64,000 nt of DNA, from assembly GCA_015143295.1 (NCBI GenBank), contig CM026565.1, positions 11,406,041 to 11,470,040 on the forward strand, given 5' to 3'. Shown piece by piece: positions 1-64,000 of the stretch. Position numbers and translations under genes: made by a program. The stretch's first letter is position 1; each line of letters begins with the position of its first letter. Under the pieces are notes generated by a model. It was not told where the DNA came from and made no database searches. It saw only the letters and a program-made list of their open reading frames with translations. The DNA is from Tetracentron sinense (lineage: Eukaryota; Streptophyta; Magnoliopsida; Trochodendrales; Trochodendraceae).

Positions 1-1491
1 ACATTTTTTCTGTTGTAAAAGGCAATAGAGGGTGGAGTTAAGTTACTACAGTTTTGGTAATCCTTTTGTTTTGATGAAGGATTATAGCCAAGTTCTGCTT
101 TACTAAACACACATCTTTGTTGGCCTAATAATCTTTCTAAGTTCTTTTGCCCATCAGTGAATGTTGTAAAGTCCATATTTTATGTGTTGGCTTATTCTGG
201 TGTCAAAACAAGTAAGTCTAGGTGATTAAGTGTATATCTTGTGTTATTACCTTCAAGCATCCACAACAAGTGAAGTTGAAGACCGTTGAAGACTCGGTTG
301 ATCGACTCGGTTGATCATTTCCTTCATGGATGGTAAGTGACCTGGATACCATGCTACCATAGGTGAGAATTGAATTAGAATAATCATAATAGAATACCTT
401 AGGTGGTAAGTGACCTAGACTAATCATATGGACCCAAGGAGGTGAGATATGCAGCCCAAAGCAAGTTCAAGATTCTGAAATATTTCAAAAACCCAAGGTT
501 ACTTGTAGGTGGCATATCTCCCAAACCGTAGATCATATTTTGCTCTATAATATATCAAATCGACCATGTCAAAAAGATCTACAACTTTTTTTAAGGGTGC
601 AAGAGCCAAAAATGAAGTTTGAAAATCAGGTCAACACCTCAAGGTCGACCTTAGGCATTTTGGGTCGACCCTGGGTCTAAAAAATTATGTATGAGAAAAA
701 GGGGAAGAGAGTTGATTCTTTGAGGGTCGACCCTGGAGGATACTTGGGTCAACCAAAGTGGGGTAGTTGGGTTGACCCAAGTAACCCCCAGGGTCGACCC
801 TGATATGGGAAAACTTTCCTATACGATTTTTTTCATTCCTTCTTGGGTTTTAGTAACTTCTAAACATTGTTTTTGATTCCCTATAAAGTGTGAACCCCTC
901 TAGTTCATGGAGAACAAATTTGGGAGAGTATAGAGAGGGTTTTTAACTGCTTCTAGAGTTCTTATAAACTTTGGAAAGTAATTGTTCTCCTTCCCTTTGT
1001 TAGTTGCTTTCAACCTAGAGTTTGTAAAAGCTTCATTATAGCTTGCTTGGACTTTTCCATTGATGGAGTTCATCTAGGAATTGATTCTTATCAAACCATC
1101 AACTCATTCTGGATAGACCAACTTGGCTGGAGTGTTCTGGAGCTTTTGCGAATGAGATCAATTCGAGAAGGATCTTGGTAGTGTGATTTGGTCGGTGGAA
1201 TCCGAAGCCGTCATTGATGAAGATCGATCGGAAGATTGTGATTTTTTTTGAGACACAAAGAGAAGTACGAGCGGTTGTGGTTAATCATGGTACTTGAGAG
1301 TACATGATGACTTTTCGAGGTGTGGAGGACTAAGAACTGAAGGATCGTAGTGTCGAGTCCGAAGGAGTCAAGTTTGAGTCTTGTAAGTTCTTGTTAACTT
1401 TGTCTGAGTGGATTCTCATGGCTGGACTAGGTCCCGTGGTTTTTCCTGGAATGGTTTTCACGTAAAAATCCTTGTGTTGTGGCTTGCTTGG
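1..1491 (+). mobile_element. Copia-like LTR, part, interrupted by a solo LTR
   Basis: This stretch has no believable coding frame and reads like the U3-R-U5 of a long plant LTR on the plus strand. A TATAAAG box lies at about 882-888. A U5-like end around 1430-1475 includes CACGTAAAAATCC, a sequence often seen near the end of plant Copia LTRs. The sequence is broken at 1491 by a solo LTR and resumes at 3084 after a five-base target duplication. The left end lies outside the window or is not recognisable. Assignment to Copia rests on overall character and the U5 block and is moderate at best. A palindrome array at 641-800 is listed separately. Confidence 0.45.
641..800. repeat. Array of GGTCGACC palindromes in the Copia-like LTR
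   Basis: Perfect palindromes GGGTCGACCC lie at 662-671, 724-733 and 791-800, and AAGGTCGACCTT at 641-652. Variants GGGTCAACC (about 746-754) and TTGGGTTGACCCAA (767-780) fall between them. Centres lie near 646, 666, 728, 750, 773 and 795, so neighbours are about 20-23 bases apart. The two clusters are separated by a spacer containing GAGAGTTGATT, which also occurs in the spacer of the CGATCG arrays in the Ty3 LTRs of this window. Confidence 0.8.
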
Positions 1492-3078
1492 TGTAGAACC
1501 CCAAATCTTTGTTTCACTAAGTAGTGAATAGTGTTCAAGTATGGTTTTGTACACTTGGGGGTTTTATACTAATGGAAGTGTTTGGATTTATGGCGTGCAT
1601 GATTTGATAGGTCTACATATCCTTAAGGAGTGTGTTTTAAGCATTGAAGGTGTTGGAAATGGGATTGGAGAAGATCCAAGTAGTGAAAATAGGGTTTTGC
1701 AGCAAAATAGGGACCACCGATCGCCCGGTAGCTATCGACTAGTTAACTAATTTGTATGGGGAAAAATTTCAGAGAGGGTGTTTTCAATCGATTGCTCCGT
1801 TGAAACCACCAATCGATCGGTAAGTCACCGATCGCTCAGTCTGTACCACCGATCGATCGGGTATACGCAAATTTGTTCATTAAGGGTTTTTAAGTCTTTA
1901 GCCACTACCCTTTGCCTATTTAAGGGCTGGGTTCGTGCCTTAGGGTTTCATAAACCCTTTGTGCATTCTCTTAAGAGGTGTTGAGAGGAAGAACAAGGAG
2001 AGAAGTTAGGTGTTGCTCAAAGCTTGAAGGGAGATCAAGATCTTCCCTCCTTTTGGTGTTTCTCAACAAAGAACTCGATGTTTTCACGTGTTACAAGCTT
2101 TTGAAATCAAAATCACTGATTTCACCTAGGTAGATACACTCTACTACCAATCTGGTGATACTACTAGTTACCTTGTATTGTTCTTCTTATTCTCTACTAT
2201 ATATGTATCTTGATTTGTTATGTTGTGAAAGGTTATTTTTATACTTAAATGTAAACTATCACTATTATGTACTCTATGTGTTTGTGTAAATACCTCTAAG
2301 GATTTTTGGGTGTTTAAACATGATATTACTCTCATATATTCATATGCTTGCATGTCTCGCATGAATCGATGTTTTCCATGGATTTCCTCAATGCTACGAA
2401 AAGGGTTTTCGAACAAATGACTTATATGAATGATTCTAAGCAACTCCATGATTTGTCTAAGATCGGTTCACAAGCTCAAAAGGATCATACTAAACTCATA
2501 AGAACTCTATGATAAGCTCTACGATCGTTTCACAAGCTCTAAGGATCATAAATGAAATTGCTCTAAGATCTCTATGGTATTGGCTCAATGGTATTTGCTC
2601 TATGGTATTGCTCTATGTCTCTACGAATCATAAACGACTCTAAGGAACTCCATGAACTCTATGAACTCCAAGAACTCACAAGGCTATGAACTAGAGCCTT
2701 CCATAGACCACTATCAGGATGTCGGCTCATTAGATAGGCATCATGACTTTGACTTCTGTTGACTCTGTTAGTTAGAAGACTTGATATTTTGTTAAGTGAG
2801 AGTGGGACTTGTCCACTCCACCATTTTGGATATTTACACACGAGAATACTTTTGTTGGTTCAAACTTGAACTACTAGATAAGAGAAATTATTGGCAATTG
2901 CTTCCGCTATGATGAGTTATATTCTGTTCCCGCTGTGCATTATAAATCATTTCTGCAATGAAGGTCTGTGTATTCTGACAGGTTTCTATGTGTACCTTAT
3001 GTATCATATTGGAGGTATGATACAACAGTCACGAGTCAAAGTGTCCCTAACTCCTAGGGGGTATTTTGGGTCGCGACA
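1492..3078 (+). mobile_element. Solo LTR, Ty3 family A/G type
   Basis: The element starts TGTAGAACCCC and ends GGGTCGCGACA. It is flanked on both sides by CTTGG (1487-1491 and 3079-3083), a clean five-base target duplication. It resembles the LTRs of element A in its first 100 bases, its palindrome array, the CTATTTAAG degenerate TATA region (about 1916-1924) and its 3' terminus. No internal region is attached, so it is a solo LTR left by recombination between the two LTRs of an element. It is shorter (1587 bases) than the 1848-1867 bases of its relatives, indicating internal deletion. Confidence 0.85.
1714..1861. repeat. CGATCG palindrome array, solo LTR
   Basis: Degenerate copies of ACCGATCGATCGGT sit in two clusters separated by the conserved GGGGAAAAATTTC-AGAGAGGG spacer. 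Several units have decayed (for example ACCGATCGCCCGGT), in keeping with an old insertion. Confidence 0.75.
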
Positions 3079-3083
3079 CTTGG

Positions 3084-3264
3084 TTTTCTATTTTCGCATT
3101 TAAATTTTATCATCCCTTAAGTTAATAACTTAATTGTTAAAATATTCAAAAGGGTAGATAGACTTTTAGGGAAACCGAACCATCCCCTTGAACTTGTGAG
3201 ATTCTCAACTCTAACCCTAGATTTGAGGTTCACCGAATTTTTTCAAATGTGAAAATTATGCTTG
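3084..3264. other. Continuation of the Copia-like LTR, no gene
   Basis: This is AT-rich sequence continuing the interrupted LTR. It has no open frame and no clear TG...CA terminus, so where the LTR ends and the neighbouring gag relic begins is unresolved. Confidence 0.35.
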
Positions 3265-4538
3265 TTAAGTCTTTGATTTTAGCTCTAAGCTCATCACATT
3301 CACTTGATGAGTCATGAGGTAGACTATGAATTTCTTTATTTTTTCATTCAATGCCTCATTCTCATTTGCTAGGATATTCTTTTCATTTTGCAAGATTTCA
3401 CAAGAGTTTGTAAGAGTAAGAATTGTCTTTTTGAAGGATTTGTTCATTAAGATAATTCTTCTCAAAACAATGTATAAATCATCAAAAGCATCCCTAATTT
3501 AATCATATGAAAGAGATTCATTAGGGGTAGAAGTTACCTCTTCCTCACTTGTCATGAGTCATAAGTTTGCCACTTCCTCATCACTTGAGTCTTCTAACTC
3601 ACTCCCTTCCGAATCATCCCATGTTGCCTTCATGGTTTTTTTCTTGAATTTGCTCTTCTTGAGTTGAGAATGTGGCCGGGTTTCTTGCACTCATAGCATG
3701 TGAGAGGCTCCTTTTTGCTTGACTCCATTTTAGAAACCTCTTTGGAAAACTCCTTCTTGAATGGTCTCTTCTTGAAATTCTTTTGCTTTAGGAACCTCTT
3801 GAACCTTCTTTCCATCAGGGCAATGTCTTCATCATCCCCACTTGACTCCTAATCACTCTCTTCCACAAGAGAGGACTTTAGAGTCAGTCCCTTCTTGGCT
3901 CTTCATTCCTCTATAGTTTGGTCCTTCATTATAACCTTGTGGGTCATGAGAGATCCCAATAGTTCATCCATAGGTAGCTTGGTGAGATCCTTTTCTTCTT
4001 GGATGGCTGTAACTTTTGGAGTCCACTCCTTTGGCAGTGAACGAAAAACCTTCCTCACGTTCTCTGCATTAGTATACACTTCACCCAAAGATTTCAGTCC
4101 ATTAATAATATTGGAAAAGTGGGTAAACATGTCACCTATTGATTAATCTTTTTTCCATTCTAAATAGTTCATACTTGTGAACAAGCGTGCTGATTTTCTC
4201 TTCCTTAACTTGGTTAGTTCCTTCATATGTGACTTAGAGTTTGTCCCAAATCTCTTTTACAGAGTCACATCCAGATGCTCTATTAAATTTCCGAGGGCTT
4301 AAAGCGCAATAAAGATTGCTTATTGCTTTAACATTGATTTGGATGAGTTTAATATCTGCCTCATTTCATTCTTTCTCAGTCTTGGGTATTCGTACCCCTT
4401 CATGAGTTTTTACAGGAAGATGGGAGCTCTTGACTATTACCCTCCAACACTCATAATCCAAATCCTGGATGTAATACATCATTCTAGTTTTCCAGTAGTT
4501 GTAATTTTCTCCATTAAACAATGGAGGTCTGTTGGTTG
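3265..4538 (-). pseudogene. Copia gag relic, 5' end cut off
   Basis: Three minus-strand fragments in different frames form one decayed Copia Gag. The N-terminal part (about 4538-4366) has the typical start region with PPLFNGENYNYWKTRM. The middle part (4130-3903) holds the UBN2-type capsid motif VFRSLPKEW. The third part (3815-3630) has a zinc knuckle CYECKKPGHI in which the last cysteine is replaced by serine. Downstream come the acidic ATWDDSEGSE segment usual in such plant Gag proteins and a coiled-coil tail ending near 3265. A frameshift or stop separates each piece. The gene is cut at 4539 by a family B LTR just after its start. No pol follows on the left. Confidence 0.8.
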
Positions 4539-5078
4539 TGTCACGACCCAAAACCCACCCTAGGAATTAGAATGAATCTTGGATGACTTATCGTGACCTA
4601 CATGACTTGCTTGACAAACCATCCTGCAAAATACACGGAGCATATACAATAGAGGACAAAATAGCGGAAGCATACACTAACATGGCACAGTGGAAGTATA
4701 ACAAAACCTCTATGTATATATGTACATGATCCAAGTTTTATACAAAAGTGTAATCAACAAAAGAAAGTGTGGACATGCCCGCCAAATACATGGATATAAA
4801 TCTCTCATGCTCACCCACACTCACCTAGAATCTACCACCTAGTAATAGCTCTCTACCTGAGGCTCCTCAGTAGGAACCTCCTCGATGTACTCCTTCTCCA
4901 TCCATGGACCAGGAGCACAAATGTCGAAAGGAGCAGCCACCCCATTATCACCTGTCGACATATGACGTACAACTGAGCATGGAATACTCAGTGGGTACCA
5001 AATACTAACCAACAGTCATAGCAATACAATAATGGAGATAAAGCAAAAACAATTCATATCACAACGGGAAAGTAAATG
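4539..5078 (-). mobile_element. Family B LTR, 3' portion, interrupted by a LINE
   Basis: It begins on the plus strand TGTCACGACCCAAAACCC, matching the 3' ends of B1, B2 and H. Similarity to B2 continues to about 5078, where LINE coding sequence begins abruptly. It is inserted in the Copia gag relic. The rest of the LTR (its TGTAGAGCCCC end) is not seen in the window and should lie to the right of the LINE, beyond 64000. The left candidate target duplication is GGTTG at 4534-4538. Confidence 0.75.
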
Positions 5079-7362
5079 TACAAGTAGAGAGTGTCTTTCT
5101 CTCTGGTCGGATTTGTATGGTGTTTTCTCCTCTTTTTCAGGTCCTTTTTTTTATAGGGGAGACTTCAATGCTATAGCTAGTGTTGATGATAAATTGGGAG
5201 GTAGAGATGTGATGTTGGATTTCAATAATATGATCGACGATTTGGGAATGCTAGATGCTGGATTTACAGGCAATAGATTCACGTGGTGTGACAACCAGAA
5301 AGGTTTGCATTGTATTTATGCTCGTTTGGATCGTATCCTTTTAAGTACTGATTGGAACTCTAATTTTTCTACTACCTCAGTCACTCATCTTACCAGGTTA
5401 TCTTCTGATCATTCTCCTCTCCTTATTGTTTTCGGAAAGGATAATAACAGAAGCCCTTCTTCTTTTAAATTTCAAAAATGTGGATCCATCATGCTGATTT
5501 TCACAGAGTTGTTTCTGAGTCCTGGGATACTCCAGTTTATGCTAATCCTCTTATGTCCTTTTTCTTGAAACTTAAAAGACTTAAAGTTTCTTTAAAAAGT
5601 TGGAATAAGAATGTTTTTGGTAATATTTTTCAAAAATTAAAGATTATGATGCTCAAATCAGTTGTCTTGAGGCTGATCTGCAAAATTCTTGGGATTCTAG
5701 GAAAGATGCTCAACTTAATAATTTAAAAGATGAGATGCAATATTTCCTCCTATACGAAGAACTCTTTTGGAGTCAAAAGTTTAGAATTAAATGGCTTCAA
5801 GAAGGGGACAATAATACTAAATTTTTCCATATGATTACTAAGTCTAGGAGGGGAAAAAACTGCATATCTTGGATTAAGGACAGTCAGGGTAATTGGTTGG
5901 AATCTAGGGAAGATATTGGTAATGCTGCGGTTAACTTTTTCAAAAATATATTAACCTCTTCTGAATGTATTGTGGATCAAAATATAATTAATCATATTCC
6001 TTGCCTCATTTCGGAGGATGATAATAATTCTATCTCTTCTACTCCTTCTCTTGAGAATATTAAAAAGGTTGTGTTTAGTATGTCTGCAGATAGTGCCCCC
6101 GGTCCGGATGGTTTTTCAGGTCACTTTTATCAATCATGTTGGGACATTATTAAAAATGATATGTTTAGTGCTATAACTTAATTCTTTGTTCATGTTATCA
6201 TTCCTAAAGCTATTAATGCCACTGCTATAGCTCTGATTCCAAAATGTAGCTCCCCTTTGTATTTTTCAGATTTCAAACCTATTAGTTTATGTAATTTTCT
6301 TTACAAAATTATTTCTAGAATTCTGTCTGATCGGATTAGTATTTTTCTTCCTAATATTATATCTGAAGAACAAAGCAGTTTCGTTAAGGGTAGAAATATT
6401 ACGGATAATATTAATCTTGCTCAGGAGATGGTGCAGGATATTGATAGGTCAATTCCAGGAGGTAATATCATTTTCAAATTAGATATGTATAAAGCTTATG
6501 ATCGTATGGAAGAATGGAATTTTATTATAGCTGTTCTGCATAAGATGGGATTTAACTATGATGTTATCAGATTGATTAAAGGATACCTTTATAATCAATC
6601 ATTTTCTATTAATATTAATGGCAGTCTTCAAGGATTTTTTCAGAGTTCGCGTGGTCTTCATAAAGGAGATCCTCTTTCCCCTACTCTTTTTATTTTAGCA
6701 GAGGAAGTTCTTAGCAGGGGCCTGAAAGCTATCTCTGAAAGCCTAACTTCTAATTATAAGTTGGGAAGGTATGGTTTTCTGATTTCTCATTTACTTTTTG
6801 CAGATGATACATTAATTTTTTGTAATGGTAGAAAGCAAAATATTAAAAAAAAATTTGAATTTATTTCTTTTTATGAAAAGTCTTCTGGTCAGTTGATCAA
6901 TCGAGACAAAAGTGCCTTCTACTGTTCTTCTAACCTATCTAGAAAGAGAATTGGTGATATCTTTAATTAGATTGCCATTACTATTAAAAAAATTCCTTTT
7001 ACTTACTTAGGAGTTCCCCTCTACAAAGGTCGTTTGAAAAATTGTTATTTTAATCCTATAGTAGAGAAAATTCTTAATAAGATTGAGGGTTGGAAAGGTA
7101 AATTTTTATCTTCGGGTGGTAGGTTTATCCTTATTAAACATGTTTTGTCCTCAATTCCTACCCACTTGTTGGCAGGGATTCATGTTCCTAAAGCCATTAC
7201 TGGTCTAATTGATAGATCATTAGCTAAGGCTTTTTTTTAATAACTCAAGTGATTCTAAAAGGCGTCATTGGGTGAATTGGAAAACCTGCTCTCTTCCCAC
7301 TTTAGAAGGAGGGTTAGGAATTAGGAGAAGGCATGAATTTTCTTTAGCATTTAGAATGAAAC
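5079..7362 (+). pseudogene. L1-type LINE ORF2, segment 1: endonuclease and reverse transcriptase
   Basis: This segment encodes the back half of an AP-type endonuclease (GDFNAI at about 5158-5175, LDRIL, and SDHSPLLI near 5405-5430) followed by a non-LTR reverse transcriptase. RT motifs include APGPDGFSG (about 6098), KPISLCNFLYKII, KLDMYKAYDR, GDPLSP and the catalytic LLFADD near 6795. The N-terminal half of the endonuclease and all of ORF1 are missing, as expected for 5' truncation during target-primed insertion. The frame is broken by an A-run slip near 5476, a stop near 6179, a stop at about 6968 and a T-run slip near 7235. The segment ends at target duplication GAAAC (7358-7362), where element A entered. 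The frame continues at 21004 with the same protein. Confidence 0.9.
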
Positions 7363-9229
7363 TGTCGCGACCTAAAATACCCCCTAGGAGTTAGGGATAC
7401 ATTGACTCGTGACCACCGTATCATACCTCCAGTATAATACATAAGGCACACTTGGAGACCTGTCAGAAACACGAATATATCTAGCGGAAGCGATAAAGAA
7501 TGCACAGCGCAATAAAATACTAAACATAGCGGAAGCAAAGCGATACTCCTATAACTCAGTTCAAGTATGAACCAACAAAAGCATATACATGTGAGAAACC
7601 CAAAAGTGGAGTGGACAAACCCCACACTCACATCACAAAATAACATCTTAGACTTCTAAATCTGCCGATCAACAAAAGTCGAAGTCTCGACACCAATCTA
7701 TAGGACCATCATCCTGATAATGATCCATGGAAGGCTCCGGGTCGAAGTACTCTTCCTCTAACCATGGTTCCGTGCCACATATGTCGAACGGAACCTGAGC
7801 ACCTGCCGATGATAACAAATATCAGTTGAGCGTGGAATACTCAGCGTATACAAACTAATAACAATAAAGCATTAAGCATAGAGCATATGAATCATGGAGA
7901 ATGAAATCCATAAAAATATGTAAGAGCGTGGAAACATTGAAATAACATGTGAGATGAGGTTGGAAACCAAAACCAAAACTGTAACCGTGTGAGTCATGCG
8001 ATAATCATAGCCTTGTGATTTCTTGTGAGTTCATGGAGTTACTTAGAGTCATTATGATCCGCAGAGACATTGAGATACCATAGAGCACAACATAGAGCAT
8101 ATCCTTAGAGATCTTAGAGCATTACATTTACGATCTGTAGAGCTTATGAGACAATCTTAGAGCTTATCATAGAGTTCCTTGTGAGCATAGTATGATCCGT
8201 AGAGCTTGTGAAACGATCTTAGAGAAATCATAGAGTTACTTAGAATCGTTCCTTATTAGTCTTTTGTGAAAAACACCTTTTCGTACATTGACAAATCCAT
8301 GGAAAACATCGATTCATGCGAGCATATAAACATATGAGGGTAATAATCATATTTAAGCATCAAAATCCCTTAGAGGTATTTCATCAAATAGTTAGAGTGC
8401 ACCATAATGATAACTTACATCCAACATAGCATAACATCCTTCCATACCATAGCAAATCAAGGTATATGTAGCATAGAGTAAGAAGAATCATATTTAACAA
8501 CTAGTAGGATTGCAAGATTTGTAGTAGAGTGTATCTACCTTGGTAAAATGAACGTCTTTGATTCCCATAAGCTGGAACAAGCAAGAACCGTGAGTTCTTG
8601 GTTGAGAATCACCAAAAGAAATGGAATAACTTGATCTTCCACAAGCTTGAACAATCACCAAGCTCCTCTCCTTCTTCTCTCTCTCAAAATCTCTTAAAAA
8701 TATGCACTAAGGGTTTTTGAAACCCTAAGGCACGAACCCAGCCTTTATATAGGCAAAGGGTGGTGGCTAAAGTCTTAAACACCCTTAGAGAGGAAAATCT
8801 ACGTATAACCGATTGATCGGTGGTACAGACCAAGCGATCCGTGGCTTACCGGTCAATCGGTGGTTTCTGCAGAGTGATCGGTTGAAAACACCCTCTCTGG
8901 AAAATTTTCCCAGGCAAAAAAGTTGATCAGTCGATAGATACCGATCGATCGGTAGTTGACCGGTCGATCGGAGGATGGCCCCGAGCGATCGGTGATCCCC
9001 TGTTTTGCTGTAAAACCTTGTTCCGATTGCTTGAAACTCCTCTAGTATCATTCTATCACTCTTTTATGCTTAATACATGCTCCTTAGTGATATCTAGGCC
9101 CATTGAAACATGCACGTCATAAATCCAAACTCGTATATTAACATAAAGCCCATTAGTGTACAAAACCACACTTAAGCATTATTCACACACTATTCATCAC
9201 CTAGTGCAATAAAGATTCAAGGCTCTACA
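7363..9229 (-). mobile_element. Element A, 3' LTR (1867 bases)
   Basis: It starts TGTCGCGACC and ends GGCTCTACA on the plus strand. On the element's own strand it contains a TATATAAA box (8751-8744), preceded by the palindrome array, and AACCCTAAGG/GGGTTT blocks near the likely transcription start. A set of loosely repeated units with GATCCGTAGAGCTTGTGA lies at about 8060-8240. Confidence 0.9.
8808..8993. repeat. CGATCG palindrome array, element A 3' LTR
   Basis: Seven or so units of ACCGATCGATCGGT or near variants lie in two clusters, separated by the CTCTCTGGAAAATTTTCCC spacer. Unit spacing is about 20 bases. Confidence 0.85.
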
Positions 9230-9242
9230 TCCCTCCCCCTTA
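9230..9242 (-). other. Polypurine tract of element A
   Basis: The minus-strand purine run GTAAGGGGGAGGGA directly abuts the 3' LTR, the expected position for plus-strand DNA priming. Confidence 0.75.
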
Positions 9243-9316
9243 CAAGAATTTTATCCTCGAAATTAGAACGACACCCAAAACACACCAGAACCAAAATACA
9301 AAACCAACAAGGAAAA

Positions 9317-12300
9317 CTACTCGAACAAGTGAGGGTACTTCTCCTTCACATCGGCTTCTCGTTCCCATGTGGCCTCTTCTGTAGAATGATGTTGTCGTCT
9401 CACAAGGACCAAAGGGATAATCTTGGTACGTAATACTTGATCGCGACGATCCGAAATCTGAACTGGTTGCTCAACCAACGTGAGATCCTCTCTAATCTTC
9501 ATAGGATCAAGAGCAATGACGTGAGACAGATCCGAAATGTATTTCCTAAGCATAAAGAAGTGAAATACATTATGGATCGCTGCCATGTGAGGCGGTAGTG
9601 CTACCTTGTAAGCAACCTCACCAACCCTCGTGATGATCTCAAATGGTCCTATGTACCTAGGATTGAGCTTTCCCTTCTTTCTGAATCGTATGATTCCCCG
9701 ACTTGGCGAAACCTTCACAAAGACCCGATCTCCAACTCGAAATTCCAAATCTCTACGGCGAGTATCCGCATAGCTCTTCTGCCTATCCTGAGCAGTTTTC
9801 AATCGCTCCCGGATAACTTTGACCCTTTCTACGGTCCGCTCGATCAACTCAGGACCAAGAACATTCCTCTCACCAACTTCATTCCAGTATAGCGGAGATC
9901 TGCAACTGCGACCATACAGAACTTCAAAAGGCGCCATCTGGATGCTTGCCTAATAACTATTGTTGTAAGCAAACTCAACCAACGGCAATTGTTCGTCCCA
10001 ACTACCCTGAAAGTCTAGCATACAAGCTTGGAGCATATCTTCCACAACCTGATTCACCCGTTTAGTCTGCCCATTAGTTTTAGGATGAAAGGCGGTGCTG
10101 AATTCCAAACGAGAACCCATAGCATCCTGAAAAGTTCTCCAGAACATGGAAGTAAACCTAGGATCTCGATCAGACACGATAGAAACTGGCACACCGTGCA
10201 GACGAACCACCTCCTTGACATACAGGGCTACTAACTGATTTGCGTTGAATGTAGTCCAATACGGAAGGAAATGTGCAGACTTAGTCAATCTGTCTACAAT
10301 CACCCAAATAGCATCGGAGCCCTTCGCCGTTCACGGCAAACCCACAATGAAATCCATCGAGATATTCTCCCATTTCCATTCCGGAATAAGGAGGGACTGT
10401 AAAAGACCTGCCGGCCTCTGATGCTCGGCTTTCACCTGCTGGCACACCAAACATCTAGCAACACACTCGGTGACTTCCCTCTTCCTGTTTCGCCACCATT
10501 AGTGCTTCTTCAGATTCTGATACATCTTGGTACCTCCCGGATGTACCGTATACTTGGATCAGTTAGCCTCGTCCAAAATCTCATCCCTCAACACCGTGTC
10601 GGCTGGAACGCACAACCTGCCTTTGAACGTGATAGCACCATCACCATTCAAAGCAAACTCCTGACTGCCACTACTGACCGACTTGTCTCGGTAAGCAAGC
10701 AACTCAACATCTGAACTTTGCAATTCCTTGATTCGGCTCAAGATTTGCGGCCTAACCACAATGTTGGACATCACCAACCCGTAGGTGACATGCCTGAGAG
10801 TAGTGTTTAAGTTACACATATCATTCAACAACTTCCACTCTTGTACTCTCAAGTGAGCCATAACCCCATAGGGTTTCCTAATAAGAGCATCGGCTACCAC
10901 ATTAGCCTTACCCGGGTTGTAATGGATAGAACATCGTAGTCCTTCATGAACTCCATCCATCGTCACTGCCTCATATTCAACTCATTCTTGAGAAAGAGAT
11001 ACTTCAAGCTCTTATGGTCCATGAATACCACAAACTCTTCCCCGTAGAGGTAGTGACGCCAAATTTTCAGTGCAAACACGATGGCTGCAAGCTCTAAGTC
11101 ATGAGTGGGGTAGTTTTGCTCATGCTCCTTTAATTGACGGGAAGCATAGGCAACCACTTGTTTACGCTGCATCAAAACACATCCCAGTCCAACTAGGGAG
11201 GCATCACTATAGACTTCAAAACCACCACTTCCGGATGGAACTGTGAGGACAGGAGCTATAGTAAGTCTCTTCTTCAACTCTTGGAAACTCACCTCGCACT
11301 TGTCACTCCAAGTGAACTTAGTGTTCTTCCACGTGAGATAGGTAAGCGGAGTGGCTAAGCTTGAAAATCCCTCCACAAACCTCCTGTAGTTTCCTGCCAG
11401 GCCGAGAAAACTACGAATCTCGGTAACACTCTTCGGTCTTTCCCAATTCATCGCTGCCTCAATCTTTGCAAGATCGATTGAGATACCTTCAGCAAACACT
11501 ACATGTCCAAGAAAGGAAACCTTGTTCAACCAAAACTCGCACTTACTCAACTTAGCAAACAGCCTATGCTCTTGAAGAGTCTACAATACAAAACGGAGAT
11601 CTCTCGTGTGATCATCCTATGACTGTGAATACACAAGGATATCATCTACAAACACAATCACACACTAATTGAGAGATGATCTGAACACCCGGTTCATCAG
11701 ATCCATAAATGCTGCTGACGCGTTAGTCAGCCCAAAAGACATGACTAGAAACTTGTAATGGCCGTATCAAGTCCTGAACGCTGTCTTCAGAATGTCTTCC
11801 TTCTTGATCTTCAACTGATGATAACTAGATCGAAGGTCAATCTTGGAAAAGAACTTCGCACCTTTCAGCTAATCAAACAAGTCGTCTATCCGAGGTAATG
11901 GATAACGATTCTTGATCGTGACCTTGTTCAACTGCCAGTAGTCAATGCACATACGCATAGACCCATCTTTCTTTTTCACAAAGAGCACCGGAGCTCCCCA
12001 AGGTGAGACACTTGGCTGAATGAAACCAAGGCCTTGCAATTCTTCCAACTGACCCTTTAACTCCTTTAGCTCAATAGGGGTCATCCTGTACGAAGACCTA
12101 GAAATCGGCGCCGTGCCTAGAGCTAACTCAATCACGAACTCAATTGCCCGATCAGGAGGTAATCCCAGTAAGATCTCCAGAAAGACGTCCATATATTCAC
12201 ACACAACGGGCATGGATGTGGAGTCTCGCACTTCCACCTTCTCGAGACTGAGAGCTGCAAAGCGAGCAATGTCTCTCCTCTGAAGTCCTCTGAAATGAAA

Positions 12301-12647
12301 TGGCTTCAACCCAGAGGGTTTAAAATTCACCACCTTCTCGAAACATGCCACGTGCCCATGGTGAGCTGAGAGCCAATTCATACCTAGGATGACGTCAAAA
12401 TCCCAATCCTGAAATCCCAGAATGATCAGGTCTACTGGCAACTCGTGCTGCATAACTTGCACAACACTGCCCCGATACACTTTATCTATCTCTATAGACT
12501 TGCCCAATGGGGTCGAAATGGACAACTCCCGTGGTAGTTTACTCGGCTCGGATGTAAAGCCTTTTGCAAAGCTAGGTGAGACGAACGAATGAGTGGATCC
12601 CGTATCAATTAACACCCTTGCTAAGCACTCATTCACTAGTAACGATC
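9317..12647 (-). pseudogene. Element A pol: protease, RT, RNase H, integrase, chromodomain-like tail
   Basis: In order on the minus strand come an aspartic protease ([12 protein letters not shown] near 12600), RT, RNase H ([12 protein letters not shown] near 11210), integrase with DRDPRFTS and NNSY blocks, and a C-terminal tail with EEATWEREADVKEKYPHLF near 9330, typical of Tekay-type chromodomain elements. The frame is broken many times. Compared with element G, stops at 11869 and 9950 are CAG changed to TAG, and the stop at 10963 is an arginine codon changed to TGA. Between about 11550 and 11869 the RT core is also mutated, with several stops around the FVDD motif. The enzyme set is complete in outline but cannot be functional. 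Confidence 0.9.
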
Positions 12648-12796
12648 CTGAGAATTTTAATCACCCAAGTTATAACATAAACCATACACACAAACTATAC
12701 ATATAGATACAAGCATCACAAAACATCACACAGGATACATATATACCACACATTATGGCAACATTAAAACTTAGACAAGATCAAACTTACGCGTAC
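12648..12796 (-). other. Intron-like segment between gag and pol, element A (149 bases)
   Basis: On the minus strand it begins GTACGCGTAAGT and ends TTAAAATTCTCAG, with GT and AG ends. It interrupts the otherwise continuous Gag to protease sequence after DDVVQ and before SLLVNEC. Read unspliced, the frame stops after about nine codons. The same segment sits at the same codon in elements E and G and is absent from F. No transcript evidence is available here. Confidence 0.75.
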
Positions 12797-13999
12797 GTTG
12801 CACAACATCATCAGATGCCTGTGCGTCTCTGTCAGTCATGGCAAAGACCCTGCCTTGGTTAGCCTGACGAGGCTGCTGGGTGGGCGACACCGATCTAAAG
12901 GCTTGTGATGAAGACCCCTGCAATGAAGTCTGCCTGCCTGGAGGCCGAACTCCCTGTGCCCAGTCTGTGACTGCTTACGCGGGCAATCTCGAATCATGTG
13001 GCCCATCTTGCCACAATGGAAGCATCCACCTGACATTCTTCGGTAATCCCCTGTCTTGTGCCGACGACCACACACGGCGCATTCCTCAAAAGTTTGTGAT
13101 GCGGAGGAAGCCAGAGGCATAACCCTTATAGCTTGTGATGTCGTAGGGCGCGGTGCCTGAGGCATAAAAGAAGGTCTCTAAGTCGACATCAACTGGGAGA
13201 ACTGATACGGTGTAGTCCTAGTCCTCTTCTCGGACGATGAACTACTAGACTGACCCCGAGACATGCTTTTTTCGAGGCCACTGTCTCTTCTTCTCATAAA
13301 GTCTTCCGCATTCTTCTCGGCGATCTTCGCCTTCCCTACTATCTCTCTCCAAGACTCCACCTGGAGAATGGACACCCGATCTCGAATAAAGGCCTTTAAG
13401 CCCATCTCAAACTTCCTGACCCGTAGGTCCTCAGTAGCAACCAAGTGCGGAGCAAACCTCAACAATTCGGTGAACTTAGCCTCATACTCGGCTACGCTGG
13501 GAAAGTACTGCTCCCTCGCTTTTTGTTCCCGAATAAACCTGGGAAAGTACTGCTCTCTAAAAGTCTCTAAGAACTCTGCCCAACTCCAGGGCACTCCTGC
13601 CTTTGCAACATCCCTCTGCCTTTGGGCAGCTCACCACCAATGTTCAGCTTCACCTTCCATCACGAAGGAAGCCCATTCTACTCGTTGCTCCTCAGTACAT
13701 CAGAGAGCCCGGAAGGTCTTCTCCAGCTGCATAATCCAAGACTCTGCCACCATTGGGTCCAGAGTACCATAAAATGTCAGAGGCAGCGATCTCCGGAAAG
13801 CTTCGAGCCCCGCGGTGTGATGCACCAGTGTAGGCACTGGGGTAGCCGGTGGGGTAGGAGTAGATCTCGCTGCCAACAACGCCAAAGTCTCGGCTATGGA
13901 GTCCAAAGCATTCGTGAAATACAATGATTCCTCTTCTCTCGAAACTTCACTCTCGACCCTCCAAGTATGGTAACCTTGACCCCGAGTGCCACGACTCAT
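12797..13999 (-). pseudogene. Element A gag
   Basis: The start ATG is at 13999 (MSRGTRGQGY). The retrotransposon capsid region has LEKTFRAL and the EGEAEHWW motif, followed by a serine-rich segment and zinc-knuckle remnants: CAVCGRRHKTGDY, with its last cysteine lost, then the good knuckle CFHCGKMGHMIRDC near 13010. TGA stops near 13697 and 13628 replace arginine codons present in element G. Around 13494-13560 a short direct duplication replaces part of the capsid. The 3' end meets the intron-like segment. It is not functional. Confidence 0.88.
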
Positions 14000-14427
14000 G
14001 ATATCAAATCTTGAGATCCATTGGGAAAACATGAGTCTAACTTGGATACCAACCTCACACATCATATAGCAGCTCAATATACATGAATTGCTATTACGCA
14101 TATCGTATACATCTAGGTATACACATAATCAAATAAGTATAACTTAGAGTGTCCTAGCGTGGCCAAGTTTCCTTGTGTTGGGCCTCTACCCTTTCTGGAA
14201 TAAAACTCAGGACATAGTCTAAACTAGCGCCTAGACTAAGATCCTAGACTGACTGAAGAACTCGCTTGACACCAGTTATGTCGTGGTAACAAGCCTAAGA
14301 CAACAAGTCCATCTGAGTTCTAAGTTCAAGTGGGAGAACTGCTTCCGCTTACTAGAGACAATTTCCTAGAGTAAGATAACTCTAGTTCCGACTTGAAGGA
14401 CACTAGCCTACGTGACCTAATGCCTAG

Positions 14428-14439
14428 GCTCTGATACCA
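14428..14439 (-). other. Primer binding site of element A
   Basis: The minus strand reads TGGTATCAGAGC, complementary to the 3' end of initiator tRNA-Met as in many plant LTR elements. It lies four bases inside the 5' LTR end (14444). Confidence 0.85.
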
Positions 14440-14443
14440 AGTC

Positions 14444-15940
14444 TGTCGCGACCCAAAATACCCCCTAGGAGTTAGGGATACATTGACTCGTGACCGCCGT
14501 ATCATACCTCCAGTATAATACATAAGGCACACGTGGAGACCTGTCAGAAACACGAATATATCTAGCGGAACCGATAAAGAATGCACAGTGGAATAAAATA
14601 CTAAACATAGCGGAAGCAAAGCGATACTCCTATAACTCAGTTCAAGTATGAACCAACAAAAGCATATACATGTGAGAAACCCAGAAGTGGAGTAGACAAA
14701 CCCCACACTCACATCACAAAATAACATCTTAGACTTCTAAATCTGCCGATCAACAAAATTCGAAGTCTCGACACCTATCTATAGGACCATCATCCTGATA
14801 ATGATCCATGGAAGGCTCCGGGTCGAAGCACTCTTCCTCTAACCATGGTTTTGTGCCACATATGTCGAACAGAGCCCAAGCACCTGCTGATGATAACAAA
14901 TATTGGTTGAGCGTGGAATACTCAGCGTATACAAACTAACAACAATAAGCGTTAAGCATAGAGCATACGAATCATGGAGAATGAAATCTGTAAAAATATG
15001 TAAGAGCGTGGAATCCTTGAAATAATATGTGAGATGAGGTTCGAAACCAAGACCAAAACTGTAACCGTGTGAGTCATGCGATAATCATAGCCTTGTGAGT
15101 TCTTGTGAGTTCATGGAGTTACTTAGAGTCATTATGATCCGTAGAGACATGGAGATAACATAGAGCACAACATAGAGCATATCCTTAGAGATCTTAGAGC
15201 ATTACATTTACGATCCATAGAGCTTGTGAGACGATCTTAGAGCTTATCATAGAGTTCCTTGTGAGCATAGTTCCTTGTGAGCATAGTATGATCCGTAGAG
15301 CTTGTGAAACGATCTTAGAGAAATCATAGAGTTACTTAGAATCGTTCCTTATTAGTCTTTTGTGAAAAACACCTTTTTGTACGTTGAGAAATCCATGGAA
15401 AACATCGATTCATGCGAGACATGCGAGCATATAAACATATGAGGGTAATAATCATATTTAAGCATCAAAATCCCTTAGAGGTATTTCATCAAACACTTGG
15501 AGTGCACCATAATGATAACTTACATCCAACATAGCATAACATCCTTCCATACCATAGCAAATCAAGGTATATGTAGCATAGAGTAAGAAGAATCATATTT
15601 AACAACTAGTAGGATTGCAAGATTTGTAGTAGAGTGTATCTACCTTGGTAAAATGAACGTCTTTGATTCCCATAAGCTGGAACAAGCAAGAACCGTGAGT
15701 TCTTGGTTGAGAATCACCAAAAGAAATGGAAGAACTTGATCTTCCAAAAGCTTGAACAATCACCAAGCTCCTCTCCTTCTTCTCTCTCTCTAAATCTCTT
15801 AAAAATATGCACTAAGGGTTTTTGAAACCCTAAGGCACGAACCCAGCCTTTATATAGGCAAATGGTGGTGGCTAAAGTCTTAAACACCCTTAGTGAGGAA
15901 AATCTGCGTATAACCGATCGATCGGTGGTACAGACCGATC
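14444..15940 (-). mobile_element. Element A, 5' LTR, first part
   Basis: This is the copy of the 7363-9229 LTR, running to the middle of its palindrome array, where solo LTR B1 was inserted. It continues at 20604-20998. A small internal duplication of AGTTCCTTGTGAGCAT (about 15252-15286) and GACATGCGAG (about 15418-15427) are present only here. Confidence 0.9.
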
Positions 15941-17250
15941 TGTCGCGACCCAAAACCCACCCTAGGAGTTAGAGTGAACTTTGGACGACTAATCATGGCT
16001 TACATGACTTGCTTGACAAACCAACCTGCAAAAAACCCACAGAGCATATACAATAGAGGATGATAGCGGAAACATAACTATAAGACACAGCGGAAGTCTA
16101 ACAACCTCTAAGTATATACACATGGTCCAAGTTTAATACAAAGAAATCGAAACAAAGAAAGTGCGGACATGCCCGCCAAAATACATTGATATAATCACTC
16201 ATGCTCACCCACAGCTAATCCACTCAAAATCTAACACCACCTACTGATAACCCTCTACTGGAGGTTCCTCCAGAGGTTCCTCGACGTACTCCTCCTCCAC
16301 CCAAGGGCTCGGAGCACAGACATCAAAAGGAGCAGCTGCTCCGCCATCACCTGCCGACATAAGAAGTACGGCTGAGCATGGAATACTCAGCGGGTACCAA
16401 GCACTAACCAACAGTCATAGCATACGGATAGCATGCATAAAGCAGGAAATAATTCACGCATATTGTCGCGACCCAAAACCCACCCTAGGAGTTAGAGTGA
16501 ACTTTGGACGACTAATCATGGCTTACATGACTTGCTTGACAAACCAACCTGTAAAAACTCACAGAGCATATACAATAGAGGACATCATAGCGGAAACATA
16601 ACTATAAAACACAGCGGAAGTCTACCAAACCTCTATGTATATATATATATACACAAATCCAAGTTTATACAAAAGTAACCAAAAGAAAGTGTGGACATGC
16701 CCGCCAAAATACATAGATCTAACTCTCATCTCACCCACAGCTAATCCACTCAGAATCTAACACCACCTACTGATAACCCTCTACTGGAGGTTCCTCCAAA
16801 GGCTCCTCGACGTACTCCTCCTCTACCCATGGGCCAGGAGCACAAACATCAAATGGAGCAGCAGCTCCCTCGTGACCTGCCGACATAAGAAGTACGGCTG
16901 AGCATGGAATACTCAGTGGGTACTAAATACTAACCAACAATAATACCATAACAATGGCAATACATAATCAGGAGCAATTCATATATGTCAGACAGAAGCA
17001 ATTCATATCATACAAGGAAGTAAAGCAATTTATAATCATGCTTGTATTTCGTAGAAAACCGATAAAACCTCTTGAAAACATCGTGCACTTGACTTGGCTT
17101 GAAATATCTTTTCGTACTTGAAAGCTTGTCTTGTCTATCTTGCTTGTGTCGTACGTGTCATCTCATGCATGTCATGCGTGCTTGCTTGTGATCATGTGAC
17201 TTGTGAGATACACTTGTGAGCTATCCTTGTGAGATGCGCTTGAGAGATGC

Positions 17251-17390
17251 CTTGAGAGGGAAGGGAGACCCTTCTTTATGCAATGCACTTGCGAGGGAAG
17301 GGAGACCCTTCTTCATGATATGTATGTACTTGCGAGGGAAGGGAGGCCCTTCTTCATGATATGCACTTGTGAGTGAGGGGAGACCCCTCG
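17251..17390. repeat. LTR tandem repeat, GAGGGAAGGGAGACCCTTCTT
   Basis: Three to four units of about 37-41 bases carry a core of GAGGGAAGGGAGACCCTTC at about 17255, 17292 and 17333, with a diverged copy near 17371. The homologous region of H (38745-38880) holds the inverse-orientation units. Confidence 0.8.
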
Positions 17391-18313
17391 TGTAATGTTG
17401 GTTCTTGTCTTCTTGTGAAAAGCGAGGTAAAACATATCATAGGATATGTCCCACCTCTAACCATGTTCTTGAAAACCTCGATAATTCATGTCATGCATGC
17501 CGTGCTCGTGGGAACCGTGTACATACTTGCATTTAAATTTAAATATGACATTTGGGTAATTTCACAATACATATAACATCAATGATTGAGCAATGTAATA
17601 TTCATATCATTTAGGGAAAGCAAGAAAATACACTATCATAGGCCCTAGCAATATTCAGAATTTATTAGGCATGCATTTCCTAAATTACAACTCACTTTAT
17701 TCACCTTGGCATTTCATCAAACATGGTATGTTCATTATCGATTTACCCTACAACATGCTTTTCTAGATGGGTTTTTCTCAAATCATACATGTATGTTCAT
17801 TATTGGAACAATGCCCTCCCCATTATAATCATCACAACACAACCATTGGCATCCAGTCGCCCATTCCATCTCCATTTGCCATTCACAACCATCCATCTCA
17901 TAACACGTGTAATAAAGGAAAATAAGGAGAAATAAAGGGGAAAGAGGAACTATAACTAGGAGGGTAGTAAGAAGTACCGACCAGAAGAAATGAGGAAGAA
18001 ACCCCTTTCCAAAACGACTGTGTAGCTTCTGCCCTAGCTTGGAGAACGCTCTCCACGAGTGTTTGAGCTGAGATCTTGGAGAAAACCCGGACTGGAAGTG
18101 ATCTAGGGTCTCAAAACCCCTTTGATTTCTCTCCAAAATGGAAACCCTAGGTTTAGGAATCGCTCTTTCTTCTCTTCTTATCTCCCAATCTCTCTAAGTG
18201 TCGAAATGAAGCCCTAAAGGCTCGGGTTAAACTCTTAAGGTAAGAGTGAACCGACCAAAAGACCATAACACCCTTACTGAAGTTTCTGCAAACACACAAA
18301 CACCCAACACACT

Positions 18314-18443
18314 GTGCTGTGAACAGTGCCGAACACGTTGTGCTGTGAACAGTGCTGAACACGTTGTGCTGTGAACAGTGCCGAACACGTTGTGCTGTGA
18401 ACAGTGCTGAATACGTTGTGATGTGAACAGTGCTGAACACGTT
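18314..18443. repeat. 26-base tandem repeat in the B2 U3 cassette
   Basis: Five units start at 18314, 18340, 18366, 18392 and 18418, each beginning GTGCTGTGAACAG (last unit GTGATGTGAACAG), with an exact period of 26 bases. They occupy the LTR position where B1, H and the other families have CGATCG palindromes. Confidence 0.95.
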
Positions 18444-18458
18444 GTCCGTTGTCTTAAG

Positions 18459-18560
18459 TACCACGTGCCCGACGTGCTGCACAACGTACCCGTTGTAGCT
18501 GTACAACGTACCTGTTGTTGTTGCACAACGTACCCGTTGTTGCTGTACAACGGATGCACA
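18459..18560. repeat. 22-base-spaced hairpin array in the B2 U3 cassette
   Basis: Units ACAACG-N4-CGTTGT (second unit TGTTGT) start at 18481, 18503 and 18525. A half unit at 18547 keeps the 22-base period, and a diverged unit with CACGTGCCCGACGTG precedes them. Each unit can form a six-base stem with a four-base loop. Confidence 0.9.
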
Positions 18561-18710
18561 ACGTATACATTATCAGAGCTCGAGCTACGTTCTCAGAGCA
18601 CGTTGTCTATGCGTTGTCTGTGCCTCATCAGAGCACGACCTAGCGCCCTTCGAGCTACGTCCTTAGCGCATAACCGAGCTACGTTCTTAGTGCATAACCG
18701 AGCTACGTTT
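18560..18710. repeat. CGAGCTACGT repeats in the B2 U3 cassette
   Basis: GAGCTACGT recurs about five times (near 18580, 18650, 18680 and 18703), often followed by TCTTAGTGCATAACC. It completes the replacement cassette and stops just before the conserved block containing TGTTTTGGCCATATC. Confidence 0.75.
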
Positions 18711-20207
18711 GCCTACAGGCCCAAACTGTTTTGGCCATATCTTTTGACTCGTTTGTCCAATTTTGACGATTCAACTTGCGTTGGGTTCGTACTTCGAAAA
18801 AGTAGATTTCTGACATTTCAAAATTTCCAATTTCTCCCTTATTTATTAATTATACCTCTTTAAAGGCAAAATGACAACGAAAGTGCCATGTATTAAGCAT
18901 GAAAAAGTCTGGGGCTCTACACATATAAAGCAGGACTGATTCATATCATGACAATAAAGTAAAGCAATATAAGTCATCATGTTTGCAATCATAAAAGCCG
19001 GTAAAACCCTTGAAATCTTGTGCACTTGACGTGACTGAAATTACCCTTTTTATGCTTGAAACCTTGTCTACCGTGGCATGCATGTCATGCTTGTATCATG
19101 CGTGTATCATGCTTGCTTGTTCTGAAAAGTAATCTATTTATGAGGGAAGGGAGACCCTTCTTCCTAGAATGCTCATGCTTGTCCTTCCACTTGTGAGATG
19201 TCCTTGTGAGATGCACTTGCGAGGGAAGGGAGACCCTTCTTATGATATGTATGCACTTGCGAGGGAAGGGAGACCCTTCTTATGAAAATGCATGATTGTC
19301 TTGTCCTTGCCAAAAGCGAAGTGAAACATATCATAGGATATGCCCCACCTCTAAATCTCGTTCTTAAAAATAACAATAAATCATGTCATGCATGCCGTGC
19401 TCGTGGAATCGTGCGCATACTTGCATTGGAATTTAAATATGGCATTTGGGGATTTCACAATATATAGCATGTCGCAATTTAAACAATAAGCATTTATGAC
19501 ATTTTAAGGAAAACAAGAACTCACACTATCATAAGCCCTAACAAGTTCATAAGTAATTAAGCATGCATTTTCTTAATTTATCCTTCGTTTTATTCACCTT
19601 GGCATTTCATCAAGCATAGGGTGTGTCCATTATTTATTTAAACCTAAATCATACTTTTCTAGGTGGCTTATACTCACATCATACATATTTGTTCATTATG
19701 GATACAATGCCCTCCCCATTTCATTCATCACAACCATACATACGGCATCCAATCGCCCATTCACATCCAACAACCATCTATTCATCCCATTCACACATTA
19801 CAACTCATTTTATAGTCATAAATGGGAGAAAATAAAGAATAGAAAAGGAAAAGAGAAACTATAACTAAGAGGGTAGCACAAGGTACCGACCTTGAACAAT
19901 GAGGAAGAAACCCCTTCCAAAAACGACCATGTAGCTGCTGCCCTAGCTTGGATCACGAGCTCCTCGAATGCTTGAGCCTTGATCTTGAAGAAAACGGGCT
20001 TGGGGTTGATCTAGGGTCTTAACCCCGTTGATTTCTTCTCCAAAAGCAAAACCCTAGCTTAGGGATCGCCTTCTTCTCCTCTCCTTAGCTCTCAATCTTC
20101 TAAGTATTGTAAATAAGCCCTAAAGGCTCGGGCAAGACTCTTAAGGTAAGAGTAAACCGCCCAAAAGACTAAAACACCCTTACTAAATTTTCTGCAAAAA
20201 CACGAGT

Positions 20208-20391
20208 ACCGAGCGATCGGTGTTAATGACCGATCGATCGGTTGCCTACCGAGCGATCGGTGTGTTGACCGAGCTCTCGACCAAAAATCAACTCTCTGGA
20301 AAATTTCCCCATATAAAAATCTTGACCAGTCGATAGCCTCCGAGCGATCGGTTTTGGACCGATCGATCGCTCCATGGACCGAGCGATCGGT
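20208..20391. repeat. CGATCG palindrome array, solo LTR B1
   Basis: Units such as ACCGAGCGATCGGT and ACCGATCGATCGGT form two clusters around the CTCTCTGGAAAATTTCCCC spacer. The flanks (AACACCCTTACT on one side, TGTTTTGGCCATAAC on the other) are the same as those bordering the replacement cassette in B2. Confidence 0.9.
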
Positions 20392-20603
20392 GGCCTGCAG
20401 GTCCAGACTGTTTTGGCCATAACTTTTTACTCGTTCGTCCGATTTTGACGATTCAATTTGCATTGGGTTCGTACTTCGAAAACAAACATTTCTGATGTTT
20501 CGGAATTTTCAATTTCTTCCTTATTTATTAATTATACTACTTTAAAGGCAAAATGGCTATGAAAGTGTCATGCATTAAATAGGAAAAGGTCCGGGGCTCT
20601 ACA

Positions 20604-20998
20604 CCATCGGTGGCTTACCAGTCGATCGGTGGTTTCAGCCGAGCTATCGGCTGAAAACACCCTCTCTGGAAAATTTCCCCATGCAAAAAAGTTGATCAGT
20701 CGATAGATACCGATCGATCGGTAGTTGACCGATCGATCGGAGGATGGCATCGAGCAATCAGTGATCCCCTATTTTGCTGTAAAACCTTGTTCCGATTGCT
20801 TGAAACTCCTCCAGTATCATTCTATCACTCTTTTATGCTTAATACATGCTCCTTAGTGATATCTAGGCCCATTGAAACATGTACTTCATAAATCCAAACT
20901 CGTATATTAACATAAAGCCCATTAGTGCACAAAACCACACTTAAGCACTATTCATACACTATTCATCACCTCGTGCAATAAAGATTCGGGGCTCTACA
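20604..20998 (-). mobile_element. Element A, 5' LTR, second part
   Basis: This is the remainder of the 5' LTR after B1. It holds the rest of the palindrome array (20604-20763) and the TGTAGAGCCCC terminus. It is followed by the GAAAC duplication. Confidence 0.92.
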
Positions 20999-21003
20999 GA
21001 AAC

Positions 21004-21157
21004 AAGCATGGAATTTATATCCACATGAAAATATTTGGTCAAAATTCTTTAAATCTAAATTCCAATTCAACCACCTTTGGTTTGCATCCTCCTCATTGGG
21101 CTCTTCCAAAACATGGAGCCATATTTCCAAAATCTGTAAAGATGTGATTTATAAATC
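21004..21157 (+). pseudogene. LINE ORF2 segment 2, C-terminal linker
   Basis: In frame with segment 1 after removal of element A, giving FRMKQAWNLYPHENIWSKF across the junction and running to KICKDVIYKS. This is the region between RT and the zinc-binding domain of plant LINEs. It ends where element C starts. About 55-60 residues expected before segment 3 are absent. Confidence 0.85.
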
Positions 21158-21790
21158 CGTCGCGCCCCAAAATACCCCCTAGGAGTTAAGGGATACTTTA
21201 GGTGTGACTATACATAACCTGGCAAACCATCCTGCAAAGAACAAGGTATAACATGCTCTAATGGAAATATAATACAGAGTGCGGAAGCTATAAATATGGC
21301 GGAAGTACCACCAACTTTTTCTTTTCTTCTGTAAACTTAACAAGTATTCCAAGTTTATACAAAATATGACATGTAAAGGTGGACATGCCCACCTATCAAA
21401 ATACGAAAGACAAAATACAACTCTATCTCGCTCAATAGTCACCCTCGTGGGGCCAATGGTCTATGTCTCTCGCCTCAGTCTGGAGCTCAACTACCGAATC
21501 TTCATAAGGTTCTTCCTCACCGTAGTCCTCCTCACCCCAAGGACCCGGGGCACAAATGTCAAAAGGGACTCGTGTGCCTGCCATCATAAAAGTACGACTG
21601 AGCATGGAATACTCAGCGAGCACAAACTCCTAGCTAATAATAATAATAACGAGCAAAGCATCACATGCAAGTATTGGGAGATACAGTTCATACTCATTTA
21701 AAACAACATCATACATAACCATTTATTATATCACAACTCTACTGAAAATCAAACCATGTCTATAAAACAAATGAGTCCTTTCCATATCTC

Positions 21791-22193
21791 TTATGAGCCA
21801 CAGGTTAGTACCCGCACAACCCTGGGCTACCAACCTCCTTGACAGTACAATACTTCTGAGTCTTTTCTTATTAGCCAGGGGTTAGCACCCGCACAATCCT
21901 GGGCTACCAACCCCCTTGAAAATTCCAATACTTTTCTTATGAGCCAGAGGCTAGCACCCTTAACCGGGGCTACCAACCTCTTTGACAGTTCCATATCCTT
22001 TTCTTATGAGCCAGAGGCTAGCACCCTTAACCGGGGCTACCAACCTCCTTGACAGTACAATACTTTCGAGTCCTTTCTTATGAGCCAGGAGTTAGCACCC
22101 GCACTATCCTGGGCTACCAATCCCCTTGACAATACCATTTCTTATGAGCAAGAGGCTAGCACCCTTAACCGGGGCTACTAACCTCCTTGACAT
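21791..22193. repeat. LTR tandem repeat in element C, six units
   Basis: Units of about 64-77 bases start near 21791, 21868, 21938, 22004, 22078 and 22142. Each runs TTATGAGCCAGAGGCTAGCA ... GGGCTACCAACCTCCTTGAC. Related units occur three times and twice in the two LTRs of element E. Confidence 0.9.
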
Positions 22194-23014
22194 TTCCCCA
22201 TCTACATATGTGCTCGTGCATAGCAATTGTGAAAGCATGATGACATATAGCGTTTTAATAATTCCAAAATCATATGAGAATTTAAGAAGCGAAATAACCA
22301 CATGCCTACAACTTGCAAAAATGGGGAACATTATATAACTCATGCTTTCAAAATCTTGGTTCATTCATGCATTCTATCAAACATGTGGTATTGAATCTTT
22401 TACCTTTAGTTATTTCGTATTTTCTCATTCGAACATTTCATCAAACACTTGGGGTGTGTTCATTATGAGTAAGATGCCCTTCCACCATTTTTCCATAACA
22501 CACACATCAAAATCCATGGCAACCCATATCCTCAATCCCTTCCTCCATCCATACATTTCACCATTCATTCATTTTATCTTGTATATGTTTTAGGGATTTA
22601 GCATATTTCAACACAATGGATGAATGGGGAAGATACAACACACCAAAATCACAAAGAAATCTAGATTATTACCATAGTAGCTAGGAAGTGTGTACTAACC
22701 TTGAAAGAAGAAGAGAAAAACCCTTAAAATGCCTAGGGAGACGCTGCCCTAGCTTAGAGAACGAGCTCCACATGTGCTTGAGGTTGGGTTTGATGGATCC
22801 AAGCCTTTTGGGATGATCTTGTGTGTTCAAACCCTTGATCTTTGCTCAAAAGTAACCCTAGATGAAAACCCCTCTTTTTCTTCTCTCCCTTTCTCTCAAA
22901 TGGGATGTCTTAGGGTTTTTTGAACGCATATGGCTCGGGCAAGCCTTTATGGGTAAGGGTTTAACACCCAAAAGATGAAAAAGCCCTTACTGAAATTTCT
23001 GCAAAACGCGATAG

Positions 23015-23228
23015 ACCGAGCGATCGGTGGTTATGACCGATCGATCGGTTGCCTACCGAGCGATCGGTGTTCTTGATCGAGCGATCGGTCAAAAACATGC
23101 TCTCTGGAAAAATTTCCCATACAAAAAAGTTAACCAGTCGATAGATACCGATCGATCGGTTTTGGACTGATCGATTGCTGAAATGGACCGATCAATCGGT
23201 GTGAACCGATCTATCGCTAGCGATCGGT
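23015..23228. repeat. CGATCG palindrome array, element C LTR
   Basis: Eight or so ACCGAGCGATCGGT or ACCGATCGATCGGT units lie in two clusters around the CTCTCTGGAAAAATTTCCC spacer. Confidence 0.88.
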
Positions 23229-23569
23229 GCTCTGCAGGTTTTTGACCCCTTTTACTATTTCGGCTATAACTTTTGACCCGTTCATCGGATTTTGACGATT
23301 CAACTTGCGTTGGATTCGCCTTTCGAAAAGGAATATTTCTAGCATTTTAGATTCTTTAATTTCTCCTTTATTTATTAATTAGACTACGTGAAAGGCAAAT
23401 TAGTTATGAAGGTGTTATTCATTAAGTACGGAAAAGTCCAGGGTGCTACATTCTCCCCCCTTACAAAAATTTCATCCTCGAAATTTGGACAATACATACA
23501 TGCACAACTCACAAAAAAATTCAAGGGAATACCAAGGCCCCAAACAAATAACTGAGGATACTTTTCTCG

Positions 23570-24014
23570 CCGTTCGGCCTCTCATTCCCATGTAGCTTCC
23601 TCCCTTGAATAGTGTTGCCATCTCACCAAGACCAAGGGAATGGTTTTGTTGTGCAAGACTTGGTCTCGCCTGTCCAAAATCTATACCGGTTGTTCAACTA
23701 AAGTGAGGTCTTCCCTGATTTCCATCGGATCAAGCTCAATGATGTGGGATGGGTCCGGGATATGTTTCCGGAGCATAGAAACATGAAATACATTGTGGAC
23801 TGCCGCCATGTGAGCTGGTAAGGCAACCCAGTAAGCTACCTCACCTACTCTAGTAATGATCTCAAATGGGCCCATGTACCTCTGACTGAGCTTGCCTCGT
23901 TTTCCAAATCTCATAACACCCTTGGTCGGTGAGATTTTGACAAAAACCAAGTCGCCAACTCGAAATTCAAGATCCCTTCTTCGGTTGTCGACATAACTCT
24001 TCTGTCGATCTTGT
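23570..24014 (-). pseudogene. Element C integrase C-terminus
   Basis: Minus-strand sequence has RRRDLEFRVGDLVFVKI, GPFEIITRVGEVAY, the FHVSMLRKHIPD block and LTLVEQPV, the end of a chromovirus integrase. It continues in another frame into a degraded chromodomain-like tail towards 23570. Upstream coding sequence is lost at the junction with Copia D. Confidence 0.85.
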
Positions 24015-25873
24015 AACAAGTACATAATACTGAACTGGGTCACTAGTGGATACCCTATGGAATACACTGTCAGATTGTATTAGGGTTATCCATTTGACAA
24101 ATTGTGCTTAGACCTGAGAGGTTAACATCTTCTCAGACATATGTCTATATGGCTTTGATGTGTCAATCGGCAATGTCCAATACACAGGACTAACTGGGAG
24201 TACGTTGGGTCATGTACACAATGTTTGGAGAAGTGTGTAAACACTCAATAAGGAATTAACAACTCCTTAATTGGAGATAATGATATCAAGGTGATACTTG
24301 TTGAACTGAACTGTTAAATCTAGAACTGGTGCTTTTCAATAAAATGGTCTTTATCGAAGTTCATATTTTCAATATGGAAAAATATATATGAATATATATG
24401 TCAGTTCTTTTCTAATGTTTCTTCAAAAGTGTTTTGGAGGTTCAATTCAATGAAAAAGTAATCATGAGAAAGGGCTCTATTCATAAGCTAGGAACTAGAC
24501 AGTGGAATTGTTCCAATCCTGGAAGCTTACAAGTGATATCGGAATGTGGAAGGATTTATTTGTAAATATATTGTGAGATGGTACTTACAAGTAATTCTCT
24601 AATTTCTAGAGGTTAGTCACATTGTGTTAATGGACATTATTGTGATTGGTGGAAGTCCAGGGACTTAGATAATATTCTATGATCCTAATGGAGTTTTAGG
24701 AAAGGTGTTTCCTAGTAACAATGCTTTAACCAAAAGGTTGAGTACTTGGTCCCACAACTGGAAATAGGAGATCCCTTTAGATCCCACACACAAGGACCTT
24801 CTTAAAGTATTTAATTTAATTATTAATTAAATTAATTAATTTCTCTAAGTAATCACTATATGGTATAGTGAAGCTCTAAAAGGTAGAATCACATTAGATG
24901 TGAAAAACCAAATGGGTAGGACCCATTAGGGATTATTTTAAAAGAATATTTAAAGTGACCTAATAGGGTTTGGAACCCTAGGGGCGTGTGGAGTGGGGCC
25001 CACCTAGGTTGGGATGCCCACTTTATGGAGGAAATAATAATTGTTATTATTTATTTAATTAGTTTCTAATAACTAATATCCTTGTTGGATAAGGTTAATT
25101 AGTTAGTTAGTTAGAGTTAGTTACTAATTAAAGATTCCTTGTTGGACAAGGATTCTATTAGTTTCTTGCTAATCAAGGAATCCTAATTGGATTAGGATAA
25201 GGACAAGATTAGTTGGACACTAATGGATAAGGTTAGTTTCTATTTTTATTAATCCTAATTAATTAAGGAGAAATCAAAAAGGAAAAAAATTGAGGAATTC
25301 TAATTGGATTAAAAAGTGGACTCTTGAGTTGCAAGCAACCTAAATCCTTATAAATAGAGGTGGACGTCCAAGGCTTGTGGGCAATTTAATTTTCCAGAAT
25401 TTTTGGATTCCTCTCCTCCCTCCCTCAATACCTCACGCCCCTCTCTCTCCCCTTGAAAAAGTGTACGGTCAAACCCTCCACCTCTCTTCTCTCTTGTCTT
25501 CTAGGTTGAATATCAAGAAGAAGAAGATCATCAATTCTTGTTTGATCAAGAAAGGTTCTTGATAATAAAGATTGAATCTTTATTTCAAGATCCTAGAGCT
25601 GGAAATTTGGAAGGGCCATTAGCTTCCATTAGAGAAAGCTTTAAAGGAAAAAAGAAGGTTCGTGTGAATCGACAGGAGACTTGACACTTGTGAAGTTTTG
25701 TAAGTACTATTCTAACGTGGATTTGACTTAACAATTTCAAAGTTGCAAAGGTGATTGTGATTTTTAACCTTCATTGAATAAAATCAATTAGAATCTTAGT
25801 CAGATCTTGGGATTCGATGTATGCCCCCCCCCCAAAACCTATTTTTCTAAATTTAAAAAGTGGCATACTTTCA
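24015..25873 (+). mobile_element. Element D 5' LTR, truncated at its own 5' end
   Basis: It matches the 3' LTR from CAAGTACATAATACTGAAC onward and ends GGCATACTTTCA. A TATAAATAG box lies at 25349-25357, about 20 bases before a conserved GGTGGACGTCCAAGG block. The upstream part carries TTAGTTAGTTAGTTAG runs and AT-rich AATTAATTAA segments. A C-run of ten lies near 25826. Confidence 0.9.
25349..25357 (+). promoter_or_regulatory. TATA box, element D 5' LTR
   Basis: TATAAATAG lies in the expected U3 position. The 3' LTR copy is mutated to TATGAATAG (about 51479-51487). Confidence 0.7.
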
Positions 25874-25874
25874 G

Positions 25875-25887
25875 TGGTAATCAGAGC
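25875..25887 (+). other. Primer binding site of element D
   Basis: TGGTAATCAGAGC lies two bases after the 5' LTR. It is the tRNA-Met-type site TGGTATCAGAGC with one extra A. Confidence 0.75.
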
Positions 25888-26828
25888 CTTAGCTATGCTT
25901 CTCTTTGATTTTATTGAGTTTAATCAAGATTTATATCAAGATTGCCTCCCCTATGAATTTTGGTTACCCTAATGAATCAATCTTCTAGATTCTTGATGAT
26001 TAGATAATCATTGGTAGGGTTAAGGAATCCTCCTCTAGTTATTGAGGGAGTAATCAAGCCCTTAGAAATTAGTGTGATACTATTTTCAATTTTAGATGTT
26101 TTCTGTCGCACCCCAAAATACCCCCTAGGAGTTAAGGAATACTTTAGGTGTGACTGTGTGTACCTGCCAAACCATCCTATAATGAACAATGTACACATAC
26201 CATAACATAGCATGAATCAGAGTGCGGAAGCTGTATCATAATGTGGAAGCGTAAACTAACTTTTTCTTTTCTTCTAAAATTCCAAAGTAGTATTCCAAGT
26301 TAACATATACAGAACATATCAAGTCTAAGGTGGACAGACCCACCTATCAAAATATACAAAAGAACCCTCTCGTACTCTCCCCTCAACAGTAGTCGAGGTA
26401 TGGCCACACGTCGAGGTCTCTATCCGCTTGAGACTGTAACGGAATAGACGGCTCTCTCTCCTCAATGTACTCTTCCTCGACCCAAGGCTCCGAGTCGACG
26501 GCTTCCTCGGTATCTACTGACATAAAGGTACGGTTGAGCATGGAATACTCAGCGAGCACAAACTACTAGCTAACCATAGCAATAATAAAAGCACAACAAG
26601 GGTGAACACAATACAAGGCATCAATTCCAAGCAACAATAGTATCATGAGATAAACAATATTGATCATAAAATAATATCATTATTTTGACATGCGTGCGTG
26701 AATGCGAAAACTCTGATAAAACTCATGCTTGGAAAACTCGTTTCATGTCTCGGTATTACTTGTGAAAATCATGCATGCATGTCTTATTTCATCTTGTATA
26801 CTTGTAAGCCTTTTCTTGTGAGCCAGTT

Positions 26829-27020
26829 CTTGTGAGCCAGAGGCTAGTACCTTTTACCTGGGCTACCAACCTCCTTGACATATTTCATTTACTTGTGAGC
26901 CAGAGGGTAGCACCCAAACCTCCCTAGGCTGCCAACCTCCTTGACATATTGCGATTTTTGGTTTTCTTGTGAGCCAGAGGCTAGTACCCGAACCTCCCTG
27001 GGCTGCCAACCTCCTTGACA
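26829..27020. repeat. LTR tandem repeat, three units
   Basis: Units start at 26829, 26892 and 26965 with CTTGTGAGCCAGAGG and end with CCAACCTCCTTGACAT. Confidence 0.9.
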
Positions 27021-28003
27021 TGCAATGTTTTCTTGTTGATTTATTATATTCATATGCTCTTGAAAACTCGGTTCATGCAAACATGCGTGCTCGTGTGCGT
27101 GCCAATAGGGACAATCATGGGAACATGTGTAACAAGAGGGATATTACGTCACATTTCCATTCATAGTATAAACATGTGAGAATTTAGGTGATCAACATAG
27201 CATTTGGTCAAGTCATCATTTACAAGAATAATTGCATATAGTTTACATCCATTTCCTTAATTAAATTCATTTGTTCTTGGTTGAGGCATATTGTTAAACA
27301 TCCGGCGTGCAACATCTTCTTGTAGTTCCATTTACCCTTTTTAGCGCATATTTTCCAACACAACATCGAAGTATGTTCATTATCTGTAGAGTACCATTCC
27401 ACCATTTCCATCACCCACATCACACATCATATATCTCGGCATCCAATCGCCTCAACCCATTTCATCCATTCATACATCACCACATTCCTTATTATCTTGT
27501 TTACATTGTATAGAAATGGCACATTTCAAAAAGGGAAACATGAAATCAAGAATCATCAACAAAAATGGAAAAAACTAGGTTATTGCTAATGGGAGTTAGT
27601 AGGGTGTACTAACCTTGAATCAAGGCTTGACCTTGCGGAAACCTTGAAATAGAACCCCAAATGGTAGGGAAGAACCCTTGCTTGAAGAAGGCTTGATTTG
27701 GGGGAGAAACTCCTTGCAAAATGTCGTAGGATCGCTGCCCTAGCTTGAAAAGGAAACACCACACGAGCTTGAGGTTGGATTTGATGAATCCAAGCCCTTT
27801 TGAAATGATCTTGGGTGTTTAACCCTTGATCTCTTCACCAAGGATGCCCTAGGAGAAAAACCCTCTTCTTCTCTTCCCCTCTCTCTCTAAATGTTCTAAG
27901 TGTAGTGAATGGGGACCCAATTGCTCGAGCAAGCCCATAAGGGTAAGGGTTTAACGACCAAAAGATGAAAATCCCTTAATGAAATTTCTACAAAACGTGA
28001 TAG

Positions 28004-28229
28004 ACCGAGCGATCGGTGGTTATGACTGATTGATCGGTCGCCTACTGAGCGACCGGTGTTCTTGGCCTAGCGATCGCTCAAAAACATGCTCTCTGGAAAA
28101 ATTCTCCATACAAAAAAGTTAACCAGTCGAGAGCTACCAATCGATCAGTTTTGGACCAATCGATCTCTAATAATGATCGAGCGATCGGTTGTGAACCGAT
28201 CGATCGCTACACTGGACTGAGCGATCGGT
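28004..28229. repeat. CGATCG palindrome array, element E 3' LTR
   Basis: Eight or so units, several decayed (for example ACTGATTGATCGGT), lie in two clusters about the CTCTCTGGAAAAATT spacer. Confidence 0.85.
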
Positions 28230-28441
28230 GCTCTGCACGTCCCAACTGTTTTGGCCATATCTTTTAACTCGTTCGTTGGATTTCAACGATTCAACTTGTG
28301 TTGGATTCGTCTTTCAAAAACAAACATTTCTGACATTTTTGAATTTCTAATTTCTCCATTATTTATTAATTAGACTACGTGGAAGGTCAATTAGCTACGA
28401 AAGTGCTATTCATTAAGTATAGAAAAGTTCGGGGTGCTACA

Positions 28442-28456
28442 TTCTCCTTCCCCCTT
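28442..28456 (-). other. Polypurine tract of element E
   Basis: The minus-strand purine run AAGGGGGAAGGAGAA abuts the 3' LTR. Confidence 0.75.
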
Positions 28457-28534
28457 ACAAAAATTTCATCCTCGAAATTTGGATGATACATACATGCACA
28501 AAACCACCACAAAATACAAGAGAAGGCCAAGGTC

Positions 28535-30946
28535 CTAAACAAATAACTGAGGATACTTTTCTTACACTTCGGCCTCTCGTTCCCATATTGCTTCCTCCAT
28601 TGAATGGTGTTGCCATCTTACCAAGACCAATGGAATGGTCTTGTTACGCAAGACTTGATCTCGCCTATCCAAGATCTGCACAGGTTGCTCAACTAGTGTG
28701 AGATCCTCCTGAATTTCTACCGGATCAAGCCCGATGACATGAGAAGGGTCCGGGATGTATTTCCGAAGCATGGAGATGTGAAACACATTGTGGACCGCCG
28801 CCATATGAGCGGGTAAGGCAACATGGTAAGCCACCTCACCGACTCTAGTAATGATCTCGAACGGACCCACATATCTCAAGCTAAGCTTGCCTCTCTTCCC
28901 GAATCTCATAACACCCTTAGTTGGTGAAATCCTGACAAAAACAAAGTCACCAACTCGAAATTCAAGGTCTCTCCTTCGGTTGTCGGCGTAACTCTTCTAT
29001 CTATCCTGTGCAGTCTTCAACCTCTCCCGGATAAGCTTGACCTTATCCGTGGTTTGTTCAATTAATTTGGGACCCAACACCTTCCTTTCCCCAACTTCAT
29101 CCCAATACAATGGGGATCTACAACTTCTCCCGTACAAAGCCTCAAAAGGTGCCATCTGTATGCTTGCCTGATAACTATTATTGTAGGTGAATTCCACCAA
29201 AGGTAGGTGATCTTTCCAACTTCTCTTGAAGTCTAGCATACATGCCTAAAGCATATCTTCAATAACCTGATTCACTCGCTCGGTTTGCCCATCCGTCTGT
29301 GGGTGGAAAGCCGTGCTAAAGTCCAACTGGGAACCCATGGCACTCTGAAAGCTCTTCCAGAACCTGGAAGTGAATCGAGGATCTCTATCCAACACAATGC
29401 TCACTGGTACCCCATGTAACCGAACTATTTCCTTGATGTACAGCGCCGCTAACTGATTTGAGTTGAATGTAATCCGGTACGGTAAGAAATGGATGGACTT
29501 CGTCAGTCTATCGACCACAACCCATATAGCATCACAGTTTCTAGCCATCTTTGGCAACCCCACAATGAAGTCCATAGAGATGTGCTCCCATTTTCACTCG
29601 GGAATAGGAAGAGACTGTAAAATTCCAACCGGTCTCCTATGCTCAGCCTTGAATTACTGTATACCAAGCAATGGGACACGTACTCCGATATTTCTCGCTT
29701 CATGTTCCGCCACCAAAAGTGCTTCTTTAAGTCCCTATACATTTTGGTACCCCCGGGGTGAACGGTGTACTTGGACCGGTGAGCCTCATACAAGATTTCT
29801 CGTTTAAGCTTCTCATCGGCTGGGACACATACTTTTCCCTTGAAAGTGATAATTTCATCGTCCCTCACCGAAAAATCCATACTGCCACTATTAACTGACT
29901 TGTCTCGGTATGAAAGTAGCTTGGCATCAATTCCCTGCAACTCTTTAATCATGCCCAGGATATATAGTCTAACTGTGACGTTAGCCATTCCGGCCCAAAG
30001 GTAGGGAGGCTAAAGCTGATGTCGAGGTTGGATGCATCTTCTAACAATCTCCACTCATGCACCATCATATGAGCCAAGTGTGCCATAAACTTCCGGCTAA
30101 GAGCATCGGCTACAACATTCGCTTTACCGTGATGGTATTGAATGGAGCACTCATAGTCTTTCAAAAACTCTACCCATCTTCTTTGCCTCAGGTTTAGCTC
30201 CTTCTGGGAGAACAAATACTTAAAGCTTTTATGGTCTGTGAATACCTCAAACTGTTCTCCATAAAGATAATGTCGTCAAATCTTCAATGCAAACACAACC
30301 GCGGCGAGCTCTAAGTCATGAGTGGGATAGTTCTTCTCATGCTCTTTCAATTGCCTTGAGGCGTAGGCAATAACCTTGTTGTGCTGTATGAGTACGCACC
30401 CCAACCCCACATCGAAGGCATCACTATATACAACGAAACCGCCGCTCCCGAAAAGCACTGTGAGGACGGGAGCCGTGGTAAGGTGTTCCTTCAACTCCTG
30501 GAAGCTCACTTCACATCGGTCGCTCCAACCGAACTTTGCATTTTTCTTTGTCAAGTAAGAGAGAGGTGCAGCTAAACTGGAGAATCCCTCCACAAATCTC
30601 CGGTAATAGCCTGCCAACCCGAGGAAACTACATATCTCAGTGACGCTCTTGGGTCTCTCCCAGCTCATAACTGCCTCTATCTTTGCTAGGTCTACTGAAA
30701 TACCCTCAGCTGACACTACATGTCCGAGAAACGCTACCTTCTCGAACCAGAATGCACATTTACTCAACTTGGCATATAACCGATGCTCCCTCAACATCTC
30801 CAGAGCAAGGCGGAGATCTCGTGCATGATCTTCCCGTGTCTGGGAATACACCAAAATGTCATCGATGAATACAATCACACATCGATCCAAGTACAATCGG
30901 CACACCCAGTTCATCAGTTCCATGAACGCCACCGGTGCATTCGTCA
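28535..30946 (-). pseudogene. Element E pol, part 3: RT end, RNase H, integrase, chromodomain-like tail
   Basis: It begins inside RT ([10 protein letters not shown]) at the G insertion point, passes the catalytic FIDDILVYS near 30860, RNase H ([12 protein letters not shown] near 30425), and the integrase zinc region, core (DRDPRFTS near 29378) and C-terminus. The normal end is TAG at 28535-28537, but a TAA 25 bases upstream truncates the chromodomain-like tail after EREAEV. Frameshifts lie near 30275, 29980 and 29650. In RNase H the usual VYSDAS is VYSDAF. The gene is dead but has clear domain order. Confidence 0.9.
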
Positions 30947-31483
30947 TGTCGCGACCCAAAATACCCCCTAGGAGTTAAGGATACTTTGACTCGTGACCGC
31001 CATATCATACCTCCAGTATGATACATAAGGCACACGTGGAAACCTGTCAGAGTACGGAAACGAAATACAATGCACAGCGGAAAATAAAATACTAAACATA
31101 GCGGAAGCAAAAAGAATACTCCTATAACTTGGCTCAAGTAAGAACCAACAAGTATACATGTGTGAGAAACCCAAAAGTGGAGTGGACAAACCCCACACTC
31201 ACATAACAAAAGACACAAGTTCTAAGTCGGTCGATCAACAGAAATCGAAGTCACGACTCCTATCTAAAGCACCATCATCATGATAGTGATCCATGGAAGG
31301 CTCCGGGTCACGGTACTCTTCCTCAACCCAAGGTTCTTCGCCACACAAATCGAATGGAACCCGAGCACCTGCCGATCATAACAATATCGACTGAGCATGG
31401 AATACTCAGTGTATACAAACTAATAACAATAAAGCAGTTAGGCATGGAGCATACGAGACATGGAGAATGAAATCCGTAAAATC
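30947..31483 (-). mobile_element. Element G, 3' LTR, visible part
   Basis: The terminal 537 bases of the LTR run up to the gap, nearly identical to 35431-35968. Confidence 0.92.
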
Positions 31484-31583
31484 NNNNNNNNNNNNNNNNN
31501 NNNNNNNNNNNNNNNNNNNNNNNNNNNNNNNNNNNNNNNNNNNNNNNNNNNNNNNNNNNNNNNNNNNNNNNNNNNNNNNNNNN
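31484..31583. other. Assembly gap, 100 N
   Basis: Exactly 100 N, the usual placeholder for a gap of unknown size. By comparison with element G's other LTR and with element A, about 1.3 kb of LTR plus about 1.3 kb of integrase and polypurine tract are missing here. Confidence 0.95.
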
Positions 31584-33708
31584 CATCTTAGTACCTCCCG
31601 GATGTACCGTGTACTTTGATCGGTGAGCTTCATTCAAAATTTCATCCCTCAAAACTGTGTCGGCGGGGACACACAACCTGCCTTTAAATGTGATAGCACC
31701 ATCATCATTTAAAGCGAACTCCTGATTGCCGTTACTCCCGACTTGTCTCGGTAAGCAAGCAACTCAACATCTGAATTCTGTAACCTCCTTGATCTGGCTC
31801 AAGATCTGTGGCCTAACCACCACATTGGACATTATCGGCCCATACGTGACATGCCTGAGAGGAGTGTCCAAATGACACATATCATGTATAACTTCCACTC
31901 TTGCACTCTCAATTGAGCCATAACTCCGTAAGGTTTTCTGCTAAGAGCATCGGCCACCACGTTGGCCTTACCTGGATGGTACTGGATGGAACAGTCGTAG
32001 TCCTTCATGAACTCCATCCAACGACGCTGCCTCATATTCAACTCCTTCTGGAGGAAAAGATACTTCAAGCTCTTGTGGTCTGTGAACACCACGAATTCTT
32101 CTCCGTAGAGGTAGTGACGCCAAAGTTTCAGTGCAAAAATGACCGCAGCGAGCTCCAAGTCATGTGTGGGGTAATTCTGCTCATGCTCCTTCAGCTGACG
32201 GGAAGCATAGGAGACCACCTTTTTATGCTGCATCAAAACACATCCAAGTCCCACTAGTGAAGCATCACTATAGACTTCGAAACCACCGCTCCCAGATGGA
32301 ACTGTAAGAACAGGAGTTGAAGTAAGCTTCTTTTTCAACTCCAAGAAACTAGCCTCGCACTTATCACTCCAAGTGAACCTCGTGTTCTTCCGTGTGAGAT
32401 AGGTAAGCGGAGCTGCTAAACTTGAAAATCCTTCCACAAACCTTCTGTAATACCCTGCCAACCCGAGGAAACTACGAATCTCGGTGACACTCTTCGGCCT
32501 TTCCCAATTCATCACCGCTTCAATCTTTACAGGATCAACTGAAATACCTTCAGCAGATACCATGTGTCCAAGAAAAGACACCTTGTTCAGCCAGAACTCG
32601 CACTTGCTCAACTTAGCATACAGACTATGCTCTCGAAGTGTCTGCAAGACCAGACGGAGATCTCTCGTGTGATCCTCCTGTGACTGTGAATACACAAGGA
32701 TATCATCTACGAACACGATCACACATTGATCGAGAGACGATCTGAACACCCGATTCATCAAATCCATGAATGCTGCCGGCGCGTTAGTCAGTCCAAAAGA
32801 CATGACCAAAAACTCGTAATGACCGTATCGAGTTCGGAATGCTGTCTTCGGAATGTCCTCTTTCTTGATCTTCAACTGATGATAACCAGATCGAAGGTCA
32901 ATCTTGGAGAAAAACTGCGCACCCTTCAATTGGTCAAACAAGTCGTCTATCCGAGGCAATGGATAACGATTCTTGATCGTGACCTTGTTCAATTGCCTGT
33001 AATCAATACACATACGCATTGATACATCCTTCTTCTTCACGAAGAGAACCGGAGCTCCCCAAGGTGAAACACTTGGCCGGATAAAACCAAGGCCTTGCAA
33101 TTCTTCTAACTGCTCTTTTAACTCCTTAAGCTCAATAGGGGCCATCCTATACGGAGCTCTCGAAATCGGAACTGTGCCTGGAGCTAGCTCAATCGCAAAC
33201 TCGATTGCACGATCGGGAGGCAATCCCGGCAAGGTTTCCGGAAAAACATCCATATACTCACATACCACTGGAATGGGTGTGGAGTCTCGCACTTCTACAC
33301 CTTCGAGACTAAGAGCTGCAAAGCGGGCAATGTCTCTTCTCTGAAGTCCCCTGAAATGAAACGGCTTTAACCCCACGGGTTTAAAATGCACCACCTTCTC
33401 GAAACACGCCACGTGTCCATGGTGGGTTGAGAGCCAATCCATACCTAGGATGATATCGAAATCCCAATCCTGAATTCCCAGAAGGATCAAGTCGACTGGC
33501 AACTCGTGCTGCATGACTTGTACAACACTATCCGGATACACTTTATCTGTCTCAATAGATTTTCCCAATGGAGTCGAAATGGACAACTCCCTAAGTAGCT
33601 TGCTTGGCTCGGACGTAAAGCCTTTGGCAAAGCTTGGCGAAACGAACGAGTGAGTGGATCCTGTGTCTATCAACACTCTTGCCAAACATTCATTTACGAG
33701 CAACGAAC
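31584..33708 (-). CDS. Element G pol exon: protease, RT, RNase H (integrase lost in the gap)
   Basis: The open frame continues from the predicted splice acceptor at 33709. Counting from the leucine at 33703, the protease DTGS is at residues 13-16, RT has [16 protein letters not shown] (about 211-226) and the catalytic FVDD (331-334), and RNase H has candidate acidic residues D480, E517, D542 and D585. The frame runs 625 codons from the acceptor to a frameshift near 31880, just past RNase H, and ends at 31832. The following piece (31676-31584) shows the start of the integrase zinc region with [11 protein letters not shown] before the N run. The frameshift is probably a single mutation or an assembly error. 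Confidence 0.88.
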
Positions 33709-33846
33709 CTGAGAATTTGAATCATCCCAGTTATAACACAACTGTACATATAGATACAAACATCGCAAAACACCACATAGGACATATATAGATACGAACA
33801 TATCATGGCAATATTAGAACTTTGACAAAGACTAGTTCGCGCGTAC
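33709..33846 (-). other. Predicted intron between gag and pol, element G (138 bases)
   Basis: The donor is CAAG/GTACGC and the acceptor TTCTCAG/GTTCG on the minus strand. The gag exon from ATG 35062 is 1216 bases (three times 405 plus one) and the pol exon starts with the two bases that complete the codon, so splicing gives one open frame with a phase 1 intron (glycine codon). Unspliced RNA would end Gag after about 14 intron codons. TTATAAC, a possible branch region, lies about 25 bases before the acceptor. Confidence 0.8.
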
Positions 33847-35062
33847 CTTGCACAACATCATCAGATGCCTGTGCGTCTCTATCAGTCATGGCAAAGACTC
33901 TGCCCTGGTTTGCCTGACGAGGCTGCTGGGTAGGCTGCAAGGATCTAGAGGCCTGAGATGAAGACCCCTGAAGTGAATTCTGCCTGCCTGGAGGCCGAAC
34001 TCCCTGTGATCCAGACCGTGACTGCTTGCGCGGACAATCTCGAATCATATGGCCCATCTCGCCACAGTGGAAGCATCCACCTGACATTCTTCGGCAATCT
34101 CCAGTCTTATGCCGACGACCACATTCGGCGCACTCCTCAAATGTCTGCGATGCGGAGGAAGCCGGAGGCATAACCCTCGTAGCTTGCGATGCCGTAGGAC
34201 GCGGTGCCTGAGGCGCAAAAGAAGGTCTCTGAGCCGACATCGGCTGGGAGAACTGGTACGGTGCAGTCCTAGTCCTTTTCTCTGAAGAACTACTCGACTG
34301 ACCCCGAGACATGCTCTTCCCGAAGCCACTGTCTCTTCTTCTCACAAAGTCTTCCGCATTCTTTTCAGCGATCTTCGCCTTCCCTACTATCTCTCTCCAA
34401 GACTCTACCTGGAGAATGGACACCCGATCTCGGATGAAAGCCTTCAAGCCCATCTCAAACTTCCTGACCTGTAGGTCTTCAGTAGCCACCAAGTGCGGAG
34501 CAAACCTAGACAACTCGGTGAACTTAGCCTCATACTCGGCTACGCTCATCGACCCTTGCTCCAAAAGCATAAACTCTCTCGCCTTTTGTTCCCGAATAAA
34601 CCTGGGAAAGTACTGTTCCCTGAAGGTCTCTAAGAACTCCGCCCAAGTCCAGGGCACACCTGCCTTAGCAACATCTCTCTGCCTTTGGGCAGCTCTCCAC
34701 CAGTGTTCGGCTTCACCTTCCATCACGAAGGAAGCCCATTCTACCCTTTGCTCATCGGTACAACGGAGAGCCCGGAAGGTCTTCTCCAGCTGCATAATCC
34801 AAGACTCGGCCACCATGGGGTCCAGAGTGCCATAGAATGTAGGAGGCCGCAGTCTCCTAAAAGCTTCGAGCCCCGCGGTGTGATGCTCCGGTGTAGGCAC
34901 AGGCGTGGACGGTGGGGTAGGCATAGGCCTTGCTGCCAACAATGCCAAAGTCTCGGCTATGGAGTCCATAGCATTTGTGAAATACAACGGTTCCTCTTCT
35001 CTCGGAACTTCACTCTCGGCCCTCCGAGTATGGTAACCTCGACCCCGATTGACACGTCTCAT
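33847..35062 (-). CDS. Element G gag
   Basis: This is an open Gag frame of 405 codons from ATG at 35062 (MRRVNRGRGYHT) to the predicted splice donor. An upstream in-frame extension to 35116 starts only from TTG and was not used. It has an N-terminal proline-rich stretch, the capsid region (LEKTFRAL, EGEAEHWWRAA, the LEQGSMSVAEYEAKF motif typical of plant Ty3 Gag), a serine-rich linker, then two zinc knuckles: CAECGRRHKTGDC (CX2CX3HX4C, one residue short) and CFHCGEMGHMIRDC (CX2CX4HX4C). The end is DDVVQ. Gag packages element RNA and forms the particle. Without splicing the protein ends inside the intron. Confidence 0.9.
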
Positions 35063-35414
35063 GATCTCAAATCCTGAGATTAATTTGGCAAAACATGAGT
35101 CTAACTTGGATACCAAACCTCACATATCATATAGCAATTCAATAATCATGAAATGCTATACCGCACATAGTACACATCGAGGTATATATATATCATCATA
35201 TAATTATACTTTAGAGCCTATACTAGAACCTCGCATAGGACCACATCAATCTCGGATCCTATACTGACCTAAGGATTCACTTGATACCGGTTATGTCGTG
35301 GTAACAAGCCTAAGACAACTGAGTCCTTCTGAGTTCTAAGTTCAACTCATAGGAATTACTTCCGCTTAGGCCAAGCCTGAGTGACCTAACTAAGTCTGTC
35401 GTTAGACATAACTA

Positions 35415-35426
35415 GCTCTGATACCA
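35415..35426 (-). other. Primer binding site of element G
   Basis: The minus strand reads TGGTATCAGAGC, four bases inside the 5' LTR. Confidence 0.88.
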
Positions 35427-35430
35427 AGTC

Positions 35431-37278
35431 TGTCGCGACCCAAAATACCCCCTAGGAGTTAAGGATACTTTGACTCGTGACCGCCATATCATACCTCCAG
35501 TATGATACATAAGGCACACGTGGAAACCTGTCAGAGTACGGAAACGAAATACAATGCACAGCGGAAAATAAAATACTAAACATAGCGGAAGCAAAAAGAA
35601 TACTCCTATAACTTGGCTCAAGTAAGAACCAACAAGTATACATGTGTGAGAAACCCAAAAGTGGAGTGGACAAACCCCACACTCACATAACAAAATGACA
35701 CAAGTTCTAAGTCGGTCGATCAACAGAAATCGAAGTCACGACTCCTATCTAAAGCACCATCATCATGATAGTGATCCATGGAAGGCTCCGGGTCACGGTA
35801 CTCTTCCTCAACCCAAGGTTCTTCGCCACACAAATCGAATGGAACCCGAGCACCTGCCGATCATAACAATATCGACTGAGCATGGAATACTCAGTGTATA
35901 CAAACTAATAACAATAAAGCAGTTAGGCATGGAGCATACGAGACATGGAGAATGAAATCCGTAAAATCCTTAAAGTATGGAAACCGTGAAAACATATGTG
36001 AGATAATATTCGAAACAAAAACTGTAACCGTGTGAGTCAATCGATAATCATAGCCTTATGAGTTCTTGTGAGTTCATGGAGTTACTTAGAGTCATTGTGA
36101 TCCGTGGAGACATAGAGCATAGAGCAATACCGTAGAGCATTTCCATAAAGCATAACCTTAGAGATCTTAGAGCATTTTATTGTGATCCGTGGAGCTTGTG
36201 AGACGATCTTAGAGCATGATCATAGAGTTTCCTTGTGAGCATGGTATGATCCTTAGAGCTTGTGAAACGATCTTAGAGAAATCATAGAGTTACTTAGAAT
36301 CATTCATTATTCGTCTTTTCGTGAAAAACTTTGTTTGCACCTTAAGAAATCCATGGAAACCATCGGTTCATGCGAGACATGCGAGCATATGCACTTAATA
36401 AGAGAAATCATCATATTTAAGCATAGAATCCCTTAGAGGTATTTTATCAAACACTTAGAGTGCATCATAATAGTAATCCTTCATCCAAGTATATAATCAC
36501 ACCTTTTCATACATAGAATCAATACATATAGATAGGGCATATATAAGAAGAATCATATCTAGTAACTAGTAGGATTGCAAGATTGTAGTAGAGTGTATCT
36601 ACCTTGGTGAAATCAAAGATTTTGATTCCCAAAGGCTTGAACAAGCAATAACCTTGTGTTCTTGGTTGAGAATCACCAAGGGAAGTGGAAGAACCTTGAT
36701 CTTCCACAAGCTTGATCAACAAGTAGTTCCTCTCCTTCTTCTCTCTCTCAAAATCTCCTAAGGTAGGGCACAGAGGGTTTCTGAAACCCTAAGGCACGAA
36801 CTCAGCCTATTTATAGGCAAGGGGTGGTGTTTAAAGTCTTAAACACCCTTAATGAAGAAAAACTGCGTATGACCGATCGATCGGTGCTATGGACCGAGCG
36901 ATCGGAGGCTTACCGGTCGATCGGTGTTATGACCGAGAGATCGGTCAAAAACACACTCTCTGGAATTTTTCCCCATACAAAAAAGTTAACCGTGCGACAG
37001 CCATCGAGCGATCGGTAGTGGACCGATCGATCGCAGGTAATGACCGAGCGATCGGTGCTCTGTTATGCCTGGACTGTTTTGACCATATCTTTTTACTCGC
37101 TCGTCGGATTTCGACGATTCAACTTGCGTTGGATCCGTCTTTCGAAAACGAACATTTTTGACGTTTCGGAATTTCCGATTTCTCCCTTATTTATTAATTA
37201 GACTACGAAAACTATGAAAACGGTCAATTAGCTACGAAGGTGCTATTCATTAAGGACGAAAAAGTCCGGGGTGCTACA
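35431..37278 (-). mobile_element. Element G, 5' LTR (1848 bases)
   Basis: It runs TGTCGCGACC to GGGGTGCTACA. A TATAAATA box lies on the minus strand at 36815-36808, downstream (in transcription sense) of the palindrome array at 36872-37056. It belongs to the A-like family. Confidence 0.93.
36872..37056. repeat. CGATCG palindrome array, element G 5' LTR (best preserved)
   Basis: Cluster one has units centred near 36878, 36899, 36918 and 36938. Cluster two has units near 37009, 37028 and 37049. Spacings are 21, 19 and 20, then 19 and 21. The 14-base consensus is ACCGAKCGATCGGT. The clusters are separated by the CTCTCTGGAATTTTTCCCC spacer. Confidence 0.93.
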
Positions 37279-37447
37279 CGTCAGCCCAAAAGGCATAACA
37301 AGGAACTCGTAGTGCTCATACCGAGTTCTGAAAGTCGTCTTCGGAACATCTTCCACCTTGATCGTTAACTGATGATATCCCAATCTAAGATCAATCTTGG
37401 AGAAAAATCTAGCTCCTTTCAGTTGGTCAAATAGGTCGTCTATCCGT
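37279..37447 (-). pseudogene. Element E pol, part 2: RT fingers and palm
   Basis: This RT fragment lies between G and H, with [15 protein letters not shown] and [13 protein letters not shown] blocks, and ends at RIDDLFDQL. It joins part 1 across H and part 3 across G, each with the target duplication removed. Confidence 0.9.
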
Positions 37448-37659
37448 TGTAGAGCCCCGGACTTTTTCATGCTTAATACATGGCACTTTCGTAGCCAATT
37501 TTCATTTAAAGTAGTACAATTAATAAATAAGGAAGAAATTAGAAATTCTGAAATGTTAGAAATGTTTCTTTTCAAAGTACGAACCCAACGCAAGTTGAAT
37601 CGTCAAAATCCGACGAACGAGTCAAAAGATATGGCCAAAACAGTTTGGACCTGTAGACC

Positions 37660-37824
37660 ACCGATCGCTCGGTCCATGGAGCAATCGATCGGTAGCTATC
37701 GACTGGTCAAGATTTTTGTGTGGGGAAATTTTCCAGAGAGTTGATTTTTGGTCGAGAGCTCGATCAACACACCGATCGCTCTGTAGGCAACCGATCGATC
37801 GGTCATAACCACCGATCGCTCGGT
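37660..37824. repeat. CGATCG palindrome array, solo LTR H
   Basis: ACCGATCGCTCGGT at 37660-37673 and 37811-37824 with four or five units between, in two clusters about a spacer containing CCAGAGAGTTGATT. Confidence 0.9.
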
Positions 37825-38744
37825 CTTCGTGTTTTTGCAGAAATTTCATTAAGGGTGTTTTCATCTTTTGGACGTTTCACTCCTTCCTCTTAAGGGTTGC
37901 CCAAGCCTTTAGGGTTCATTTACCACACTTAGAAGATATTAGAGAGGAAGAGAGAAGAGAAGGGTTTTCCTAACCTAGGGTTTGATTTTTGAGAAGAAAT
38001 CAAAGGGTTTGTGAACCCTAGATCACCTCAAGCTTGGATTGCTTCAAGATTCCGGTTCAAGCACTCGTGGAGCACTCTCCTCAAGCTAGGGCAGCATCTA
38101 CACGCACGTTTTGGAGGAGAGTTCCTTCCCTCATTTGTCAAGGTCGGTACCTCTTGCTACCCTCCTAGTTATAGATTTCCCTTTTCTTTTCCCATTCCTT
38201 GTTATTCATTATCTATGATGTGCTACGATTTGAATGTATGGATGATGTGGATGGAGATGGTTATTGGCGATTGGATGCCGTGTGAATGATGTAATGAATG
38301 AGAAAGGGTAAGGGCATTGTACCAATAATAAACGCACAAGTATGTGGTGAATATAAACCCACCTAGAAAAGCATGATGTAGGTTTAATGAATAACGTACA
38401 CAACCCATGTTTGATGAAATGCCAAGGTGAATGAAATGAGTATAAATCAAGAAAATGCATGCTAAATTACTTATGTAACTTGTTAGGGATTATGATAGCA
38501 TGAGTTCTTGTTTTCCCTAAAATATGATGAATGTTTATTTGTTTGAAATTGCTATATGCTATGCATTGTGAAATCCTCCAAATGTCATATTTAAATTTAA
38601 ATACAAGTATGTACACGCTTCCACGAGCACGACATGCATGACATGAATTTACCGAGGTTTTCAATAACGAGGTTTAGGGGTGGGACATATCCTACGATAT
38701 ATGTTTTACCTCGCTTTTGACAAGAAAACAAGAACAAATATACC

Positions 38745-38880
38745 ACGAGGGGACTCCCCTCACTCACAAGTGCATTGCATAAAGAAGGGTCTCCCTTCCC
38801 TCTCAAGTGCATCTCATAAAGAAGGGTCTCCCTTCCCTCTCAAGTGCATTGCATAAAGAAGGGTCTCCCTTCCCTCTCAA
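38745..38880. repeat. LTR tandem repeat in H
   Basis: Three units have core AAGAAGGGTCTCCCTTCCCTC, preceded by a diverged copy (CACGAGGGGACTCCCCTC). It is the same repeat as in B2, in reverse orientation. Confidence 0.85.
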
Positions 38881-39661
38881 GTGCATCTCACAAGGATATC
38901 TCACAAGTGTATCTCACAAGTTACATGATCACAAGCAAGCACGCATGACATGCATGACATGACACGATCTACATGAATCAACCAAGATAGACAAGACGAG
39001 TTTTCAAGCACGAAAATGGTACTTATGTCAAGTCAAGTGCACGGTGTTTTCAAGGGTTTTATCGGCTTTTTACGAAATGCAAATATGATTATAAATTGCT
39101 TTACTTCCTTGTATGAAATGAATTGTTCCCGTTTAATATATATGAATTGCTCCTGATTTATGTATTGCCATTTGTATGCTATGACTGTTGGTTAGTATTT
39201 GGTACCCGCTCGGTATTCCATGCTCAGCCATACATCTTATATCGGCAGGTGATAGCAGAACGGCTGCTCCTTTTGATGTCTGTGCTCCGAGCCCTTGGGT
39301 GGAGGAGGAGTACGTTGAGGAGCCGGTGGAGGAACCTCAGGGAGAGGGTTATTATTAGGTGGTGGTAGATTCTGAGTGGATAACTGTGGGTGAACTTGAG
39401 AGTTAGATTTATGTATTTTGGCGGGCATGTCCGCACTTGCTTTTGGTTTCCTTTTTGTATAAATTTGGATCATGTGTGTATATACATAGAGGTTTGTTAG
39501 ATTTCCGCTGTGCTTTGTTATATGTTTCCGCTATCGTGTCCTCTTTGTATATGCTTTGTAGGTTTTTGCAGGTTAGTTCGTCAAGCAAGTCATGCAAGTC
39601 ATGATGAGTCGTCCAAGATTCACTCTAACTCCTAGGGTGGGTTTTGGGTCGCGACATCCGT

Positions 39662-40415
39662 GGCAAGGGATAACGATTCTTGATAGTTACCTTGTTCAAC
39701 TGCCGGTAATCTATGCACATTCTCATCGACTCGTCCTTCTTCTTTACAAAGAGGACCGGAGCTCCCCATGGCGAGACACTTGGTTGGATGAAACCAAGTT
39801 TTTGTAGTTCCTCAATTTGCTTCTTCAATTCTTCAAGCTTTATTAGGGTCATTCAATAAGGAGCTCTTGAAATTGGAGCCATGCCCAGAGCAAGCTCTAT
39901 AGCGAACTCAATCTCTCTATCAGGAGGCAACCCGGGAAGTTCCTCCGGAAACAAATCCAAGAACTCACTCACGACTGGAATGGCCGAGGAGTTTGGTGCC
40001 TCGGGGTTCACTATGCTCAAGGCTGCGAGGCGAGTAATATCCCTTTCTCTCAATCCTCGAAAGTGAAATCGTTTTACTCCTTTTGGCTTGAAGTTCACCA
40101 TCTTTTCAAAGCATGCAACATGCCTATGGTGGTTTGATAACCAATCCATTCCTAGGATGACGTCAAAATCCAAGTCTTGGAAATCTAGAACGATGAGATC
40201 GGCTAACAGTTCATTCTTCCCCACTTGCACCACACAATCTATAAATATTTTATCGGTATCAACTGACTTGTCGAGTGGAGTTGCAATGGTCAACTCCTGC
40301 TCCAATGGAGTAGCCTCAATCAAAAAGCCCTTTGCAAAACTGGGTGAGAGAAAAGAGTGAGTGGATCCTGTGTCAATCAACACTCGGGCAAGACACTCAT
40401 TCACTAATAAAGCAC
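39662..40415 (-). pseudogene. Element E pol, part 1: protease and RT start
   Basis: It starts after the predicted splice acceptor with ALLVNEC, then protease [12 protein letters not shown] (about 40370), the linker and RT start [18 protein letters not shown], ending at the H insertion. One TGA/TAG-type break lies near 39852. Confidence 0.88.
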
Positions 40416-40551
40416 CTACGCGATTGAGTAACTAATATCAATAGATTCCAAACAATAACAAGCATCATACATAGGTAACCCCTAGTAAAATTAACCACTC
40501 ATCATATAATGGAAATTATACACAACTTAAAACTCTAGAATTCTTGCGTAC
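40416..40551 (-). other. Intron-like segment between gag and pol, element E (136 bases)
   Basis: The donor is AAG/GTACGC and the acceptor GCGTAG/GTGC on the minus strand, at the same codon as in A and G. The body is clearly diverged from A and G while the ends and position are kept. The codon just before the donor is TAA, where A and G have CAA. Confidence 0.75.
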
Positions 40552-41787
40552 CTTACATGACATCGTCGGATGCACGTGCACCTTCTCTGATAAGGCAAAA
40601 ACTCGGCCCTGGGTGGCTGGGCGAGGAGGCGGTGTAGACGGTGAGGCCCTCGAAGCCTAGGAAGAGCCCTACTGAGAACTCTACCTAATAGGGGGCCTAC
40701 TCCCCTGAGAATGGGCTAGTAGATGATGTCGGGGGCAATCCCGAATCATGTGGCCTTGGTGGCCACAATGAAAATAGCCTCCTGTAGCCTTCTGGCATCC
40801 CCTTGCTGGATGCCTCCTTCCACAAAGGGTGCAAACATCTTGTTAATAGGCGGGAGGGGCATAACCTGTAGTCTGAGGTAATGCAAGGTGAGGAGCATAG
40901 GAGATAGCCAAGCGAAAAGCCGGTGGAGCAAAAGGGCGGGGAGCCTGTGGTGCAGAATACATCCTCGGTGACTGAGCCGACCCCACGGACTGGTATGACA
41001 TAGTCCTACCTCTCTTCTCTCCTGAACTACTAGACTGGCCTTTCTCTATCCCTCTTCTCTTGAAGAACTCTTTAGAATTAGCCTCCGCTATTAGTGCCTT
41101 GTCCACCACCTCGGCATATGTCTCGTGCCGGAACATCGAAACTCGGTCCTTGAGGTAGGCCTTCAACCCCCTCCCAAATTTCTGGGCTTTCATAGCCTTG
41201 GTAGCTATCATATGTGGAGCAAATCGAGATAGCTCCAAGAACTTAGCCTCGTAGGCGGCCACTGACATATTACCTTGCTCCAAGGTAATGAATTTGACCT
41301 CTTTCTTCTCCTTCATGCCTATGGGGAAATACTTCTTGTTGAAGACGTCCAAGAACTCGGCCCCTGTCCACTCTTGACCCTGTCGGGTCAAATCTCGGGT
41401 CCTAAGTGCAGACCTCCACCAATGATCGGCCTCACCTTCAAGCATGAAGGCGACCCAAGTGACCCTTTCTACCTCAGTCAGTGCCAATACTGAGAATATC
41501 TTTTCAAGTTATCAGATCCATCATTCGGCAACAAGCGGGTCAACTCTCCCACAAAATGTTGGAGGCCTCAACCTCTGAAAAGCCTCTATCCTAGCTTGAG
41601 CTCGATTAGAAGGAGTAGGTATAAGTGCCGCATTAGATGGAGTAGCCGGTTGCCTTGTCACTAGCATAGCCAAAGTCTCGGCTATTGAAGCAAAGGTTTG
41701 GGCAAAATCGGGTTGATCATCACCCGATGGAGCATCACTTCCATTGCCCCTTGTGTTGTATCCGCGACCCCGGGTATTGCGTCTCAT
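40552..41787 (-). pseudogene. Element E gag
   Basis: The ATG is at 41787 (MRRNTRGRGYNT). The capsid region has FQRLRPPTF, LEGEADHWWRSA and LEQGNMSVAAYEAKF, then a serine-rich linker. The zinc knuckles lie near 40820-40740 but are shifted out of frame; the second reads FHCGHQGHMIRDC in another frame and the first is degraded. A stop near 41521 and a frameshift near 40850 break the gene. Confidence 0.87.
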
Positions 41788-42092
41788 GATTTCTCCTGAG
41801 AACGACAATACAACACGAGTCTAACTTGGATACGCATTTAGTAATAGTTTCGCAATTCACTCAAAACATATTCACCAAGCATAGAATAAAGCACACATGG
41901 TTTACATAACAATGCCATAACATACAATCCGTGTTCTTAGCGTAGGATTCTAAGTTTGGTTGGAGTTCAACCTATTTTGACTAAGACTAACTTGTTAGTC
42001 TTTACTTGGAATACGACTCTTTCATAACACCCAATGCCTTGTTCAATTATGGTATCGGGTACTAAGCGACCCTAGGGACTCTAATGCCTAGA

Positions 42093-42104
42093 GCTCTGAT
42101 ACCA
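42093..42104 (-). other. Primer binding site of element E
   Basis: The minus strand reads TGGTATCAGAGC, four bases inside the 5' LTR. Confidence 0.85.
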
Positions 42105-42831
42105 CTTCTGTCGCGCCCCAAAATACCCCCTAGGAGTTAAGGGATACTTTAGGTGTGACTATGTGTACCTGCCAAACCATCCTGTAATGAACAATGTACA
42201 CATACCATAACATAACATGAATCAGAGTGCGGAAGCTGTATCATAATGCGGAAGTGTAAACTAACTTTTTCTTTTCTTCTAAAATTCCAAAGTAGTATTC
42301 CAAGTTAACATATACAGAACATATCAAGTCTAAGGTAGACAGGCCCACCTATCAAAATATACAAAAGAACCCTCTCGTACTCTCCCCTCAACAATAATTG
42401 AGGTATGGCCACACGTTGAGGTCTTTATCCGCTTGAGACTGTAACAGAATTAACAGCTCTCTCCTCAATGTACTCTTCCTCGACCTAAGGCTCTGGGTCG
42501 AGGGCTTCTTCGGTACCGGCCGACATAAAGGTACAGCTGAGCATGGAATACTCAGCGAGTACAAACTACCAGCTAACCATAGCAATAATAAAATCACAAC
42601 AAGGGTGAACACAATACAAGGCATCAATTCCAAGCAACAATAGTATCATGAGATAAACAGTATTGATCATGAAATAATGTCATTATCTTGACATGCGTGC
42701 GTGAATGCGAAATCTCCGATAAAACTCATGCTTTGAAAACTCGTTTCATGTCTCGGTATTACTTGCGAAAATCATGTATGCATGTCTTGTCTTATCTTGT
42801 ATACTTGTGAGCCTTTTCTTGTGAGCCAGTT

Positions 42832-42950
42832 CTTGTGAGCCAGAGGCTAGTACCCTTCACCTGGGCTACCAACCTCCTTGACATATTTCATTTACTTGTG
42901 AGCCAGAGGCTAGCACCCGAACCTCCCTGGGCTGCCAACCTCCTTGACAT
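42832..42950. repeat. LTR tandem repeat, two units
   Basis: Units start at 42832 and 42894. The second unit joins the left flank of the middle unit to the body of the third unit of the other LTR, the mark of unequal exchange. Confidence 0.88.
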
Positions 42951-43932
42951 GCAATGCTTTCTTGTTGATTTATTATATGCATATGCTCTTGAAAACTCGG
43001 TTCATGCAAACATACGTGCTCCTATGTGTGCCAATAGGGACAATCATGGGAACACGTGTAACAAGAAGGATATTACATCACATTTCCATTCATAGTATAA
43101 ACATGTGAGAATTTAGGTGATCAACATGGCATTTGGTCAAGTCATCATTTACAAGAATAATTGCATAAAGTTTACATCCATTTCCTTAATTAAATTCAAT
43201 TGTTCTTGGTTTAGGCATATTGTCAAACATCAGGCGTGCAACATCTTCTTGTAGTTCCATATACCCTTTTTAGCGCATATTTTCCAACACAACATCGAAG
43301 TATGTTCATTATCTGTAGAGTACCCTTCCATCATTTCCATCACACACATCACACATCATACATCTCGGCATCCAATCGCCTCAACCCATTTCATCCATTC
43401 ATACATTACCACATTCCTTATTATCTTGTTTACATTGTATAGAAATGGCACATTTCAAAAAGGAAAACATGAAATCAAGAATCATCAACAAAAATGGAAA
43501 AAACTAGGTTATTGCTAATGGGAGTTAGTAGTGTGTACTAACCTTGAATCAAGGCTTGACCTTGAGGAAACCTTGAAATAGAACCCCAAATGGTAGGGAA
43601 GAACCCTTGCTTGAAGAAGGCTTGATTTGGGGGAGAAACTCCTTGTAAAATGTCGTAGGATCGCTGCCCTAGCTTGAACAGGAAACACCACACGAGCTTG
43701 AGGTTGGATTTGATGAATCTAAACCCTTTTGAAATGATCTTGGGTGTTTAAACCCTTGATCTTTTCACCAAGGATGCCCTAGGAGAAAAACCCTCTTCTT
43801 CTCTTCCCCTCTCTCTCTAAATGTTCTAAGTGTAGTGAATGGGGACCCAATTGCTCGAGCAAGCCCTTATGGGAGGGTTTAACGCTCAAAAGAAGAAAAA
43901 TCCCTTAATGAAATTTCTACAAAACGCAATAG

Positions 43933-44158
43933 ACCGAGCGATCGGTTGTTATGACCGATCGATCGGTCGCCTACCAAGCGACCGGTGTTCTTGGCCGAGC
44001 GATCGGTCAAAAATATGCTCTCTGGAAAAATTCCCCACACAAAAAATTTAACCAGTCGATAGCTACTGATCGATTGGTTTTGGACCGATCGATCTCTAAT
44101 AGTGATCGAGCGATCGGTTGTGAGCCGATCGATCGCTACACTGGACCGAGCGATCGGT
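43933..44158. repeat. CGATCG palindrome array, element E 5' LTR
   Basis: Eight or so units, ACCGAGCGATCGGT or ACCGATCGATCGGT, in two clusters. Several are better preserved than in the 3' LTR. Confidence 0.88.
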
Positions 44159-44370
44159 GCTCTGCAAGTCCTAACTGTTTTGGCCATATCTTTTTACTCG
44201 TTCGTCGGATTTCGATGATTCAACTTGCATTGGATTTTTCTTTCAAAAATGAACATTTCTAACATTTCTGAATTTCTAATTTCTCCCTTATTTATTAATT
44301 AGACTATGTGGAAGGCCAATTGGCTACGAAAGTGCTATTCATTAAGTATAGAAAAGTTCGGGGTGCTACA

Positions 44371-47300
44371 TTTTGCAAAACCTCTCTTAATTCTATTAGG
44401 GATAGGTATATAGAGATATAAATTTTGTTAAAGCCCTTTAAAGATTTAGAGATCCTTTTAGAATATTAAATTAAATTGTTTAATTTATTCTTGAGAGCCC
44501 CGGGCAAGTTTTCCCTTTGATTTAGACCACTTAGATACCCATTGAAATCTTGGTTAGCATATATTGATGAGATTTTATTTATTAAATATTAATTAATAAA
44601 TCTCATGGTGTTAGACACCCTTGCTTAAGCGTTATGGGAGATTAAAGCTTATTTCGATTAAAATTGATTCATGGATTTTTGGATTTGTATTTGATTAGAA
44701 GAATCGATACAATTTCGGTATTTTGGCCATAACTTTATGACTGTAAGTCCGATTAAGGTCTATCAGTATATTGTTTTGAAGCCGTCGAAAAGATCTACAA
44801 CTTTCATGAAGAAACGTTTTCCAGAATCAATCGTTTTGAGGGTCAAAACTTGAGTCAAATATTTAAAGCGAGAAAATGAGTTTTCTAAATTAATTTTCCA
44901 AGAGGCTTTCAAATTTTTCCTAAATTCCATTATTTGATTTGACAGCATGGGATGCTATTAAATCATTTAATGGGCTATCAATTAATTAAATAGTTTAATT
45001 ATTTGATTCAAAAGCACGGGCTGAGAATTAAATTGTTTAATTATCTGCTTCGAGTCCACAGGCTATCATTTAATTAAATGTTAGTTATGATATCCTTTAT
45101 GGTTCCTTAAAAATTTTATGGGAATAATACTATAATTTTGTTAGTTGATTTGGATCAATTACATGTGCTTAGAATTACCAGCTACATAGTATTTGTAAGT
45201 TTTTATTTGATTAATAGTTAATCAAGTAATTACATAAATGCCATTGGTTGAGATACAGGGTTTTATCTCAAGTGATTTTAATGGATAGAGATCAATTATT
45301 TTATGGACATTTAATACTATTGTTTAGGGTATTATTTTAATTAATTGATAAATCAAATAATCCCTAAAGCAGTTGGCCATTATGGAAAATTTTGAATACA
45401 CCTATTATTGATTTTGAATTTATTTTTGGAATCAATATAAAGTGATATTAAAAATTAGCAATTTGTTTATTTTTATTTTGGTCTCTTAATAGTTATTAGA
45501 TCAAAATAATATTGAAGGGATTAGATCTCTAGCCTAGCCGAATCTAATATGGTGTTTTCTATTTGTTTATCAATTGAGGAATGTGATGATGAATTTTAGG
45601 GTTAGATTAAATCTCAAAGAAATTGTTTCTCTTAATGATTTTCCAAGCATTAAAGGAAAATTGTTTTCTTTTAATGATGATCTAAAAACCCTAAGAATTC
45701 ATTCTAGACATGCTTGCTTTCTTTGCTCTAGGGTTTTTCTATTAAATGTTAATAGAGGTCTTAACCATATGAGAAAGTTTTCCTAAGGTTAGCAAAACCC
45801 TTGTTGAGGTTATGGAATTTCTAAGTAATTTTTCATGCCATATTATTATTCATAGTTGATGAATAGTTAATATATATATTCTTGTTGAATGGTGGATAGG
45901 TTCCATGATCATGCCTTCTTCTCCCTCTATTCTCTTCTCTTTCTTCTTATGGGTTATACTCCCCTTGAGCACCCTATTTTGGGTGGTTTCTCAAGGTTTC
46001 TTATTTTGAATATGATGTAATCTTAGTATTAGGAGTTGCTGATTTTTCTATAGAGAAATCTTATTGATGATAGAAGATGATGGTGATCGCATGGAGAATA
46101 AATCTTGGAAGCCGTTCTACAAGAGTAGTTGTAGGATTTCTAAGATAGCATGATCATGTGGACCCATTGTGCGGCCATATTATGTATTTCATGTGATGAT
46201 TTGTTATAGTTTTTAGTTGCTTAGAAAAGTTCAAAACCCCTGTGATAATGTGATTATCATTTTTGTTCAAATTTTGGATAATTGGAGCAAACCCCACAAT
46301 ATATGTTTTGTTGAAACATAAAAAGTTTGTGTTTAAATAAAACACATTATTATAGCCCTTTTGGATGTAATGCATGTAGTTCATATTGAAATTTTTACGT
46401 GGAATATGTTACTTGCATGATTATGAGATAATTATGCCTTAATTGGCATAGATGTAAGCTAACAATATTCACGATTATGGGAAGTGCTTGAATAACACTT
46501 ATAGACCCTAGTAGAGGTCTTAGAGAGTTGTTTAAAACTCCTATAATTTTTTTTAGACTTAGGGTTGGTGAACCCTAATGTGCTAAAAATAATTCGTTGA
46601 GAATTAAAGGGTAATATAGTCCATTTTGACTTATGGGCTTTAGTGATGCACATGGACACTTTATAATTGTTATTTGGGCCCATGGTGCTTGGTATGACCA
46701 ATGGTCCATCATATGGATGAATGAACCATCTAAACCCACTGATGTTAAAAAATAACCTTTGTACCCTTAGATTAGATCCATTAAGATTTCTGAGGCTAGT
46801 GGGAGTTCATTGGAATTAGTTTGATCTAATTAAACGAAATTTGATTTATTATCATTTGATGATATTTGTATATTGTTTTATACATGTGATACAATGATAA
46901 ATATTGTGAATGCTTTTGATATATGCATTAGATGTATAATTTGTTCATAATATTCTGTTTTCCCTCAAGAAAAATACTAAGTGAATTAAATGGGCTAATC
47001 CTACGGGATAATATTGCCCTATGACCTTCCATTATCAATAAGACTAAGAATTAATTAGCTTGAGTCTTGTCTTGCCAAAAGGTATTGACATAATTCAATC
47101 TGAGTTAAACTCCTAGAGCCTTATTTCTATAGTAGATAGGTTTGTGTATGGCCTGATAGGGAATGTCAACTAAAATGGGGGCACAGCCCTACTTGATCAT
47201 ATGACAAACCAGAATGATGGGTTTTACTTAACTAAGGAACATGAAGGCTAAAACAGTGACAGTCATGTTGTCCTTGGAGGTCGTAAGAAAATTAGAAATC

Positions 47301-49528
47301 ACTGATTTACATAAGGAGTTATGCATGAGATGCTCAGTGATGGATAGTTACTATCCACCTTGTAGTGCATGTGTGGTACTATCTTAAATGGGAGATTGCA
47401 TATGTATTATAAGACACCAAATGCTCATCAGAAATATGAAGTAACATACTTCCTAATTTTATAGTTTGAGGGGTCTATGAAATTTGATTGAATAATGAGC
47501 AATATCATCAAAGATTGAAAGACCTGATCTAATGATATTATTATGTGTGAAATATTATGATGTATATTTTATTGTCATGTCATTCTATAACCACCTTACC
47601 AAGACTTTAATGAGAATCTCTTGACCAATTCAAAGTGTTTGGAATGGAAAAGAAATCTCAAGTTTGTGCTTACTATCTAAAGAATTGCCCAAGTTATTAC
47701 TACTAATGTTAAATCTCATATGAGATGTTTACAGAATACAATAGGGCTGCTAGGCAGCTTACTATATAAAAGGACAAGTGGACACCAAGTTGATTAGGGA
47801 AACCCAGTCACAAAGAATATGATAGAGATCATTGGATTCATAAATCTCAATTCTTTGTACTGAGATAAATTTATGGGATTAGGGGATATGATCCTCGACA
47901 AACTCCTGGAGTCCTTTAATATGGTTATGTTGAACAAGTAAGAAATCAGATTGTCTGAAATCCCACATGTTGCATATGGCTAAGAACCTTTGAAGAGTTC
48001 AATGCTACTTACAAAGATGTTCAAAACAGTTGGATTCTCTAAATCCCGAGCATTTATGCAAAGGAAGGAAATCCAAGATTTTTCGTTAGAAATATATTCT
48101 GATAGTATGGACAAGGGCTCTTCTGAGAAGAAAGGAAAGTATAAGGATTGTGCTTCATAGTGAAGCAATTGGTCATTAGATACAAGACAAACCTTTGGAA
48201 GGATTGTCCAGCTTGTATGCTCATCAAGTCCAACTTAATTGTTGGAACCTCTGTTCCTAATGCTTGGTATGATCTTGCATAAGTGCAATAGTTGCATGTT
48301 AGTTAAGGAGAAGGAGAAATCTAAGTAGATAAAACTTCTACTTGGAATGGGACAAAAGTTGTTTGATCGTAACTATATGAATCTTCCATTAAGAGGTAGC
48401 TAACTTTTTTTCACCTTCTTTGAAAAGTTCAAGGAATTCCGCATTGAAATTAATAAACAGCTAGGTAAGTCTTTCATGATTGAGAAGAGTACCTCTTAAT
48501 AGAAATTTCATAATTTACTCTCATTACATCTTATCTCAAATAATTCCCACAACAAACCATAGCATGATGGTGTTGTTAAATCGAATTATATTGGATATGA
48601 TTTGATGGAAAATGAGCTTGGGATTTGCATTAGAGACATTTAGTCTTTATTCCTGGATAACAAAAGATATTTGTAAACAGGATTACAATTTTCGTAGTAG
48701 GGAAACTGAATCTAGAATTATTCTAGAAGTGAAAGCCTAATAGACCGATAACTATGAGAATTGATAGAGATCAACTCTCTACTCTCACTATACCTAAATA
48801 GTACACTAGAACCCAAAGGTCCTAGAATCTTTAGTTGGACTAACTTTTATTCTGATGAAGTAATCAAACTGTTTGATTTTATCTAAGAATGAAAGTATCA
48901 TTTGTGTGCACATTAGTTAGTGGGAGCATAATTACTTTCCTGCCTCTATGCAAAGATAATATTATTTTCATTGTGAATAAAGTATGAATATTATTCTTCT
49001 CTTAGATTTGATCTAGCGATTTTGCAATGAAGGACAAAAACTTTGACAACATGTTTTCTTAGTCTTAAATGGTTTAGAGACAAAAGAAAAATGATATTGT
49101 TATTCTCCCAATAACAATCATGTTTTTGTGCAAGTAAGATTCCAAGAAAAGAGTTTCTAACTTTATGGAATGGAATCTGTTTCTCTTAGATATGTGATAT
49201 CATGAAACAGTATACTTGTATTAGACCAAATATTCATCATATGTTGATGTGATAAGATATTGGTCAGATTAGTTCGGAGCATTGCACAATGGTAAAGCAC
49301 AAGCAAGTTAATTTCAGAAAATGACTGTTGGACAGTATCATTTTTGTTTAGACTTTTAAGACTGTGGTTATTGATAATAAATTTGCAAGAGTTGTAAGTG
49401 TTATTGCATCACTACAATAGTTGTGGTAAAGCAGACATGACAGACCCATGTATATTAAGTTATGCTTCAGCTGGTGTTTGAGAAACATCACTGAGAAGAT
49501 GGGCATTACATCTAATTGGCTTAGAGTG
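44371..49528 (+). pseudogene. Element D internal region, heavily decayed Copia coding sequence
   Basis: No frame exceeds about 75 residues. Scattered plus-strand remnants are recognisable. A Gag-like tail lies near 47990-48140. An integrase-like segment near 48420-48600 contains FFEKFKEFRIEINKQLGKS and a decayed counterpart of the PQHNGV block. A late RT/RNase H-like CIRPNIH, in the position of the usual CTRPDIS, lies near 49230. No catalytic YVDD is visible. The first 2.5 kb (44371-46900) is AT-rich with no recognisable domain; it contains TTGGCCATAACTTTATGACT near 44723, similar to a block in the LTRs. Family assignment comes mainly from the LTRs, primer site and polypurine tract. Confidence 0.65.
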
Positions 49529-49529
49529 C

Positions 49530-49540
49530 AAGTGGGAGAT
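49530..49540 (+). other. Polypurine tract of element D
   Basis: AAGTGGGAGAT lies directly before TGTTGGACATATATGCC, a classic Copia polypurine tract and LTR start. Confidence 0.85.
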
Positions 49541-51999
49541 TGTTGGACATATATGCCCTCGAAAGCCAATAAGTGACTTTTCTATGTTGATTAGACAAGC
49601 ATCATATTCACACAACCAACTATAAAGGGTATTTATATTAATTGTTGTCTCATATAATGATGACATAAAGTTCCATAGGTAACATTGTACGAAAATTATG
49701 CAAAGGTTGCGAGAAGATATGATTTTCCGGTTCCTTGTAAACCTAATATTGTTCGAAGCCTCTAGAGTACTAGTTGGGCGTCGTACTTCATCATGGCTTG
49801 CACATGTGTAGTTCTATAAGATAGTGTGATGAATCTCATTCACAGAGAGTGGTGACTCTTGACTAACATGTGAGTATAAGTAGCAAGTACATAATACTGA
49901 ACGGGGTCACTAGTGGATACCCTATGGAATACACTGTCAGATTTTATTAGGGTTATCCATTTGACAAATTGTCCTCAGACCTGAGAGGTTAACATCTTCT
50001 TAGACATCTGTCTATATGGCTTTGATGTGTCAATCGGCAATGTCCAATACATAGGACTAACTCCGGGTACGTTGAGTCATGTACACAATATTTGGAGAAG
50101 TGTGTAAGCACTCAATAACGAATCCACAACTCCTTAATTGGAGATAATGATATCAAGGTGATACTTGTTAAACTGAATTGTTAAATCCAGTACTAGTGCT
50201 TTTCGGTAAAATGGTATTTATCGAAGTTCATATTTTCAATATGGAAAAATATATATAAATATATATCTCAGTTCTTTTCTAATGTTTCTTCAAAAGTGTT
50301 TTGGAGGTTCAGTTCAATGAAAAAATAATCATGAGAAAGGGTTCTATTCATAAGCTAGGGACAAGATAGTGGGATTGTTCCAATCCTGGAAGCTTACAAG
50401 TGATATCGGAATGTGGAATGATTTATTTGTAAATATATTGTGAGATAGTACTTACAAGAAATTCTCTAAATTCTAGAGGTTAGTCACATTGTGTTAATGG
50501 ACATTATTGTGATTGGTGGAAGTCTAGGGACTTGGACAAGATGTTATCCCTAGTAAAATCAAAGATCTTATTTAGTTGGATAAAGCATGTCTAGGGAATC
50601 TCAGACAAGTTAGAATCTAAGGGTGTCTTGTAATTTTATTCTTTTGTTTTAAGTAGGGGTAAGGTTTTATGTCCCCCCCCCCCCCTTGTAGTGTCTGTAG
50701 GGGGTTGTTTTATGCCCCTTCTTCTTTTTGTGTGTCTGTAGGGGTAAAGTTTTATGTCCCCCCTCCATTTTTTTTCATTATTTAATAAACCGGTAGGGGT
50801 CCGCCAAACCCCCCTCTCCTTCCGAGAGGCTTTTATAAAAAAAAAAGTAACAATGCTTTAACCAAAAGGTTGAGTACTTGGTCCCACAACCAGAAATAGG
50901 AGATCCCTTTAGATCCCACACACAAGGACTTTCTTAAAGTATTTAATTTAATTATTGATTAAATTAATTAATTTCTCTAAGTAATCACTATATGGTATAG
51001 TGAAGCTCTAAAAGGTGGAATCACATTAGATGTGAAAAACCAAATGGGTAGGACCCATTAGGGATTATTTTAAAAGAATATTTAAAGTGACCTAATAGGG
51101 TTTAGAACCCTAGGGGCGTGTGGAGTGGGGCCCACCTAGGGTGGGACGCCCACTTCATGGAGGAAATAATAATTTTTATTATTTATTTAATTAGTTTCTA
51201 ATAACTAATATCCTTATTGAATAAGGTTAGTTAGTTAGTTAGAGTTAGTTACTAATTAAAGATTCCTTGTTGGACAAAGATTCTATTAGTTTCTTGCTAA
51301 TCAAGGAATCCTAATTGGATTAGGATAAGGACAAGATTAGTTTGACACTAATGGATAAGGTTAGTTTCTATTTTGATTAATCCTAATTAATTAAGGAGAA
51401 ATCAAAAAGGAGACAAAATTGAGGAATTCTAATTGAATTAGAAAGTGGACTCTTAAGTTGCAAGCAACCCAAATCCTTATGAATAGAGGTGGACGTCCAA
51501 GGCTTGTGGGCAATTTAATTTTCTAGAATTTTTGGATTCCTCTCCTCCCTCCCTCAATACCTCACGCCCCTCTCTCTCCCCTTGAAAAAGTGTACGGTCA
51601 TAGCCTCCACCTCTCTTCTCTCTTGTCTTCTAGGTTGAATATCAAGAAGAAGAAGATCATCAATTCTTGTTTGATCAAGAAAGGTTCTTGATAATAAAGA
51701 TTGGATCTTTATTTCAAGATCCTAGAGCTGGAAATTTGGAAGGGCCATTAGCTTCCATTAGAGAAAGCTTTAAAGGAAAAAAGAAGGTTCGTGTAAATTG
51801 ACAGGAGACTTGACACTTGTGAAGTTTTGCGAGTACTATTCTAATGTGGATTTGACTTAACAATTTCAAAGTCGCAAAGTTGATTGTGATTTCTAACCTT
51901 CATTGAATAAAATCAATTAGAATCTTAGTTAGATCTTGGGATTCAATGTATGTCCCCCCAAGAACTGTTTTTCTAAATTTAAAAGGAGGCATATTTTCA
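49541..51999 (+). mobile_element. Element D 3' LTR
   Basis: It runs from TGTTGGACATATATGCC to GGCATATTTTCA. It is interrupted by a LINE 3' fragment at about 50552-50846. It is followed by ATGGT and LINE coding sequence. Confidence 0.9.
50552..50846 (+). mobile_element. 5'-truncated LINE 3' end with poly(A)
   Basis: This insertion is absent from the other D LTR. One frame reads KIKDLI, a stop, then LDKACLGNLRQVRI and a stop, matching the C-terminus of the large LINE in this window (SDQDGLGNIRLAFND near 63930-63970). A 3' UTR with GTAGGGGTAAGGTTTTATG repeats, a run of C and ten terminal A follows. A short direct repeat AGTAA flanks it. Confidence 0.75.
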
Positions 52000-52191
52000 A
52001 TGGTTTGTGGGATTTTAGCTTGGTTTCTAACTATCTTCCTGAAGGTATTATGAATGATATTAAGGATGCAGGCTCCGAGACAAATGATCTCTTCATCTGG
52101 AAACCTTGTTTTAATGGTAGTTTTTCTATTAAATCAGCTTAGAAGTCTATTAGATATTCTTCAACCCAAAAAGTTTGGACTAGGTATGTTT
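52000..52191 (+). pseudogene. LINE ORF2 segment 3, start of the zinc-binding domain
   Basis: It encodes VWDFSLVSNYLPEGI ... DLFIWKPCFNGSFSIKSA, the region before the cysteine-rich domain of plant LINE ORF2. There is a TAG stop at 52140. It ends at the TGTTT duplication where F inserted, and continues in frame at 62946 as KVWTRYVWNNTVLKM. Confidence 0.9.
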
Positions 52192-52891
52192 TGTAATGAC
52201 CCGGAATTTTAATATAATAAAATTATGTGTTTATGGGTCCTTAATGGAGGTTAATTAGTTAATTATTTGTTAAATTAATAAAAAGTGAACTTTGCTCGGG
52301 ATTGAAGTGCACCGAGGAAATCTCCGTATCGTTTGGCAAAACTCGGACACAGTGTCCGGTTGACTGCCGGGACACACCCCTACCGTATCGGTTCCGTCAT
52401 GTACCATTTCACGGGACCGCGGGGCCATTATGTGTGATAAAATTGAGAAAAAGGAGAAATTTTCATACTTCCAGAAATTAAGTGGGACCCAATATCTGTT
52501 AGAGATCCTAATAGAAATCCGTGCGGTTGGCACTAATGCGTGTCGGTCGACCGTGGGGACTAATGTCTGTCGTCTCGGCAGTTAGTTATCTCAAACGAAG
52601 AAGCGACAGCGTGTTTTGTGTCCGAAATCAGAAAATTAGTGGGTTTTGCAATTTTCTTCCGGACTAAAGTGCAGCTGTCAAAACTCAATATTTTTTTCTG
52701 AAATTTTTACAGTAGGTGTCGGACTACCCCAAGTTTGGTCTCCTAAAGTTTCGTCAAAATCAGATGTCTTTAAGTAGGACTACAGAGGCCGTATACATAA
52801 GAGAAAAAAAAAATAGTCAAACGGGTCAACCGTTGACTTGGTCAACATGACTATTAAATATGGTCATGTGCTATGCACATGACCTTATCTA

Positions 52892-52900
52892 TATATAAAG
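52892..52900 (+). promoter_or_regulatory. TATA box, element F 5' LTR
   Basis: TATATAAAG follows GACCTTATC and precedes GAGGCCAACCTCCCCC. The 3' LTR copy is at 60861-60870. Confidence 0.8.
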
Positions 52901-52962
52901 GAGGCCAACCTCCCCCATTTTCTCACGTTTTGTAAACAGGGGAGGTTCTGCCATAGCACTTT

Positions 52963-53052
52963 AGAGAGAGAAAGTGAGGAGAGAGAAAGAGGAGAGAGAA
53001 AGGAAGAGAGAGAAAGAGGAGAGAGAAAGGAAGAGAGAGAAAGGGAAAGGGA
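52963..53052 (+). repeat. GA-rich tract in element F 5' LTR
   Basis: GAGAGAGAAAG-type repeats lie directly downstream of the likely transcription start. The homologous tract at about 60932-61012 is one unit shorter. Confidence 0.88.
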
Positions 53053-53640
53053 GGTCCCCTTAGGGTTTTTCGACGTCCCCGATGCGTTGGCAGCGTCTGA
53101 TTTTCTCTCCAGTATCTCGTTTTGCGTGTAGAGAGAGAAAGAGAAAAAGGTAGAGAGAGAAAGTTGAGAGAGAAAGTTGCATGCGCTCTACCTTGGGGTT
53201 GATCATCATTCCGAGCGCGTTGGCGGTGTCCGTTTCGACTCTAGTCGCCTCGAAACGTGTGAAGCAGGTAAAACCCCTCTCTTTTCTTCTCTTTTTTCGC
53301 TTATTTTGCTATATTATTTCATGTGATGAATATGCATGTCTTTTGACGTAAATGAAAAAGGGGCGGAGACCCCTATGTGATGTTGTGATTTTATGTGGTC
53401 CCTCGGGAAGCCCAGATCGGGTCCCGGGTAAATTGTATCGCCACTCTAGGGTGACGAAAAATTGTTTTGTATGTCTTGTAAGGCTATGGAGACATCCATT
53501 AGCTTGAAAATGCTCCCTAATGGGACGGTGTGTTACTAGAGTTAGTTCACGGGCGCAAGGCCCAAGTATTTCAGTTAATCAAGCGAGGCTTGGGTTAACT
53601 GGGGTTAACCTGTGGCTAGAAAATCTAACCAGGGTTAAGT

Positions 53641-54065
53641 ATAGTCCGTGGTTCCTCTTTGACTAGGTCAGGAGAGATGGTGTCCAGCATGGCCTGGGGT
53701 TCCTCCGTGACTGATAGTCGGGAGATGTCAGTCTGTTTGTCTAGGACGTCCGTGGTGCCTCTTGGACTATGTCAGGAGTGGCGGTGTCCTGCATGGCCCG
53801 TGGTTCCTCCGTGACTGATAGTCAGGAGATGTCGGAGTCCTAGGGAGTTTAAAGTGGCTAAACATCAGATAGTGTATAGTCCGGGGTTCCTCTCTGGGTG
53901 GGTTAGAAGATGTCGGTACCGTGTCTATAGGGGTCCCTTCTTGGTGGAACGTCAGGAGATGTCGGCATTGGTATAGATGTCGGGATTCCTCCGTAGACTA
54001 GCCAGAAGATGACGGTAGGCAAGTTGATCGGGGTTCCTTCATAACTGATACCCAGGGCGATGGCG
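53641..54065 (+). repeat. Imperfect tandem repeats in element F 5' LTR
   Basis: About six degenerate units of 50-90 bases have the core GGTTCCTCCGTGACTGATAG followed by TCRGGAGATGTCGG. They are also present at about 61600-62030 in the 3' LTR. Confidence 0.8.
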
Positions 54066-54986
54066 GCGAATACACGGTAGATGTGGCCAGTCAATTGAAT
54101 GGAAAAATATGTCCTTATTGGGTGAATGCCCATGTTCTGTGTGTAAGCTTCAGATACGAAGTGGTCTGAGTTGGTATACTCAGGGTTGGTGTATTGTCTG
54201 AGTTGGTGGACTCATGGTTCGGTATGGAATCATCGGATTCCAGGTGAGTTGGGTTTGTATACCCAAGGTTTGGTCATGTTCAGGTGAAAGCCGAAACAGC
54301 GTGTGTGAGTCTAAATGACTCAATGTATTATGATTATGATTTAAAGACTTTAAGCTAAACATTTGTGGGCTGTGGCCAATTAATAGAGTCTTAGGACTCG
54401 AAATGAAACATGATTGATTATCGAAACGATAATTTGGTAATATAATACATTCATAACTGAACCTCATAATTGGAAAGTAATGTGAGGTCGGGAACCTCTG
54501 TTAGGGTGGCATAACCCTAAGTGACCCTAGGGTCACAATTTATTATATACTGTTCTATTTTACTGTAACATGCAAATTGAACTGCTTATTATATCATTAT
54601 TGATGCGTGTTATTATGTGGAAAATAGTTTAGAAGGATTGTGGTTTTATTGGGCTTCATAGCTCACTGACTTTTTGTGTCAGCAGATCTTGGAGCTGCTG
54701 ACCAGTAAGTGAAAAGTCTATCTGGACATTTTGGAAGCTTGTACAAGTTGTACCTGGCGTGATAGAGGTGCCTACTTTTGTAAAACAAACTTGATGTAAA
54801 TAATACAGGTATATGGTTTGTATGATGATTATTGTGATGACAGGTGTTATTTGCTTTTTGGAAGCATTTGATAAATGTTTAAATTTCCCGCATTTTCGCA
54901 GGTAAAGTCTTCCGCTTGCATGATTTGACGAACGGACACGCGTCTCGGAACTTGATTCCCTAGGCACGAGTTCGGGGCATCACAAT

Positions 54987-54998
54987 TGGTATCAGAGC
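54987..54998 (+). other. Primer binding site of element F
   Basis: TGGTATCAGAGC lies two bases after the 5' LTR. Confidence 0.9.
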
Positions 54999-55162
54999 CA
55001 ATAGCAATAACCATCACACAAATCATACTTGAGCATAATATACCTAAGAACCGTTGGATAGATGATCCCTTAGAGATTTATTCGATATTCCTAGTTGAGT
55101 GATTGTTGTACATGTCATGTTTCGAAATCAGACATTGATTTGGAATATGTGCATGTGCAGGA

Positions 55163-55450
55163 ATGGCAAGGACGCACCGAATTCCCACAAAGAGGGAGAT
55201 AGCTCTGTTTGAGTGGGCGGTGACTATGCAAAGAAGACGTCACGCCGGATGGTCGTGTTACCGCACTATACACCTAAAGGCGGTAAAACCACTCTGCAAG
55301 GGATTGACCGCACAAGCAATGCGCGAATCCCTAAGAAAGAGTGAGATTGATTGGTTGTTGAGAGAGGCTAGACCTGAGACAGAGGACGAGGCACCGCAGG
55401 AGGGTAGTGTAGCAGTCTCACCGATAGAGGTTGAGACTTACGAAGTATAG
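55163..55450 (+). CDS. Small ORF upstream of gag in element F, unknown function
   Basis: This is a 95-codon frame starting MARTHRIPTKREIALFEW, between the primer site and gag. The protein is basic in its first two thirds (many R and K) and acidic at the end. I see no zinc finger, signal peptide or membrane segment and do not recognise it. It is open in an element whose gag-pol has five stops. The ATG lies two bases after TGTGCAG, and the gag ATG lies a few bases after TTATAG, so both starts follow splice-acceptor-like sequence. It may be a real leader protein, the product of chance, or part of a leader with introns. Confidence 0.4.
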   Translation: MARTHRIPTKREIALFEWAVTMQRRRHAGWSCYRTIHLKAVKPLCKGLTAQAMRESLRKSEIDWLLREARPETEDEAPQEGSVAVSPIEVETYEV

Positions 55451-55727
55451 GATTATGGTGGAAGAGCGTGGTGCATCTATATCATTTTGGCGTTTTGGAA
55501 TATAATAGATGCCCTACTCGATCTTTCCATCATTAGATCACTTTTTGTATGTGTACAGCTACATGATGTTTTGTATACTATGATGTAGTATGTTCATGTA
55601 TATGGTGTGGTATGTATATATTAAAGATAAAATGAATGAAATATCTCTTTTTGGTTATCGAATTCTCAGTGCATTTCAGTTTCATTTTATTATTAAAAGT
55701 TCGTTACTTTATAATTATAGGTGAATC

Positions 55728-57454
55728 ATGCCACCTCGACGAGCACCCGAGAATACCTTGGCTGGGGCATTCGAGGCTATTACAGCCCTAGCCAACCTAA
55801 TTCAGCAACAACAGGCACAGAATATGAATGGAAATGGGAATGGTAGTCGTATCCCCATTGCTACCATGCCAGAGCATGGGAATGTGACCCGATTGGAGAA
55901 GTTTAAGAGGCTTGGACCGTCGGCCTTTTCGGGCACTACTGATCCGCTGAAGGCGGAGAACTGGATCAGAAGTCTAGAAAAAGTTTTTAGGGCTATTTCT
56001 TTGCCAGAAAATGACAAGCCCGAGTTCGCTATCTTTCTACTTGAAGGAGAAGCGAAACATTGGTGGACCACAGCGGAAAGGACAGTTCCACCGCATCAGA
56101 GGCCCGTGACTTGGGCAAAATTTACTGAATTGTTTTATGAGCGCTATTTTTCAGCGTCGATGAAAAATAGGAAGGAGATGGAGTTTCTTCAGCTAACCCA
56201 ATGAAATATGTCGGTTAGCGAGTATGAACAAAAGTTTAATCAACTCTCGAGGTTCGCTGCGAGATTTATCGAGGATGAGAGTGGAGGGTTGAGAAATTTG
56301 AAGAAGGATTGAAGCCAGCTAGCAGAGGGAAATTGGCAGCTCAACGATTTACCTCCTTCTCAGAGATATTAGATAGAGCACTCAGAGTAGAGCGAGTGCA
56401 TGAAGAACTGGCACAATCTAGTGCAGGCAAAGGCAAAGGGACAGTTGGGAAGCCCTGGATAAAGGAGAATAACCGGCAGTTTACTGGGAAAAGAAAGTTC
56501 GAGGACATGAAAAGCCAAGGGTCTACAGGAAGATTGGGGCTTAAGTGCGAGAAATGTGGTCAGGGCCATTTGACCAAGGACTGTAGAGTGAAGGTTTGCT
56601 TCCAGTGCGGAAAGCCTGGACACTTCAAGAAGGATTGCCCTAAGGCTCAACCACTAGCGTTGGAAGGCGGAAAAGGAAGAGTGTTTTCAATTACCCAGGA
56701 AGAGGCACAGCAGACCGAAGGTGTCATCGAAGGTAAACTTTTAGTATTTCAAGTACCTGCTTATGCTTTGATTGACACTGGTGCTACACATTCGTTTGTC
56801 TCTACTCGTTTTGCTAAACACATAAGTTACAAGCCTGATACACTCAAAAGCATGATGTCTATATCTACACCATCAGGGAAAGTTCTATGCACAAAAACAA
56901 TCTATGATAGGTATCCCATACTTGTCAATAGTGTACGGATGTTAGTAGATCTGATCGTGTTAGACATGAAGGATTATGATGTTATCCTAGGGATGGATTG
57001 GTTGGCTAATTACCATACAGTGGTAGATTGTAATGCCAAGAAAGTAATATTTCAAATTCCGGACATCCCAGAGTTTGAAATGCAGGGGATTATCCGAGGT
57101 CAAGCACCCAAGCTAATATCAGCAATTAAAGCATGTCACCTTCTAGACAAGGGGTGTACTGGGTATTTAGCTGCAGTGGTGATCAATAAAGATGAAGATG
57201 ACACTTTAGGGAATACCCCGGTGGTCAGAGAGTTTCGAGATGTGCTTCCTGATGAATTACCAGGACTCCCTCCTACTAGAGAAATCGATTTTACAATCGA
57301 TGTTACTCCGGGTGTAGACTCGATATCTAAAACACCGTATCAGATGGCTCCGGCTGAGTTGCAAGAGCTGAAGATTCTTTTGCAAGACCTATTAGATAAG
57401 GGCTTGATCTGTCCTAGTGTTTCACCATGGGGAGCACCGGTGTTATTTGTCTGA
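55728..57454 (+). pseudogene. Element F gag and protease
   Basis: From ATG 55728 (MPPRRAPENTLAGAF) come the capsid motifs LEKVFRAI, LEGEAKHWWTTAE and MSVSEYEQKF, two zinc knuckles near 56555-56640 (CEKCGQGHLTKDC and CFQCGKPGHFKKDC), and an aspartic protease with LIDTGATHSFVS near 56770. The RT start ([12 protein letters not shown]) follows before a TGA. There is a TGA stop at 56202-56204 in place of a glycine, a frameshift near 56285 and a TGA at 57452-57454. Gag runs straight into protease (VIEGKLLV) with no intron at the place where A, E and G have one. Confidence 0.92.
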
Positions 57455-60115
57455 AAAAAAGACGGGAGTCTGCGTCTGTGTATAGATTATCGTCTGCTGA
57501 ATCAAGCAACGATCAAGAATAAGTATCCTCTCCCCAGGATCGATGATCTATTTGATCAGTTGCAAGGCACCCAAGTGTTTTCAAAGATTGATTTACGATC
57601 CGGCTATCACCAATTGAGGGTCAAAGAAGAAGATATTCAGAAGACAGCATTTCGAACTCGGTATAGTCACTACGAGTTCTTGGTGATGCCTTTTGGACTG
57701 ACAAATGCGCCTACGGCCTTTATGGAGTTGATGAATCGTCTTTTCAGGCCGTACTTGGATCAGTTTATTATGGTATTTATTGATGATATCTTGGTGTACT
57801 CACCTAGTCATAAGAAACACGCTGAGCACTTGAGGATTACGCTACAGACATTAAGAGATAATCAGCTGTATGCTAAGTTCTCCAAGTGCGAGTTTTGGAT
57901 GGAAGAGGTAGCCTTTCTTGGGCATATTGTGTCAAAAAATGGAATATCTGTTGATCCTTCCAAGATTCAGGCAGTAACCGATTGGGCAAAGCCATCCACT
58001 GTTACTGAAGTTCGAAGTTTTCTGGGATTAGCTGGGTATTACCATAGATTTGTAGAAGGTTTCTTGAAAATAGCAGCTCCATTAACGGAATTGACTAAGA
58101 AAGATGTGAAGTTCGAATGGACGACATCTCAGGAGCGAAGCTTTCAAGAATTAAAGAAGAGATTAACAACCGCTCCAGTATTGACAACTCCCTCAGCATC
58201 TGGAGGATTTGAGGTGTATTGTGATGCTTCCAGTAAGGGACTCGGTTGTGTCTTATTGCAAAACAAAAAGGTCATTGCTTATGGTTCGAGACAACTCAAG
58301 ACTCACGAACGGAATTATCCCACGCATGACCTGGAGTTAGCTGCGGTAGTGTTCGCACTAAAAATTTGGAGACATTATCTTTATGGAGAGAAGTTGGTGA
58401 TCTATAGTGATCACAAGATTTTAAAGTATCTATTCTCCCAAAAGGAACTCAATATGCGACAGCGTAGATGGATGGAATTCTTGAAGGATTATGACTATGT
58501 AATCCTATATCATCCTGGTAAGGGTAACGTGGTTGATGATGCCCTGAGTAGAAAGACAGTTGGATCTGTAGCATATATGAGGGCAGAGCGATGGAAGATG
58601 ATCGAAGAATTCAAGAGTTGGAATCTGAGTCTAGGATTCCAGGGTAATAGTGCCAAGTTGGCTAGTGTTCAGGCCAAGCCAATGTTATTACAGAAGATTC
58701 AAGAAGCGCAATTGGAAGATCAGGAGATCAAAGTTATCAGAGATAAGATTCTTCAAGGAAAAATGGGTGATTTTGAAGAATCTGAAGATGGAATACTTCG
58801 ATTGAAAGGTCGAATCTATGTGCCTAGAAATCCTGAGTTGAAGAATGAACTACTCAATGAGGCACATCGATCTCGTTTTGTGGTGCACCCCGGGAGTACA
58901 AAGATGTATCAGGATGTGAAGAATAACTACTGGTGGAACGGCATGAAGAGAGAAATTACAGAGTATGTATCTCGATGCCTTGTTTGTCAGCAAGTCAAGG
59001 CAGAACATTAGAAACTACCTGGATTGTTAAATTCATTGCCTATTCCCGAGTGGAAATGGGAGCACATTACGATGGATTTTGTGGTGGGGTTACCAAAAAC
59101 AAGGAGTGGACATGATGCCGTTTGGGTGATAGTTAATCGATTGACTAAGTCGGCTCACTTTCTTGCTATAAAGGATACTATAACCCTGGAAAATTTATCA
59201 AAGTTGTACATCAAGGAGATTGTGAAGCTGCATGGTGTGCCGATATCTATTGTGTCAGATTGCGATCCGAGATTTACTTCCTGATTTTGGAGGAGCTTGC
59301 AAGAAGCTTTAGGTACGCAGCTAAACATGAGTATAGCTTATCATCCGCAAACCGATGGACAGTCTGAGCGCACAATACAAACTCTAGAAGATATGATGCG
59401 CACTTGCAGTTTGGACTTTTAAGGAAACTGGGATGATCACTTGCCATTGATCGAGTTTACATATAATAACAGTTATCAGGCAAGTATTCAAATGGCTCCT
59501 TACGAGGCCTTGTACGGCAGGAGTTGTCGGTCACCAGTATGTTGGACTGAAGTAGGGGAATGTAAACTACTGGGACCTAAGTTGGTGCAACAAACAACAA
59601 AGAAGATCGAGTTGATTCGATCAAGGTTATTATCTGCACAAAGTCGACAGAAAAGCTATGCAAATGGAAAGCGCCAAGACATAGAGTTTCAAGTTGGCGA
59701 TCATGTCTTCTTGAAAATCTCTCCATCAAAAGGTATTGTACGACTCAGAAAGCGGGGAAAGCTAAGTCCGCGATTCATTGGACCTTTTGAGATTTTGGCT
59801 AAAATAGGAGGTGTAGCCTACCGTTTGGCGTTACCACCAGAGCTGGCAAGGGTTCACAATGTATTCCACATATCCATGTTGAGAAAATATGTACCTGATT
59901 CCTCGCATGTGATACGATATGAACCAATTCAAGTCAGAGAGGACTTAACTTTTGAAGAAAAGCCAGTGATAATTTTGTACCGTAAGGAACAGGTGTTACG
60001 AAACAAAACGATTAAGCTAGTTAAAGTTTTATGGGAACACCATAGCATAGAGGAAGCCACATGGGAACTTGAAGATGACATTAGGAGCAATCATCCTCAG
60101 TTATTTGATGATTAG
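57455..60115 (+). pseudogene. Element F pol: RT, RNase H, integrase, chromodomain-like tail
   Basis: RT has [22 protein letters not shown] and the catalytic FIDD near 57778. RNase H has [12 protein letters not shown] near 58215 and ends with the usual DALSRK. Integrase has the histidine-cysteine zinc region ending CLVCQQ near 58985, the core with SDCDPRFTS near 59255 and NNSYQASIQMAPYEALYGR. The tail VLWEHHSIEEATWELEDDI is chromodomain-like. Stops are TAG at 59009, TGA at 59282 and TAA at 59420. The frame ends at TAG 60113-60115, 46 bases before the 3' LTR. Confidence 0.93.
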
Positions 60116-60148
60116 TGTATATGTAAATTTTGAGAACGAAATTTTTGT

Positions 60149-60161
60149 AAGAAGGGGAGAT
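60149..60161 (+). other. Polypurine tract of element F
   Basis: AAGAAGGGGAGAT lies directly before the 3' LTR. Confidence 0.85.
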
Positions 60162-62940
60162 TGTAACGACCCGGAATTTTAATATAATAAAATTATGTGT
60201 TTATGGGTCCTTAATGGAGGTTAATTAGTTAATTATTTGTTAAATTAATAAAAAGTGAACTTTGCTCGGGATTGAAGTGCACCAAGGAAATCTCCGAATC
60301 GTTTGGCGAAACTCGCACACAGTGTGCCGGTCGACTGCCGGGACACACCCCTACCGTATCGGTTCCGTCATGTACCATTTCACGGGACCGCGGGGCCATT
60401 ATGTGTGATAAAATTGAGAAAAATTGGCAATTTTTATACTTCCAGAAATTAAGTGGGACCCAATATCTGTTAGAAATCCTAATAGAAATCCGTACAGTTG
60501 GCACTAATGCGTGTCGGTCGGCCATAGGGACTAATGTCTGTCGTCTCGGCAGTTAGTTATCTCAAACGAAGAAGCGACAGCGTGTTTTGTGTCCGAAATC
60601 AGAAAATTAGTGGGTTTTGCAATTTTCTTCCAAACTAAAGTGCAGCTATCAAAACTCAAGTATTTTTCCCTGAAATTTTTACAGTAGGTGTCGGACTGCC
60701 CCAAGTTCGGTCACCTAAAGTTTCGTCAAAATCAGATGTCTTTAAGTAGGACTACAGAGGCCGTATACATAAGAGAAAAAAAAATAGTCAAACGGGTCAA
60801 CCGTTGACTTGGTCAACGGGACCATTAAATATGGTCATGTGCATAGCACATGACCTTATCTATATATAAAGGAGGCCAACCTCCCCCATTTTCTCACGTT
60901 TTGTAAACAGGGGAGGTTCTGCCATAGCACTTTAGAGAGAGAAAGTGAGGAGAGAGAAAGGAAGAGAGAGAAAGAGGAGAGAGAAAGGGAGAGAGAGAAA
61001 GGGAAAGGGAGGTCCCCTTAGGGTTTTTCGACGTCCCTGACGCGTTGGCGGCGTCTGATTTTCTCTCTGGCATATCGTTTTGCGTGTAGAGAGAGAAAGA
61101 GAAAAAGGTAGAGAGAGAAAGTTGAGAGAGAAAGTTGCATGCGCTCTACCTTGGGGTCGATCATCCTTCCGAGCGCGCTGGTGGTGTCCGTTTCGACTCT
61201 AGTCGCCTTGAAACGCGTGAAGCAGGTAAAACCCCTCTCTTTTCTTCTCTTTTTTCGCTTATTTTGCTATATTATTTCATGTGATGTATATGCATGTCTT
61301 TTGACGTGAATGAAAAAGGGGCGGAGACCCCTATGTGATGTTGTGATTTTATGTGGTCCCTCGGGAAGCCCAGATCGGGTCCCGGGTAAATTGTATCGCC
61401 ACTCTGGGGTGACGAAAAATTATTTTGCATGTCTTGTAAGGCTATGGAGACATCCATTAGCTTGAAAATGCTCCCTAATGGGACGGTGTGGTACTGGAGT
61501 TAGTTCACGGGCGCAAGGCCCAAGTATTTCAGTTAATCAAGCGAGGCTTGGGTTAACTGGGGTTAACCTGTGGCTAGAAAATCCAACCAGGGTTAAGTAT
61601 AGTCTGTGGTTCCTCTTTGACTAGGTCAGGAGAGACGGTGTCCAGCATGGCCCGGGGTTCCTCCGTGACTGATAGTCGGGAGATGCCGGTCTGTTTGTCT
61701 AGGACGTCCGTGGTGCCTCTTGGACTATGTCAGGAGTGGCGGTGTCCTGCATGGCCCGTGGTTCCTCCGTGACTGGTAGTCAGGAGATGTCGGGGTCCTA
61801 GGGAGTTTAAAGTGGCTAAACATCAGATAGTGTATAGTCCGGGGTTCCTCTCTGGGTGGGTTAGAAGATGTCGGCACCATGTCTATCGGGGTCCCTTCTT
61901 GGTGGAATGTCAGGAGATGTCGGCATTGGTATAGATGTCGGGGTTCCTCCGTAGACTAGCCAGATGATGACGGTAGGCAAGGTGGTCGGGGTTCCTTCAT
62001 AACTGATACTCAGGGCGATGGCGACGAATACACGGTAGATGTGGCCAGTCAATTGAATGGAAAAATATGTCCTTATTGGGTGAATGCCAATGTTGTGTGT
62101 GTAAGCTTCAGATACGAAGTGGTTTGAGTTGGTATACTCAGGGTTGGTGTATTGTCTGAGTTGGTGGACTCGTGGTTCGGTATGGAATCATCGGATTCCA
62201 GGTGAGTTGGGTTGGTATACCCAAGGTTTGGTCATGTTCAGGTGAAAGCCGGAACAGCGTGTGTGAGTCTAAATGACTCAATGTATTATGATTATGATTT
62301 AGAGACTTTAAGCTAAACATTTGTGGGCTGTGGCCAATTAATAGTCTTAGGACTCGAAATGAAACGTGATTGATGATTGAAACGATAATTTGGTAATATA
62401 ATTCATTCATAACTGAACCTCATAATTGGAAAGTAATGTGAGGTCGGGAACCTCTGTTAGGGTGACGTAACCCTAAGTGACCCTAGGGTCACAATTTATT
62501 ATATACTATTCTATTTTACTGTAACATGCAAATTGAACTGCTTATTATATCATTATTGATGCGTGTTATTATGTGGAAAATAGTTTAGAAGGATTGTGGT
62601 TTTATTGGGCTTCATAGCTCACTGACTTTTTGTGTGAGCAGATCTTGGAGCTGCTGACCAGTAAGTGAAAAGTCTATCTGGACATTTTGGAAGCTTGTAC
62701 AAGTTGTACCTGGCGTGATAGAGACGCCTACTTTTGTAAAACAAACTTGATGTAAATAATACAGGTATATGGTTTGTATGATGATTATTGTGATGACAGG
62801 TGTTATTTGCTTTTTGGAAGCATTTGATAAATGTTTAAATTTCCCGCATTTTCGCGGATAAAGTCTTCCGCTTACATGATTTGACGAACGGACACGCATC
62901 TCGGAACTTGATTCCCTAGGCGCGGGTTCGGGGCGTCACA
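60162..62940 (+). mobile_element. Element F, 3' LTR (2779 bases)
   Basis: It runs from TGTAACGACCCGG to GGCGTCACA. It is the partner of 52192-54984. The GA tract and tandem block are repeated here. Confidence 0.94.
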
Positions 62941-62945
62941 TGTTT

Positions 62946-63972
62946 GGAATAATACTGTTCTAAAAATGATTCAAATTTTTGGATGGAAGGTTATGCATGG
63001 TTCTGTCCCCACTGATTATGTGATTCAAAGTGTTGGCATTCCTTTAGTTAGCTGTTGCTCTTGTTGTTCTCAAGGTCACATTGAAACTCTATCTCATTTA
63101 TTATTTCAGAATGATATTGCAAGTGTGATTTGGCGGTTCTTTGTTAACCTTTGTTCTATTCATCCTTATTACAGAGACTCCATTCATTGCTTTCTAATGA
63201 GATGGTTTAGAGCATCTGACAGGTGGCATAATCAAACCCTTTTTTTACTCCCTCTTATAATTATTTGGGAGATTTGGAAGGAAAGATGCAGTCGAAGAAT
63301 TAAAGGAGTGCGTAAGTCGGTTGAAGCGATAAAAATCAGAATTAAGAAATGGATGATTGATTTGGGATCTATCACAACTAGAAAACCTATGGACCTAACT
63401 ATTCTTAATATGGTGGCTTCCCCTATCCAGAGAAGAACTAGAGTTACTTATGTCAAATGGAATGGGCCTACCCAAGGAAGGGTCAAGCTGAATGTAGATG
63501 GAGCTTCCAAGGGCAACCCGGATTTAGCTGGTGAAGGTGGTATTATTTGGGATAATAATGAAGAAATGATTGCTTGTTTCTATGCTTACTATGGCAATTG
63601 TTCTAATTATGTTGTTGAAACTCGAGCACTTTTTGATGGCCTTATTCTTTGCCAAAGTCTTGGCCTTATTCAGGTAGAGGTCGAATCAGATGCCCAGACT
63701 CTTGTTCAAGCTTGGAAAGGTCTTTACCGCCAACCGTGAAATGTTTAGTATTGGAACAAGAATATTAATCAGGGGATGAATATCTGCTACTCTTTTTCTC
63801 ATATCTTTAGGGAAGCTAATATGGTGGCGGATTTTTCAGCTAATTTTGGATGTAGCACTCAACGTTATGGGGAAATTTTCCCTAATCAAGTTATTCCAGT
63901 CAGGCTCAAATCCCTTATATGTTGAGTGATCAAGATGGCCTTGGAAATATTAGACTGGCTTTTAATGATTGA
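62946..63972 (+). pseudogene. LINE ORF2 segment 4: zinc-binding domain and RNase H
   Basis: This is the cysteine-rich RT-associated zinc-binding domain (IFGWKVMHGSVPT, CCSCCSQGHIETLSHLLF) followed by an RNase H of the plant LINE type. It shows VKLNVDGASKGNPDLAGEGGI, an ETRAL helix, ESDAQTLVQAW, and after a stop at 63739 the HIFREANMVADFSANFG block. The last residues SDQDGLGNIRLAFND end at TGA 63970-63972 in a shifted frame. The 3' UTR and poly(A) lie beyond the window. In live relatives the RNase H removes RNA from the RNA-DNA hybrid during insertion. Confidence 0.92.
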
Positions 63973-64000
63973 TTTTCTCTTGCATCTTGTTTTCTTGTAT

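What the first reader, a model, noticed from the sequence alone, without database searches (positions are those of the whole stretch)
33709..33846. A conserved intron between Gag and protease in a Tekay-like chromovirus lineage
Elements A (12648-12796), E (40416-40551) and G (33709-33846) each have 136-149 non-coding bases with GTACGC at one end and AG at the other, always at the same codon. In G the upstream gag exon is 3n+1 bases and the downstream exon supplies the other two bases, so removal gives one open Gag-Pol frame (phase 1, glycine). Element F, without the segment, is continuous at the homologous glycine (VIEG/KLLV versus DDVVQG/SLLV). E has diverged inside the segment but keeps both ends. 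Unspliced RNA ends Gag within about 9-14 codons, so splicing could set the Gag to Gag-Pol ratio. Introns near pro-pol are described for Ogre elements of the Tat lineage; I do not know of one in Tekay-type elements.
Basis: partly seen in the sequence, partly recalled or inferred. Interest (0 to 1): 0.88.

Follow-up and report, generated by a model that had tools for sequence, protein, structure and literature searches.

The report
Spliced intron inside plant retrotransposon Gag-Pol
A jumping gene that is common in this plant genome carries a small removable segment between the part that makes its shell protein and the part that makes its enzymes, and rare genomic copies that lack exactly this segment indicate that the cell splices it out of the RNA, probably to balance the two kinds of protein.

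Summary
On the minus strand, elements A, E and G each carry a 136-149-base segment starting GTACGC and ending AG at one phase-1 codon between gag and protease. In the window's own genome a degenerate pattern finds 1328 copies with a 130-160-base gap at this site and 18 copies lacking exactly the GT-AG segment; reversed-pattern controls were 0. No partial deletion with a gap of up to 90 bases was found. The segment-free copies fall in several subfamilies: 11-13 state changes on exon trees, at least 4-6 forced by well-supported branches. Of nine examined, five are LTR insertions with perfect 5-bp target duplications. I read these as reverse-transcribed footprints of spliced RNA: the segment is a spliceosomal intron. 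Unspliced RNA should make Gag plus a short tail, spliced RNA Gag-Pol; that ratio role is inferred, as no RNA data were available. A complete relative has a chromodomain; the Tekay label is consistent but untested. Closest known: the Ogre intron between protease and reverse transcriptase.

The parts
33709..33846 (-). intron of element G (138 b): donor AAG/GTACGC at 33846, acceptor TCTCAG/G at 33709
   Evidence: exact-loss copies
33847..35116 (-). exon 1 of G: gag (Retrotrans_gag, Ty3_capsid, CCHC); its last base is the first base of the split Gly codon; the start codon was not determined
31832..33708 (-). exon 2 of G: protease, reverse transcriptase, RNase H; first two bases complete the split Gly codon
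12648..12796 (-). intron of element A (149 b), GTACGC...TCTCAG; split codon CGA (Arg)
12797..14029 (-). exon 1 (gag) of A, with stops
10777..12647 (-). exon 2 (protease-RT-RNase H) of A
40416..40551 (-). intron of element E (136 b), GTACGC...GCGTAG; interior diverged from A and G
40552..41793 (-). exon 1 (gag) of E, degenerate (TAA just before the donor)
39655..40415 (-). exon 2 (protease onward) of E; the match to G ends here
56732..56734 (+). Gly codon of element F homologous to the split codon; no intron here
   Evidence: codon place worked out from the tblastn coordinates
35428..37278 (-). 5' LTR of G
30943..31483 (-). remnant of the 3' LTR of G (99.6% identical to 35428-35968); integrase and the rest of this LTR are missing

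Best explanation
The segment is a GT-AG spliceosomal intron of a chromovirus lineage of LTR retrotransposons, lying inside a strongly conserved Gly codon between the Gag zinc knuckle and the protease. Unspliced RNA is translated into Gag with a short intron-coded tail (5-14 residues in the three window elements) and is the form usually packaged and copied, because 1328 of 1346 counted copies keep the intron. A fraction of RNA is spliced, joining gag to pro-pol in one frame to give Gag-Pol. Splicing efficiency would thus set the Gag to Gag-Pol ratio. Now and then spliced RNA is itself packaged, reverse transcribed and integrated, leaving a copy without the intron. Shown from sequence: position, phase, conserved splice-site-like ends, exact loss on several branches, LTR-type integration of some loss copies. 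Inferred: that the loss went through spliced RNA, use as a ratio switch, fraction spliced, selection to keep the intron.
For: 18 copies with exact loss against 1328 with a segment of like length, reversed controls 0. Gaps of 31-60 and 61-90: 2 and 4 matches, all starting inside the intron itself, so no partial deletion. The 18 are G-like (9), A-like (1), E-like (1) and other (7); 13 changes on the exon-2 tree (bootstrap 11-14, at least 5 forced); without two long-branch rows, 11 on exon 1 (at least 4 forced) and 13 on exon 2 (at least 6 forced). Of nine loss copies examined, five have perfect 5-bp target duplications and one 4 of 5. Two LTR pairs are 99.95% identical over 1866 and 1865 aligned bases. 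L049 is collinear with G on both sides of the segment, small gaps aside. In 40 intron-bearing copies: donor GT in 39, GTACGC or GTATGC in 36; acceptor AG in 35; length 130-154; T 41% against 26% in the flanks. In-frame stop after 2-26 residues in 40 of 40; split codon Gly in 38 of 40 bearing and 18 of 18 lacking copies. Of 120 listed pol relatives, 52 cover the site by my motif test and all 52 have Gly exactly there.
Against: No RNA evidence: no spliced reads were available. For three of the nine loss copies examined the insertion marks could not be shown (L035; the L044 and L040 copies, with no LTR pair bracketing the junction in 10 kb). Presence and absence are more clustered on the trees than in shuffles (13 changes against a shuffled mean of 16, 12 of 500 as low; 3 of 500 for exon 1, 43 of 500 for exon 2), so some loss copies share one loss; recombination between elements could also inflate the count. 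Many sampled copies are decayed (23 of 40 have a stop in the last 400 b of exon 1, 19 of 40 in the first 600 b of exon 2), and 5 of 40 lack an AG acceptor. Three pairs of loss copies are joined by well-supported branches, so copies without the intron may themselves have been copied. The 52 relatives are predicted proteins, and a gene model could hide an intron.
Confidence: 0.83

Rival explanations
1. It is a real intron, but a passenger without regulatory use: splicing is constitutive, or serves only RNA export, and Gag excess is achieved in another way.
For: Sequence suggests that splicing occurred but not how much; two young loss copies are complete at both LTRs with target duplications, so RNA lacking the segment can be mobilised.
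Against: 1328 of 1346 counted copies keep it although exact loss recurs; in-frame stops within 26 residues in 40 of 40 copies would make unspliced RNA Gag-only; Ogre has the same logic in print (PMC6317226, section 13 read).
Confidence: 0.13
2. The segment-free copies arose by deletion between the short AGG(T) repeats at its two ends, during reverse transcription or DNA repair, not by splicing.
For: In G both boundaries carry AGGT, a 4-base direct repeat; E shares a repeat of 4 or more bases there too.
Against: G has 66 repeat pairs of 3 or more bases (19 of 4 or more) that would leave a detectable gap, only one of them the exact pair; yet all 18 losses are exact and no other partial deletion was seen. 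In A, L092 and L086 the exact pair shares fewer than 3 bases, though the parents of the loss copies are not known.
Confidence: 0.03
3. Segment-free copies are an old intronless lineage, spread among subfamilies by recombination; the segment is an unspliced spacer.
For: F has no segment and the 52 relatives that cover the site show none; presence and absence are somewhat clustered on the trees; recombination among elements is common in general (recalled).
Against: Loss copies nest inside intron-bearing groups, with at least 4-6 changes forced, nine of them about 97-99% identical to G in both exons; the splice-site ends are conserved while much of the interior is not.
Confidence: 0.03

Closest known systems
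Ogre (Tat lineage, Ty3/gypsy) intron
   Same: Short intron in the polyprotein region; [quoted passage not shown] the two primary papers were not read).
   Different: Ogre's gap separates GAG-PROT from RT (274 b on average) in a non-chromovirus; here the intron lies before protease, inside a conserved Gly codon, is 130-154 b long in 40 copies and is in a chromovirus.
BARE1 (Ty1/copia) gag splicing
   Same: A short U-rich intron (104 b) near the end of gag in a plant LTR element (PMC3735527, passages).
   Different: There splicing shifts the frame and makes Gag-only RNA; here splicing is needed for Gag-Pol. [quoted passage not shown]
CRR element splicing
   Same: Splicing reported in another Ty3/gypsy element (one sentence in PMC3735527); that CRR is a rice centromeric chromovirus of the CRM clade is recalled.
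Tekay/Del chromoviruses
   Same: Chromodomain, tRNA-Met-type primer site, long LTRs (about 1.87 kb in L049), chromodomain upstream of the polypurine tract.
   Different: Beta vulgaris chromoviruses, Tekay clade included, are described with gag and pol in one continuous ORF (PMC3605345, passages).

Membership tests
spliceosomal (GT-AG) intron | GT...AG ends conserved while the interior diverges | tested here: met
   39 of 40 GT, 1 GC, 35 of 40 AG; donor +1 to +6 conservation 0.82-1.00, +7 to +19 between 0.33 and 0.85, +20 1.00; E against A and G
spliceosomal (GT-AG) intron | exact removal restores the reading frame | tested here: met
   frames on both sides fit phase 1, read apart; 18 natural exact-loss copies, 8 of 18 with both flanks free of stops; one, L049, has an ORF of 566 codons across the junction
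spliceosomal (GT-AG) intron | U-rich relative to exons, as in plants | tested here: met
   T 41% against 26% over 40 copies; that this marks plant introns: PMC3735527, passage
spliceosomal (GT-AG) intron | spliced RNA observed | not testable with these tools
   no RNA reads available
chromovirus | chromodomain after integrase | tested here: met
   complete intron-free relative L049: SH3_Tf2-1 94 bits, Chromo 27.3 (cut-off 25.1), integrase core rve only 23.6 (cut-off 32.6); G itself lacks this part
Tekay clade | RT/INT phylogeny with Tekay references | not tested
   no reference set with clade labels at hand; long LTRs and chromodomain upstream of the polypurine tract are only consistent
Ogre (Tat) | no chromodomain; gap between PROT and RT | tested here: not met
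   chromodomain present in L049 and segment before protease
Ogre (Tat) | a second RNase H between RH and INT | not tested
   not sought on purpose

The most novel reading that the evidence does not exclude
A chromovirus lineage gained a gag/pro intron that acts as its Gag to Gag-Pol switch. Spliced RNA leaks into reverse transcription at a low, countable rate (18 of 1346 counted copies), and the intron-free offspring hardly multiply, so the genome itself records both splicing and selection to keep the intron. The donor GTACGC resembles the exon start that intronless relatives, often Gly-Thr there, would have, which would fit intron gain by a small tandem duplication around AGGT.
Probability: 0.45. 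Interest if true: 0.8.

Novelty: new variant of a known kind. Interest (0 to 1): 0.68.

Why it matters
How single-ORF plant Ty3/gypsy elements make more Gag than Pol is, as far as I know, largely open. This lineage offers a clear answer that can be tested by reading RNA, and the exact-loss copies give a natural record of how often spliced RNA is copied back into DNA, something usually studied with artificial intron reporters (PMC12786077, passages). It would also show that a regulatory intron of the Ogre type has arisen at a different site in a chromovirus.

Tried and rejected
Protein evidence for the intron in another species is weak: P0002 (source 'ena', organism unknown) ends VVQGTSSQSFITAWY, which looks like read-through into a like intron, but it is at most about 60% identical to the loci held here over stretches of more than 60 residues and no DNA was available. 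A search with an E-like gag brought 4 proteins, the two closest being P0001 and P0002 again. Whether P0002 occurs in this genome could not be tested, nor could G-type intron copies be counted on their own (not completed). A gap of 91-129 was not searched. NCBIfam gave no hits for the two G exons. The first genome search (742 b) included the intron, so its 40 full-length matches say nothing about how common loss is. L021 was left out of the frame count for lack of a text anchor. L031 and L076 (long branches) were left out of the second trees; one search has them, and has 10 of the 30 loci L001-L030. Of the 18 loss copies, nine were examined for insertion marks: for L035 the 3' LTR was not found at the expected place, in L051 (the L044 copy) no repeat pair was found, and the repeats of L052 (the L040 copy) do not bracket the junction. 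A branch point was not assigned. Literature: nine answered searches listed, by title and start of abstract, no paper on a gag/pro intron in a Tekay-type element; most listed papers were not opened. I read passages of PMC12786077, PMC7730604, PMC3735527, PMC1142308, PMC9289625, PMC2864245 and PMC3605345, and passages plus section 13 of PMC6317226. PMC2596294 and PMC5580714 are not held, and most subscription journals are missing.

Full report
What was checked. Each starts GTACGC and ends AG. Read apart, the exon before leaves one base over and the exon after needs two, in all three. The split codon is GGT in G and E and CGA in A, so the glycine claim holds for two of three. E and A are decayed, with several stops; G has both flanks open. 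Element F on the plus strand reads GVIEGKLLVF without interruption.

The segment differs from its flanks. Between A and G exon 1 is 88% and exon 2 84% identical, the segment 80% with 17 gap columns. Between E and G exon 2 is 66.5% identical with no gap in 600 columns and exon 1 60% with 52 gap columns, while the segment has 55 of 109 aligned bases alike and 56 gap columns, with both ends kept. In the first 40 of the 100 intron-bearing copies listed by the genome search (contigs C1 and C2 only) the length is 130-154 (17, 14 and 9 copies with remainder 0, 1 and 2 modulo 3), the donor is GTACGC in 30 and GTATGC in 6, GT in 39 and GC in 1, the acceptor AG in 35, and T is 41% against 26% in the flanks. 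Donor positions +1 to +6 are 0.82-1.00 conserved, +7 to +19 between 0.33 and 0.85, +20 is 1.00; near the acceptor, positions -12 and -9 are also well conserved (0.93, 0.97). The bases next to the segment are conserved partly by construction, since the search pattern demands them. The expected frame had the fewest stops in 32 of 40 for exon 1 and 36 of 40 for exon 2. This is what a plant intron looks like.

Genome-wide count. The window lies in a genome of 1,161,278,568 bases; I take the host to be a flowering plant because the named relatives are. One degenerate pattern, anchored in the last codons of exon 1 and the first of exon 2, was run with different gaps. Gap 130-160: 1328 matches (681 + 647), reversed control 0. 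Gap 1-30: 18 matches (11 + 7), reversed control 0, and all 18 have the one gap that equals exact removal of the GT-AG segment. Gap 31-60: 2 matches; gap 61-90: 4 matches; in all six the head of the pattern falls inside the intron itself, so none is a partial deletion. The counts are of copies that fit the anchors exactly, so they are lower bounds; a gap of 91-129 was not searched.

The exact-loss copies. By exon identity nine are G-like (about 97-99% in both exons), one A-like (L044), one E-like (L040) and seven belong to other subfamilies. On a tree of exon 2 alone (72 rows, with F as outgroup) presence and absence need 13 changes, 11-14 in bootstrap trees, and at least 5 are forced by well-supported branches. 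Without two long-branch rows, exon 1 gives 11 (at least 4 forced) and exon 2 gives 13 (at least 6 forced). Against full independence: the labels are somewhat clustered (13 changes against a shuffled mean of about 16, 12 of 500 shuffles as low; 3 and 43 of 500 for exon 1 and exon 2), three pairs of loss copies are joined by starred branches (L037/L038, L042/L047, L035/L036), and recombination could inflate the count. Nine loss copies were examined for insertion marks. L049 (the L045 copy) TTCCA, L050 (the L041 copy) CTAAC, L032 TGTGT, L033 GTATG and L034 TAATT are perfect 5-base duplications outside LTRs; L046 matches in 4 of 5 bases; L035 was unresolved; L051 and L052 (the L044 and L040 copies) showed no LTR pair around the junction. 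The LTR pairs of L049 and L050 differ at 1 of 1866 and 1 of 1865 aligned positions; the LTR pieces compared in L032, L033, L034 and L046 are 98.9, 98.2, 99.1 and 97.2% identical. L049 runs collinear with G from window 37278 to 33845 and from 33710 to 31584, small gaps aside, lacking the segment, and has an ORF of 566 codons across the junction. The simplest reading is that spliced RNA was packaged, reverse transcribed and integrated by the element's own route.

Could short repeats explain it? G carries AGGT at both boundaries. In G, 66 pairs of repeats of three or more bases (19 of four or more) would give a detectable deletion and only one gives the exact product; in A, L092 and L086 the exact pair shares fewer than three bases. 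Eighteen exact losses and no others in the gaps searched make slippage very unlikely.

What the element is. G's exons carry Retrotrans_gag, Ty3_capsid and a zinc knuckle, then protease, reverse transcriptase and RNase H. G has lost integrase and part of its 3' LTR. The complete relative L049 has an integrase zinc domain, a weak integrase core match (23.6 bits, below the cut-off of 32.6), SH3 and a chromodomain (27.3 bits, cut-off 25.1). Its 5' LTR is followed by TGGTATCAGAGC, which fits tRNA-Met (the match is recalled; Beta chromoviruses have a primer site for tRNA methionine, PMC3605345, passages). So it is a chromovirus. Long LTRs and an ORF that ends before the polypurine tract fit Tekay rather than CRM or Reina as described for Beta, but no clade tree was made.

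Activity and coding. The best 40 of 3806 candidates for a 742-base query that spans the segment are 99-100% identical (the query includes the intron, so this is no estimate of loss). In 29 of 30 such loci that could be anchored, gag is open for at least 370 codons before the donor in 25, exon 2 is open to the end of the locus in 20, and unspliced reading stops after 14 residues in 29. In the wider sample of 40, unspliced reading stops after 2-26 residues in all, and the last 400 bases of exon 1 and first 600 of exon 2 are free of stops in 17 and 21.

Relatives. Of 120 listed pol relatives (the best of 8000), 52 have the protease motif with at least 22 residues before it; all 52 have a Gly exactly 12 residues before the motif and read on from gag to protease. 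These are predicted proteins, so a gene model could hide an intron. With F they suggest that the intron splits a conserved codon and is a derived feature. Relatives often read Gly-Thr there; GGT ACN would resemble the donor G/GTAC, which would fit gain by duplication of a few bases around AGGT. That is an idea only. Gag has few close relatives in the protein database; P0002 may show the same intron in another source but this is unproven.

Most likely working. Shown: the segment is absent at exact GT-AG boundaries in 18 copies on several branches, some of them LTR insertions. Inferred: that this went through spliced RNA; that unspliced RNA is translated to Gag and is the usual template for new copies; that spliced RNA gives Gag-Pol; that the spliced fraction sets the ratio; and that intron-free copies, which would make only Gag-Pol, rarely multiply. 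That such elements need more Gag than Pol, and the strategies known, are in PMC12786077 and PMC3735527 (passages).

Comparison. [quoted passage not shown] a survey of plant elements named Bianca and Ogre as having two separated ORFs (PMC6317226, section 13). Beta vulgaris chromoviruses, Tekay included, are described with one continuous ORF (PMC3605345, passages). A 2025 review says that plant LTR elements generally lack introns, with Ogre and EVADE among the exceptions (PMC12786077, passages). BARE1 splices in the opposite sense, and CRR is said to splice out rt (PMC3735527, passages). I found no report of a gag/protease intron in a Tekay-type element in nine library searches, judged mostly by titles and abstract starts, in a library that lacks most subscription journals. 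I file it as a new variant of a known kind.

Noticed in passing
window 30943-37278 (element G): G is a deletion derivative: its truncated 3' LTR (541 b left) is 99.6% identical to the 5' LTR, and integrase and chromodomain are missing at about 31584-31483.
   Followed up: partly
window 52191-62940 (element F): F is intron-free at the homologous site, with about 2.8-kb repeats at its ends (96% identical) and a chromodomain match below the cut-off (20.4 bits); a different lineage beside the intron-bearing ones.
   Followed up: partly
G000:C1:32650905-32651082 and G000:C3:6028092-6028262: Two of the 100 listed intron-bearing copies have GC instead of GT at the donor; one further copy (C2:56367177-56367343) seems to lack a few bases just after the donor GT.
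   Followed up: no
L035 and L036 (G000:C7:27998636 and 28014549): Two intron-free G-like copies lie 16 kb apart in opposite orientation and are sisters on the exon-2 tree, with GGA at the split codon; perhaps a local duplication.
   Followed up: no
P0002, last 20 residues: A gag fragment of unknown origin ends with a non-coding-looking tail just after the homologous Gly, as if reading into the same intron.
   Followed up: partly
window 21789-22197, 26827-27026, 42826-42961: Self-matches at offsets of about 63-77 b, so short tandem repeats, shared between these places.
   Followed up: no
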